DNA of 64,000 bases, taken from contig CM034546.1 of NCBI GenBank assembly GCA_020055645.1, positions 54,560,001 through 54,624,000 of the forward strand. The letters are read 5' to 3'. Under the pieces are notes generated by a model that saw only the letters and a program-made list of their open reading frames with translations, was not told the origin of the DNA and ran no database searches. The translations under genes and the position numbers were made by a program. The stretch comes from Tomocerus qinae. Taxonomy: Eukaryota; Arthropoda; Collembola; Entomobryomorpha; Tomoceridae. This document shows, one piece after another, positions 1 through 64,000 of the stretch. Within the stretch, counting starts at the first letter, position 1, and each line of letters opens with the position of its first letter.

Positions 1-395
1 AAACAGCTGATATTTATAATAACAATAACAATGGAGACGATGGCACAAAGAAAAGGTTGAAAGGAGTTAGTAGAAGTGCGGTTGAAAACGAAACCGATGT
101 AGTTTTTGTGGATGCAATGTGTCCAGATAATTTTTCAAATGCTCAAACATTTGCTGTAAGTAAATCTAGTAGTAGTAGTTTCTTGCATCAAATGTATACA
201 ATTGAGAGTAGAAAAAAGGCTATAAATGGCCTAAATGTAAAAAGATACTCTCCTGATGGGATTGATACTCTAGCATATGGTCACAAAGACATTAAATTGT
301 ATGAAGAAAACGTGTATAATGTTAATTTTGGTGTAAGTACTTGTGAAAAGGATGCTCGCCAATTTGCTGCAGATTTTGTTGATTCGTTGTCCTAG
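1..395 (+). CDS. unidentified open exon, partial at the window edge
   Basis: The frame that ends at the stop codon at 393-395 is open back to the first bases of the window, so the 5' part lies outside. It opens with a run of Asn codons and a small acidic patch, has a Ser-rich stretch (about 165-180) and then a mixed, protein-like tail. I recognise no domain. A strong donor (GTAAGT) lies at 156 in phase 0. The phase-0 acceptor before 1078 would fit it, so this may be the first visible exon of the CYLD-like gene (1-155). Alternatively the whole frame to 395 is the last exon of another gene. I cannot choose between the two. Confidence 0.4.
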   Translation, partial: TADIYNNNNNGDDGTKKRLKGVSRSAVENETDVVFVDAMCPDNFSNAQTFAVSKSSSSSFLHQMYTIESRKKAINGLNVKRYSPDGIDTLAYGHKDIKLYEENVYNVNFGVSTCEKDARQFAADFVDSLS

Positions 396-1077
396 TTATG
401 TAACTTAAACCAACCTAATGTAAAATTAAAATTGCAAGGTACCTAAACGGAGTAAGATATTTTTATACACAATGTTTTACACATTACAGTCCCCTTTTTG
501 ATGTTAACAAACATTTGAGATTCCCAAGTTCCCTTAGGTACCTAAAACATTATAGTTATTCGGTGGAGGTCTATGACGTTAACCCCCCTCCCTTCTTTGA
601 TTGCACTAAACCTAATATGCAAATTCAAACATGTAGATGTTTACAATTTTTATGTCTAGACAAATGTACATTCCTTAAATATGACTACACGCAGGGAATA
701 AGCTTACCTCGTTAGCATATAAGAATTATATCATTGACCTATATTTTACCACGTGGTATTGCAGTGTCCATCCGAACTTACATGTATTGTACTGTGGTTT
801 TGAAGTGTGATCATTAGTGGCTATACTTTGACTCGCGGCGAAGCGCTGCCCGTCTGAACAGATTTTATATTAACAAATGTGAACTTGCGGACGCAAGAAC
901 TAACGTAGTTACGGGGCAGGCAAAGATTTTTGCCTGCCCGAAAAAGGAAGCCCCAAATATTTTGGTTAACGGCCAGAAAAACTTTTTCTGTATGCCTGTA
1001 CCAATTGAATAAAAATTACACGTATTGTGAGAATTTTGAGTGGGGTCTGAGTTAAGCTAATAATTGTTGTTTTGCAG
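396..1077. other. non-coding stretch, likely intron
   Basis: I see no supported coding exon, RNA gene or repeat of known type. If the donor at 156 is used, this is intron 1 of the CYLD-like gene. Confidence 0.4.
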
Positions 1078-1102
1078 GTGCGAAAACCAACAAATTTTTC
1101 AG
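1078..1102 (+). CDS. candidate 25-nt microexon of the CYLD-like gene
   Basis: The sequence TTTGCAG precedes position 1078 and a donor (GTAATA) follows 1102. The 25 nt encode VRKPTNFS plus one base. This base joins TC at 1178 to make a Val codon, so both phases match. Support is splice-site pattern and phase only. Confidence 0.35.
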
Positions 1103-4100
1103 GTAATAGAAGTAAAAATGCATATCATATTATTAAGAGATTATTTTCGTTTTTTGTTTGTTTTATATCTGTTACAGTCTGGTACGAAAATGCAAAAACT
1201 CTAACAAAGAAGTTTTGCGACACCATACAGACAATTCCTTCCAATGTCCTCCAATTTTTAACAATGGATTTAAATAATGGCATGCACCTCATTTCTGATC
1301 AGAGAAGACTAACCCAGAATCAGTTAGATGTGGCTGAACGTAAGATATTAATTGTGATTTGTAAACTCATGAATCGTAAATACCATATGAGCCGACCTAG
1401 CACACACACTCGTATATGTGTAGTACAATGACGTATGCGTGCTAGGGTGCTTAAGCACTATATTTTACCACATGTTACCATATTTTACCACCCCCTAAAT
1501 ACATAGGGACATAATATTTCTTTAATTCTAGTCTGAGAGAAACATTATATTCCTCCCAGTCTACTACATATATATCTTCTATAGTATAATGGTAGACTTG
1601 GAAAAATTACCGATCTATCTATATTTTTTTGGTGGAAGTGCTGATTTGTGAAGTGCTGACTGCAACGCTTTTGAATACCTCTTTTTCCCATCAACTGCAC
1701 ACGTAATATATGCTTGTTCTTTAAAAGCAAAATGCGCAAGCCCAATTCCTCTAAACCACCGTTATGGGTCGTTTCATATTATAGACATCCTCTTTTTTTA
1801 TAGACATCTTAAAAAAGCTTTGAACCCCGTTAGCGCTACTCTACCATTTGAAAATAAAAGTCCAGGAAAACCGAAAGGGTAACTGTCCTGACTTTTTCTT
1901 CAAACGGAATAATGGAGATAGACTATAATACACTTAAAACATGACACACTTAATATGTGTTCTATTACTTATATTTCCCTCATTCGACACTGCCTTTTGC
2001 ATTCATTTTAAAAGTTTGGCATTCTGAGAAAGTTTTTCTAAATTTACCTTGAAAAAATAGTTCACCCCTATCGTTTTAATTGACCCCTCCGGGGTCAACT
2101 ATTTATTTTTCGCACGAATGACATGGTTGAAACAATGGTTCACCCTGGTCAATTAATTCGGATTTTACGGTATTATAATATCAAAACTATAAACGGTTGC
2201 GTAGGGAGTGGTGATGGAATGGAAACTATTAGCGAAAGGGGACATTTCGTAATGTACGTATTAAATGGCATTTCAAAACTTGATTGAATTGATTGATTGA
2301 TTTAAATTGATTCTGCTATATCGACAAACTTATTTAACATTTTTTAGTAGAGCTGGGATAATTTTTTTACCACCTTCTTGATTCCTTTGGCAGTTGGCAT
2401 ACCTTTTTGTAGAATTATATAACAGTACTGAGTAACTAACTATTTATTCTTTAAAAATATTCCAGCTGGACTTTGTAGGATTTTTTTCAAAAATGGAGTA
2501 TTTCATTTTTCCCTGTATTTGAGCTACGATCTACAGTCATTTTTTTAGGAAATTCTTTTTTAGCAAGAAGTTGGGGCTGCGGTTAAATTTTCCAACCATT
2601 GTAGAAATAAAAGTATATTAATTTAGATATACTTTGTAGATTCACAAAGTTAACATAATAACCTAAGATATATTTTCAAAATTGTTTTTATTACTGTGTT
2701 GGGTGGCCTGCTGAAGTTCTCTTGAGGGCTAGGTTTGCCACTTAGCTGGGTGAGTAATTACATAAAAACGAGATGCATCGAATAAAAATATACGGATTAA
2801 ATGGTTGAGTTTCTTATTATAAGTCTCTGGTGAATTGGGGACCGGGGAACTCACAAAGGAATGATCATCGTTATTGAGCTCGATAGATGCCCCACAACTG
2901 CACTTGATTGTGCATGCACGTTTCCTTCAGTGCAGTGGTGGGGCATCTATCGAGCTCAATAACGATGATTATTCCTTTGTGAGGTCCCCAATCCACCAGA
3001 GACTTATAATAAGAAACTCAAATATTTTTATGGGTACCCGATGCCCTAGGCTGCACCATCAGTGTACATCCGACTTTATGTAATAGTAATAGATATGGTA
3101 ATATGTGTAATTATTTTACACCGATCACCAAAAGTCATAATATTTTGTACGTTAAAGCTAGTATTAAATTTTGAAATATATACTGAATCTTTTCTTATAG
3201 GAATTGGAAAGGGTAAAGGAATCGAAAGTAACAATAATTCTTCGTACATAGATGCAACGCTTTTCACTCTGTTGTCTAATACGCGTGTCAATGACCAGGT
3301 CATTTTAAAGCATTTGTACTCCGGAGATTCACATGCAAAAGATGTATGCCAAATACTACAAACAATTTCAGAGAATCTTCGACTTCCACCCTATTTTTGC
3401 AGCTATAAAATCATAAGTAATATGAGACACGTGATGGGTTCAAAAATCCCAGGAGTTCGAGATGGAATTTTGGGTAAGATAAGATTAGTTTCCCCAAATC
3501 GCCATAGAATGACAACTCTACTCAACAATTTATCCTCTTGGCTAATTTTAAGAGATTTATGTCTGGTTTTCAGTGTATAACCATCCACTGGCTGCTATTA
3601 TAATGGTAGACGCTAAAATGCCCTAGGGGCCTGGGCTTTTCTTTTTTTGCAAGCGCGTATATATAATGGTCCAAAATGGCAAACATTAAAAATTACTTCC
3701 GGAAAAGCAAAATTACTGTAGAACGGCAAGATTAGAGGGCCCTTTCTTGTGATTGGGCGTCCCACCCGCCCCATTCCTTAGATTAAGTTAGATTATGATA
3801 AAAAGGTATGCAGCGTGGGCTGGCAGGGGACCCCGTTCTATCTGTACTTGCTATCGTATGGAATTTAACCTACTATGTATTACTATTTCAGTATAACGTG
3901 GTAAACAATGGATACAATGGAAACAATGAAACGCCATCGCTAATTGGATATTTTGTATTGTGTAGCTAATTGGTTTTAATTGCCTTTCCTCGACGCTCGG
4001 CGAAGCGAAGGCAGTATAGTGAATGTGTTGTAGAGAGCTGCTGCATGCCGGGGACAACCAAACTAGCGAAGTTCCATCTTCAATATACCGAACGCAACTT

Positions 4101-7100
4101 ATAATACACAATCTCACACACAAGTATAAATATATTAATAACATATTAACATATTTGATTAATGTTGACTATGAAAGTCAGCAGAAAAACAAAAGTGATT
4201 AATGATGACTATGAAAATCAGCAGAAAAACAAAATTGCTTAATCTTGACTATGAAAATCAACAGAAAATCAAAATTGATTAATATTGACTATGAAAAGCA
4301 ACAGAAAATCAAAATTTATTAATGTTGACTATGAAAATCAACAAAAAGTCAAAATTTATTAATGTTGACTATGAAAATCAACAGAAAGTCAAAATTTATT
4401 AATGTTGACTATGAAAATCAACAGAAAGTCAAAATTGATTAATGTTGGCTATCATAATGAAAAGCAATTCGAAAAATATAAATTTAACTATCTATTTGCA
4501 TATAAATGCAAAATAGATTTATTGCCGTCCGCTAATAGTTATTTTCCGGTTTTATTTGTTTTATTATAAAATTTTAAATTTGGTAGAAGCGGTGTGAAAT
4601 ATTTTATACTATCCGCTAACAATTTATAGGAAACACAATTGAACTTTTTATTGCCAATTTTTCACTTTGACTATCAAAATGAAGACAAAGTGAGCGCGCG
4701 GTATTTCAGTAACCTATGGAGCGATTTGAACCAAAATCAATAGGGTTCGTTACCAGTCCATAGGCATTGTTTATGCCAAGTTTGGTCAACACCATTTAAA
4801 GCAACGATATCAAAAATCTAGCAACCCTTGTGTGTTGATCGATAGTCCAGGATTCCAAATATTCCATAAAAATCGGACTTATCTTTCGGGAGGAATAAAG
4901 CCAGATGTAACCATTATTTAACATGCATTTAGAAAGGTCCATGTGGTTGTGGTTGCTATGCAGGGGTGAGTGGTGAGCCTTCTTAATATGTTAATATGTT
5001 ATTAATGTATTGGTACTTGTGTGTGAGATTGTGTATTATAAGTTGCGTTCGGTATATTGAAGATGGAACTTCGCTAGTTTGGTTGTCCCCGGCATGCAGC
5101 AGCTCTCTACAACACATTCACTATACTGCCTTCGCTTCGCCGAGCGTCGAGGAAAGGCAATTAAAACCAATTAGCTACACAATACAAAATATCCAATTAG
5201 CGATGGCGTTTCATTGTTTCCATTGTATCCATTGTTTACCACGTTATACTGAAATAGTAATAGCACTACACACTAGTGCAACTGTGGGTAAAGTGCCGTT
5301 TTAGTCATGTAACTGTAAAAAGGCTACGGAATTTCAGGTATGCGCAGGGCCGCCCTAAGGGTCTTTGTCACCCCGGGCAAAATAAAAAAAGCCGCCCTTT
5401 GAGATACATTTTGAAGTCCATTTTATTAATGCCATTATTAAAATAAAAATGTATCAAATAATGATTTGGAAATTAATTATAACCGGTAAAATCAATAAGT
5501 ATATTCAAGCCCTTGGATTATCAATGTAATGCCACTGACAAGCTAGAACGTATACAGAACTGTGATTAGGAGGGGGCTAAGATTTCCAATAGATATTTTA
5601 ATAATATATATTCGCGCTTAGCGCGAAAATTTTCGACATTCTTTGTCGGAAATGAGTCAAAAATGGCCTATAGATGGCAAATAATCCGCGCGAAGAGCGA
5701 AATTTTTTGGTATTTTTAAAAAAATTCCCTTTTCTCGAATTCCGGGGGGGATGGGGGTAAAGACCATCCCTCAATACGTCCTTGCTGACAAGTCCGTATG
5801 GTGTTATGTCGTACTTTTGCTGCCTAAGACCATCACTTGATTTGGATTTGCGATAACTATCAAATTGTGGACAAGGAAGACAAGGATGAGTGGATTGGTA
5901 TATGATGTCAATCTTATTATTTGAGATTTTCCCATCTTCCAAACAGCGTAAATGTAACGGATTCTTAATATTTTGCCGCCCCCAAACATTTGCCGCCCTG
6001 GGCGGCTGCCCTGCTTGCCCATGCCTCGGGGCGGCCCTGGGTATGCGAAATAAATTTATCTCAAGTATCTGGCTGTAAATTAGGCCCAGGGTGAAATCGT
6101 ATCAACTGTGCAGAGATTCATACAGTTGATTTTGAAGAAGTCTAGGATATCAAAATGACTATTTTTAAACGACGAGGCTTTAAAATCCAGGGCTTTTCCA
6201 AAAAACCAGACTGTTTTAGGTGCTATACTTTATGAGAAACAAGGATTTGAAATTCTTCCCAAAATTTCGAAATTTTTTTGAAAATCTTGTTTACAGCTAT
6301 AAAAACGATAACTTTACATTACTAAAAGTAGGACAGGGGTACACGTAATATTATAGAGCACTAAATAACAATAAAAAAACAAAAACTTGCAAATTATTAA
6401 TTTTTTTTGAAAAAAACTGAAAAAGTTTCAAAATTTAATATTTCAAAAACGCACCGGATACCAAGAACCAAACCAATTGCATAAAATTTTAAAAAGGTTG
6501 GAGAATCATGGTGGTTGGTTTTGGTTCTTGGTATCCGGTGCAATTATTGGCAAATGAGGCTTAAAAAAACGACAAATTTCTGTATAATTAGGGACTCCCC
6601 ATTGACGGTGATACGCAATATAAAGAAATATACATATAACATTAGTTCTATGTACTAAATGATAAAAACGTATGGCTTCTAAATTTTTTTTACTACGTAA
6701 TGGAAGCCATTCCCAATGACTTGCAAGCCCTTTCAAATATTTTAAAAACCATTGGAAACCATTTCTAAACCATTGGAAACCATTTCTAAACCATTGGTAA
6801 CCATTTCTAAACCATTGGAAACCATTTCTAAACCATTGGAAACTATTTCTAAACCATTGGAAACCATTTCTAAACCATTGGAAACCATTTCTAATCCATT
6901 GGAAACCATTTCTAAACCATTGGAAACCATTTCTAAACCATTGGAAACCATTTCTAAACCATTAAAAATGGTTTCCAATGGTTTGTAAATGGTTTCCAAT
7001 GGTTTGTAAATGGTTTCCAATGGTTTGTAAATGGTTTCCAATGGTTTGTAAATGGTTTCCAATGGTTTGGAAATGGTTTAGAAATGTTTTCCAATGGTTT

Positions 7101-10100
7101 CCAATGGTTTGGAAATGGTTTCTAATGGTTTGGAAATGGTTTCCAATGGTTTGGAAATGGTTTCCAATGGTTTGGAAATGGTTTCCAATGGTTTGGAAAT
7201 GGTTTCCAATGGTTTGGAAATGGTTTCCAATGGTTTGGAAATGGTTTCCAATGGTTTGGAAATGGTTTCCAATGGTTTGGAAATGGTTTCCAATGGTTTG
7301 GAAATGGTTTCCGATGGTTTGGAAATGGTTTCCAATGGTTTGGAAATGGTTTCCAATGGTTTGGAAATGGTTTCTAATGGTCTGGAAGTGCTTTTCAAAG
7401 GTCTTAAAATACCTATTCCAACGTCAATGCAGAGACCCCAGCTGCAGTTTGCTTGCTGACGGAGGGAATCAAGGAGTTTTGTTTGTGCTTCTTACTCTAA
7501 GTAATGCGTGCACTGCAAGCGCGCATACTATTAAATCTAAAAGGTTAACGCGGTGAGACTAATAGTCGACCGCCAAAATCCTTGGCTCCAAATGCACAGT
7601 TGATACGATTTCGCCCCCCACCCAATGTTCTCCGAAAGTCAATGTAGGGATAATTCCTCATAAGCTAAGTATGCAGACGTCAAAACCATGTCTCTCCCAC
7701 CTGCTTTCACCAACTGCTGCATTAGAATGTATAGTAGGCATTGAGCCTATAGATTTGTTTCTTACCAAAACAGCAACTACAACAGCGCATCGTCTGCGTC
7801 GCACTGGCAAATGGCTGCCTTGGCATGGACGAGGCAGCCTTAAGAGATTAACTCACTAAGCTAGCTACGTGTTCTCAACACTATTTGTTCTTGAAATCTT
7901 AGGAGAAATGTAAAAGTTCTAGGTATGAGTATGGCAAAAAGTTTAAGTATAAGAGATGAGCCTAAGTGAAATGAGAGAAACTTGAGACTGCTACTACAAA
8001 ACCAGGGTTGTGGGTCCGGTTTTAATGAGTTGGGGTTTTTTGCCAAAAACCTACCCCACTTCACTTAAAAAACGCTGGTTTTATTGGGTTTTTTTTTACA
8101 AAGCTTACAATGATGTGCTCTAAAGCTCCATCTAGATAAGCAAAACATACTAATTTTTGTCATATTTCTTTTAAAAAATGTATACAAAGGTATGCAAATA
8201 ATGAGATATAACAAAAACAAACTCAAGTTATAAATAGTTTGTATATAACAAAATATAGCTTTTGCATTTCTACGTGCAATTAATGTATTGTGACATGACG
8301 ACTATGTATTACTTTATTCGTTGTGAATATTACATATTGTAGTACACACAATTATAATAATTAATCACTTATATATTCATGACTGTACTGATTCACAATT
8401 AAAGCTCCATATTGACAAAGGAACAATTTCATAAAATATTTTAATCAGTAACATTATATAATGCATAATTTTTCACTAGTTGTATAAAACTGTATTAATA
8501 TACAAGTATTCACAAAAAATACTGATTGTTTGCTATGTTATAACATGTTAAAATTAAATTTTTATTCCTTAATTTTGGTTTTCACTGACGTAAATAATAG
8601 TAGTTGCAGGATTACACGCTTGCTTTTATTATATATGGTGTGGTAATACTTGCATTTGTGCCTATAGTTACCTATATAAAAAAAACCTTAAGCCCAAAAA
8701 ACCCTAAAAAACTTTGGGTCGACGATTTTTTTCGATACCTTGTACAAAACATGTAAGTTTGTAAAGTTTCATTTACAAAGAAGAGAGGTGTGTAGACAGC
8801 TTAGGGCAAGAGGTAAGTGCTAAGTGAGTATAGGTAGCGCGTTAGTTTTTATAAACTAACATTGACATAAGAATAAGTTCACTTATTTTGGCCCGGGGCG
8901 AATTGCCACATGTCACAAAAATAATAAAAAATTATTAAATACGTAGTTACATTACAAGAGATTAGTGTTTGCAAAGCACCCTGATAGTGGAAAACCCGCC
9001 TACAAGAAATTCGAATTTTTTTGGATTATAAGTTTGATGCTAAGGAAAATTCATATTGTGTTAAATAAAATTTTTATATACATAAGTTACCATTTTAGCT
9101 TATAAAACAATTTTTTAAATTCTTGGATTTAATTTTTTAAATTCTTGGATTTAATTTTTTAAATTCTTGGATTTAATTTTTTAAATTCTTGGATTTAATT
9201 TTTTAAATTCTTGGATTTAATTTTTTAAATTCTTGGATTTAATTTTTTAAATTCTTGGATTTAATTTTTTAAATTCTTGGATTTAATTTTTTAAATTCTT
9301 GGATTTAATTTTTTAAATTCTTGGATTTAATTTTTTAAATTCTTGGATTTAATTTTTTTAATTCTTGGATTTAATTTTTTAAATTCTTGGATTTAATTTT
9401 TTAAATTCTTGGATTTAATTTTTTTAATTCTTGGATTTAATTTTTTAAATTCTTGGATTTAATTTTTTAAATTCTTGGATTTAATTTTTTAAATTCTTGG
9501 ATTTAATTTTTTTAAATTCTTGGATTTAATTTTTAAATTCTTGGATTTAATTTTTAAATTCTTGGATTTAATTTTTTAAATTCTTGGATTTAATTTTTTA
9601 TATTCTTGGATTTAATTTTTTAAATTCTTGGATTTAATTTTTTAAATTCTTGGATTTAATTTTTTAAATTCTTGGATTTAATTTTTTAAATTCTTGGATT
9701 TAATTTTTTAAAATTCTTGGATTTAATTTTTTAAATTCTCGGATTTAATTTTTTAAATTCTTGGATTTAATTTTTTAAATTCTTGGATTTAATTTTTTAA
9801 ATTCTTGGATTTAATTTTTTAAATTCTTGGATTTAATTTTTTAAATTCTTGGATTTAATTTTTTAAATTCTTGGATTTAATTTTTTAAATTCTTGGATTT
9901 AATTTTTTAAATTCTTGGATTTAATTTTTTAAATTCTTGGATTTAATTTTTTAAATTCTTGGATTTAATTTTTTAAATTCTTGGATTTAATTTTTTAAAT
10001 TCTTGGATTTAATTTTTTAAATTCTTGGATTTAATTTTTTAAATTCTTGGATTTAATTTTTTATATTCTTGGATTTAATTTTTTAAATTCTTGGATTTAA

Positions 10101-11542
10101 TTTTTTAAATTCTTGGATTTAATTTTTTAAATTCTTGGATTTAATTTTTTAAATTCTTGGATTTAATTTTTTAAATTCTTGGATTTAATTTTTTAAATTC
10201 TTGGATTTAATTTTTTAAATTCTTGGATTTAATTTTTTAAATTCTTGGATTTAATTTTTAAATTCTTGGATTTAATTTTTTAAATTCTTGGATTTAATTT
10301 TTAAATTCTTGGATTTAATTTTTAAATTCTTGGATTTAATTTTTTAAATTCTTGGATTTAATTTTTTAAATTCTTGGATTTAATTTTTTAAATTTTAGTT
10401 TAATTTTTCAAATTCTTGGATTTAATTTTTTAAATTCTTGGATTTAATTTTTTAAATTCTTGGATTTAATTTTTTAAATTCTTGGATTTAATTTTTTAAA
10501 TTCTTGGATTTAATTTTTTAAATTCTTGGATTTAATTTTTTAAATTCTTGGATTTAATTTTTTAAATTCTTGGATTTAATTGGGTAAAAATGTAAAAATT
10601 TAACCTATACTGGTTTATTGTTTGCAATTTAAAAAGTATAAACGCAGTCAGTTGTTTTAATCTGAGAAACTTTTTCGGGGATCATTAGTGATTCAACATG
10701 TTTTTGTAAAATGTAAAATTTGTAAAATTCTATAGATGTGGACCAATTCGTAACAGCATTATTCGAGATATCAATGCAGGAAGAATGCTTTATAAAATAT
10801 TCGTCTGGCAGGAATGCATTTTTTCATGAAATTCATGTTCCCCAAAAGAATAATGACAGTAAATGGAGCAACACGGAAAGATTATTCATTCAAAGTATGC
10901 AAAATCAAAAACGTTTACTAAAAGCAGTTCCATTTCCACAATTAATAATCAAAATCATTCGTTGTCACAAGCAATCGGAAAATGTGGTTCCTAGTTTGTC
11001 TATAAATTTGAAGCCTGTTTTAGAAGGTAGTTATATAAAAAGTAGATTTCTTCAATGTGAGACATTAGCATTTCTAACTAACGTGTAGTTTCTATTTTTG
11101 TTTTTAGATCAAATACAGGTGGAAATGCAGTTGTTTTCCGTTATTTGTAAGCAGGGAAATGGCAAGTTTGTAAGCTTCGTCAAATACAACGCAGATCAGT
11201 TCGCTGAAGAAAATTTATCTAAATCATGCTGGATTTTTACCAAAATGTCAAATAAGCGCAAAGAAGCCAAGGTAAAGAAAAAATATTTTTGTCAACTTAA
11301 TTTTAGATTTGATTGGATTTTTGATGCAGGTAGTCGGTTGGCCTTCACTTTACTCTCATCTGTCTTCACTGGGCACAAAAGAGCTGAATTTGAAAAATAA
11401 TTCTAACAAAAAGGATGACAAAGATTTCGTGGAATTTTGCTCTCAAGCATGTTATTGCTTTTACAAAAGCAATATTGTGCAATACCAAAAAGAAATGGTA
11501 ATTCATTCTAGCATTCGACATCGACATATTTTATTTGATTGA
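1078..11542 (+). CDS. CYLD-like ubiquitin hydrolase, predicted catalytically dead (multi-exon gene)
   Basis: Proposed exons are 1078-1102, 1178-1339, 3201-3473, 10736-11026, 11108-11271 and 11330-11542, with intron phases 1,1,1,1,0 that all join in frame. The translation follows the USP domain of CYLD, a deubiquitinase for Lys63 and linear chains. It has the Cys-box region GIGKGKGIE..SSYIDATLF, then FVTALFEI, LIIKI, ELFAVLC-like MQLFSVIC, VSFVKY, and a C-terminal Cys/Tyr segment ending near the usual CYLD C-terminus. The nucleophile position is Ser (TCG at 3242), the general-base His is Lys (11164) and the triad Asp is Lys or missing (11242). The zinc-binding B-box insert of CYLD is absent: only an 81-bp intron lies where it should be. 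No frameshift or stop interrupts the exons. I infer a pseudoenzyme rather than a dead gene. CAP-Gly exons were not seen. Confidence 0.75.
1178..1339 (+). CDS. exon upstream of the CYLD-like catalytic region
   Basis: It is preceded by a pyrimidine-rich tract ending in TTACAG and followed by GTAAGAT. It is open in phase 1-1 for 54 codons (WYENAKTLTKKF... to ...LDVAE). The last base C joins GA at 3201 to give Arg, producing RIGKGKGIE, which lines up with the CYLD segment before the Cys box. The peptide itself has no domain that I recognise. Confidence 0.5.
1340..2770. other. AT-rich intron of the CYLD-like gene
   Basis: There are no convincing exons or mobile elements, only poly-A/T runs and short inverted repeats. 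Confidence 0.4.
2772..3050. repeat. long imperfect palindrome (foldback)
   Basis: The arm at about 2806-2898 (GAGTTTCTTATTATAAGTCT... to GAGCTCGATAGATGCCCCA) is repeated as its reverse complement at about 2935-3020, with a spacer of about 35 bp. Weaker pairing (GCATCG, AAAAATAT) extends the stem outward to about 2772 and 3050. The stem lies in an intron of the CYLD-like gene, just upstream of the Cys-box exon. Confidence 0.75.
3201..3473 (+). CDS. CYLD-like exon with the substituted Cys box
   Basis: Acceptor TTTCTTATAG ends at 3200 and donor GTAAGAT starts at 3474. The peptide GKGIE....NSSYIDATLF matches the CYLD Cys box, where NSCYLDSTLF is usual, so the catalytic Cys is Ser (codon TCG, 3242-3244). 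The remaining part, to MGSKIPGVRDGIL, follows the CYLD helical region. One base (G, 3473) is carried into the next exon. Confidence 0.8.
3878..5262. mobile_element. foldback DNA element with ~280-bp terminal inverted repeats
   Basis: The left arm 3878-4157 and right arm 4983-5262 are near-identical reverse complements, beginning TATTACTATTTCAGTATAAC. If the outer TA at each end is the target duplication, the insertion fits TA-targeting elements. The interior (4158-4982) holds copies of a 40-bp unit and the unclassified interspersed repeat seen elsewhere in the window. Two apparent ORFs, one per arm, are mirror images and are not genes. The element sits inside the large CYLD-like intron. Confidence 0.7.
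4150..4800 (+). repeat. interspersed repeat with internal ~40-bp minisatellite, copy 1
   Basis: About seven copies of a ~40-bp unit (ATTAATGTTGACTATGAAAA...) run from 4150 to 4450. A conserved tail follows: ATAAATGCAAAATAGATTTA, CACTTTGACTATCAAAATG, GCGCGGTAT, CAATAGGGTTCG and CCAAGTTTGGTCAAC. The same order occurs near 12.7-13.5, 31.8-32.2 and 54.7-55.5 kb. The family type is unknown. Confidence 0.65.
5345..6039. mobile_element. hAT-type MITE, 695 bp, copy 1
   Basis: The ends are CAGGGCCGCC and GGCGGCCCTG, flanked by a perfect 8-bp duplication GGTATGCG (5337-5344 and 6040-6047). An 8-bp duplication and a CAG-starting inverted repeat are typical of hAT elements. It has no transposase frame. 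A second copy of the same length lies inverted at 36389-37083 and a diverged fragment at about 61455-61643. Confidence 0.9.
6089..7616. mobile_element. TIR element carrying an inverted 21-bp minisatellite
   Basis: The ends GGGTGAAATCGTATCAACTG (6089) and its reverse complement (7593-7616) match with one difference over 24 bp. Inside lie a perfect hairpin (6452-6541, arms GCACCGGATACCAAGAACC) and the inverted 21-bp repeat array. No transposase frame is visible, so this is a non-autonomous element of unknown superfamily. Confidence 0.6.
6746..7390. repeat. 21-bp minisatellite that reverses orientation in the middle
   Basis: About ten units containing CCATTTCTAAACCATTGGAA fill 6746-6963. About twenty units of the reverse complement fill 6965-7390. 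The turning point is CCATTAAAAATGG. As 21 is a multiple of three and the unit lacks stops in several frames, it creates long but meaningless ORFs on both strands. Confidence 0.9.
7617..7860 (+). pseudogene. non-LTR retrotransposon (R1/Jockey-like) fragment
   Basis: The peptide CLSHLLSPTAALECIVGIEP, then IDLFLTK..A...AHRLR, matches the segment between the reverse transcriptase and RNase H of R1/Jockey-type LINEs, where a PTAALE..LG..PLDL motif is common. It ends in a stop at 7857-7859 and has no preceding RT. It is a short relic within the CYLD-like intron. Confidence 0.6.
7861..9104. other. AT-rich intronic stretch, nothing recognised
   Basis: Poly-T and poly-A runs without a convincing exon, repeat or RNA gene. 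Confidence 0.4.
9105..10582 (+). repeat. 22-bp tandem array, about 66 copies
   Basis: The unit AATTTTTTAAATTCTTGGAT plus TT repeats almost without change from 9105 to 10582. It shows only length changes in the T run and a few substitutions (TATATTC, TTCTCGG), plus one degenerate unit near 10392. It lies in the CYLD-like intron, 150 bp before the next exon. Confidence 0.95.
10736..11026 (+). CDS. CYLD-like exon, middle of the USP fold
   Basis: Acceptor ATTCTATAG ends at 10735 and donor GTAGTT starts at 11027. The carried G plus AT gives Asp, so DVDQFVTALFEI reads through and aligns with the DPEEFLNILF region of CYLD. Later KAVPFPQLIIKI aligns with the APSCLIIQMPRF strand, and VVPSLSINLKPVLE with the PSLELxITDLLED strand. 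The exon is intact, with no stops. Confidence 0.75.
11108..11271 (+). CDS. CYLD-like exon with substituted His and Asp boxes
   Basis: It follows an 81-bp intron (acceptor TTTTTAG at 11101-11107) and ends at donor GTAAAG (11272). QVEMQLFSVICKQ aligns with the CYLD strand before the His box. GKFVSFVKY replaces the usual SHYVAFVKY, so Lys (11164-11166) stands for His. CWIFTKM replaces the usual WLFFDSM, so the Asp is lost. These family positions are from memory of CYLD; the residues here are read directly. Confidence 0.75.
11330..11542 (+). CDS. CYLD-like terminal exon
   Basis: A 58-bp intron (11272-11329, acceptor TTGATGCAG) precedes it in phase 0. The peptide runs from VVGWPSLYSHLSSL to a TGA at 11540-11542. 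FCSQACYCFYKSNIVQYQK corresponds to the [20 protein letters not shown] terminus of CYLD, followed by an extra tail of about 20 residues. Confidence 0.7.
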   Translation, partial: VVGWPSLYSHLSSLGTKELNLKNNSNKKDDKDFVEFCSQACYCFYKSNIVQYQKEMVIHSSIRHRHILFD

Positions 11543-12133
11543 CGCAAATGGAAAGATAATTTATTTTCGTAAACACCAACAAAGGATACGGCACCTGGTA
11601 AAAATTTAAAATGACAAAAATAACTATGGTAGTAGGTCATATTGTGGTGCAGTTTTGAAATCGGTGTCAATAGGGCTCAATTTGCCTCGTTTATACATAC
11701 ATATGTGAAATATCTTTCTTTTTTTGGAGCAGGATGTAAAAAATTTTACCTCGGGCGCACCAATTGACAAACCACGAAAAAAGGTCAATTAAAACATATT
11801 GTGAAACACGGAAGAATTGTTAAGTCAAGATTCTATTGTATTTATTTAAAATAAAGCCTTTGTGTTTTAGTTATTATGATTAAAGGAGGAAATGATATTT
11901 ACAAGACTGTTGACCTCTGTACGGGACTGAAATGTCAAATTTTGTTTTTCGTTGAAAAATTCCGATGTGAATGGGAGGTATCGTTCAAAAGGTGGGGTGG
12001 GATACAGACCAACAGTAAACAATTTTGCCATAGAGGCATCTTGAAAAGAGGTCAAAGTTTTGTTCTTGTAAAAATTGGGATAGTTAAACAATCTGAAGCT
12101 CAGGCATTAGAGCAGCAGAGAATATATTGTAAG

Positions 12134-12421
12134 CAGTGTTCCGTTTTAGCCGGCTAAAAATGATTTTGACCAGCCGGCTAAAATGGCTGAAATGGCTAGT
12201 GGCTAAAATGGCTGAAATGGCTAGTGGCCAAAATGGCCAAAAATCATGATTTTTAAATTTACCGCCAAGTCAAGGATGATTTTATTAGTTCACATAACCC
12301 CATTTGACTATTTTTGGCCATTTCAGCCATTTTAGCCACTGGGTAACAAGAATTACAACCTGCCAGCCGGCCATCTTAGCCAGCCATTTTAACCAAACAG
12401 CCGGCTGGTCATCGAACACTG
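12134..12421. mobile_element. hAT-type MITE, 288 bp
   Basis: It begins CAGTGTTCCGTTTTAGCCGG and ends CCGGCTGGTCATCGAACACTG in inverted form. It is flanked by a perfect 8-bp duplication ATTGTAAG (12126-12133 and 12422-12429). The interior is repeats of GGCTAAAATGGCTGAAATGG and its complement. It has no coding capacity. The terminal CAGTG and 8-bp duplication are hAT hallmarks. Confidence 0.9.
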
Positions 12422-12689
12422 ATTGTAAGTAGCATTGAGTTTCGGCTTGGACCCTCTCAAATGCCAGTTGCTTTAGATATCCCAATTTTCAAATGCATGA
12501 AGTTTGATATCGATTATGGTCCTCCTTTGCAAAAATAGTTCAATAAAACGGCCTTATTCCGTTTTTAGCTTTTCAACGACTAATGACACCTTACAATTGA
12601 CATTTTTGACAAAAAAACCTCAGCTGTCATCCTCTAGAGAGCAACAATTTTGAAATATTTTTACAACAATCAAGCAAAACTTCATTAGA

Positions 12690-13485
12690 GCTTTATTTTA
12701 AATCGGGCAGAATTATGATTAAGTATTCCCTGTATCAAAACCTACAACAAGCTGTAACAGAAGCTCTCCTGAGTAAAGAGGACCGCGTACAAATTTTTGA
12801 TCAAATACTAGTAGGATAGATCTATTTTGAATATTACAGAAATGACTAGCTACCCAAATTAGATCAACATTGACATAACTCAAACTAAAAATGAACAAAA
12901 ATTAAAAACAAATCAATGTCGACTATCACAATTAATAAAAATTCAAAACAGATTAATGTTGAATATCAAAATCAACAGAAAATCAAAATAGATTAATGCT
13001 GAATCTAAATCCGTTAATATAGAATATCTAAATATAAAGAAATTCAAAAACTTTGACTATAAAATCGAATATAAATGCGAATTGGAATATTTCCTTTATC
13101 TAGAAGTTATTTTCTGGTTTTATCTCCTTCATTATAAAATCTTAAATTTGATAGAAGCTGAGTGAAATATTTTATACTATACAAAAAATATTTATAGGAA
13201 ACGCAATTGGAACTTCAATGCCCATTTAATGCAAAATTTTCACTTTGACTATCAAAATGGAAACAAAATGAGCGAGCGGTATCTGATTAACTTATGGACA
13301 TATTTGAACCAAAATGAATAGGGTTCGTCACTGGTGTATAGGCATTGTTCCCGCCAAGTTTGGTCAACTTTGGTCAGTGTATTCGAAAGTTGTCGTTTAT
13401 ACGAACGGACAGACAGACTGTGCGCTTCAATAGCCTGCATTATTCAGGCGAGCTAAAACTGGTTAGATTTCAAAATGTATGTAGT
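12690..13485 (+). repeat. interspersed repeat family, copy 2
   Basis: It starts with a coding-like head (CAACAAGCTGTAACAGAAGC, 12749 on), passes through degenerate 40-bp units (12880-13000), and ends with the shared tail (GGGTTCGTCACTGGTGTATA, CCAAGTTTGGTCAAC, GAACGGACAGACAGACTGTG). No open frame is retained throughout. Confidence 0.55.
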
Positions 13486-15127
13486 TTAGAAAGGGAGGTA
13501 AGGAAATGTTTTCGAAAATTCCAAAAGATCCGATATATGGCTATGCATGTTTGACTTCTGTGCTAAGTTACATTGCAACAGTCCATTCGTTTTCGAGTTA
13601 TTCCATATAGACCCTGAAATACTGAAAAATGAGTTTTTCTACTGCAATATTAGTTCACAACACTAAAGTGGAACCATTAGTGGAAAGGTTGATATATGTA
13701 GGTATAATAGGTAACTTGTTGTTCCGGGAAATCACTTTGACATGATGTCTAACCTTAATTTACCTTTTAGATTTTTTAATATTGCCATTGTAATTTGTAC
13801 TGCAAATGTTCAAATAATCTCCTTTGGATGTTGTTTCTCTAAAAGTTTTACTCGAATCAATAAAATTAATATTGAAAATCAGCTGGCAAACCCTTTGACT
13901 ATACCAAATAAGTTGATTTTAATCTGGTTATTATCACCATCGCAATCAAACAAAAATATTTTAGATCAAATCCTAAGTGTATTTCAATAGTGAATGATGT
14001 CAGTAGCACTACTCCAAATCTTTTAAATATTCGCCAATAATTTTTTTTTTCAATTGTTCAAAAGCAGTTACCGGTTTTATAAAATACTTGTCAAACTGCA
14101 TTATTAATTCAATATATTAATTTACAAAAATAATTCCAATTAAATAAATCAGTATGCCAATTTCATAATTTTAGGTCCAAACCTAATTATGAAATTATAT
14201 TCCGCTTAATTTTACGGTTGTCGCCTAAATTCACCTATTTACGTTTTGTAGTCTATTTCCCCTAAAATTTATCATGTAAACAATATTGTCTGTTTATTTT
14301 TATTATGTAATATCAATAGTTAAATTTTATTTTGTTTTGTTTACAGGAAAGACGTTGGGATTAAGTGCGACCCAAATAAATAGCGTATGTAATAGGTGGA
14401 GATGTAAAAGGTCCTGAGCGATTTAGCAGATAAAGTGAATTGCAATCCCAATAAACTGATTTCCTAATACTGCACCGTACATACTAACATACCAAATACG
14501 TTTATACTACTACAGTCATGATTGAACGGCAAATCATTTGTAATTTCTGAAACTTTCATTTTCTGTTACACAACTTACAAAATGGCACTGTTAACTATTC
14601 ATATCTTGTCATACAAACGTCCCATGTGCGCCATATAAATAAGTTCACATCCTCTATTCTATTTACTCCCTGTATGATAATTTTGAACATCACATTACGC
14701 CACTAATCGAAAGAAGATTAATCTGAATTTATGATTGCAGCCTTTTGCATGTTTTATAGTGAGCAGAAATGCAAAGTGCTTGAGTTTACAAAGTACTATT
14801 ATCCACTTCTGACAACAACTGATATGAGCGTTTCGTGTAATTTATATAATTGCAATAAATATACTGTCCTATTTTATAATGAAGGTAGATACCATTATTT
14901 CAGTCGTATTATCGGTAAAATAATCCTTTCATTAATTGCGACTTTTCAATACGGTTCACTTCACTCATTTATTAACCAACATTAACAGACAAATTTTAAA
15001 TTTTGTTCCTCACTCTGCTCGAGCAACTTTTTCGAAGGTAGTTTTCTGGTAAAAGCCTATTGATAAAGTTTAACTTCATAATTTATTTAATTCGTTTAAT
15101 TGACGGGATCCTCTATTTAAATATTAG
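13486..15127. other. intergenic stretch upstream of the first E2
   Basis: Short ORFs here have no recognisable content or splice support. The last bases (ATATTAG, 15121-15127) are a plausible acceptor for the E2 exon. Confidence 0.35.
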
Positions 15128-15135
15128 GTTTTACA

Positions 15136-15585
15136 ATGGCAAATGATCGCATACAAAAGGAACTCGCTGAGATGAAGCACAATCCACCTGCTTTGTGCTG
15201 TGCTGGTCCGGCAAAAGGCAACATGACGGAATGGAATGCTACTATTGCTGGGCCTCCATTTACTCCCTACCAAGGGGGAATGTTTAAACTAAAAATTAAG
15301 TTTCCAGCAAATTATCCTACAGATCCACCTAAAGTAACTTTTGAAACAAAAGTATATCACATGAATATTGCAGAAGACGGCTACATCTGTTTGGACATTT
15401 TGGATGTCAACAAAAAATGGAATCCAAATATAACGATCGGGAAAATTTTATTGGCCATTTGTGGTCTCCTATCAAAACCAAATACAGATGACCCAAATAA
15501 TTCCGTAAAAGCTGAGTTATATTTGAATGATCGAATTGAGTACAGTAAAGCCGCTCAAGAATGGACTAGACTTTATGCTAAATAA
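15136..15585 (+). CDS. ubiquitin-conjugating enzyme E2, UBE2D-like, diverged (copy 1)
   Basis: A 149-residue E2 core domain, the size of UBE2D/effete. It takes ubiquitin from E1 onto its active Cys and passes it on with an E3. It shows PPALCCAGP, the YQGG and IKFP..YP..PP strands, the active Cys85 in GYICLDIL, and LLAIC with DDP after it. The HPN motif reads HMN (75-77), so the Pro is replaced while His and Asn stay. The RING-contact Phe62 is Thr, and a two-residue insertion precedes KWNPN, whose Ala96 equivalent is Asn. The frame is intact and continuous. An acceptor (ATATTAG) ends 8 bp before the ATG and the frame is open across it, so an upstream exon, coding or UTR, is likely. More than half of the residues match the copy at 38924. 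Confidence 0.93.
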   Translation: MANDRIQKELAEMKHNPPALCCAGPAKGNMTEWNATIAGPPFTPYQGGMFKLKIKFPANYPTDPPKVTFETKVYHMNIAEDGYICLDILDVNKKWNPNITIGKILLAICGLLSKPNTDDPNNSVKAELYLNDRIEYSKAAQEWTRLYAK

Positions 15586-16427
15586 AAAATTAAATAGCTA
15601 TTGTTTTGCTTTTTTTTAAAGTTCATCAGCTAATATTAAGTATATTTTGCAAAGTCATAAGCACATTTCAAACAGTTCTGTCAAAAATTATGCAGGGTAC
15701 TCTTCTACCCTTTTACATTACCTAGGACATAATCGAAACAATCCCGACAAGAGTAGATAAGAAATTGGATATTTGTTACGTTTCATATAAAAACACGACG
15801 AAAAATAATTATTAACAAAGCCATAAAGCAAGAATGAGACGAAATTATAAATGTTACACCGGACATTAAATATAAATATTAAGCTACAGTCGGCAAAAAT
15901 AATAATAAAATCTTGCAGGCAGCTATCCAGAGGGGGCGTTAAGAGGGGGTCGAACCCCCTCCTAAATTACAAGAAAAGGTGATTTTTTTGTCAAAATAGG
16001 TTGAAAATCCATAAATTTTTCATAATTTTTTCAAAACATTTAGGTACCATCTCCTTAGTCACATTCCTAAATACGCGGCTGGAATTAAACTAAACTGACC
16101 AGTGTCAGTCAGAGATCAATAGCCAAGGTTAGATTCTGAATAAAGTTTCAAATTCCTAAAGTTTGTGTTTGGCTGCCTGCCTGATCAGGTTAGAACTGTG
16201 TACCAACCACCTCCAATGTTGACTAAACTAATTAAACTACCGACGTACCACCCCGAAAGATTATAGAAATTTTAGAAAGGTTAAAGTACAACCTCATGTT
16301 TAATTCTTTCAAGGATAAAACAAAGTGTCTCACAAATCAAACGATAAAATTATGTGCTGGGTGTCTCCTCTATTCTTACCTTATTGTAAAAGGTAATGCA
16401 AATGGCAACTCTGGTAAAATTAAATTT
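15586..16427. other. 3' flank of the first E2
   Basis: A polyadenylation signal cannot be fixed. A piece with CTATCCAGAGGGGGCG near 15918 resembles the ends of the CTGGATACG-type MITE at 50749-50920. Otherwise nothing is recognised. Confidence 0.3.
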
Positions 16428-17481
16428 GGGTTAACATTAGGTCAGTATTTACATTTGGGTTAACATTGGGTCAGTATTTACATTTGGGTTAACAGTAGGT
16501 CAGTATTTACATTTGGGTTAACATTAGGTCAGTATTTACATTTGGGTTAACATTGGGTCAGTATTTACATTTGGGTTAACAGTAGGTCAGTATTTACATT
16601 TGGGTTAACATTAGGTCAGTATTTACATTTGGGTTAACATTAGGTCAGTATTTACATTTGGGTTAACATTAGGTCAGTATTTACATTTGGGTTAACATTA
16701 GGTCAGTATTTACATTTGGGTTAACATTAGGTCAGTATTTACATTTGGGTTAACATTAGGTCAGTATTTACATTTGGGTTAACATTAGGTCAGTATTTAC
16801 ATTTGGGTTAACATTAGGTCAGTATTTACATTTGGGTTAACATTAGGTCAGTATTTACATTTGGGTTAACATTAGGTCAGTATTTACATTTGGGTTAACA
16901 TTAGGTCAGTATTTACATTTGGGTTAACATTAGGTCAGTATTTACATTTGGGTTAACATTAGGTCAGTATTTACATTTGGGTTAACATTAGGTCAGTATT
17001 TACATTTGGGTTAACATTAGGTCAGTATTTACATTTGGGTTAACATTAGGTCAGTATTTACATTTGGGTTAACATTAGGTCAGTATTTACATTTGGGTTA
17101 ACATTAGGTCAGTATTTACATTTGGGTTAACATTAGGTCAGTATTTACATTTGGGTTAACATTAGGTCAGTATTTACATTTGGGTTAACATTAGGTCAGT
17201 ATTTACATTTGGGTTAACATTAGGTCAGTATTTACATTTGGGTTAACATTAGGTCAGTATTTACATTTGGGTTAACATTAGGTCAGTATTTACATTTGGG
17301 TTAACATTAGGTCAGTATTTACATTTGGGTTAACATTAGGTCAGTATTTACATTTGGGTTAACATTAGGTCAGTATTTACATTTGGGTTAACATTAGGTC
17401 AGTATTTACATTTGGGTTAACATTAGGTCAGTATTTACATTTGGGTTAACATTAGGTCAGTATTTACATTTGGGTTAACAT
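16428..17481 (+). repeat. 29-bp tandem array, about 36 copies
   Basis: The unit begins GGGTTAACATTAGGTCAGTA and ends TTTACATTT. Early units alternate among ATTAGG, ATTGGG and AGTAGG variants, while units from about 16600 on are identical. It ends in GTTAACATT slippage repeats at 17480-17495. Confidence 0.95.
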
Positions 17482-17499
17482 TGTTAACATTGTTAAGAT

Positions 17500-17700
17500 G
17501 TCCCAATTTATTTGTAGATAGACGAATTTATTCGAAGATGGTCGAATTTATTCAAAGATGATCTAATTTATTCGAAGATGGTCGAATTTATTTAAAGATG
17601 ATCTAATTTATTCGAAGATCGTCGGATTTATTCAAAGATGGTCGAATTTACTCAAAGGTAGTCAAACGTATTCAAAGATGGTCGAGTTTATTCCAGCCGT
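17500..17700 (+). repeat. degenerate ~20-bp tandem repeat
   Basis: About nine copies of a unit like GATGGTCGAATTTATTCAAA, with 1-4 changes each, abut the 29-bp array. Confidence 0.8.
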
Positions 17701-17959
17701 TGAATTGAGATGAAAGACAGTTGTTGGCTGTATCCACTTCCTAGTAATTCGGTTCACGTTATCGGTAGTGCCATAAATTATTGCCAATAATAGTATGTCA
17801 ATGTCAGGTCTTAACTGGCCGCCGGGTCCAACAGTCACTGATTTAAAAGTGCTTTGGTTCCGGCTTGTGTGTGGGGAGAAAGGAAAGCGAAGTAAGTGAT
17901 GATGTCGTGATACGATGAGTCATCGAGCAAGCCATTCTAGGACAGGACATTGAACGTTC

Positions 17960-20432
17960 CAATAGAATAATATGATGTGAATCTGATGTATACCGTTGAT
18001 GACTGGGTCTCCCTCTGACACCGAAGCCATCAAAAAGAAGGATGAACTTCTTCGCATCCTAGCTGCTGGAAAGATGGAACTCCGTAAGTGGTCTTCTAAC
18101 TCTAATACTTTGTTGGAGTCTCTGCCTGCACAACTCCGTGAGACCATCTACCCCCTCCGTATTGACGAAGATGAAACAGTCAAGACTATTGGACTAACTT
18201 GGAGTCCAGCAAGTAACATGTTCTCAATCTGGGTTGTCATGCCTCCTTCTAGATAAACCATCACTCGGCGGACCCTCCTGTCCGATGTCGCCAAGACGTT
18301 TGACCCCCTTGGTCTACTTTCTCCGGTTACAATCAAAGCCAAGCTTATCTTGCAATCTCTCTGGAAGGAAAAGCAAGGCTGGGATGAACCCATCCCTCCT
18401 AAGTACAAGCAAGATTGGTTGGAGTATCTACAGGACATTCCCAACTACAACCAGCTGACTATTCCTCGGTGCATTACAACGCCAGGAAGTGATTTTCAAC
18501 TCCACGGGTTTTGCGACGCCTCTCAAGTCGCATATGCAGCCTGCGTCTACCTCCGCTCCATCAACACATCGAATGAAGTGCAGGTTCGTCTAATCTGTTC
18601 TAAGACTAAGGTAGACCCTACCAGCCATGTGTCTGTGGGTCGTTTCGAGCTTTGTGGTGCTGCTCTACTGTCTAAGTTGATGGAGAAAGTGAAAGCATCC
18701 TTGGATTTGACAATAAGTAACGTCACTTATTGGAGTGACTCGACCATAGTACTTGCTTGGACATCCTCTTCCACTCAATGGAACCACGTCCTTGGAGAAG
18801 AGAATCCAGCAGATTGTGCCTCCAGGGGGATCAACCCCTTGACATTAAAGGATCATCTCTTGTGGTGGAATGGACCACAATGGCTCCAGTCCTCAACTCT
18901 CCCTTCAAAGGTCTCTAGCCCAGAAGAATCGCCCGAAGCAGCAATTCTGGAAGAAGAACGGACAATTCTGACGTCACACCACATTAGCTCCACCCCAAGC
19001 CTCCTGGACAAATATTCGACATTGCTGCAACTACAGAGAGTTACAGCTTTACTCTTAAGAATCTTTCTCCTGAAAGTTTTCAAGGCTCCTGGCCCACTTA
19101 CCAATCCTGATCTCAAGGCTGCCTTGGACTTTTGGATCCGGAAGGTGCAGACGCTTTCATTCAAGGAAACACTTACTGCTATCAAAAAAGCCGAGAGTAT
19201 CCCTACTGCGGGAAAGCAACTGAAGTAATTTTTTCCCTTTCTGGACAACTCTGGAATTTTTAGAGTCGGAGGACGTCTTCAAAACTCACCCCGGATCGGA
19301 AGTATCCAATCCTCCTCCCAAAGAAAAGTCACCTTACTTTTCTCATCGTGGACCACTACCACAAATCTCTTTGCCATGCAGAGAATCAGCTACTCTTGGT
19401 TTCTCCCCAATCTTAATATTGGAATTTAGGAGCATGGGACATCATCCGCCATTTGATCCGCAAATGCATCCCATGCCATCGTGTTCGTGCGGACACTGTC
19501 CAGCAGATGATGAGTAACTTACCTGCCCCCGAGTGAATCAAACTCGGCGGTTCTAGATTTGTGGTGTGGATTTTTCAAGTACTTTTGAAGAGAGGAAGAG
19601 GACAGAAGTCTCAAAAGTTTTACGTCACTGTCTTCATTTGTTTTGTCGTACGAGCCATCCATTTGGAGCTTGTCAGTGACCTGACAAGTGAAGCATTCCT
19701 GGCTGCCTTCCGAAGATTTGTCTCCCGTCGTGGCATTTGCACTGACGTCTACTCAGATTGCGGAACAAATTTTGTCGGAGCCTGTGCACAATTGAAGACC
19801 TACCTGAAAAATATTAAATCCTCCACCCTTGGCACTCATCTGATGGAGTCTCTAGCCAAAGATGGAATCACTTGTCATTTCAACCCTCCCTCTGTCCCCC
19901 ATTTAGGAGGTCTTAGGGAGGCAGGGGTCAAGTCTTTCAAGTATCATCTCAAAAGAATCGTCGGAGGACACACACTCACCATGGAGGAAATGACGACTGT
20001 CCTCACTCAAATTGAAGCTTGCCTCAACTCAAGACCTCTCACAGCCCTGTCAGCCGATCCCAATGATCTGACAGCTCTAACTCCTGGACATTTTCTGGTT
20101 GGAGACGCTCTCATGGCCATCCCAGAACCGGATGTCACGAATCTGAAGACGAACACTCTCAGTCGCTGGTAACTCATTTAGCAGCTCTACCAACACTTTT
20201 GGATCCGATGGAGCTCGGAATACCTCTCGCGTCTGCAGCAGCGGCCGAAGTGGTGGTCCAAAAACATAAATCTGGAAGTCGGAGATCTTGTGCTTTTGAA
20301 GGACGAACGACTCCCCTCCTTGAAATGGAAGTTGGGCCGAGTCCAAGACATTTATCCCGGAAAGGACAACCTTGTACGTGCAGTGCAGATGAAAGCAGCG
20401 GATGGCATTTACTCTCGTCCCATCGACAAGTG
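17960..20432 (+). pseudogene. BEL/Pao retrotransposon pol, broken
   Basis: The segment begins at a damaged YxDD region of reverse transcriptase (about 17975). It continues with the Pao-type RT tail (ELRKWSSN, TVKTIGLTW), the RNase H region (LHGFCDASQVAYAACVYLR, FELCGAALLSKL, YWSDSTIVLAW, NPADCASRG), a degraded zinc segment, and the integrase (FVVRAIHLELV, SDCGTNFVGA, LGGLREAGVK, CLNSRPLTAL), ending VYSRPIDK just before 20432. Frameshifts and stops occur near 18255, 19228, 19540 and 20172. Gag, protease and most of RT are missing. It cannot make a whole polyprotein. Confidence 0.88.
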
Positions 20433-20890
20433 AAAGTGTATTTTTATTTATGCCTACCATTTTTACACTTACACTTATCACTATATACCTATATGTTATG
20501 CATCACACTATGTTTAGCTTAGTTTATATCTATAATTATATATTCCACTTTCAATGTAATTTTGTCATTACCCCTCCAATGGCATTTGACACTTTATTAT
20601 ATTTTGTTCAAATCCCAACTCCAATTGTCGTTTTGCCATTACCCCTCCAATGGCATTTGATACTTTATTGTTTTTTGTTACGTCCCAACTCTATTTCCGT
20701 ACAAATCACACATTGCAGAAATTAGTTAGCCATCACCGGTCAACAGTTTCTGCCATTTTGCATTGGATCTTACAAATCTAGTGCAATTCATCTCTATCGT
20801 TCATCCATCATCCTCATACAGGGAACTAACCAAATTCACTACCAGTGCACGAAACAAATGCGTCAAGGGTTTAACACGTCTGTGTAGTAA
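20433..20890 (+). mobile_element. possible remnant of the Pao 3' LTR
   Basis: This non-coding stretch directly follows the Pao integrase tail and has two related segments (GTCATTACCCCTCCAATGGC and GCCATTACCCCTCCAATGGC). A matching 5' LTR was not found, so the LTR call is inference. Confidence 0.3.
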
Positions 20891-21545
20891 TCTGTTTTTT
20901 ATGAAATAATCTTTTTGAGTTTCTCCAATGCACGGGATGAAACTGATTCATTTGAATTTAGCCATTTGATAATGTAATTGACTTCGTTGTCGTTTTGCTG
21001 AGCAATCAAAACTCTATCAAAGAAGGTAGGCGTATCAGTAAGAAAACTGGTTGAGTGTACATAATATCCCTATTTCCGATCAGGCTCATCTTCTCAAGGT
21101 GATACAGGCGCCCGTGATAAAGCGTCAGCTACTGCATTTTCCGTTCTTTGCACCTGCTTTAACTCGCAACCCCATTTTTCTATTTCCTGTGCCCATCTTG
21201 TTAATTTTTACTATTATTTTTAGTAGGATTAAATACGTGAGTGCTTTACTATCCGTGAATGTAACTGTGAATTTTTCTCCCCAGTGATATGCACTAAACT
21301 TTGTTATGGCCCAAATGATAGCCAAAAGTTCTCTGTTGCATGCCAAAAGATTCCTTTCAGTACTGAATAGTACTTTACTAGCATAATAGATAACTATTTT
21401 AAAATTTTGAACTACTTAAACTAGGACGCCAGTAATGCCAATGTTTAATGCGTCTGTTCTAACAATAATAGGCAGATTGTAATCTAATCGGTGTAACATC
21501 ACAGTCTGCAGATCGGATTTGACAAAGCATCTCTGTAATGTGTAA
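20890..21545 (-). pseudogene. Ty3/gypsy RT-RNase H fragment
   Basis: Read on the - strand it gives the end of RT and the RNase H region: DYNLPIIVRTDALNIGITG, YYASKVLFSTERNLLACNRE, LLAIIWAITKFSAYHWGEKF, then ENAVADALSRAPVSP and a linker. At least one in-frame stop and deletions are present. No LTR was seen. It abuts the Pao remains on one side and a LINE tail on the other. Confidence 0.8.
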
Positions 21546-22187
21546 GATTAGACAAAATTGGTAAACAGGAAGATCTGTATATTATATAGAAGTTTAGATA
21601 ATTCTGACCTACCAAACCAATATTTGAAATTGCCACTATCGCTTGACAAAATAAGGGTATTTTGCCAAGCCAGAACATATGGGAGGTTTTCTACTGGGTT
21701 TGTTATACATAATGTTAAATACTATTTAGATCAAAACAATCCTTGCTCTATCTGCTATAATCCCGAAGCTGAAAATGAAGACCTCTTCCACTTCATGTTC
21801 AGCTGTCTTATATATAAACCCTTGAGGAATGAATTTCTTGGGGACTATAAAAATTCTATTCACAGAAATAATTTGGCGTTTGAATTAATTTAAAAATACT
21901 TTTCACATTATAAAATTTACAATTTTTCTTACGTTCCTGAAACATTTTATATCCCAATAGTAAAACCGTTTTTCTCTCATTTCCAATTGGAATATTTTAG
22001 CACAAATGTAGAAAACGCTATTGCAAACGAAGTGTCACTTTTTAATCCTAAAGTCCGTCTGGGAATTCCTCACTACAACACCATGTCTTTAAAGACGATA
22101 CATAATTTATACTTAATAATTTATCTCAAAAATTCCTTTGCAAAAAGCAAAATTAACGACATTATACTCAAGCACTTTAATTCTTAA
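21546..22187 (+). pseudogene. non-LTR retrotransposon C-terminal fragment
   Basis: Two successive open pieces (to 21893 and 21987-22187) carry a cysteine/histidine cluster, CSICYNPEAENEDLFHFMFS followed by C, as found at the C-terminus of many LINE ORF2 proteins. RT and endonuclease are absent, and a stop at 21891-21893 interrupts the frame. Confidence 0.55.
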
Positions 22188-22376
22188 AATGTATCAAAAA
22201 ACTTTATAACTCATATTTTTGCTTCTGGTTATATGAAATAAAAAACATAATTTATAAAAACCTTTAACATCAAAGACATATACTGGAAGAAAAGACAAAG
22301 TAGAATAACTCGCAGTCTTCCACTCTGGAGAAGAGAAAGGCCAGATCAACCTCTTTCCATTTATAATAGATACGCA

Positions 22377-22937
22377 GTGAATTTTTGTCAAAGCATAGAA
22401 AATGGAAAAGTAAAATTTAATACCGAGGATATCCAGCTGGAATTCAATAAATTTGTGAAACTAGGAGAAATAGCAGTCTCGAATCTGTCCAGTAATACTA
22501 AAAATACTGAAACGAATGGACAAGGCACAAGTAAAAGTGCTACTGAAAGCAATAACAGGGAAAGTGGAGAAAAAACAGATAGAAATGTTTATAATCAAAG
22601 AGGCTTGAACAATTTTACAAGAAGAAATAATTATAGAAGGGGAAACAATTTCAGACATGGAAATTATAGAAATAAAAACCAGTATTCAAAGAATAACATT
22701 CGTAACGACAATTACTGTGGGGGCTATAATCATAGAGGTGTAAATCCATATTATAGAAACGTTAACTACAGAAGGGGCAATCAGAATCACGAAAGAGTAA
22801 CTTACGGAGGTAGAGATAAATATGAAAACGGAAACAATCTGGAAAATAAAGAGGTTCAGTGTTATAAAAGTAACCCTAATGTAAAAGAGGCCACAACCGA
22901 AAAGCCAAAACAAACTGTTAATTTAAGTAATGACTAG
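22377..22937 (+). CDS. Asn/Arg/Gly-rich low-complexity protein fragment, unidentified
   Basis: The open frame extends upstream of 22377 without a clear start (Arg/Pro-rich, LPLWRRERPDQPLSIYNRYA) and ends at 22937. The C-terminal two thirds is rich in Asn, Tyr, Arg and Gly (NYRRGNNFRHGNYRNKN), as in RNA-binding tails or retroelement Gag nucleocapsids, but there is no CCHC knuckle. It lies between retroelement fragments, so a Gag-like origin is plausible but unproven. Confidence 0.3.
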   Translation: MNFCQSIENGKVKFNTEDIQLEFNKFVKLGEIAVSNLSSNTKNTETNGQGTSKSATESNNRESGEKTDRNVYNQRGLNNFTRRNNYRRGNNFRHGNYRNKNQYSKNNIRNDNYCGGYNHRGVNPYYRNVNYRRGNQNHERVTYGGRDKYENGNNLENKEVQCYKSNPNVKEATTEKPKQTVNLSND

Positions 22938-25300
22938 GATACGAATGCTAATGAGGTTCTAACAACAAATGTTAATCATAGTAATAATTCAAACGACAAG
23001 AATTTACCACGACGTAAAAAAAATTGTAAATTTTATAATATAAAAAGTATTTTTAAATTAAGTCAAACGCCAAATAGAAAAGACAAAGCCAAATTTTTAA
23101 ACTGTTTAATGAGGTAAGAACAGCGCCTAATTTTATACATAATTTAAAAGACATAGAGACATTACCTTTTTGAAGTTAAAACAATTTTATGGCTAGAAAT
23201 TAAGTTTAGTTTTACTCAAGAACCAAAATTCTATAAGCTTAAACAATGTATGGATGAAATTATGCGAAAAACAGGATGGAATGCTTTTTTCTTTGACCAA
23301 CCTAAGAAGCCACTAAACACATTTGAAAATATTTTATATCAATTTACCACACATTCTAAAATTCACGCACCAATGGAGAATACTATTTTCGAAGACACAA
23401 ACTGCATACGTAAAATATTTATCAACATGATCAAATGTAACGGAGCAAGGACAGGGATTATACTAATAAGTATACAATTATTCCCTGTCTGAATATTCAA
23501 AAAGGCTAAAGAACTGTACAAACATAAAGAGACTGGTAACTGGGCCATAGAACTTATGCATAGCATTGTCCAAAAATAGAAAGCCAGTAAAATACAATCC
23601 CAAGTCCACGGTGTATGATTTTCGAATCAAATGTCAGTTATCTGTACACCATTATATGTTACGTGGAAGTCAATGTTTTTACCAAAACTCCAATTCATTG
23701 ACTGCAATACAAATCCTTAAAAATTCGCCCACTATATATGAGCCTCGACAGAATCCTTTATCGTTTATTTGTATACTTTTGTAGAACACGCGGAAGTAAT
23801 GTTTATTGATAATAGCAGATCAAACTGCAATATTTAGAATGAAAGTATTTATAATCGGCGTCAAAATTGTGATAATGCATTCAGTATTTACTTTCCACGT
23901 GTATTCAAACATTATCTACAATTCCTTCAATATTCATCCACTGTGTAGGATCCTCAACCCAGTCCTTTTTCGGTTAGCTGTACACTTTTGCAGGCGGGGT
24001 AAAAGTAATTTAAAAATCAAAAAGTCTTAAGAACCTTTTCCCTTTGACCCGAATTTTCAGTCACTTAAATTTCCAAAAAGTTGATACTACTGATTGACCA
24101 ACTCCGGGTGATTTGAAAATAATGCAAAAACCAAAGTGTCAAAATATCAATTGCCCTTTGGCCCAATTCTTGAACACTCACTCAAATTTCTAAAAAATTG
24201 ATGCTACTCAAGAACCAACGTCCCCCTGAGGAAATCTCCCGCGTTTTCAATGCAAAGTGCCGACTTGTCTGTGTATTGACCCCTCTCTAGGAATCCACAG
24301 TGCTGTGCTTGTTTGTGTATATCTCTCACTCCAACCTAGCTCTGCTGTGCTTGTGTGCATTATCTTGACTCCATGCATTACCCTCGCTCCGCAGTGTAGT
24401 GCTGTGCTTGTTTGTGTGTATTGCATTGTTCATGAGAATTCCGTATGCGCGAACAGACATACACACAGATATACAGACAGACAGACAGATTGGGCATAGC
24501 TATAAAGTAACTCCGTTACTTAATAACGAAATAAGCACAGAAATGTATAAGAAATCAATGAGCAAACATTAGTACATTTTTATCAAACCATCCTATGCAT
24601 GTTAAAATATCACTGCCATACTCGGCAGGAATCAGAATTATTAAATGTTTTTCAGATAAAAAAAGGCAAAAGTAGAAATTGATAACGAAATGCAAAAATT
24701 TAAACCTAGAGGTTATCCTAATAACATAATACAACAATGTAAATGTAAACTTGAAATGGTTTCAAGGCACGATGTACTTAAGCCTCAGAAAATACTGTTA
24801 ATTAGTAATCTACGTATTCATACTCCACAAATACTATCGAAATATAACATTAACGTTACTCAAAATGGAATGAAATTTTGAAAATAGAATGATAAAAAAA
24901 GTAATGCGGTAGTCTAAAGTGTGACACATTATAAAAAAATTTTTAATTAAAATTTAATTTCAATTGTATGTATTGGAGTTATTCTAAAGGTGCAAACACT
25001 ACATTTTAAAGGTAATTTAATTTTATGTGGTATCTATTAAATGTCCTAAACATACTTTAACGAAGTACATTACAATAGAAACATTATGACACTTTGTAAA
25101 CATTTCTTTATATATTCGTTTTACAGTTTTTAAAATGAATTATCTATCCTTCACACAACTGACTAAAGTTCAATGATATCGTAAATGTACTTAATCAAGG
25201 TATGTAAAACCTCATTGGCATTTAATTATTTATTTATAATTATTTGAGTTAATAAACACAAATTAAACCGTTTTTGGATTTGGAGTTTTGTTTATTTATT
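22938..25300. other. stretch without a recognised gene
   Basis: A short frame at 23250-23490 (DEIMRKTGWNAFFFDQPKKP) looks protein-like but is not identified and lacks splice support. A GACA-type microsatellite lies at 24455-24492. The rest is AT-rich. Confidence 0.35.
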
Positions 25301-25307
25301 CAAATCA

Positions 25308-26012
25308 AGATATCGTCGAGTATGGTATTTATTTTGGGGGCAACCCTCCAAATAAGAAAGTTGTGGTCGATCAAAGTTGACAATATGACCATTTCGATAC
25401 CCATATTTTCAGAAAAAGAAAAGCTACAAGTCCTTTAAAGCATCAATGTTTTGCTTTTCATGTTGAATTTAACTTGCAAGTTGCAATTATAGCAACAGAG
25501 CTAATAACAACATGTAGGCTTGGTTTTGAAAAATTGGAAAGGTTGTTAAAATGAAAATTGGTCTGACGTGCCATTTTCAATTTTCATCAATTTTAAAATG
25601 GCACCTGGTCAAAATTTGTATCTTTTAAAACCTAATCTAAATAAAATTGATAAACTGAACATGGAATGTGCACATATATTTTCATTTTTAAAATTTAACC
25701 TTAATACAATTGATGAAATTGAACATGACACGAAGTCACAATTTCCATTTTTTAAAACCTAACCAAATTAAAATTGATGGAAATTGACCATGGCACGGCC
25801 TGAATTTGAATTCACCATAAAAAGCAAAACGGCGATGGTTGACAACTTCTAACTCTTCCTGATTATCAAAATAGTCACATTTTCAAATTTGATTGACTAT
25901 AACTTTCTTATTTGGGGGGTTGCTCCCAAAATAAATACCATTTTCGTTACGTATTCAATGAGATCTTTCGAATGAGCTATATATCGGTCTATTCCAAAGT
26001 GCGCCAGTATAC
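25308..26012. mobile_element. foldback/MITE with GGCGCACTT ends, copy 1
   Basis: An inner inverted repeat (GGTATTTATTTTGGGGGCAA near 25324 and its complement near 25910) bounds a core with repeated AAAATTGATNNAAAT motifs. The right end runs to AAGTGCGCCAGTATACT (about 25996-26012), while the left end is cut short. The second copy at 40030-40556 keeps the left end, so the two together define the element. Confidence 0.65.
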
Positions 26013-26029
26013 TAGAATTTAGCCATTAC

Positions 26030-27750
26030 TTATATTAGGCAAGAGCATTAAGACAGCAGTCAACTTCCACGAAAACAAAAGGTGCGCTTTTAATCAAGTA
26101 AAGGAGTGCACAGTGCGTACTGATGCTGTAACACGATGTGTAAAATGCAAAGGAAGAAAGGCAATCTACCTGCATTTTTGTTGTAAGTGAAAATAGCGAC
26201 ATATGAAGTGTGTAGTTTAAGCAACGGACGTTGTACACATTGTGGATTCAATATAAATAAAGCATTAAGAGTATATCGATAAAATGGGGATTTTTGTGTA
26301 ACTGATACCGAAAGGCATTCATGTCTTGCAGATCCATATATATGCAGACTCTAGCTTACCATTACCAATATTTAATACAGTATGCCAATGTTAACATTAT
26401 TCTAGTGTAACAATTAACTAGTCAGTGCATACACAAAGTTTAAACAAAGTGGATAGGGTACTTTTGTAAGGATCCAGTAGTGATTTGTTATTACAAGTAT
26501 ACAAAGAAACTTTTGCAAGCAGCCTTACACCGACACCTTCGTGAAAGACAGATACGAACACATCCCATATTACGTCATGGAACAAGAATTCAAGATTTAG
26601 TAGTGGAGTTGAACTTGGACAGCCACCTCGAATGGTATCACTTTCCTGTTGTCGGAACTTCAACAGTAAGTCTTTAAATAATCATTTTTAGCAAAAACTT
26701 TATAAAATCATTTTTATAGGAAATCAAGGGACTTTATAGAAAACCTCTACCCACATTTCAAAGACCGAACACACTGGTACTGGGCCAATCCAACATGGGA
26801 GGACAAGAAGAAGAAGTAGTGTGGAACGCTGTCTTGCAGTAACAATATTATTGATTGTTTCATGATTGTTTCATTATTATGAATTATTTCATGATTATTT
26901 CATTATTGGAAACCAATAACCAGGTCGACGATAGGATATCGGCCTTATGTGAAGTCATCCCTAAAGAGGAAGAAGAAATGGTGATGTATGTTGGCATCAT
27001 AGGACACACGCTGAAATGTACGAAGAGTGAGTTTGAGTGGATGAAAACTCCTAACGTGGGACTTTGCAAAACCGAAGGAGTTCAATGCTGTGCTGTACAA
27101 CACTTCCGTGCTTCAATGCACGGAAGTGTTGTCAACATTCGACATTACCCTGAAGCTATACAAATGCATCGACTGCACCATAAGACGGATCCAGAAAACT
27201 AACACAGACTTTATATACGTATACATGAATGGATAATCCAGATGTTCAAAATGCCACAACTCACGTATGTACGAGCTGATAGGACTAGCCCACCCCCAGC
27301 CAAAAGTTGGGGAACGCAATCAGCAGCAACACGATTCTCTACACAAGACAAATAGAAAATTTGCAGATGTTGAATATGTATGGTGCAGATTTTAAATTTT
27401 TCTATGTTTAAGATGTTAAATTTTTTATGTTGCAGGGCTAATGTCTTCATCGTTCTGCCGCTGCCAGATACGCTTCAAAATGTTGGAGAAAATCTGGAAT
27501 GGCTCTCCAACCAAGCGGCCATATAGAACGTCAACAATAGGGACAAACCCATGTGTTAGAATCCCTTCCACAAACCTTTCATATTGTAAATTGTAATGTA
27601 AATTGTAATAACAATTTGGTTTAGTATTTACAGTTCCAACAAAGCAGCGGAGGAAAGAGCCAGATGAAGGAAATGTAGATTTTATCTCATACTACTACGA
27701 GAGGATGTTCCCGAAGGACGAGTTTATAAACAATTATGACTTATGATGAT
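26030..27750 (+). pseudogene. broken coding-like segments of unknown origin
   Basis: Several short stretches read like protein but in shifting frames: a Cys-rich piece (about 26044-26191, CVKCKGRKAIYLHFCCK), PYTDTFVKDRYEHIPYYVME (about 26520), LDSHLEWYHFPVVGTS (about 26617), RDFIENLYPHFKDRTHWYWA (about 26730), MYVGIIGHTLKCTKSEFEWM (about 26985), a piece with LYKCIDCTIRRIQKTNTDFI (about 27150), and FISYYYERMFPKDEFINNYD (about 27685). Possible GT..AG junctions exist (26669-26719). I recognise no family. It may be a decayed gene, a transposon ORF or an old viral insertion. Confidence 0.3.
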
Positions 27751-28239
27751 TATGACTTGTGTATGATTTTGTTTATGATTGTGATTCATGTATGATTTTA
27801 TGATTATTATGATTTGTGTACGCACGATTTTCCCAATCCATGCATTTTTCTTTATTTTCCAATATTTTTCCCTTAGTTCTTGTATTTTTCCCTTTTCTGA
27901 GGATTTTTCACGATTTTCCCCCATTTTGAGTTAATTTTCAATAAATAATGACTCTAATCTCATTCCTATTGTGTTTTCCCGCATTTTTTCAAAGGTCGAT
28001 AGTCAATCAATCGATTGATTAATTATTGGTTATTGATTTTTAGTAGTGGACGTGCTGCTGGGCTTATAGGCCAGTTTAGGTAACTTAGATGGTACAGTAT
28101 AGGTACACCTATAGGCGCCCTCATGAACTAACTGGTCGGCCATGACACCATCCACCATGTTTGACTGTTCTACCCTAATGTCTATTCTACTGACGTTCTC
28201 CTTTCATTTGTATCCACATAGTTTGCGATACTCTAAGGC

Positions 28240-29360
28240 TGCGCGGACGGGAGACAAGCTGTAGCAAATCTTCAAAAGCTAGAAAGTGTTCCAATGACAT
28301 GACGCGTACCTTTATAAGGCTTGGATGGTCTACAGTTTAGTAGAATATCTACCCATTTATTAGGGACATAAGCTTTGCAGATTTTCTTCTGTTTTTCTAT
28401 AAGAGCAAACAAGTGATCGCATGCTATGAATGAATGGCCATTGTCAAAAATCTCTGTAAAAAGAAGTATAAAATCTTCTTGCGATTAACCTTTTCCCAAA
28501 AACTAGTGTGATGTAGTTATTGTTTTGGCCATAGCATCTATCACTCCAGATAATTAAGTGTCGTTGTCGATTAAATTGCAATAGTGGACATTTTCTCTGA
28601 CCCAGTGCCATGGGCAACACAGCAACTCTTCCGACCCTTTAGATCCTTTTATCCTTTAGAGGCAACGCCTTCATTCCACATAAACATGGTCGGTTCATCT
28701 CTCCCCGCGTCGTAGAAACAGAAATCTAAGTTGAGTATTGTCATAAATAGAACATATCTTTATGCTCTAACGTCGGTGGAAACAGTAACTGTAAACATCA
28801 GAATTTAAAGAATATTGAATATTTACTTGCTGCATGCCCACATAGAGAACTGTTACATCATCTCTGTTCTGAAGCAAAGCGAATGTCACCATTCGTTTTC
28901 CTATAAGCAAAATCAGCAGCATAGTGGTGTACTTCGGTCTCCGGTTGAATTTGATTTCAAACTTCCTCATTTGCGGCAGAAATTAAAGCCACAAATAATT
29001 TTTAGCACTGACTGCATGTATCTGATCTTAATTTGGCGAACTTGTGTCCCGCTTTTTTGAATTCAGTTCTGTACACATTCCAAAGAAAGAGGCTCGGACT
29101 AAGTTTTCGTTTTCTGCCACAAGTCGCCGAAACATTTTAGATAAATTCAGACCTGATCGTAAGTATTGTTGGATAGGATCTACTGCATTTCGTTTATAGT
29201 GAGATAGATCAGTTGGATATGATATTTCCAATGAGTATTCTTTGGGTCCACTTCTGATGAATGACCCGTACTCGTTTCCTGCTTATTTTAAGTACATCCG
29301 TGAAAGTTTGTACACATACTTCAGCTTTAAAACCTTCTGTTGGTAAGTAATACGTAAAAT
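28240..29360 (-). pseudogene. decayed transposase-like ORF, unclassified family
   Basis: Read on the - strand in shifting frames it gives YYLPTEGFKAEVCVQTFTDV, ISRKRVRVIHQKW, WNVYRTEFKKAGHKFAKLRS followed by DTCSQC, PTMFMWNEGVASKG, and SDRCYGQNNNYITLVFGK. This order (a TCxxC motif after a TEF/KF segment, then a SDxCxGQN motif) recalls multi-copy uncharacterised arthropod ORFs that I believe are transposon-derived. Several frameshifts and stops make it non-functional. Confidence 0.5.
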
Positions 29361-29860
29361 TGGTTTAGGTCTAGTCACTAAATTCGCCTTTATGATATAT
29401 CACCCTATAATATAATCTTGTTCGAGTTGCGTAGTGAAAATTTCCATAGGGATGCTGGTTTATATCATCGTGTGTTATCCTCATAAGCGCGGTCTTTAGT
29501 CTCCTACTACTTACAAGGCACAAAACATTTCATTAAAGCAACAATGCATGCATTCTGTATTAACATTTGCCAGCTTTCAGTGCGCTCAAGGTTGCTATTA
29601 CTTCATGTGCGGGAAAATTCAATTTGGCCATTTACATTGATGTTTTGAATTGGTTTAATAAAAGTTAGATTTCCAAAGAAGTGAGTCAGTTTTCGATTCT
29701 ATAAAGCAAATTTTGCACCGTTTAAGGCAGTGGTGCAGATTTCAAAAGACTGTTTTTACCACAAGTGGGGACGGTGCTAGGTAACCAGCAAAAATTATCA
29801 TAGAGTCGCTAAAATCATAATGTATCATAATGGGAATCGCTAAAATTCGTACTATTTTGG

Positions 29861-30142
29861 AAAAGTCCTAAAGGATCTGAGATTACTGGTCCTACACCCA
29901 TGTAGTAAATGTAGAAAAGATTCTTCAAAACTTATTCTAGAGGTTATACTTTGAAAACTTCACATTTTTGTCTCTGGCTTGAAGATATCCTGTTTTTGCA
30001 CTTCGTGATCCGTGTATCTTCCAATCAAAGACAAAATTGTGAAAATTTCTAAATATAACCTCTAGAATAAGTTCCGATGAATTTTTATTGAATATACTTT
30101 GTGGGTGATAAATCAGTAATCTCGGATCCTTTAGCACTTTTT
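29861..30142. mobile_element. small foldback element, ~280 bp
   Basis: The outer arm AAAGTCCTAAAGGATCTGAG (29862 on) and inner arm TTATTCTAGAGGTTATA pair with ATATAACCTCTAGAATAAG (about 30053-30071) and the segment ending at about 30140. It has no coding content. Confidence 0.6.
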
Positions 30143-30479
30143 GAAAAAAAGTTAATGAGGAATTTGATAGTCAAGAGATCATTTACGTTTGTATGCACCA
30201 GGACTTTAAGCTCCCGGTACCGCAGATTTGGAAATCTCTTATGATCATCAAAATACATGTAAAAATTGTTTTACAACTATTGGAATTCTGTTTAAAGTTC
30301 TTACCCGATTTTCTTGTGAGGTACATTTATGGAATCCTGAGTATAATATCGACCATCAAAATGTATAAAATATACGATATACATTAATGGCATAATAGTA
30401 TGCTCAATGAGTTACTCCAATAGTCAAAAAATATTCTAAAATTTCATCTTATAACTATTAGGGATCGAAAGAATTTTAA

Positions 30480-30720
30480 TTTCCAGTGTAACAGGCCCCG
30501 CCCACTGTCTAATTTTTGAACTTTAGCTCCGCCAATTAGCCACGCCCCCGAAGGGAGCATGACATTCTATTGGCTGAGAACATGTAAGCTCCCTCTCTTT
30601 TGGAGGCGGGGCGAGGGCCGGTCTACAGCAACCATGCAGGTTTCAAGAGATTTTCGATCCCTGAGTCAATATGTTCGTATTAAAATAGCATATAGGCCAT
30701 CGGTAACATACTCTGGCCAC
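30480..30720. promoter_or_regulatory. GC-box and CCAAT-box cluster (possible promoter)
   Basis: In AT-rich surroundings this patch holds CCCCGCCCA (30497), CCAATTAGCCACGCCCCC (30532), ATTGGCT (inverted CCAAT, 30570) and GGAGGCGGGGCG (30602). Such clustering is typical of general promoters. No gene start next to it could be supported. Confidence 0.3.
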
Positions 30721-30879
30721 CCACGAGGGTCACATTTTTGACTTAGGGTATAAGGTAACGTTACTTTGAGAGGAGCGCTGCACCCCTTCCTCCACTGGAC
30801 ACGTCCTAGCACGTACGTGCTTGGAAATGAGTATGGAAAGTTGCCAAAAAGGAGTGGACGCTACACACTTTCAAATTTT

Positions 30880-31090
30880 ACTCCTTTTTGAGTACAGGAG
30901 TGGAGATCAAAACTTACAGCAAACCGTAACAGAAGCTCGCCTGAGTAAAGGCGACCATGTGCACATTTTTGGTAGAATGATAGTAGAAATATGTCTATTT
31001 TGATTTGATTACTAAAATCTACAGTAATTCAAATTAGATTGGTCATAATTGACTATCAAAATCAAAAAGTTTTAAAATAAGTAAAATGAG
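30880..31090 (+). repeat. head of the interspersed repeat family, copy 3
   Basis: CAGCAAACCGTAACAGAAGC followed by TCGCCTGAGTAAAGGCGACC matches the heads near 12749 and 54706. The tail of the family resumes at 31840-32160 after the ~133-bp tandem repeat, suggesting that the repeat expanded inside a copy. Confidence 0.5.
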
Positions 31091-31139
31091 TTATATGTGA
31101 GTGTGAAATAAAGAACAGACTGAAATAAAGAAATTTGGG

Positions 31140-31700
31140 ATCCATAGTTTAAATCAGCGTGCCTAATTACCTCTGAATTGGCGTTTACAGAATTTAATTT
31201 CCCAAATTTGTGTTGCCAATATAATGGGTGGACCCCATTCCACTATATCGGTTGTCCGGTGATAAATTTGAGCTCCATATTTGAAATCAGCGTGCTGAAT
31301 TACCTCTAAATTGGCGTTTTCAGAATTTAATTGCAAAACGTTATGATGCCGATATAGTGGGTGGACCCCAGTCCACTATAGCAGTTGACGATACATAAAT
31401 TTGGGATCCATATTTGATATCAGCGTGGTTAATAACCGCTAAATTGGCCTTTACAGAATTTAGCTGCAAAGTTTAAGGATGCCGATATAGTGGGTGGACC
31501 CCAGTCCACTATAGCGGTTGTCGATACATAAATTTGGGATCCATATTTGAAATCAGCGTGCTGAATTACCTCTAAATTGGCGTTTTCAGAATTTAATTGC
31601 AAAGCGTTATGATGCCGATATAGTTAGTGGACCCCAGTCCACTATATCGGTTGTCCGGTGATAAATTTGAGGTCCATATTTGAAATCAGCATGTTTAATT
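31140..31700 (+). repeat. ~133-bp tandem repeat, four copies
   Basis: Repeats of a unit starting CCATATTTGAAATCAGCGTG occur at about 31149, 31271, 31406 and 31538, with a partial one at 31670. Each holds a small palindrome around ATAGTGGGTGGACCCCAGTC. Confidence 0.85.
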
Positions 31701-31829
31701 TGGTGGAATTGGATAGTTATTACTAGTTGTCGGATGTAGTAGTACTCAGACTTCAGGTAATGTTCACGACTCTTGGTCGTTTATAATTTTTTGAGGCTAC
31801 GACTAAGATTAGTCTGTTCTTTATTTCAC

Positions 31830-32165
31830 ACTCACATATTTGAAAATAAATCTTAAGTTTGGTAGGAGCGGAGTGAAATATTTTCCGCAAACAATTTATA
31901 GGAAACGCAATTGAACTTTTTAATACCCAGTTTCTACTTTGACTATCAAAATGAAACAAAGTGAGAGCGCGGTATCTCAGCAACCAATTTACCGACCGAT
32001 TTACCCAAAAATCAATAGAGGTTGTCAGTGGTCGATAGGCATTTTTTTGCCAAGTTTGGTCAACATCCGTCTTTGCATTCGAAATTTATCGTTAGGACAG
32101 AAGGACGGACGTACGGACAGACTGTGCGGTTCTATAAGCTTGCTTCCTCAGGCGATGAGCTAAAA
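31830..32165 (+). repeat. tail of the interspersed repeat family, copy 3
   Basis: It shares AAATTTTGGTAG-like, AGGAAACGCAATTGAACTTT, TTTGACTATCAAAATGAAAC, GCGCGGTATCTCAG, CCAAGTTTGGTCAACA and GGACAGACTGTGCGG with the copies at 4.5, 13.2 and 55.4 kb. Confidence 0.6.
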
Positions 32166-32219
32166 TTACAATGAAAAACACTCAATTTTCTAATTAATCG
32201 CTTGACGCTACATTGCCAA

Positions 32220-32690
32220 TTAAGGCTAACTCGGCCTTAAAATGGTGAATAAAAGTATCCGAGTCAAAAATGTGGTGGATAACCGAAGTAATTTTCCAAT
32301 AGCCAAATTCTCTTTCTGAACAAAAGAGTGACCCTAGGCGAAAGTTTTGGAATATTTTTTGACTCTATCAATGTAACGTAAAATCTGTACCTCTGGCCCT
32401 GGCCCACCTAATGAGAAAGCATGAAAAGGTCAATTGGAATTAAGATAAAAATCTATGTATCTGAAATACATTCTTCATTCTACCCATCGTACAATATTGC
32501 CCCGGAATACACACTAGCTTTATCTATAACAGGACTTGGGTCCTGTGACCGGTACATTATATTAGTGATAAACCCAAATAAATGCCGGTGTAATTGGCCT
32601 ACTAGAAACGTAGAAATTGTTTGTAGATGCACTAGCCCCATGTACTACAGGACCTGGGTCCTGTGACTGCCTAGTATGATATAAGGCTGT
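32220..32690 (-). mobile_element. LINE 3' end relic, opposite orientation
   Basis: The reverse complement carries CCGGTCACAGGACCCAAGTC followed by CTGTTATAGATAAAGCTAGT and CCGGGGC. It also has GAGTCAAAAAATATTCCAAA, matching the 3' end of the dead LINE at 45430-45720. A further short copy (CCGGTCACAGGACCAGGGCA, AATAAAGCTAG) lies near 38590-38635. Confidence 0.5.
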
Positions 32691-33401
32691 AAATAAATAT
32701 TAATTTATCAGCCTTACGGAGAGAAAGGGAGAGTTGGTTGAGACGTCTATTGAGACGGGCAGGCAGAGTAGGGAAGAAGAAAAGGAATTTGAGGAAACCA
32801 ATAAATCACAAACCCACTACGAAAAAAGGATAAAAGTGGCGACTGCGCAAATAGTCTCTACACTCTGCGCCATATTTCAGCAGCCAAACGACAATTCTCT
32901 TTTCCTCTCTTGATACCTTTCTATTTCCATTCCATTAACATTCAATTAATTAAATCTTTGTTGACATTAACCGATAATCCAATCAACAATCCTTTTTCAA
33001 ATTATAATATATTTTGAATCCTCGTCCTGAAAGAGAGTTTTAGTAACAGAGAGTAGTTGTATGTATGTAGAGGTAGACGAATAATGTTTGTGCAGTGTGT
33101 AGTTTAGAAAGAAACAAACCATTGAGAGTTGCCTCGATTTTTTACATTTATTTCTCGTCACAGACACAAGTATACTACACCGAAAAGTGACCTAAAATAG
33201 TTACGTAAGAAAACAACGGTGAACAATTATGGAATGCAGGCGGTCGACCCGTCCGCTCAACCCAACAGCCCCGACGATGGACGAAAACAAGACATTGGCG
33301 AAATCCTCCAGCAAATCATGAACATAGATCGACCATACACTCGACTAAGCACAAGCCAGGTAACTAACTAGACTAAATAACTTGATTAATTAATTAATTA
33401 A

Positions 33402-34125
33402 CCCTTGTATGGATAACCTAGGCTGTCTGCTGTCTACAGACTTTTTGACTTCAGTGTCTAATAAAGCAGGGATACATTTGTCGTATAACCTCGGGATTTT
33501 TTGTATAAGCCTTTTGCACAATTGCTTTCTGGTCACCAGTTGAGGTGAACCTCAGTAGATGGAGGTAGAAAATTATACATTGAAAAAGCCTGAAAATACA
33601 ATATTTCCATCTACTGAGCTTCACTTCAACTGGTGACCAGAAAGCAATTGTGCAAAAGGCTAATTTGTCACAAATGCGTTTCTCTGCTTATAAATCCAAT
33701 GTTAAGTTATTTGGCGAATAGTTAGGGTATGATAAAATAACAAAACAAAAAAATTGGACCTTTTTTACCTACTAAAGGATGACCTAGGCTGCCCACAGAC
33801 CTACAAGGTTTCGTTATTTTATAGTCTGTGGGAAGACTATGCCATGAAGCAGTGATTGTGGAGTTGGTTCTTGTGGTATAAATGGTGAAATTGGAATGTA
33901 ATTTGCATATAAATATGCAAAGTACATTATAGAAATTGTACATACTTGTAGTGAGCTACAATTTCCATAACGAAAATATCCTACAATATTTCCTGCCCAG
34001 CAGAAACCCTTAGTCTGTGGAAAGACTAAGCAAAGTCTGAAGACAGCCTAGGCTCTTTTACACGTAGTCTGGAAACAGACTATGTCATACTTTACTGTTG
34101 ATTTGGAAGGTCATCCATACTAGGG
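33402..34125. mobile_element. piggyBac-type MITE, 724 bp
   Basis: The ends CCCTTGTATGGAT and ATCCATACTAGGG are flanked on both sides by TTAA (33398-33401 and 34126-34129), the piggyBac target duplication. It lies in the intron of the extradenticle-like copy. Inner repeats contain CCTAGGCTG and AGTCTGTGG. An inner hairpin is listed separately. No transposase. Confidence 0.8.
33507..33662. repeat. ~60-bp-stem hairpin inside the piggyBac-type MITE
   Basis: Arm AGCCTTTTGCACAATTGCTT (33507 on) continues through TCTGGTCACCAGTTGA and pairs with 33602-33662. The loop is about 30 bp. It is a good substrate for small-RNA processing if transcribed. Confidence 0.75.
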
Positions 34126-34133
34126 TTAACTAA

Positions 34134-34232
<99 letters not shown>

Positions 34233-34424
34233 TGAAACAAAGACGTAAATAAATACCTGCTATTTTTAGTATTATATGGTATTATAATGTACTATCTATA
34301 AGGGGAATACTATCTGTACTATAGTTATATAGTGCACTATATGTGCGACATGCGCACGGGGAAGACTGACGTATTTTAACTGTTGAGCGGGTAGCGAAAC
34401 AGAAAAGAGATTGTAGAGTCAGTA

Positions 34425-34505
34425 GTGTGGAGCAGTAGCAATTGGGACATTGGCTAGCTACTAGATCCGGAGTTTGAGTCTCGGTCTGCGAAGCAAGTCT
34501 GCACT
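34425..34505 (+). repeat. possible tRNA-derived SINE head
   Basis: TAGCAATTGGGACATTGG resembles a pol III A box and GAGTTTGAGTCTC a B box about 30 bp later. I could not fold a canonical tRNA. A similar B-box-like GAGTTCGATTCGCAC occurs at about 58873. Confidence 0.25.
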
Positions 34506-35289
34506 GACATGTCAGAAATAAAGAGAGACAGTTTAGAAGTACTGCAGATTGTCCTTCAAATAATTCCGTGGCATCTTCACCTGACTAATACTTCTCCCGG
34601 CTATCCCTATCTCTACCATCCGGGTTCACATCTACACTATAATATAAACAACCTTCTTTTTGGCAATTGTTCGTGCATTTCTTGTTCTTAATATACACAA
34701 AAAAGTTTCTAATCAGCCAGCTTTATTTATTCCTGCAGCTGCTATTGGAATTAAAATAAATTTTGGAACTCGTAGTTAATTTTCACTAACCTTTATTGTT
34801 GGAATTTTCTTGGAACTGGATTTCCTGATGTCGAGATGTAATGCGCTGCTGAGTTTCTCTTTCTTTTTCGTACAACGTTTTGATGCAAGTCTAAATTCTT
34901 TCTTTTAATTTCAATACTTTTGATTCGGTTAATCTAATGTCTGTTTTTCCCATTTTAGCGAATTAAATTATCACGATTGGAAAGTTGAAATTCAATTTAC
35001 TCCAATTTATGATTTTAAGATCCATTTTTACATTCTACATGAATTTTTGAACCATCCCATTACATGTCAAATTTATTTGCTAAGTTTACCAATTCATTTA
35101 GAAAATGGAAAAGGCCCTTTGCTTCTTGATTTCCAATCGACAAGTTTCATGGTGACACTGAAATAGGGAAATACATGTAAAGAGATTTCCATTTACTTTT
35201 CTATGAATAATCCAAAATCATCCGCGATGTAGATTTGTTTACTAAAACGTAAGTTGGAAATCGATTTACAGCCATTACAACACTCCAGG

Positions 35290-35515
35290 TTCGTCCTAAA
35301 ATCTATAGTGCGTCATGGTAACGCCTATCATGCGTCATGCTAAGATCATTCGTGCGTCATGTTAAGATCTATCGTACTACATGCTAACATCTATTGTTCA
35401 TCATGCTAAGATCTATAGTGCGTCATGGTAAGATCTATAATGCGTCATGGTAAGATCTATAGTGCGTCATGGTAAGATCTATAGTGCGTCATGGTAAGAT
35501 CTATAGTGCGTCATG
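35290..35515 (+). repeat. 22-bp minisatellite, left part
   Basis: About ten units of the type AGATCTATAGTGCGTCATGG plus TA. The array resumes at 37137 after an insertion. Confidence 0.9.
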
Positions 35516-37137
35516 AGGATTCCAGAGTAGCTGCCGAAGTGAACGGACACGACATTGTCGTGGTCCTCATATTTTTAAATTTTTCGGCTTATTTTTGGGC
35601 CAATTTTTGCCCAAAAAGTAGTGCTGTGCATAGAGTGAAGAGGCCTGTACACCCGGGACAGAATTTAGTGCACGAAAGTGGGACGGAATGTCCGAATTCG
35701 GTGTTTTTTTGCGTGAAGCAGCCCACTGAAATACCATTTTTCTGTGCTGTGAGTGGAATTCCTTATCGCGGAGGACGGCCATGGATGCTAATTGGGTCTG
35801 GCAGCGGCGTGAACAGTGGCGGTATGCAGATTAGAAGATAAGACGGCCTTCGAAGACCTGTGCTGCCTACTACAACCGACCAGATTAGTAGTGCTTTTCT
35901 TACTAGTCATTCTCATGTTGGCCCTGCGACTGTCTTCTCCGCTATCAGTGTACCAGCTATTCAGCAGGATAACAAGCAGTGTAGCATCAATAACATCGTC
36001 AAGGTATAAGGGCCGATCACTCTGTGCACAGTCTACTCATCAAATTATTGGCTAATTTACATTCTGTCTCCATAAAGCTACTCTGGAACCCGCTTATGCG
36101 TGAGTATAGGCGTAACTTCTGTATTAAGGTTATTTACATATACCTATCTATGCATATTACTTGATCTTATGTATTTCTGCTACTAACTGAGCTGAGGACG
36201 GTTCTTCCCTGTCCCATGTCTATGACTATTAGCGGTGCAGGTTTCTGTCATTATGTGAGGCTATACCTATATTTGGCTGTTGGTTAGTTATAATAAAGTG
36301 AATACTTGGATTATTGTAATGTGTTTGTAATAATTGGCATTTTATTCTGAATATTTGTAACATGTATTATTTTATTTTGTGTGATGGGCAGGGCCGCCTC
36401 GAGGCATGGGCAAGCAGGGCAGCCGTCCAGGGCGGCAAATGTTTGGGGGCGGCAAAATATTAAGAATCCGTTACGTTTACGCTGTTTGGAAGATGGGAAA
36501 ATCTCAAATAATAAGATTGACATCATATACCAATCCACTCATCCTTGTCTTCCTTGTCCACAATTTGATAGTTATCGCAAATCCAAATCAAGTGATGGTC
36601 TTAGGCAGCAAAAGTACGACATAACACCATACGGACTTGTCAGCAAGGACGTATTGAGGGATGGTCTTTACCCCCATCCCCCCCGGAATTCGAGAAAAGG
36701 GAATTTTTTTAAAAATACCAAAAAATTTCGCGCTTTGCGCGGATTATTTGCCATCTATAGGCCATTTTTGACTCATTTCCGACAAAGAATGTCGAAAATT
36801 TTCGCGCTAAGCGCGAATATATATTATTAAAATATCTATTGGAAATCTTAGCCCCCTCCTAATCACAGTTCTGTATACGTTCTAGCTTGTCAGTGGCATT
36901 ACATTGATAATCCAAGGGCTTGAATATACTTATTGATTTTACCGGTTATAATTAATTTCCAAATCATTATTTGATACATTTTTATTTTAATAATGGCATT
37001 AATAAAATGGACTTCAAAATGTATCTCAAAGGGCGGCTTTTTTTATTTTGCCCGGGGTGACAAAGACCCTTAGGGCGGCCCTGGTGATGGGCGACAGCCC
37101 GCTGGAAGCGCAAATAAAACCCTACTACTACTACTAC
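35516..37137 (+). mobile_element. retroposon with (ACT)n 3' tail inserted in the minisatellite
   Basis: The inserted DNA interrupts the 22-bp array and ends GCGCAAATAAAACCCTACTA followed by CTACTACTACTAG, a microsatellite tail typical of some non-LTR elements. The body has short open stretches (35491-35841, 35816-36055) with no recognised domain, and a mixed-composition, transcript-like 3' part. Without the nested hAT MITE (36389-37083) the tail is continuous. It is either a truncated LINE 3' end or a retroposed transcript. Confidence 0.55.
36389..37083. mobile_element. hAT-type MITE, 695 bp, copy 2 (inverted)
   Basis: Same length as copy 1 at 5345-6039 and almost the same sequence, in the opposite orientation. 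It is flanked by a perfect 8-bp duplication GTGATGGG (36381-36388 and 37084-37091). It splits the tail of the retroposon above, so it is the younger insertion. ORFs inside it are not genes. Confidence 0.92.
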
Positions 37138-37275
37138 TAGTGCGTAATGGTAAGATCTATAGTGCGTAATGGTAAGATCTATAGTGCGTCATGGTAAGAT
37201 CTATAGTGCGTCATGGTAAGATCTATAGTGCGTCATGGTAAGATCTATTGTTCGTCATACTAAGATCTATCGTGT
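37137..37275 (+). repeat. 22-bp minisatellite, right part
   Basis: About six more units of the AGATCTATAGTGCGTMATGG type, continuing the array broken at 35515. Confidence 0.9.
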
Positions 37276-38918
37276 GTGCTGCTAATATCCATTACGTTTT
37301 TCAAGGAAGGATATAGGAAGGTATCCTATAGGTATAAGAAGCTAGAGGTTTACTTGTTGTTTGGCATAGGTATGGCAAAGGGTGACTTTGTAACATTCCA
37401 TTTGTCATATTAATAATTTTAAATTTGTCGTAAGTGGAGAAACTTGCAGAACTTTCATTCACTGTCATTTCCTTCCAGTTGCAAAAAGTGTTTTCTTATG
37501 TTTTTGTCGAACTCGACTAGTGTTCCTGCATTTCAGTAGGAATTGTACTCCACAATTTTGCACTACGGTAGGAGAACGCAGATCTGGCAAAGGTACTGTA
37601 GATTTTGTTCAATATAAAGCGTAAGTTTCTCGAAAGTTATTCCGTTACAATAGTTTATTTTCTACTATCAAAATGCTCGTAATCCATTTATAGTGATAAC
37701 AATACAACGTTCCTTGACATGGAGAGTGCTTAACTGAACACTGATATACTAATATGATATTTAAATCAAGAGTATTATCCTTGAATCAAATGTTTTCTGA
37801 TAACGTTAATATAATAACTGATGATAACGTAAAAACGGTCGATCAGAAATACGAAGTTTATTATCCATCAATGTTATATAATTTGTCATGTATGTTTCGT
37901 TAAACAACAACCTTCACTTTCATTAGATATTTTCTTTCGAATATAACAACCACCGTAGAATAATCTCAAGCCATATATCATAGTGTTATTTAATAACGGT
38001 GTGTGTAACAACTAACCCAGAGGAACAGTAAGTAACACTGAAATTAAATTTTATAAAGAAATAGTAAAATCGCTTAAAACATGATTAAAATAATCATATA
38101 AAGTATACATGTAAAACCAATAAAAATATCTTTATTGCTTTTCTACATAAAATATTTCGGGATAGATTTTCTGGAACTGTATTGGATCAACTATATAGGG
38201 AGTGGTAAACTTTTATAGCATTTTCCAAAATAGAAATCCCGAAAAGGAATTAAATGCTTTGCAGAAAATAATTGAGGCGTGGTAATTTCTTAGAAATTTA
38301 GTCTACGAAAGAATTCGTTACCTTTTAGCTATCCATTTATCTAGAAGTGTTTCTATAAAATATTGGATGGGGTTAATAAAGCCTTATATCTTTGGCTAAG
38401 CTATAATTTCTAATTATTCAGATAAAGCTAATTATCTTAGTTTACAGCAAATCAAGGTATCAAAACTGCCACCTACCGTTCAGGCCACAAATTGGGGGTG
38501 ATGGTTTGGACATCTGATATATCTACACTATGAATTTAAAATGAGGCACGCTATTCCGGGTCGTGGCCAGGTTAGTAATTATACTAGCCGGTCACAGGAC
38601 CAGGGCACCGTGATAAATAAAGCTAGTTTTTTGGTTTTTTAGGGGAAATCTTTTTTTCAGATTTAGGGGGGGGGCGCTAAGTCTAATTAGCGCTGATTAC
38701 CCCCTACTGGATACGCTCTTGTTCGATACTACAGCTGCATAAAATATTTTAAGCTTATAAACATCTCAAGCGGCCAGTTTCTCGTATGAAATCGATTTTA
38801 AAATAATTTTTTTATAAAAGTTTCATTCAAATGGTTACAGCTAACTTGCAAATATTGCAATGATGTATCAGAATAAAAGAAAAAGGAAATAAATGTAAAT
38901 ACTTTTCGTTCTTATTAG
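37276..38918. other. upstream region of the second E2, mostly unassigned
   Basis: It holds a short LINE-tail relic (38580-38640) and a CCCCCTACTGGATACG end of a MITE family (38690-38715). CTTATTAG at 38911-38918 is a plausible acceptor for the E2 exon. Confidence 0.35.
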
Positions 38919-38923
38919 ATTTC

Positions 38924-39370
38924 ATGATGGCCGAGCAAAGGATCTTAAAAGAATTTGAAGAAATGAAACGAAAACCCCCCGCACTGTGTTCCGCTGGGCC
39001 TGTTGGAGGAAGCATGACAGATTGGCGGGCATCCATTATTGGTCCTCCAATGAGTCCATATCAAGGAGGATTATTTAAGCTGACAATCAAGTTCCCAAAA
39101 GACTATCCTGATAAACCTCCTCAAGTAAAATTCACCACAAAAGTCTACCATCTAAATATTAACAATGAGGGTTACATTTGCTTGGACATCTTGAAAAGCA
39201 AATGGAATCCCAATATTAGCGTTGGAAAAATTTTGCTTGCCATTTGTGCTCTTTTGACCAATCCTAATCCCGACGATCCTCTAGACAGAGAAAAGTGTGG
39301 TGTATACCTGACTAACAGAATCCAATACAGTCAAATGGCTCAAAAATGGACTGTAGATTACGCAAAATAA
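38924..39370 (+). CDS. ubiquitin-conjugating enzyme E2, UBE2D-like, diverged (copy 2)
   Basis: 148 residues. The second Met (38927) matches the usual UBE2D start. It shows PPALCSAGP, the YQGG, IKFP and GYICLDIL segments with active Cys85, KWNPN, LLAICALL and NPDDP. The HPN motif is HLN, and the RING-contact Phe62 is Asp, with Asn for Ala96. As in the first copy, an acceptor (TTCTTATTAG) ends 5 bp before the ATG with the frame open across it, so an upstream exon is expected. A polyadenylation signal AATAAA lies at 39429-39434, about 60 bp past the stop. It lies 2.15 kb upstream of the ubiquitin-like gene on the same strand. Confidence 0.93.
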   Translation: MMAEQRILKEFEEMKRKPPALCSAGPVGGSMTDWRASIIGPPMSPYQGGLFKLTIKFPKDYPDKPPQVKFTTKVYHLNINNEGYICLDILKSKWNPNISVGKILLAICALLTNPNPDDPLDREKCGVYLTNRIQYSQMAQKWTVDYAK

Positions 39371-39428
39371 ACAGAAAGCGTAGAAAACGAGCTATAGTAT
39401 ACAGTTATCTACAGAACTTATAACAGCA

Positions 39429-39434
39429 AATAAA
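39429..39434 (+). promoter_or_regulatory. polyadenylation signal of the second E2
   Basis: AATAAA about 60 bp after the stop codon of the E2 at 38924-39370. Confidence 0.5.
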
Positions 39435-39799
39435 GATTTAAATTCTAAATAATATGTCACAGTCCCAGCATTTGTTTCCAATTATTACTGCAAATATAAC
39501 AAGTAAAGAATTCATGAATTAGTTCTGAGATAAATAGATATTTAGCTGTATTCTCACAAAGTTTAAAATAGAAAAGGCTCATTTAAGTTAATTTTAGTCC
39601 ACAAATTAAATTTTAAAAGACCAGGACTAGATATCAATTGGATGACCGATAAAGTAAAGGACGGCTTTTTGACACCACGGTAATGAATAAGCAGGTAGCT
39701 CGAAAGTAAGCAAACGCCTATCATTTCATCACTCTAGTCCTTCTGCTAGACAGATCAACTTTTATTGACCAAAAAGGCCCTTTTGTATAAGTGTAAGCG

Positions 39800-40010
39800 T
39801 CTAGTTTGAAATTAGAATTTTTTTCAATTTTCATTAGCATAAATTTATTTCAACCAGTCATGGTTGAGTACTACTTGTACTTACTCCACTATACTCAAAG
39901 AAAAGTACTCTCCATGGCTTGTATTAATTTTGATGTACTTCGGCGTACTTTTCCATATTTTATGAATCTATCCACATACGCAAATCATAGTAGCGTGGTT
40001 ACCTTCCTAG
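39800..40010. mobile_element. diverged copy of the ATACCCGC-ended MITE
   Basis: TGGTTGAGTACT, CTCAAAGAAAAGTACTC and TTGATGTACTTCGGCGTACT parallel the interior of the element at 58553-58812. The ends are eroded. Confidence 0.5.
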
Positions 40011-40029
40011 TGGGTTTGGAACATTCCTA

Positions 40030-40556
40030 GTATAATGGCGCACTTGAAAATACGACAATATATAGCTCATTCGAAAGATCTCGTCGAGTTTGTAACGAAT
40101 ATGGTATTTATTTTGGGAGCAACCCCCCAATTAAGAAAGTTATGTTCGACCAAAGTTGAAAATATGACTATTTCCAAATAGTCATATTTTCAGAAAAAAA
40201 TGAGCTACAAGTTCTATAAAGCATTAATGTTTTGTTTTTCATGTTGAATTTAACTTGCAAGTTGCAACTATGGCAACGGAGCTAATAACAACATTGTAGG
40301 CTTGGTTTTGAAAAATTGGAAAGGTTGTTGCATTGGAATTGGTCTCAAGTGCCATTTTCAATTTTCATCAATTTTAAAATGGCACCTGATCACAAATTGC
40401 GTCTTTTAAAACCTAACCTAATTAAAATTGATAAATTTAACAAGGCATGTGGTCACAATTTTCTATTTTAGAACCTAACCAAATTATGACTGATGGAATT
40501 TGAATATGGCACGTGATCACATATTTCCATTTTTTATTTTTAAAACCTAACCTAAT
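40030..40556. mobile_element. MITE with GGCGCACTT ends, copy 2
   Basis: It keeps the left end (AGTATAATGGCGCACTTGAA) and the core of copy 1 (25308-26012), including TGAATTTAACTTGCAAGTTG and AATTTTCATCAATTTTAAAA. The right arm is missing beyond 40556. Confidence 0.65.
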
Positions 40557-40939
40557 TACTATTTTCTGCAACGCTGAATCTCTCGTCCTCTTTCCTCAGC
40601 CACTTTTGCAATCCACATCTAAAATATTTCGGTCGTATAGTCTTTGAGAGGACATGGGCGGTCACGGTGACAAACTTGGCTAAGAAAGTGTCATCTCTAA
40701 GTATAAGCTGTAAGAGTATGTACATTGAAAGCTCTAAGAGGCCAGTCGGTACTCTTATTATAGTGAAGGTAATAGTAAGAAAGGTGAAATTAATTACGCA
40801 AAAAAAAGTTTGGGTTGATAAGCTGAAATTGTAAATTGTAAACATTTTAAATGCTGCATTTATTACTGTCGATATTTCAAATGTTAGTGCATTTATTACT
40901 CATTACATCAATAAATTATAGCTTATACGGGAACAATGT

Positions 40940-41020
40940 TCCCCTATCTTAGGCGATCTTCTGTTACGGCTTGCAGTTTTTGATGGGTGTCCGGTAAAGC
41001 TTGTATGTATCTAGCCTGAC
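40940..41020 (-). repeat. head of the interspersed repeat family, antisense scrap
   Basis: GATCTTCTGTTACGGCTTGC is the reverse complement of the family head seen at 12.7, 30.9 and 54.7 kb. Confidence 0.4.
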
Positions 41021-41520
41021 TGTGAATATTTAGTTACAAATTTAATCATAACCAAAAGTAATGACAAAAAGGGACATTATTCTTTTGCTTAGATTTATAG
41101 AAGCACAGCCAACCCCGCACCCTACTGGATATGGGCTTGGTTATTATGTCGGCAGAGGTTTTAAAACTTATATGTATAGAACAAATGAAGTTCCATGGTG
41201 TATTATCTGCATTCCATTGATGTATTCGGGATATAGAATTTCGCAACTCGAAATTCTGAGTAATGGTTAAATGGAATTAGAGGGACACTTTATCATATTT
41301 TGATAACAGCAGTTATCAGTAGCATGTTTCCTATTTGACTGTAGTAATAGAGATAACATTTTAAGCCAAGGATTTCATAATATCACTTATACTATACTCT
41401 ATTTATCTATTCATATAAGCTTTTTTAAGTAACAAATAATTGATGTAGTTCATTTGTTAACTGAATTCGCTAAAGGCTTGAGTTACAAGTGTACCTAATA
41501 ACTGAATTTCCCAATTCACG

Positions 41521-41834
41521 ATGAAAATTCAAATTCAAGATTTGGAGGGCAGAAACTACGAAATCACTGGTGTTGAACCTGGGCAAACAGTTAACAAATT
41601 AAAAATGAAAATTCATGGCTTTAGTGGAGTGCAACCTGCTGATCAAACTCTTATGTATTTGGGTCAAGAATTATTAGACGACACACTTCTTTCTGAGTAT
41701 AACGTAGTAGAAGGTAATTGTGCAAACGTTTTCTCTTGACCCTCATTGCAGAAGTAACTGATGTTTTTTTCTTTTTAGATTGCATGATTAATATGGTCCA
41801 TCGATCCGTTGGTGGTCACCGTAGTGAAAAGTAA
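41521..41834 (+). CDS. ubiquitin-like protein with C-terminal Gly-Gly and short tail (two exons)
   Basis: Exon 41521-41713 and exon 41779-41834 are split by a 65-bp phase-1 intron (GTAATT..TTTTTAG). An in-frame TGA upstream fixes the ATG. The product follows ubiquitin from end to end: MKIQIQDLEGR, VEPGQTV, LKMKI, QTLMYLGQELLDD, LLSEYNVVE, then MINMVHRSVGG and a tail HRSEK before the stop. The tail implies that a protease must expose the Gly-Gly. Ubiquitin Lys6, 11, 33, 48 and 63 are replaced; Lys27 and Lys29 remain. The hydrophobic patch is L8 kept, I44 to Met, V70 kept. It could be a modifier of its own, a chain terminator or a ubiquitin mimic. A polyadenylation signal follows at about 41868. 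Reading only the first exon gives a false stop at 41737. Confidence 0.88.
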
Positions 41835-42057
41835 TGCAGCGTTTGTTTGTTCCAAGATTTTATATTTAATAAAAAAATTTACAGAATTGTTTTTTTGAGA
41901 CTGCTGCAATTTTTATTATAATTGACCAAAGGAATAATAAACAATAAACAAACTATGCAATAAAAAATCTTTTCATGTTGAAGTCACTTTTAAATAATAC
42001 AATTTTCTATAGGTATATAAAAAATCGTTGAACTTGCATGTCCTTAAGGTAGGGGAG

Positions 42058-42701
42058 ACTGGGGATAGTGTACGAATGGGTATAGTGTACGAATGGGTAT
42101 AGTGTACGAAGTTAAAAATTTTCATAGAATCCTTGACTTTTTTTGGCCGGCAAAATTTTCAAAATTTGAAGTATGCTTTCGAGAACTTGTTAACAAAAAA
42201 TTGTTAATTTTGGGTTCATTCTGCGTTTTCTAAAACTAAAATTAACTTCCCTGATGGCAAAAATACCCAATGATGGGGATAGCGTACGAGAAATTAAGTG
42301 GGTATGGTGTACGAACATTTGGATGACCACTTTTGGCCAATACCATTTATTTTCCAACCATACGTAGTAATGTGGTAAGCATCATTGAATACTCTCCATT
42401 AATTACATAGAATACATCAGTAAATATTTCTCCAATTATTTGGTTGTTGTTCTGTTCATGGACCATAGAAAATGCCTATTAAAATCCTTTATTTGATGCA
42501 TCTGGGAAAAATAATTTTTGAAAAATAACGATTATTACGATGATCATGAAATATTAAAAGATTTCACCATTAGCATCCGTGACAGCATTCTAAGAGATGG
42601 AACCGCTAGATTTGGGAAGAGAACATCGAATAATAACATTCGTACACTATCCCCAAGGTATTCGTACACTTTCCCCAAGGTATTCGTACACTATACCCAG
42701 T
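42058..42701. mobile_element. MITE with iterated ATAGTGTACGAAT ends
   Basis: The left end ACTGGGGATAGTGTACGAAT is followed by two more GGGTATAGTGTACGAA units. The right end has three inverted units (ATTCGTACACTATCCCC...) ending CTATACCCAGT. Internal single units also occur (42277, 42305). No transposase frame. Target duplication not certain. Confidence 0.65.
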
Positions 42702-42901
42702 ACTGGGTGTGGTGTCCGAAAAAAGTGACATCCATAAAAATAAGGATCGAAGTTTACGTAGTAGCCTTATAAATTTGTCGCCGTCACTCTGCCGATCGTC
42801 TGATCGTCCACTATTGGTATAAGTGCGTATATATCTTTGCAACGACATAACTTATTCCAAATCTGTTTTTTGCACATTGTAGCATATATATTCAGGAGCA
42901 A

Positions 42902-43094
42902 CCAGTTATCATTAGAATTCAAATTCAACGCATCCACTGGTTTGTGGAAATTAAGTAATACAGAAGGAGAGGGAGACGGTAGTAGTATACAGCAGGTGAG
43001 GACTATGGATGTGCTGTGCTATCTAAGAGACTACACTCCGCGCTGGTATCAACATGCATTGAAACTGCGGGTACACAAATGCAATATAAAATAG
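42902..43094 (+). CDS. possible terminal exon, unidentified
   Basis: An acceptor-like TATATATTCAG precedes an open frame (NQLSLEFKFNASTGLWKLSN ... YLRDYTPRWYQHALKLRVHK) ending at 43094. Composition is protein-like, but I recognise no family and no partner exon. Confidence 0.25.
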
Positions 43095-43394
43095 CTTCTC
43101 TTTAGTACAACGATTAGTTGAATACAATTTTCGTTTCATTGCACCAAAATTGTCACTCCATTGTAAATTGTAACCCAAAAGTGAAAATTGGCTAAAGAAC
43201 AGGATTTTTGTCCATTGTGATTAGTTAAATACAGTTCGAAACATTTTATCGTAAAAATTGTCAAAATATAAGAGTTCGAAACATTTTAACGCAAAAATTG
43301 TCAAAATATAATAGAAATGGTCGTCCATCGTCACTTCATTATAAATACACGTGTGAGATTCATCAGTGGTGAGTGCAGTTAACTACCATTATCA

Positions 43395-43880
43395 CAAAAT
43401 CACTATTTAGGCATTGTTTAAATTACAATACTATATTCAATTTGTATTGCAATCCAAAAAATTATTAATCGGGTATAATCCTAATCGTGACACTCGATTC
43501 TTTCCAGCTTTACAGTCACCTGGTGCGGAATTGATTGAGTTCTGCATGTTTACACTCACACGGTAAAGAATAGGTGTTCATTTATTTGGAATAAACATCT
43601 TATTGTGGAATCTACAGTGGAATCTACAAAATCAACAAGATTTTACTATTTAGGTGTTGTTTAAGTCACGTTACTATATTGAATTTGTGTTTCCAGCTGA
43701 CTGGCGGAATGCATCACTACTCATTATTAAATGATATATTCCATTTTTTCCAGCTTTACAGTCACCGGGTCCGGAATTGATTGAGTTCTGCATGTTGACA
43801 CATGGTGGAGAATTAAAATTCACTATTTGAAATAAGCATTTTATCGTGGAATCTACAAAATCGACTAGATGTCACTATTT
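43395..43880 (+). repeat. diverged tandem duplication with an exon-like core
   Basis: Two ~230-bp copies each hold TTCCAG followed by TTTACAGTCACC and a short open segment: LQSPGAELIEFCM in one (43509 on) and LQSPGPELIEFCM in the other (43755 on). Upstream they share CACTATTTAGG and AATTTGT. Function unknown. Confidence 0.5.
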
Positions 43881-44439
43881 AGCTTAGTGTTAATTGACTC
43901 CTGAAGGGTGGATATCCATGACTACCAGCCGTTTGGGCTGGGACCGGAATGGGTCTCCGGAATGGGACTAAGTCAAAAGAAAGTGCCATATAAAAGTTCA
44001 ATTCAAACTCTCTTATAGGACTTTCTCTACAGAACCCACCTGATACGGGGAAGGGAAAGGGGGAACAGGGTGCGGGAATCAGTCTATTTGCCTTGATTCT
44101 AATGATAACTGATAGTAGATGAATACATGTGCTACCATATGCAAAAAGCAGATTTGAAACAAGTTACATCGTTCCAAAAATATGCTTGCATATTTTCTCG
44201 GAGGACAACCAGGCCATCAGAATTTTTTTTTAAATCTCTCACTTCGATCCTGCGTATACTCTTTCCAAAAGTTTATTTACCATCATATTGGTAAAATGTA
44301 TTTAATAGTTAAAATGTCTAATTCAGCTTTGTATATCCAGTAGGGAGCGGCAGAGGCTTCTCCTAAATCTGAGAAAAGAAAAGGAGAGGGATTCCTATTG
44401 ATTCAATTCCCTCAACTGCCCTCATGGGTAAGAATTTTA

Positions 44440-45490
44440 CAATTTTGGACACAAAAAACCTTCCATTCTTCAACCTTCAAACCGAAGACTGGTCTGTTAC
44501 ACTGACGGGTCAAATATTGACAACTTCGCTGGATGTGCTGCAATCGTTCGTAGCACTGAGAGCCGCATCATCATACAACAATGCTTAGGAAAATATTCTA
44601 CTGTGTTTCAAGCGGAACTGGTAGCTATTCTAATGGTTATCTTACGAATCACTGATCTGAACTGGAGAAATGAAGTAGTCATCTACAGTGATTCTCTCAG
44701 TTCTCTAAAAGCTCTTGAGGCTAATTACACAGAGTCGGCCTTGATTCTCGAATGCTTCAAAACCTTGCATATAGTTTCCAATAACGCATCCGTTACCCTT
44801 CAATGGGTTCCCAGTCATACTGGGATCATAGAAAACGAAGAGGCGTATTCACTAGCGAAAGAGTTTTTGGTCCTGAACCAATACTGCCTTTTTCAGCACA
44901 ATGTGCAAAAACTGTAATATCAAAATATTTCAACAAATTGAATATTCAAAATTGGAAAAAACGTACGGACTGTAAAAATAAAAAATTATTCTTGGCTTCA
45001 CCTTCACACATCAAAAGCATATATTTCACAAGTTTGAGTAGAAGAACGCTCAGGGTCTTCACTCATTTAATTACTGGTTTCTCCTCCTTGGCCAAGCATC
45101 AGAATCTATTGGGGAATCATTCGTCTCCGCTCTGCCCATTGTGTGCAATAAGCGTCGAGACGTCGGTCCACCATGCGGCTGAATGCCCAGCTTTGAGCGA
45201 GTTGAGATTCGAGCACCTGAGTAAGTTTCTCGTTCACGTGGATGAGTTACCGGGGTTGCCCTTCTCGTCTCTGCTTTCATTTTATATGTCTGCAGGACGA
45301 ATGAGTGGCTTCTCCGAACAGTAAAGCTGTTCTGGGAGCAACTGCAAGTAGGTCCTCGCGGCTTGAGCGGTAGTGTGTCTTTGCTACTCAATAGTATTGA
45401 ACACACTCTCCCACTAACACACACAGACACACATAATGATAGCCGGTCACAGACCCCAAGCCCTGTTATAAATAAAGCTAGTGTTTCTTC
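44440..45490 (+). pseudogene. R1/Jockey-like LINE: RNase H and 3' end, broken
   Basis: The RNase H domain is visible (YTDGSNIDNFAG, FQAELVAI, YSDSLSSLKALE, WVPSHTGI..NEEA). It is followed after a frameshift near 44890 by the C-terminal zinc segment (CPLCAISVETSVHHAAECP) to 45324. The 3' end AGCCGGTCACAGACCCCAAG followed by AATAAAGCTAG recurs at 32.5 and 38.6 kb. RT and endonuclease are missing. Confidence 0.8.
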
Positions 45491-45499
45491 CGGGGCATA

Positions 45500-46385
45500 A
45501 ATTGTTCGATTATTAGAATGCGTCTAACAGATACACAGATTTTTTATCCGTGGGAAGATTAACCCCGATTGATCTTCCCACGACGGTTTCTCATTTGGTG
45601 GGACGGTAGGTAGAGATTTTACATTATTAGAGTCAAAAAGTATTCCAAAACTTCGCCTTAATACGACCTAGACTCAACTTTTTGTTTTTAAACATAATTG
45701 TGAGTACTGGTAATTTACTCCGGTCACCTACCATGATCATATGTTTGATTTGAGGTTTACGGTACTCAAACCATAAACTTTGTACATACTGCCACTAATT
45801 GATAATGGTTCATTTTGAGGTCAAGTTAGTGTCAAGTAGTCAAATAGAAAACTGAATAATTTACATTGTTACTATTTGGTCCCATAAGAGAGTTTAAACT
45901 TTTATATTATGGGACTTTTCGAGCTGATCCCATTATTCTTGAGTTCCATTCCTGTCTCAGTGCTCTGCTGTTTTACAGAAACGAAAACGGACTCACGTTT
46001 TTGGAAATCTGAATTTTTTTAAAGGATTTAAAGTAGAGAGATCTAAAACCCAACCACCACATTTTGTTCGTGGATAGTCCACGATTCCATAATTGCAAGA
46101 CCCATAAAAATCAAATACCTATTTTGGGAACAATTAAACCGTATGTAAAGACAAATTTTAAATTCAATGTAGGTTGACCCTAAATGTTAATCATGGAATA
46201 TTCGAGCGCATAATTGAACACAACGTAAATTAGAACTATATTTTATTCAACCTTCAGGATCTCGTTTCAGATGCTTGCTGATGCTGAAACGAGATTTTGT
46301 TCAGTTCCAGCACCTAGATACGGTAGGTAGTAGTACAGACTCAGAATCTACTACGTACACGAATACACCATATGGCACTTATCCT
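45500..46385. other. unassigned stretch with a hairpin
   Basis: A hairpin ATCTCGTTTCAG..CTGAAACGAGAT lies at 46258-46293. The start (to about 45720) is shared with the LINE 3' relic at 32.2-32.4 kb. No gene supported. Confidence 0.4.
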
Positions 46386-49300
46386 TAATTGTTTTTGAAG
46401 AGTCATCAAGTTCGGATGAATCTCAGTTTAAAGGTTTTTGGTGATAATGCTGAGGTCTTTGAAGACAATGGCGCATCGATTTCTGCCATAAGTTCTAAAT
46501 TTTACGATGAAATTGTAAGTAAAGCCAAGGTGGGCGATAATTTTATACACAAATCGACTGAAATTCGACCTTTTTTGATTAAGCTTTCTATTGAAGACAC
46601 TAATTTGAAGTATTATATTCATAGAGAAGTTGAAATGTTGATAAGATCAATAGTAAGAGAAAATTATGGCGTTTCTTTGTGGTAAATGGCTTGGCAAATA
46701 AGATAGTTTTGGGGATTGATTAGCCAACAGCATACGGGGTCGATCTGAATTATAAAAATACAAAGAATGTTTGTGCAATTGGTGAACATAGCATAAAAGA
46801 GTCCAAGATGTATCCTGAAAGTAAAACTGCAACAGACTTTAACGACAACGAGCTCGGTGTCGAGGTGGGTACACAAACAAGTACCGATTGGGAAAGTAAA
46901 TTGGTTGGGAACCTGGTTATACCACGGCCAGCTCCTATACCCTTGGATTCCTAATAAGAAACACTAATATTAACACTGGAGGAACCGGTGTAGGTGAAGT
47001 GAACTTCCCAGGATCTAATGGTGACTTTGTTTTAAAAACTCACCTAGTCGAACATCATATCGATATACAAGACGCATTGCCAGTAAAACAGCGTCCATAC
47101 TGGTACTCATACAGGTAACGGGTAGAAATAACAAATCAAGTTAATGAATTGTTAGCCAGTGGTGCAATTAGTCCATCAGATTCACCATGGTCGTCGCCTG
47201 TTGTACTTGTAAAGAAACCAGACGGTACCACACGATTTTGTATCGACTATAGAGCTGTAAATGGGTAAGAAGTCGGGATATGCATTACCGAGAATAGACG
47301 ATGCTTTGGATCGTTTTGCATATAGCAAGTACATGAGCACTATGGATTGTGCAAATGCATATTATCAAGTACCAATAGCTGATGATAGCAAAGATAAAAC
47401 AGCTTTTGTGTGTGCTGACAGAATGTTTTACAGTTTTAGGAGATCTAAAGTGGACAATAGCGTTGGTATACTTAGATGATATAATTTGTTACAGTAAGTC
47501 ATTTAGAGCATTTGGAAGTCATTTTTCAATGTCTTATTAATGAAAGGTTAACACTGAAATCGGCTAAATGTATTTTCGAAGACAACAAAATTAAATATCT
47601 GGGGCATATTATTTCTAAAGAGGGAATTTCAGCAGATCCAAAAAAGCGTCAAGCAGTAAACCAGTATAAAAGACCAGCTAATATTCGAGACATTCTTTCT
47701 TTTATAAATTTTTGTGGCTACTATAGACGATTCATCAAGAACTTTTCGCAAATAGCTCGACCACTATGTTGACTAGTAAAAATGTACCTGTTGTGTAGGG
47801 TGAAGAACAGGAAAAGGCTTTTAACGATCTTAAAGCGGCATTAATTTTACCACCGATCATGGCTCATCCACGAGATGATGCTCCGACACGAATTTGTACT
47901 GATGCGAGTTACATTGGGTTAGGTGGGACTTTAGAGCAAGATGCAACGAATCATATTGTAGAGCAACAAGACAAAAACGGAGTTTGGAGAGTGGTAGCTT
48001 ACATTTCACGTGAATTGAAAGCACATGAGAAGAAGTATAGCGTTACTGAAATCGAGTGTCTTTGGATATTATATGCGGTAGAGGCTTTTATACCATACAT
48101 AGCTGACAAACGGTTTACGATTGTAACGGATCATTGCTCTTTATGTCACTTATTAAAAATCAAGGATCCACAAGGGAGACTTGCAAGATGGGCATTAAGA
48201 CTGCAGCCATATATCTTTGACATACAGTTTGTGTCGGAAAAAAGTCACGGACATATGGAAGCATTGGCACGTAATCCACTAGCTTTAATGAAATTACTTC
48301 AGTTTCAGATCCTTTAGATTTTGGTTGTAGATTATGTGCATTAGAAACGACAGATTGGATACAGCAACAGAGAAATTATCCTAAATTGACTGAAATTATA
48401 GCAGAGTTGTTATTCGCTAGATCTAATGACGATCATTAAATTAATGAGTTATATAGTGAGTATGCATTAATTGACGATATATTATATATAGAGGGAATGA
48501 CCCCAGACGAAAACATGTGGAAATTAGTAGTACCTAAAGGTTTACGTAAGGAAGTATTAACAGAGGTTCATGAAAATGCGATGCATTTGGAATTTTTCAA
48601 GACTTGGAGTCTTCTTCGTTCTAGGTATCATTGGAAAGACATGCACCGACACACTAGAAAATTTGTTTTCGGTTGTCAGCAATATAGGAGGGTGGGGGCC
48701 ACTCCAGGTCCAGCTCAACCTGTTCCACCACCAGACTTTCCATATGACAGAATTGGAATTGACTCGATAGGGCCATTTCCAGCAACGCCATATCCTAGGC
48801 GAAACACTTATGCATTAGTTATCATAGACTTATTGACAAGAATTGTAGACATTTTTCCGGTAAAGGGAACTGACAAAATATATCGTAAAAGTACTGACTG
48901 AAAATCTAATGTATTCGTCTCACCATTCATGTCCTAGGAAAATTCTGACTGACAGAGGAACCAATTTCATGTCAAAAGATTTCAAAATGTTTTGTGAACA
49001 GTTTCACATTAAATTATTGCATACGTCGCCATATAATCCTCAAGTGAATGGTGTAGTTGAGAGATCTATTGCAGTCATTAAAAATATAATAGCTACACAT
49101 GTTAATGGATAGGTGAACAACTGGGACAAATATTTAAATCGAATAGCTTACGCCTTGAATAATACTAAACATGCAATTACTCATTATTCTCCATTTTTCT
49201 ACTAAATGGTAGGGAACCACGATTACCATGTGATGCGTTCACACCTACTATTAACGAAAGAGCTGGTGATGTTGAGCCTAATTATATCAAGACTAGGGCT

Positions 49301-49800
49301 AGGCGAGCTCAGCAAGTAGCCAAAGGACTCACTGAAAAGCGTCAATTGATGCAAAAGATAAAATGGGACCAGAAACATCGGGTCCAGCATTATAAAAAAT
49401 ACGATAAAGTTTGGTTGGCTAATTTTGAGAGAGTTCCGGGTAAAGTAGCTAAATGGCTGGTGCATTGGAAAGGAACATTCATAATTTTAACAGGACCTAT
49501 CACTTATTTAATAAAAGATCTAAGACCTAATCATAAACCGATTTGTAGAGTTGAAAACGTTCGGCATTTAAAACCATTCTATGAGGAATACTCTTCTGAT
49601 GAATCAGAGAACGCATTCTACGACGTAGATTCGCTTCCTGCGAAAATGGTGTCGGAATTAACTTCTACAGTCCACTCAAACATGATTATACTTTTAGAGG
49701 TGATAGTCTTGATTTTAGCGAATCAGGAGCTGTGAGTGACGTGATAGTTTATACGGAAATACGAGCATTATTAAATACGGACATTAATTTAAATTAGGAC
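46386..49800 (+). pseudogene. Ty3/gypsy retrotransposon pol, broken
   Basis: Order seen: aspartic protease region (DNGAS for the usual DTGAS, 46463 on); RT ([20 protein letters not shown], 47191 on; ALPRIDDALDRF; MDCANAYYQVPI; the YLDD region at about 47470; KIKYLGHIISKEGI); RNase H (RICTDASYIGLGGTL, VTDHCSLCHLL); integrase (HHSCPRKILTDRGTNFMSKD, SPYNPQVNGVVER); and a tail with YDKVWLANFERVPGK to 49735. Stops or shifts occur near 46682, 47118, 47262, 47480, 47772, 48318, 48440, 48900, 49112 and 49205. Gag and LTRs were not found. Confidence 0.9.
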
Positions 49801-50115
49801 AATAAAATTACAGGACAAAGTGAAGGCGAGGTACTTAACTCGAGTACGCAAAGCCAGATAGAGGTAGCTTCATAAATACCGTCTATAGAAAATTCAAACG
49901 TAAATAATAACGAAACATGAGTCAGCCTAGCATGTCAGCCTAGTCAGTCATGTCTAGCATGAGCAGTAAAAGTGGTGAAAGTACAAATAATGGTTTTGAA
50001 AATAATACCGTAATAATCGAATTAATACCTCGGGGGAATTATAGTTTCATGGCCACCTTTTGTGCAAAAAAATCGAAATAATTCCCCGGATGGGGAATTA
50101 TTTCGAAACGGGGAA

Positions 50116-50640
50116 TTATAGTTTCAAAGTCAAGAAAAATGTAATTAAATTTTCTTCGTCAGAGGATAGTAATGCTTCCATAGGTTCCGTGATAGGTACA
50201 TCCATATCCTCACCGTCCGAGGGCAGCAAAATGTCATCCTCGTTAATCAATGGCTGTTCCATTTGTGAAAATTGATTGCACTGCTTTAACCTTTCCAGTC
50301 CTTCACTGCAATCTTCGCCTGGTTTAAAGGCGGTGATCAAATGATCCTCACTTCCATCCACGGCATTAAGAATTCCGCAAGAATATAACGAATTTTTTAT
50401 TACATCTTTAGGAATGTTATCCCAGGCTTCGATGATCCAATTGCAGACAATAAGCAATGGGGGTGGCTTAGGGTTTCCTCCTTTGGTTAATTCAATGCTT
50501 CCAGGTGTTATCACCCATTCATTGTATTGTGTCCGGATGGAGTCATTCCACTGGAGTCAGTCCTTAGTGGACTCACTCAAGTGACATTTGAAACTGTCCC
50601 ACACCAGCAATTTTTTCTGAATATATTTATATTGCTTCCT
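50116..50640 (-). pseudogene. pogo-type DDE transposase C-terminal fragment
   Basis: The C-terminal third of a DDE-1 (jerky/Tigger/pogo) transposase: WDSFKCHLS, an in-frame stop, ITPGSIELTKGG, CNWIIEAWDNIPKDVIKNSL, then CGILNAVDGSEDHLI and a Glu/Asp-rich tail ending at 50116. It lacks the DNA-binding domain and the first catalytic Asp. Confidence 0.8.
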
Positions 50641-50748
50641 TTCTCTTTTAGTACACATGTACTTACTGTAAGTACACCTGTACTTAAACTGTAAATACAT
50701 GTTTTAGTACACATGTACCAGATGCCCTAAATTATGACCGGGGAACAA

Positions 50749-50920
50749 GCACGTATCCAGGAATTTGACCTAGGGGGGCCCACCAAAACATATTAATAAA
50801 ATCATGGCATATTCGCCCGGAGAGCGAAAATTTTTTGGATTTTTAACCTTTTTTGACAAAAAAAATCGCCTTTTTCTGGCTACTTAGGGGGGGCCCGGGC
50901 CCCCCCCTCTGGATACGTGC
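50749..50920. mobile_element. nested MITE with GCACGTATCCAG ends
   Basis: GCACGTATCCAG and CTGGATACGTGC bound 172 bp with a G/C palindrome (GGGGGGGCCCGGGCCCCCCC, about 50887-50906). CCGGGGAA on both sides is a likely ~8-bp target duplication. Similar ends occur near 15918 and 38695. Confidence 0.7.
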
Positions 50921-51031
50921 TTGCCGGGGAATTATAGTTTCAAAGGCTGACATTTACGGGGGAAAATCGATATAGTTCCCCGGTAGGGGAACTATTTCGA
51001 TGCGGGGAATTGTATCGATTATTACGGTAAT

Positions 51032-51063
51032 TGCTTTTTCCCTGCGCATGTGCGCAGGGAAAA
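51032..51063. repeat. near-perfect palindrome next to the pogo-like element
   Basis: CTTTTTCCCTGCGCA, then TG, then TGCGCAGGGAAAAAG. It follows the right end of the element by 3 bp. Confidence 0.8.
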
Positions 51064-51669
51064 AGAGAGAGTGAAGTGTTCTGCTTTGAGCAGAACGCTA
51101 GAATCTTGAGTTGGCTGGACGATAATAAAAGCTATTATACCGTGAAGACTGAGGACTGGGGACTTGCTGGTTTTATTGTCATTGACATTGTCACCGGGAC
51201 TCATCGTCATACCGGTATCGCATTAGTCCACCCATACCGCATACCTGACCTGAGCTGGAATCCATATAATATGCATCTTAGTCATCATAAATGTCTATTG
51301 CTCTACGTACTGACAACATCCAAGCCACAATCTTAATACGACAATAATGAAAATATATTGACATTGACTTTTGAAACCAATATAGTCTAGTATAGTATAG
51401 TTTGTGAGTGGGCAAAATCCACTAAGTCAATTTGAGCTGAAAGCTCTTTTTTATGGGCCCACTAGACACTTTATACACTTAGTCACTTTCTGTGCTGAGA
51501 TTGAGGTCATTATGTCTCCAGTTGAAGAATTTATCAACATGTTTTTGAAGTTATTAATTGTGGTAGTTTTTAACTGATGATGGAAGGAGGTTCCAATCAT
51601 TAATGATTCTTGGCGTAAAGAAGTGTCTACTGATCCTAGTATTACATTTGGGTTTGTAAATTATGGGAC

Positions 51670-51860
51670 GATCCATACATAATGAAAATATATTAATATT
51701 GACTTTTAAAATCAATACAAACTCAAAATATATTAATATAGACTATCAAAATCAAACAAAGTCTAAATATATTATATTTGACTATCAAAATTAATACATA
51801 ATGAAAATATATTAATATTGACTATCAAAACCAATACATAATGAAAATATGCGCCATTTC
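51670..51860 (+). repeat. short run of the ~40-bp minisatellite unit
   Basis: Repeats of AATATATTAATATTGACTAT and AAAATCAATACATAATG related to the family units at 4.2 and 54.9 kb. Confidence 0.5.
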
Positions 51861-52154
51861 CCTTCTGAATACCTCTTTAAAATTGTGTTCGTTTATTTTG
51901 CTTGCTAGAATAACATTGTGTAAATACAATTGGGTGTCCCAATAAAGATGCCATATATCGAAGTGTAAGGGTTGGGGTATGGGTGTGTCTGGCAATCATA
52001 GAATATCGTTACTATAAGGGAACATTATTGTGAAATGGTGATACGGATGATACATATTCAACGACAAAATGATGTTAAAAAGAGTTTATTGTATTAAAAA
52101 ATGAACTTCATTATTTACATTTATTATAATTGGAATAACAATTATATAGAAGAA

Positions 52155-53232
52155 GCCTTTTTACGGGACTGTCAAACAATTTCTTCAGGCAGTAGATATA
52201 TTTTTAAAGGTTTTTTTAATTACCAGTAGGCGGTATTAATTCGGGGCTGTAAAAACAAATGCATCAGGCAGTAGAATCACTACAAATGACAGTAATGCAA
52301 AAGTGTATTTTACATAGAATAGATTTACTTATAAGGATGGCACATATCTACATAAATATTATATCTTTGACACTAACAGTAACGAACTTATTGAATGTAC
52401 CTGCTTGCTATAAGATAAGTTTTATCATGTGTCATGTGTATCTCATCTTGTTTGAGTTGCGGTTGTATGTTGCTGCTTTATATTTCCACTTCAGTGTGAA
52501 AGCATTACTGAAACTAGAAATTGAATAATTAGACAAAAAGACAGGATTCCCAACTTAGATATTTTTCTAGTAATTCCGTCACTACTGACTGAGAATTTGA
52601 AAATACGACCACAAATGAAAACAAAATAAGCTATACCGGAAAAGACGCTTCCGAAACTGAAAGTGGTTGTTCTTCGTTATAAAAATGTTAACCAAAGTCA
52701 TTTATTTCTTTTGCAGGGGCAGTAAAATGTGTCAACGTAAAAGAAAACTAGAAGTTAACAGCAATGTGCATTTATGGGAAAATAATTAATTTCATTTCCG
52801 CTTTGTTAAATTGACTCAGGATGCAAAAACTGAAATCACTAAAATAGTTGAAGGAGGTATATAAACAAACCGAAGCAAATTCTGAGACAATTAGAACGAA
52901 TTTCAAAAAAGTTCCTACAGTTATTCAGTTGACATTAGGTGTATCTAAGCCTCTGGTGAAACCGTAAATTATGATTTCTATGAGTTTTAATTATCATAAC
53001 TATTTAATATCCATTGTAATCATTAATATTGACAAATAATTTAATAATTTTTAATTTATTTTTGTCTAAACAAATAACATTCTTGTCTTACTGCCAATAG
53101 TATAGATTCTACTGCCTATCGCATTTGTTTTTACTGCCCTGAAACATTTTAAAAAATGCCGACAAAAAACTGCCTGAAAGAATTAATTTTACTGCCATAA
53201 AATTAATTTTGCAGCCCAGTAAAAATAACCCT
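52155..53232. mobile_element. TIR element with GGGCTGTAAAA/GGCAGTA sub-terminal repeats, copy 1
   Basis: The left side (TTTACGGGACTGTCAA..., GGGGCTGTAAAAACAAATGC, ATCAGGCAGTAGAATC) is mirrored on the right (GATTCTACTGCCTATCGCAT, TTTTTACTGCCCTG, GCAGCCCAGTAAAAATAACC). The ORF at 52259-52528 is a by-product of these repeats. Same family as 62953-63771. Confidence 0.6.
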
Positions 53233-54420
53233 TATATAAATTATTAATTAATTATTCTTGCATACATTGCGTAAAAATAGTGTATCCCCTGTATTTATAG
53301 TATAAACTGAAGTTTTTATATTATGTTGTATGGCCATAGATTAACAATGGGAGGCGTTAGTGAGGAATAGAAGATGGGACAATTCTTTGTTTCTGTTGAA
53401 GCCACTAAGCCGCTGCGCACAAGTTAAATCAAATGTGTTGACTGGGTGAGCGGATCAGCTGACTTGAACCACGTGTGCTGATCGGCTCAGCCATAGCTTC
53501 ACAGTAATAAATAGCATGTCATTTCTGTTATTAAAGTCTTGACTCAACACGGTAGATGGCCACTATTCTGTGGTTGTATGGCTGGTTAACAAAAATTTGT
53601 ACAGCTACACCCTAAGGATGGCTCTTACATTTTCGAGATAATTGTAGCCAACATTATGCTTAGTTACGACATAATTGCATGCAATAATATTATAAGAAAA
53701 TATTTGAATGATGATACTTTAGTTGGTAAGAGAAAGGAATGAATATACTCCCTATGATATTACGTTAGTGATGCTACCTACCTTTGGCCCATAAGTTCTG
53801 CAACTGTAATGTGGTCGCATTCAACTAAACTGCAGCGTTCGAATGATAGTCATTTGTGGATAAAGTAAAAATCGTAATATTTATGCAATATTAGTGAATA
53901 TTTGACTGCAATTATATCGAGAAAGTCATCTGGTACTTTTTCAATGTAATCACAAGCCATCCACTCTACAAAATGTTGATCACACCTAGTATAGAAAATG
54001 CATTTTAATCAAGGTTTTGCATTATTTCCACAACTGAATATAAAATTTACCCAAAGTTGTATGATTCGTCTTAAGCATGAACAGTAACAGACGTTAGATA
54101 CAAGTAGAATGGAAGTTTAGTTTGTTTACTTTTACTGGCAGAAATACCCGCGAACATTATTATATATATAATTTCCACAATCTATAGGTATATCTACATC
54201 CTTTCGCGGGGTTTCTACCACAAAAGTTATAACAGTGAATGCAAACTTCCACTCTATCCTTACTTATGATTATACTGTTTAAACAGCCTTATCTCAGGCG
54301 CCTCAAGGTCTAAAATGTAGTTAGTCTGGAGCTGGGAGAAGCCGTCATTTCCGTATATTCGTTATTAGCATTGATTTGCTTATCTTAGTGACAATATGAT
54401 CAAGGACGTATTTAGTGGGG
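53233..54420. other. unassigned stretch with one inverted repeat
   Basis: An inverted repeat (GAATGGAAGTTTA...CAGAAATACCCGCGAA against TTCGCGGGGTTTCT...AAACTTCCA) spans about 54105-54265. Nothing else recognised. Confidence 0.45.
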
Positions 54421-54694
54421 ATGCTATGGACCAGGTTTTAATTCTAATCGACCGGCCCATTTTCGCACTTTTGAAATCAGTAATTACACCATCGTATTTT
54501 CCACATTTTCAATACATAGAATTGACATTTTGTTTATTTATTCAAAATTGAAAAACTCCCTAATTAAGGGCTCAAAAGTACAGTTTTTGCAGTCTTTGTA
54601 GAACGGTCTTGAATTTAATAATTTATTTCAGCCACATTTGTTGTGATAGGTTTACAAAATCATTGTTATTAGTTAGGGACTGCACGGTAATAAT

Positions 54695-55560
54695 GTTTAA
54701 AACCTACGGCAAGCCGTAACTAAGCTCGCCTGAGTGAAGGGGACCGTGTACACAGTTTTAGAAAAAAAAGAGAAATATGTTCATTTTCATAATTGTTGGT
54801 TAATATTGAGTATCAAAATCAAAATGTATGAATGTTGATCATCAAAGTCAATAGAAAATCAAAACAGATTAACGTTGACTATGAAAATCAACAGAAAATC
54901 AAAATAGATTAAGATTGATGTTGAAAATCAACGGAAATTAAAAATAAATTAAGATTGATACTGAAAATCAACAGAAAATTAAAATAGATAATTGTTAAGT
55001 ATGAAAATCAACAGAAAATCAAAATAGGTAATTGTTGAGTATGAAAATCAACAGAAAATCAAAATAGATAATTGTTGAGTATGAAAATCAACATAAAATC
55101 AAAATAGGTAGAGGTAGGTACTAGTTACTGCCTATGAAAATCTACAGAAAATCAAAATAGATAATTGTTGAGTATAAAAATCTACAGAAAATTAAAATAG
55201 ATAATTGTTGAGTATGAAAATCTACAGAAAATTAAAATAGATAATTGTTGAGTATGAAAATCAACAGAAAATCAAAATTGATTAATGTTGACTATGCAAA
55301 GCAACAGAAAATCAAAATTGATTAATGTTGGCTATCATAATGAAAAGAAATTCGAAAAATATAAATTTAACCATCAATTTGCATATAAATGCGAAATAGA
55401 TTTATTTCCGTCCTATTATAGGTATTCTCCGGTTTTATTTACTTTAGTATAAAATCTTAAATTTGGTCGAAGCAGCATTTAATATTTTGTATTGTCTGCC
55501 TAACAATCCATAGGAAGCACATTTGAACTTTCAACTCCCGGCGGACAAAGTTGACACTGG
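54695..55560 (+). repeat. interspersed repeat with 40-bp minisatellite, copy 4
   Basis: The head (GCAAGCCGTAACTAAGCTCG) is followed by about a dozen ~40-bp units (GAAAATCAACAGAAAATCAA) to 55330. Then comes the shared tail (ATAAATGCGAAATAGATTTA, CCATAGGAAGCACATTTGAA), which is cut short near 55540. Confidence 0.65.
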
Positions 55561-55614
55561 GCCAACATTTTTGTCGGGCTTTGAGCCAAGTTTCTCCCAA
55601 CGCAGTTTTGCAGC

Positions 55615-55790
55615 TTGGGAAGGTACATATGGGTATACATAAGGTAAATATGGGTATATATAAGGTATATATGGATATATATAAGGTATATTCGGGCATA
55701 TATGTGGTTTATTTGGGCATATATAAGGTTATGGACTATGGACATATATGAGATATATAAGAGCAATTATGTGATATATGTGAACATATA
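55615..55790 (+). repeat. degenerate ~21-bp tandem repeat
   Basis: About seven units like ATATATAAGGTATATATGG. The period of three codons gives a false repetitive ORF (MGIYKVYMDIYKVY). Confidence 0.75.
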
Positions 55791-55983
55791 TGCATATGAT
55801 AGAATTATAACGTAATCACTCATTATGACGCGCTACATTTTTTATGTAGCAGTTCTGCATGGCAGCTGAAAAAGTAGGCAGCGGTCGATTAGAATTAAAA
55901 CCTAGTCTAGGGCATGTATAATGACCAGGGGCCGGACATTCATTTATTTATTTTTCTGAAATATGTACATATATATTTACTAA

Positions 55984-57307
55984 GGAAATGTTTTGATAGA
56001 ATTTCTCGAAAAACTTTATTACATAAACTGTCATGGTATAATATATCTGAAAAATGGTTTAAATCTTATTTGGAAAGTCGTAAGCAATATGTCTACATTA
56101 AAGAAAATAATGTCTCCGAAGTAAAGTATACTACCCTAGGTACTCCACAGGGAGGTGTGATCTCTTGTTTATTATTCACTCTATTAAATTATGATCTTCC
56201 ACTTTGTATAAAAAATAGTCTAATGATATTATTTGCGGATGATACCGGGCTAACTATATCAGGACCGCCTGAGTATATAAGTATAATACTAAGTAAGCTG
56301 CAGAGTGATCTAGAAGCGGTAAATAATTGGATGTCGAACAATAGTATGGAATTAAACATCGATAAGACGTTAATGATGGTACTAGGAAAGCCAAATACAT
56401 TAAAAAGCATTGGTGATTTCTCTTTACTATTTAATAATGTAATAATAAAACCAGTAAAGAAATTGAAACTATTAGGATTAACTATAGATGAAGGTTTGAC
56501 ATGGGAAGATCATATAAATGAAATTGTAAATAAAAGTGGTAGGACACTATGGTCTTTAAATTATGTTCAGACATTGCTAAGTGAGAAAAATAGAATATTA
56601 TTAATTAACTCTTATATAATGCCAAATATAAATGATATGTCCATTATATGGGGGAATGCAAATAAAACTTGTCTAAATAAAATATATGGTATTATGAGAC
56701 GGGCAGCAAGATATATTTTTGCTAAAGGTAAATACGAGAGTGTAACAGAAGATATTTTATGTAAATTAAACTGGCTGACACCAAAATATCTTATCAGATA
56801 TGAAATTCTTTTAATGACGTACACCATTGTAAATAATACTAGTCCTGATTATTTTAAAGATTATGTTAACTACAGTAGTAACAATGTAAACACCATATCT
56901 ACCAGAACTAGAACTTATAACTATCATGTCATGAATTTCAATGCACCGAGTTTTAAGCAAAAATCTTTTTCGTATGCTAGCATGACTGAATGGATTGCGT
57001 TGCCTGAAGAGATTAAAAAGATTAATAGCCAAAATAACTTTAAGAAAAATTTAAAATCGTATTTACTAAACCTACAATCAAAAGAATTTACTATAAACAG
57101 TAATAGTATATACTATGACTTACAGGTAGAAAGTGATGACTCTGAATGATAAGTTTGCATGCATAATTATTTGTGAAACACTAAATTGATAAGTCCGTTT
57201 ACTAAGTAATTGTAAATCAAGTAACTACTAATTGGCAGTCTAATTACCTATGTACATATGGAAACTGACAATAAATACAATACAATACAATACTAAAAAA
57301 GCCCAAA
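55984..57307 (+). pseudogene. 5'-truncated non-LTR retrotransposon (CR1/Jockey-like RT)
   Basis: A long open frame to 57149 starts inside the RT domain at the motif-A region (KCFDRISRKTLLHKL). It carries TLGTPQGGVISCLLF and LMILFADDTGLTISG (catalytic Asp pair), the thumb region KLLGLTIDEGLTWEDHI, and a C-terminal part ending at TGA (57147-57149). It ends with an ATACA-type tail (57268-57290). ATATTTACTAA occurs at 55973-55983 and 57308-57318, a likely 11-bp target duplication. No stop interrupts the frame, so the insertion is fairly young, but endonuclease and ORF1 are missing. The first residues of the open frame (from 55914) belong to flanking DNA. Confidence 0.85.
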
Positions 57308-57318
57308 ATATTTACTAA

Positions 57319-58552
57319 AAATCGATGAAATATTTTTTTAAATCGATGAATTTTTACTTCAATAAAAAGTAAAAATTCAATTCAATTAAATAATTTGCAT
57401 TACCAATCATAAGAGGATTGATAAAACTAGCTATTTGAGCTGACAAGTCTCGTAATATAGGGTTCGATAATTTTTTCCACGGAATATCAGCTACTAATAA
57501 ATCAGCAAAAAAAGGATTTCCAAAAAATTGTCTTTCCGGTTTAAAATTTTTTAAATGCATTCAGGCATGATGTGTAGATGCATTTTTTGTGCATTTGACT
57601 GTTCATGTGCTGTGGCAGTGATTATTTTTGCATCTTCAATTTTTTGAGGGTCAAGTATGTTATTTACGCAAAAATGCACAAATTTGCTGACTAAACTACT
57701 TGACTTTGCTGTTTCAATTAACCATGTGCATATATTACCACCGTAACTTTAAAAAATCCTTCACTTCGTACCAATCCTTGATTACAGAATGGAATTGAGT
57801 GAAGACTCTTTAACTTCATAATATTAACTCCCAACAAAGAGACTTTCATTCAATAAAAATTTGTTAATTTTATCATGAAAAAAGGGAAAAATAGTTAAAA
57901 TATTGATATATATGTGTCTTAAGCCTGAAATATTTACGTAAATATTTACGTAAATATTACATTTTTTAAAACTCAAAATATTTTAATATATTTACGATAT
58001 TTTTTTGATATTGTTTTCACACCACAATGAAACGAAAAAATGCAAAAGGAAATTTTGCTACGAGTAGCCAAAACAAATATTTTTTTTATAAATGTCCGAC
58101 CCCTGATAATGACCCTCTCAATTTTTCCAAAATGACAATAGATAATTCTCAAAAATTAATAAAATGTAGTGTAAATGTTTAAGCAACCTCTTAATTTGAT
58201 CTCTAGATACGCCTTTGAATATGATTATCTATCAATGCCCTGTGTGTAGTGTGTTGATTGTTCTGTTGGTTTGTACACATGCTTCGAGTTGTACCTAGCA
58301 CACATCTGGACAATGGAATGCGCATAGAGGTTAAAATGGCTTGAAGTAGACTGCCATATGTGACAAAACGGTGCCTTTTTTCCTTTTTCATGCCCTGGTT
58401 GAGTCGTTCCGCCACATGGTTTCAATACTCTTCACTAAGTCTCTTCGTATAAGTACAGTACATTTATTTAGTAGAGTTGTTCCGGGAATAGTAGTGGTAG
58501 TGGCCGTACTCTCCACATAACACACACACTTAGAGCCCCACATAACAGTAGG
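57319..58552. other. unassigned AT-rich stretch
   Basis: It starts with a self-complementary piece around 57342-57385 (TTTTTACTTC..AAAAAGTAAAAA). No gene or known repeat was supported. Confidence 0.4.
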
Positions 58553-58812
58553 GGGATACCCGCCGCTTTCGTAGATTTGCGTATTTGCGTAGATTCGTAT
58601 AAGTGTAAATGACCAGGGTGAATTTATAGAAAATTTTTTCAATTGTCGTCAGCGCGAACTATATCCACCAGTCCTGGTTGAGTACTCACTCCACTCTACG
58701 CAAAGAAAAGTACTCAGCTCAGGGGTTTGTTTTAAATTTGATGTAGTTTTGCGTATTTTCCCAAATTTTACAAATCTACGCAAATGCGCAAATCTACGAA
58801 GGCAGCGGGTAT
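58553..58812. mobile_element. MITE with GGATACCCGC ends
   Basis: GGATACCCGCCGCTTTCGTA with TTGCG repeats on the left is mirrored by TACGAAGGCAGCGGGTATCC on the right. A diverged second copy lies near 39800-40010. Confidence 0.75.
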
Positions 58813-58948
58813 CCGCCTAGCGTGTTGATATCGAAGGCTAGGTGCCACCGACAAGTGCATGTACAGAATACGAGTTCGATTCGCACCTGATTGGGTGGCA
58901 ACTGTAACAAGTAAGTAACAAGTATTACAAAGAAAGATTAGAATATTG

Positions 58949-59612
58949 TCCCTTAAGGATAGAATAAGCCTGTATCCACTTTCAGATTGGTACAGGAAAA
59001 GGCCTAAATCCTTTTTTTATTTGGTGCAGGAATAAGCCAAAATCCATTTTTTGTTTGGTAGAGGAATAAGCCTATATCCAATTTTCGTTTGGTGCTGGAA
59101 ATAGCCTCTATCCTCTTACAGCCTTACCTAAAGTTGTCGGGGCACAGTAAGAATAAACAAGTTGACGAAATGAAGTATTTATTATTTTTATGTTGATACT
59201 TGAAATATATCATGCTATAATGTACATAAACATTATAAAATTTTAGCTAATTACACAATAAGACAAAAACAAAACTTTTAGCGACTAAAATTCGGATTTT
59301 GATATTGGATAAAACTAAACTGGTTGGAAGGAAGAATGAAAGTTCAATATTTCCGCCGCCCATATTAACCATGTATCAATACGCCTCTATAACTATACAA
59401 GCAAAGTTGCCAGAGGGTAGAGGCTATTTCCTGCACTAAACGAAAAGTGGATTTAGGCTTATTCCTGTACCAAACAAAAAATGGATTTTGGCTTTTTCGT
59501 GTGCCAAACAAAAAATGGATTTTGGCTTTTTCCTGTGCCAAACAAAAAATGGATGTAGGCTTATTCCTGTACCAATCTGAAAGTGGATACAGGCTTTTTC
59601 TATCCTTAAGGA
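58949..59612. mobile_element. foldback element with tandem ~44-bp units in inverted arms
   Basis: The left arm (58949-59125) has four units of the type AGGAATAAGCC..ATCC..TTGGT. The right arm (59410-59612) has five units in the opposite orientation. Outer ends are CCCTTAAGGATAGA and TCTATCCTTAAGGA. The loop (59126-59409) is AT-rich. Apparent ORFs in the arms are repeat artefacts. Confidence 0.8.
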
Positions 59613-59615
59613 ACG

Positions 59616-60504
59616 ATATACTTTTGTCAGTCAATTGTACTCAACGGTTTGATAAATAATACTCAATGGTTTGATAAATTATACTCCACTATTTTGGGCT
59701 AACTTTACTCAAATTTGGGTAAAACTCAAATGTCAAGTAGAAATTTGAAACAACCCTATTAGATAAAATTTTTTCTCTAATTCGTAAGGGTTATTTTTAA
59801 CACATGGCTAAGATGTTAGAGCAGCATATAACTGAGTTAGAAATGTTGAATTTGTTCTACTAACTTTGTTTCGACCATTGATATTACATACAGATTGCTA
59901 GTCAGGCATGCTTACGTCACAGAATTCTAATGGGGGGGCTAAGCAAGAATTTTGTGCACACAACCCAACCGCGCGGATATCCAAATAATTGAGGTGCCTT
60001 ATAATATAAGAACCTGGTGTCCCCCAATGATATATTTATAGTAAAGCAAGGTTTTATAGGAGTAGTACAATGTAAACAAATCTTTCAATTCAATTCAATT
60101 CTTAGCGCGGTTGGCTTGTTATTATATGTGCAGCCAATGGGCATGACGTTGAATTCGTGAAAAATAGAATTACACAAAGTGAATTAACACCAGCATTCTA
60201 GATCACTATATATTATATGATAAGTTCTTTGGTTTCGACAGATTGTACCTTTTGACATGTCCATAAAGTATTCAGTAATCAAGGGCTGAGCTAATTATTC
60301 CCAATCTTGAGTTAAATCTACTAAAATTGTTTTAGTGTGTAGGGTTGCAACATTTAGTTCATTCTTTTAATGCGATCACCTTTGCAGGGAATCATATTAT
60401 TTGAATAAAATATTTTCTAATAAATAAGGTAAATTAGATAATAATAATTATAAATAAGATGTTTTTTGTAACAATTACTTGATATTACTCTTCGTTTAGC
60501 TTCA
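59616..60504. other. 3' flank of the kinase gene, nothing recognised
   Basis: No exon, RNA gene or mobile element could be supported. Confidence 0.4.
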
Positions 60505-61281
60505 TTAAAAATTGTCGAGCAGCTTCGTTATCTGGGGTCTCATTATAGGGGGTTTAATCATTTGACTTACTAAATATTTTAGCGTTATAGAAAGTTGGTG
60601 TTCTTCTGGTAGAGTTGTTGTGTATTTGAAAAGGTTAAAAGTGGAAACCCAGTTTTTGAAAGAAATTAATGGTGTATATAATTCAATCAAAATAATCCCC
60701 ATGCTATAAACATCGATTGACCTGTCAAAATACTCCGTTGTTCCTATTTCAGGGGCTGCATACACACTATATTTGGTTTCAGCATTTGAGGAGTCAAAGA
60801 TTCCGCCTTTTGTTAAGCCAATATCACTTATTTTTAAAATATCCCACTTGAGTAACAGGTTTTCAGGTTTTAAATCCCCATGAGTTATACTTTTGGAATG
60901 CAAATACTCAATCCCACATTGCAGCTGCTGGAACAGATTTTTATTCCATTCATCTTCAATGGTAGCCCGTTGATGTAATTTGTTTCTCAAACTTTCATCC
61001 AACCTTTTCATGACAATAGCAGCGGATGGAACTTGACTGAGTAAAACCATCTGGTTGCTTTGGGTAGTCAGTATTTTTGCATCAAATATTTTGACGATGT
61101 TTAGGTGGTTCAGTTTCATCAAAAGATTAATATCTCGTTGATATTTTTTTATATCCTTGGGAGGAATATTAACATTAAGCACTTTTATCACCCGTATATC
61201 TCTTGTGATTCTATCTTCCACTTCATAAGTGACGCCAAACGCTCCATTTCCAAGTTGACGAAGTGTTTTGTAACGTTCCAT
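60505..61281 (-). CDS. stand-alone serine/threonine protein kinase domain
   Basis: 258 residues, essentially only a kinase domain, in one open frame. An in-frame stop 15 bases upstream supports this ATG. Visible parts: Gly loop LGNGAFGV (10-17), Lys33 in VIK, ITHGDLKPENLLL (132-144; HGD for HRD, with the catalytic Asp and Asn kept), DIG for DFG (153-155), AAPE (175-178), DVYSMGIILIEL (190-201) and the final RPQ Arg. The alpha-C Glu looks replaced by Asp (RDINLLMKLNH). All residues needed for phosphate transfer are present, so activity is likely. The family cannot be fixed; small domain-only kinases of this type are often lineage-specific duplicates. CTTTTTGAAG just before the ATG could be an acceptor of a 5' UTR intron. 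Confidence 0.88.
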   Translation of the reverse strand: MERYKTLRQLGNGAFGVTYEVEDRITRDIRVIKVLNVNIPPKDIKKYQRDINLLMKLNHLNIVKIFDAKILTTQSNQMVLLSQVPSAAIVMKRLDESLRNKLHQRATIEDEWNKNLFQQLQCGIEYLHSKSITHGDLKPENLLLKWDILKISDIGLTKGGIFDSSNAETKYSVYAAPEIGTTEYFDRSIDVYSMGIILIELYTPLISFKNWVSTFNLFKYTTTLPEEHQLSITLKYLVSQMIKPPIMRPQITKLLDNF

Positions 61282-61454
61282 TATTTGGGATCTTCAAAAA
61301 GACAGTGTATTTATTTTCAGCGAATGTACCGGATCGTTTTTCTTATCCTATTGTATTTTAAAATTCTATTATACGGGCTCAGAAGGATAAGGGCATTAGC
61401 AAACAAGTATACAGAACTGAATTTCAAGGGTCTTAAATTCCAAAACATATTTCA

Positions 61455-61643
61455 GTTATATATATATAGCGCGTAGTTCGAAAATTTTAGACATTTTTTG
61501 ACGGAAATGAGTCAAAAATGGCAAATAATCACGCGGAAGGTGAAATGTTTTGTTATTTTGAGAAACAAATTCCGTTTTTTTTTCTTGGGTTTCGGGGTAA
61601 GGGAGCTTCAGCCCGTAAAGCCCATCCCTCAATAAGTTAATCT
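61455..61643. mobile_element. diverged fragment of the 695-bp hAT-type MITE
   Basis: TAGCGCGTAGTTCGAAAATT, GGAAATGAGTCAAAAATGGC and CCCATCCCTCAATAAG parallel the middle of the copies at 5345 and 36389. Ends are missing. Confidence 0.6.
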
Positions 61644-62260
61644 ATAAGCTTAATCTTAATTAATCTATAAGCATCGACTATTAGCCGAAAGAATGCAAAT
61701 TAATCTATAAGCATCGACTATTAGCCGAAAGAATGCAAATTAATCTATAAGCATCGACTATTAGCCGAAAGAATGCAAACTAATCTGTAAGCATCGACTA
61801 TTAGCCGAAAGAATGCAAATTAATCTATAAGCATCGACTATTAGCCGAAAGAATGCAAATTAATCGATAAGCATCAACTATTAGCCGAAAGAATGCAAAT
61901 TAATCTGTAAGCATCGACTATTAGCCGAAATAATGCAAATTAATCTGTAGGCATCGGCTATTAGCCGAAATAATGCAAATTAATCTGTAGGCATCGATTA
62001 TTAGCCGAAATAATGCAAATTAATCTGTAGGCATCGACTATTGGCCGAAATAATGCAAATTAATCTATAAGCATCCACTATTAGCCGACATAATGCAAAT
62101 TAATCTGTAGGCATCGACTATTAGCCGAAATAATGCAAATTAATCTGTAGGCATCGATTATTAGCCGAAAGAATGCAAATTAATCTGTAAGAATCGACTA
62201 TTAGCCGAAATAATGCAAATTAATCTGTAAGCATCGACTATAGGCCGACAAACTGCATAC
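61640..62260 (+). repeat. 40-bp tandem array, about 15 copies, with octamer motifs
   Basis: The unit holds GCATCGACTATTAGCCGAAA and GAATGCAAATTAATCTATAA. Two subtypes exist: CCGAAAGAATG in early units and CCGAAATAATG in late units. Almost every unit carries ATGCAAATTAAT. The array decays into related sequence to about 62340. Confidence 0.95.
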
Positions 62261-62392
62261 TTAATTGTAATCATCGATGATAACCCGTCGGAATGCAACG
62301 TAGTTTGTAATTGTCGACTATAAATAAACCGACGGAAACCTAAATTAATTGCTATCGTCGACTATACTCTGAACGTTTGTATGTAACCTTGT

Positions 62393-62573
62393 GTGGTACA
62401 ATTGTACCACATAGCAAACCCCAATGTGGTACAATTGTACCACACTTGGATATAGCCACGTTAGCAAGGGTAGGGCCTTAACCATTGGTTTGGCGACAAG
62501 TATGAAAACACGAAACCTTGTGCGGTACAATTGTACCACACTTGGATATTGCTGCGTGGTACAATTGTACCAC
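62393..62573. promoter_or_regulatory. four copies of an 18-bp palindrome
   Basis: GTGGTACAATTGTACCAC occurs perfectly at 62393-62410, 62426-62443 and 62556-62573, and with one change (GCGGTACAATTGTACCAC) at 62522-62539. Three copies are followed by ACTTGG, two of these by ATAT. It could be a binding site for a dimeric protein or a repeat relic. Confidence 0.7.
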
Positions 62574-62591
62574 ACTTGGTAGTCCGCGGAA

Positions 62592-62786
62592 GTTTTTAGG
62601 CTTGGATGTGGAAGTGTTAAACATGATGGGTAAACAAACCTACGAAATTGTACATTGCGTTCATTACAATAATTCTCATGCGATATATTACGACCATTCT
62701 TTGCTAAGATACAACTATACATACTTGTGTGCCCGCAGTCATGATAAAATAAATGGTTTGTTACTCTGTGGCAGCCATGATAATAT
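62592..62786 (+). CDS. possible exon, unidentified
   Basis: An acceptor-like GAAGTTTTTAG and donor GTATGT bound an open segment (LDVEVLNMMGKQTYEIVHCV ... YLCARSHDKINGLLLCGSHD). The spacing of Cys and His faintly recalls a FLYWCH-type zinc finger, but this is not secure. Confidence 0.25.
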
Positions 62787-62952
62787 GGTATGTTACATTG
62801 TAATGTTAAGCTAACGATAGGACCCTTAAACTCTTTTAGAAGTCATAATATAATGTCTTTAGTGACATCGTGGTTTTTGTTAGCTTTCGATTGATACCTC
62901 AAACGGTGAAATTCTTCACAAATACTAACCTTTGACACGGGTTAATGATTTT

Positions 62953-63771
62953 GTGGCTGTAAAAGAAGTAACTTTGGCAGCAAAATAAAGTGTTTTGGGC
63001 AAGGGTACTATAGGCAGTACGTCTAATTTTTCAGGGCTGTAAAATAAAGTACGAAAGGCAGTAATACGAGTAGTAGTGGCTGTAACAAAAATGATTTTTA
63101 TTTAGTCAAAATTAAATCACAATTAGTTCAAAATTAATAGAATCATATTCTATAATACATTAGTTAATAATTAACATTAATAATTTTGTAATGAAATATT
63201 GTCATATTCTATAAAAATAAAACCACTATTCTATTCTATTCTATTCTAGTTCAAAATTAAATCAGCGGGCAAATCAGTGTCCTTTTTCAAAATTCAATGG
63301 ATCAGAATTTATGATTTTACTAAGGCTTTAGCTACACCTCGAGGTCTTCTTACTTTGCGTTTTGTAGCGATTGGTATCTGTTTAGCACTGGGGGGAATTA
63401 AGTAGTAGTATTAAATAGTAGGAGTATTAAATTTTAAAAGTTTCCAATTGATTTTAGTATTTTTCGTGGTATTATTGGTACTATTTTCAATTTCTGAATC
63501 TGTGTCAGAATTGGAATAATAAGCAAGTTGGGAAGCCATTTTCTACTAAAACTCAGTCTACTAAGGAAACTCAGTAAAGTATATGAATCGAGTCTACATT
63601 TAAGTGTAGTCTGAGTCTTACAATTAATGGACATTTTATTACTAACCACCAACAACTCAAACTGCGTTTGGTACTTTATATTACTGCTGTTGATACTCAC
63701 TTTTAATGCCTATTGTACCCTTGTCCAAAAGATTTTATTTTACTGCCAAAGTTACTTCTTTTACAGCCCCG
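62953..63771 (-). mobile_element. TIR element with GGGCTGTAAAAGAAG ends, copy 2
   Basis: The left GGCTGTAAAAGAAGTAACTT continues GGCAG and is mirrored at 63743-63771 with few changes. On the - strand a short frame starts with ATG at about 63539 (MASQLAYYSNSDTDSEIENS), and a basic piece (KRKVRRPRGVAK, about 63335-63360) resembles an AT-hook. These look like the start of a transposon ORF kept in a deleted copy. Same family as 52155-53232. Confidence 0.6.
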
Positions 63772-64000
63772 TAAATCCCTACCCCTTTGACACACCAGGT
63801 CAGCGGTCACCGAAAGCAAAAAATATCACTTTTTTAAACTTCGTCGGGTCTTTTGAAGTCGAAAAACTGAAAATTTACAGCTCTTTCAAAAAATCTCTGA
63901 AGATGTACTTATACTAAAACGAGTAGTTACAGAGTAAGTATTGTATTAAATTAACTTATATCATGTGAAAGTTATTGTAAAGCAAGATTATACCACTTTT
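63772..64000. other. window end, nothing recognised
   Basis: No supported feature. Confidence 0.4.

Follow-up and report, generated by a model that had tools for sequence, protein, structure and literature searches.

The window (C1:54,560,001-54,624,000, the whole stretch of 64,000 nucleotides analysed, from a 334.4-Mb genome of 115 contigs) carries a gene, here called W, that encodes a USP domain homologous to that of CYLD in which all three catalytic residues have been replaced. Serine stands in the place of the cysteine, and lysine in the places of both the histidine and the aspartate, within an otherwise intact gene structure. The best-supported reading of the sequence is that W encodes a retained, non-catalytic CYLD paralogue, that is, a putative pseudo-deubiquitinase, and this is held with slightly more belief than doubt. 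Its expression, its folding and its binding of ubiquitin or of a partner are what we infer. In the usual view CYLD is one gene, with roles in tumour suppression and immunity. Here, a normal CYLD, about 15 further loci and the triad-less W together form a natural test of the cutting and the binding functions of CYLD, and the interest of the CYLD-like family is greater than that of W alone.

Gene structure and CYLD identity

The four USP exons of W join at GT-AG borders in phases 1, 1 and 0 (Table 1) and encode, once spliced, a domain of 312 residues with no internal stop, closed by a TGA at 11540-11542. In phmmer searches against PDB sequences the protein matched the zebrafish CYLD USP domain (3wxe and 3wxf, E 2.4e-15; 3wxg, E 6.2e-15) and human CYLD (2vhf, E 9.8e-13), and it groups with the CYLD-like expansion described below. 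The serine and the first lysine fall in the Cys and His columns of the PDB CYLD matches, and the second lysine in the Asp column of the family alignments; cysteine occupies the serine position in all seven other aligned sequences from the same genome. The original prediction of a CYLD-like protein with open, in-phase exons and a fully replaced triad was thus borne out on each of these points. In place of the Cys-His-Asp triad of CYLD, W has Ser, Lys and Lys, the kind of loss by which a pseudo-deubiquitinase is recognized. It also lacks the B-box, since exon 2 joins exon 3 directly, and a crude pattern scan for CAP-Gly domains over the window and the 60 kb before it (124 kb in all) gave two matches, neither of them CAP-Gly-like by eye. 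The Leu codon at 3305 corresponds to what we take, by counting along the human sequence, to be Leu622 of human CYLD.

Table 1. Features of W and of its candidate upstream exons (window positions).
Feature	Position	Strand	Remarks
Candidate mini-exon, VRKPTNFS	1078..1102	+	Phase 0 in, phase 1 out; predicted
Candidate exon 5' of the USP domain, VWYENAK...DVAER	1178..1339	+	GT-AG, open frame, phase 1 in and out
USP exon 1, Cys-box half, motif NNSSYIDATLF	3201..3473	+	
Ser codon TCG, catalytic Cys position	3242..3244	+	Read directly and by alignment
Leu codon, counted human CYLD Leu622 position	3305..3307	+	Leu in 8 of 9 sequences including W; Phe in L037
Intron	3474..10735	+	7,262 bp, repeat copies and tandem arrays
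USP exon 2	10736..11026	+	
USP exon 3, His/Asp half	11108..11271	+	81-bp intron to exon 2; B-box absent
Lys codon AAG, catalytic His position	11164..11166	+	Read directly and by alignment
Lys codon AAA, catalytic Asp position	11242..11244	+	Read directly and by family alignments
USP exon 4, C-terminal part and stop	11330..11542	+	

A Pfam scan of the spliced W protein found no family at E<=1, and plain domain scanning would therefore overlook this gene. With the Pfam UCH model (cut-off 23.9 bits), zebrafish CYLD scored 45 bits, the paralogue B 31 and the paralogue U, below the cut-off, 18; W gave no match at E<=1. Identity to zebrafish CYLD is of the same order in the three proteins (W, 31.7% of 218 positions; U, 32.4% of 222; B, 29.2% of 274). 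Protein homologue searches among 374, 1,036 and, with an alignment, 2,037 candidates returned none at E<=0.001. A search of the window at the Rfam gathering thresholds and a tRNA search found nothing, and PHROGs gave no match for two window open reading frames.

The introns of W lie at the positions and in the phases of those of U and B (own reading), and W is therefore no processed copy; a processed-pseudogene origin was rejected on this ground. The longest intron had been described as about 7.3 kb filled with transposons, which is right in part: 3,885 of its 7,262 bp match elsewhere (matches of at least 80 bp, 356 kb of sequence compared), a figure that also includes looser matches between similar tandem repeats. 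Two segments (3878-5262 and 5345-6040) are 99.7% identical to other copies nearby, and an array of 67 copies of a 22-bp unit with 98% matches fills 9109-10581. Splice sites were ranked with a hand-made score among all GT or AG sites in the window; two acceptors proved weak by this measure, those at 10736 (top 26% of AG sites) and 11330 (top 16%). The codon usage of the four USP exons is weakly coding-like, with 7-24% of non-coding frames scoring equally high. Exon 4 contains an internal phase-0 donor-like site (ATG followed by GTAATT, at ~11498), and a longer W protein is possible from the sequence.

Upstream of the USP exons, the two candidate exons of Table 1 can be spliced to them in frame. 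The frame of the mini-exon is open, and by the same score its donor ranks within the best 2% of the window's GT sites and its acceptor within the best 9% of its AG sites; the larger exon contains an in-frame ATG at 1264. Pfam-A gave no match at E<=1 for the two joined. A TMEM175 match in the longer open frame at 1051-1431 (E 0.0051, 17.7 bits against a cut-off of 25) was taken as chance.

A CYLD-like family in the same genome

A whole-genome search with the W protein gave at least 35 exon matches at E<=10, four of them W itself, and at E<=0.01 it reached 16 other loci (own grouping), canonical CYLD included. The family is both dispersed and tandem, with loci at C1:54.27-54.57 Mb, C2:33.366-33.369 Mb, C4:8.90-9.06 Mb, C5:5.909 and 22.964 Mb, and C1:97.45 and 53.43 Mb; weaker matches lie at C1:54.22, 54.40 and 48.18 Mb and at C4:8.915 and 9.070 Mb. 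Two of the 16 loci are on the small contigs C21 and C109, have scores equal to that of C1:53434225 and may be duplicate assembly. The best explanation of the sequences is that W belongs, as one paralogue, to a family that would have grown from CYLD in this lineage, and the single-gene frame in which the gene was originally described proved too small.

DNA was read at 10 of the 16 loci: four near W, namely U, A, B and C, and the six loci L035 to L040. The Cys position holds cysteine in all nine loci with exon 1 (U, A, B, C, L035, L036, L037, L038 and L039; for L040 the DNA read contains exon 2 only), and the His position holds histidine in the seven loci where it was read (U, B, C, L035, L036, L037 and L039). 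Of W and the 10 other loci read, only W shows loss of Cys or His. The Asp position is more variable: five of seven loci have aspartate, while B and C have asparagine with Cys and His retained. These two (L020/L021 and L021/L022) are near-identical units ~9.6 kb apart.

Canonical CYLD (L035+L041, at C5:22.964 Mb) has an intact triad and the Cys-rich stretch of the B-box, and L039 also has a B-box-like Cys-rich stretch. In U, B and L036 the B-box is absent between exons 2 and 3, as in W, with Cys and His kept. The triad of U (C1:54547.5-54554.4 kb) is intact; U is on the strand of W, upstream of it, with its USP exon 1 ~15.7 kb before that of W. Copy A is a lone exon 1 followed by repeats. Two further family matches (C4:8899147 and C1:54398757) contain an in-frame TAA, which may or may not be intronic, so that only A is clearly broken.

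Neighbourhood of W

Two diverged ubiquitin-conjugating enzyme genes of the UBE2D type share the stretch with the CYLD-like genes. Both are single open frames on the + strand (15136-15585 and 38924-39370), with Pfam UQ_con scores of 153 and 154 bits, respectively, and the product of the first matches UBE2D1 structures at ~E 5e-47. On the opposite strand, an open frame at 60505-61293 scores 128 bits with Pfam Pkinase and encodes a protein kinase domain, for which the best PDB matches are assorted kinases; it has HGD and DIG motifs where kinases usually carry HRD and DFG. A short open frame at 12610-12819 (+) has a below-cut-off match, perhaps by chance, to UCH_N, a USP37-associated domain (E 0.0047, 17.2 against 25 bits).

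Between U and W, from ~5200-9900 of L009 to ~870 of the window, lie mobile-element remnants with inverted ends (by eye), including a frame that weakly resembles DNA polymerase B (PF03175, 18.6 bits against a cut-off of 25.8, E 0.00097). A satellite array at 16420-17482 (29-bp unit, 37 copies, 99% matches) is very regular, as is the array in the W intron. Retroelement frames occur at 18257-19225 (Pao peptidase A17), 47799-48314 (RNase H-like domain of reverse transcriptase) and 55911-57146 (reverse transcriptase).

Conservation and rates of change

In an LG+G4 tree of nine sequences, W joined the expansion members in a clade that excludes canonical and zebrafish CYLD (ultrafast bootstrap 93). 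Support within that clade is low (47-70), which leaves the nearest sister of W unsettled. The W branch is the longest (1.64), the six other expansion members having branches of 0.43-0.90.

Family-invariant columns were taken as those with at least six letters among the relatives, the serine of the zebrafish construct at the Cys column being set aside. W retains 20 of 27 such columns. The lost ones are C14, L104, M164, P165, A198, H207 and S234, a list that includes the catalytic C14 and H207 and, in S234, the neighbour of the Asp position. When each sequence was left out in turn, W kept the lowest share (20 of 26, 77%), the eight others keeping 83-100%. A first comparison, of four sequences, is superseded by the one of nine; there, 28 of 46 columns were retained in W, against 70-82% in the others. 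In Tajima tests with canonical CYLD as outgroup, W evolved faster than L038 (p 0.001) and L039 (p 0.004) and did not differ from U, B, L036 and L037 (p 0.29-0.91); with the zebrafish outgroup, in an analysis of fewer or shorter sequences, its rate also exceeded those of L036 and L039 (p 0.03 for each). A uniformly fast W was rejected, as the tests with the canonical outgroup are significant against only two of the six paralogues.

Retained protein or decaying gene

The change from Cys, His and Asp codons to those observed takes at least six base changes, or five if the ancestor had asparagine at the third position, as B and C do. Under a neutral model (HKY-type, with the base composition of the window), the probability that all three triad residues are lost with no stop in 312 codons reaches its maximum, ~1e-4, when there are about 0.05 substitutions per site, and at 0.5 it has fallen to 2e-8. 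This model is a guide and no proof, because it starts from today's codons and assumes neutrality from the first loss; it leaves aside indels and splice sites, both of which would lower the probability further. Within these assumptions it argues that the W frame outlived catalysis for some time under constraint, and positive selection for the loss of the triad would fit the result as well; very recent death might also be compatible with it.

The selection on a non-catalytic protein suggested by the original prediction is supported in part: the intact frame and phases, the 20 of 27 invariant columns and the improbability of neutral drift in the simple model speak for it, while the longest branch leaves room for relaxed constraint or very recent death. 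The low share of invariant columns is likewise what relaxed constraint would give, and the two weak acceptors and the weakly coding-like exons also count against a retained pseudo-enzyme. The chief rival, which we consider unlikely, is that W is a pseudogene of recent origin: a duplicate whose death lies too close in time for stops to have appeared, and whose triad was lost in relaxed evolution or by chance. It would account for the branch length, the weak acceptors and the young insertions in the intron, and the family has at least one broken copy in A, besides the two TAA-bearing matches that are possibly intronic. Drift long enough for that number of base changes, however, should leave stops, and the Tajima tests show no excess over U, B, L036 and L037, a result tempered by the higher rate of W relative to L038 and L039. 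An error of assembly or base calling is scarcely credible as the source of the triad changes, which are several separate base changes across three codons within an intact surrounding frame. Catalysis through displaced residues is very improbable: USP52 and USP39 are reported or argued, in the excerpt of a review (PMC10919355), to be active without full triads, but W has lysine at both the His and the Asp positions and has also lost the serine after the latter.

Another arrangement overlaps with the retained pseudo-enzyme. The intact USP of U and the dead USP of W might be spliced into one protein, in which W would regulate U or recruit for it, a tentative proposal. A single-chain CYLD-like protein of this kind, with an intact USP followed by a dead one that regulates or holds chains, within a lineage-specific CYLD expansion, is doubtful on present sequences. 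An analogy is found in the JAKs, where a pseudokinase domain regulates the kinase domain. The C-terminal exon of U (L009:3964-4389) resembles that of B, with 15 identities in 46 positions (E 9e-6, in one hand-picked comparison), and that of canonical CYLD (11 of 47, E 2e-4). It continues into a long linker rich in Ser, Thr and Pro, which is closed by a phase-0 donor; the mini-exon of the window has a phase-0 acceptor, and the joined frame is open. With these flanking phases in agreement, one protein with two USP domains is possible, and in six frames between U and W the family HMM reported no other USP-like exon. That HMM, on the other hand, missed the C-terminal exon of U, which was first placed by eye. 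Chance alone would make the phases agree in one case out of three, the two genes are separated by 6.7 kb that include the weak DNA-polymerase-B match, W has its own ATG at 1264, and B ends shortly after a single USP (own reading). The donor of U exon 2 is also a poor GT site by eye, and U itself may therefore be impaired.

Possible mode of action

The USP domain of the putative pseudo-deubiquitinase retains most family-invariant residues, and with Cys, His and Asp lost it would not be expected to cut ubiquitin chains by the usual mechanism. Most likely, as a dead USP lacking the B-box and probably monomeric, it would act by occupation. It might hold Lys63- or Met1-linked ubiquitin chains uncut, or it might compete with active CYLD-like paralogues for a common partner. 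Structural reasoning counts against the holding of chains, as the two lysines added to the cleft could disfavour the arginine-bearing tail of ubiquitin.

When human CYLD is deprived of the B-box, it is monomeric, with structure and activity preserved, but it loses SPATA2 binding, for which Leu622 is also required (PMC5031558). In W the B-box is absent, with leucine kept at the counted 622 position, and a SPATA2 decoy is therefore less likely than the holding of chains or competition for another partner. Excerpts of a review (PMC10919355) describe pseudo-deubiquitinases as already known and an inactive CYLD as able to serve as an adapter, having rescued an adapter function in mouse cells. Taken with the facts on the B-box and SPATA2, this precedent would favour a binding-only role for W.

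Comparison with known systems

As background from insects, CYLD is reported as missing in grape phylloxera along with other IMD-pathway genes (PMC7376646), whereas Rhodnius has a CYLD in which a peptidase C19 domain is accompanied by two CAP-Gly domains (PMC6447187). Among the titles and abstract openings listed in the literature searches, none showed a CYLD-family pseudo-enzyme or a multi-copy invertebrate CYLD family. The pseudo-deubiquitinases USP39 and USP52, as presented in the review excerpt (PMC10919355), have, like W, a USP domain without the standard catalytic residues; they belong to other USP subfamilies, whereas W is of the CYLD subfamily and part of a multi-copy expansion.

W matches most of the CYLD USP domain and has leucine at the counted 622 position; it differs in its Ser, Lys and Lys, in the absence of the B-box and in having no convincing CAP-Gly domain in the crude 60-kb upstream scan. 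The canonical CYLD of the same genome has a homologous USP domain, with an FVSFVK after the His position identical to that of W, but it possesses both the B-box cysteines and the intact triad that W lacks. The zebrafish structures 3wxe and 3wxf share with W a serine at the Cys position and the absence of the B-box in the matched sequence, so that W resembles these laboratory constructs. Unlike W, they and 3wxg, which has alanine at the Cys position, keep His and Asp. All three are presumably engineered trap mutants. If W is expressed, it would be a natural counterpart to the laboratory Cys-to-Ser trap mutants.
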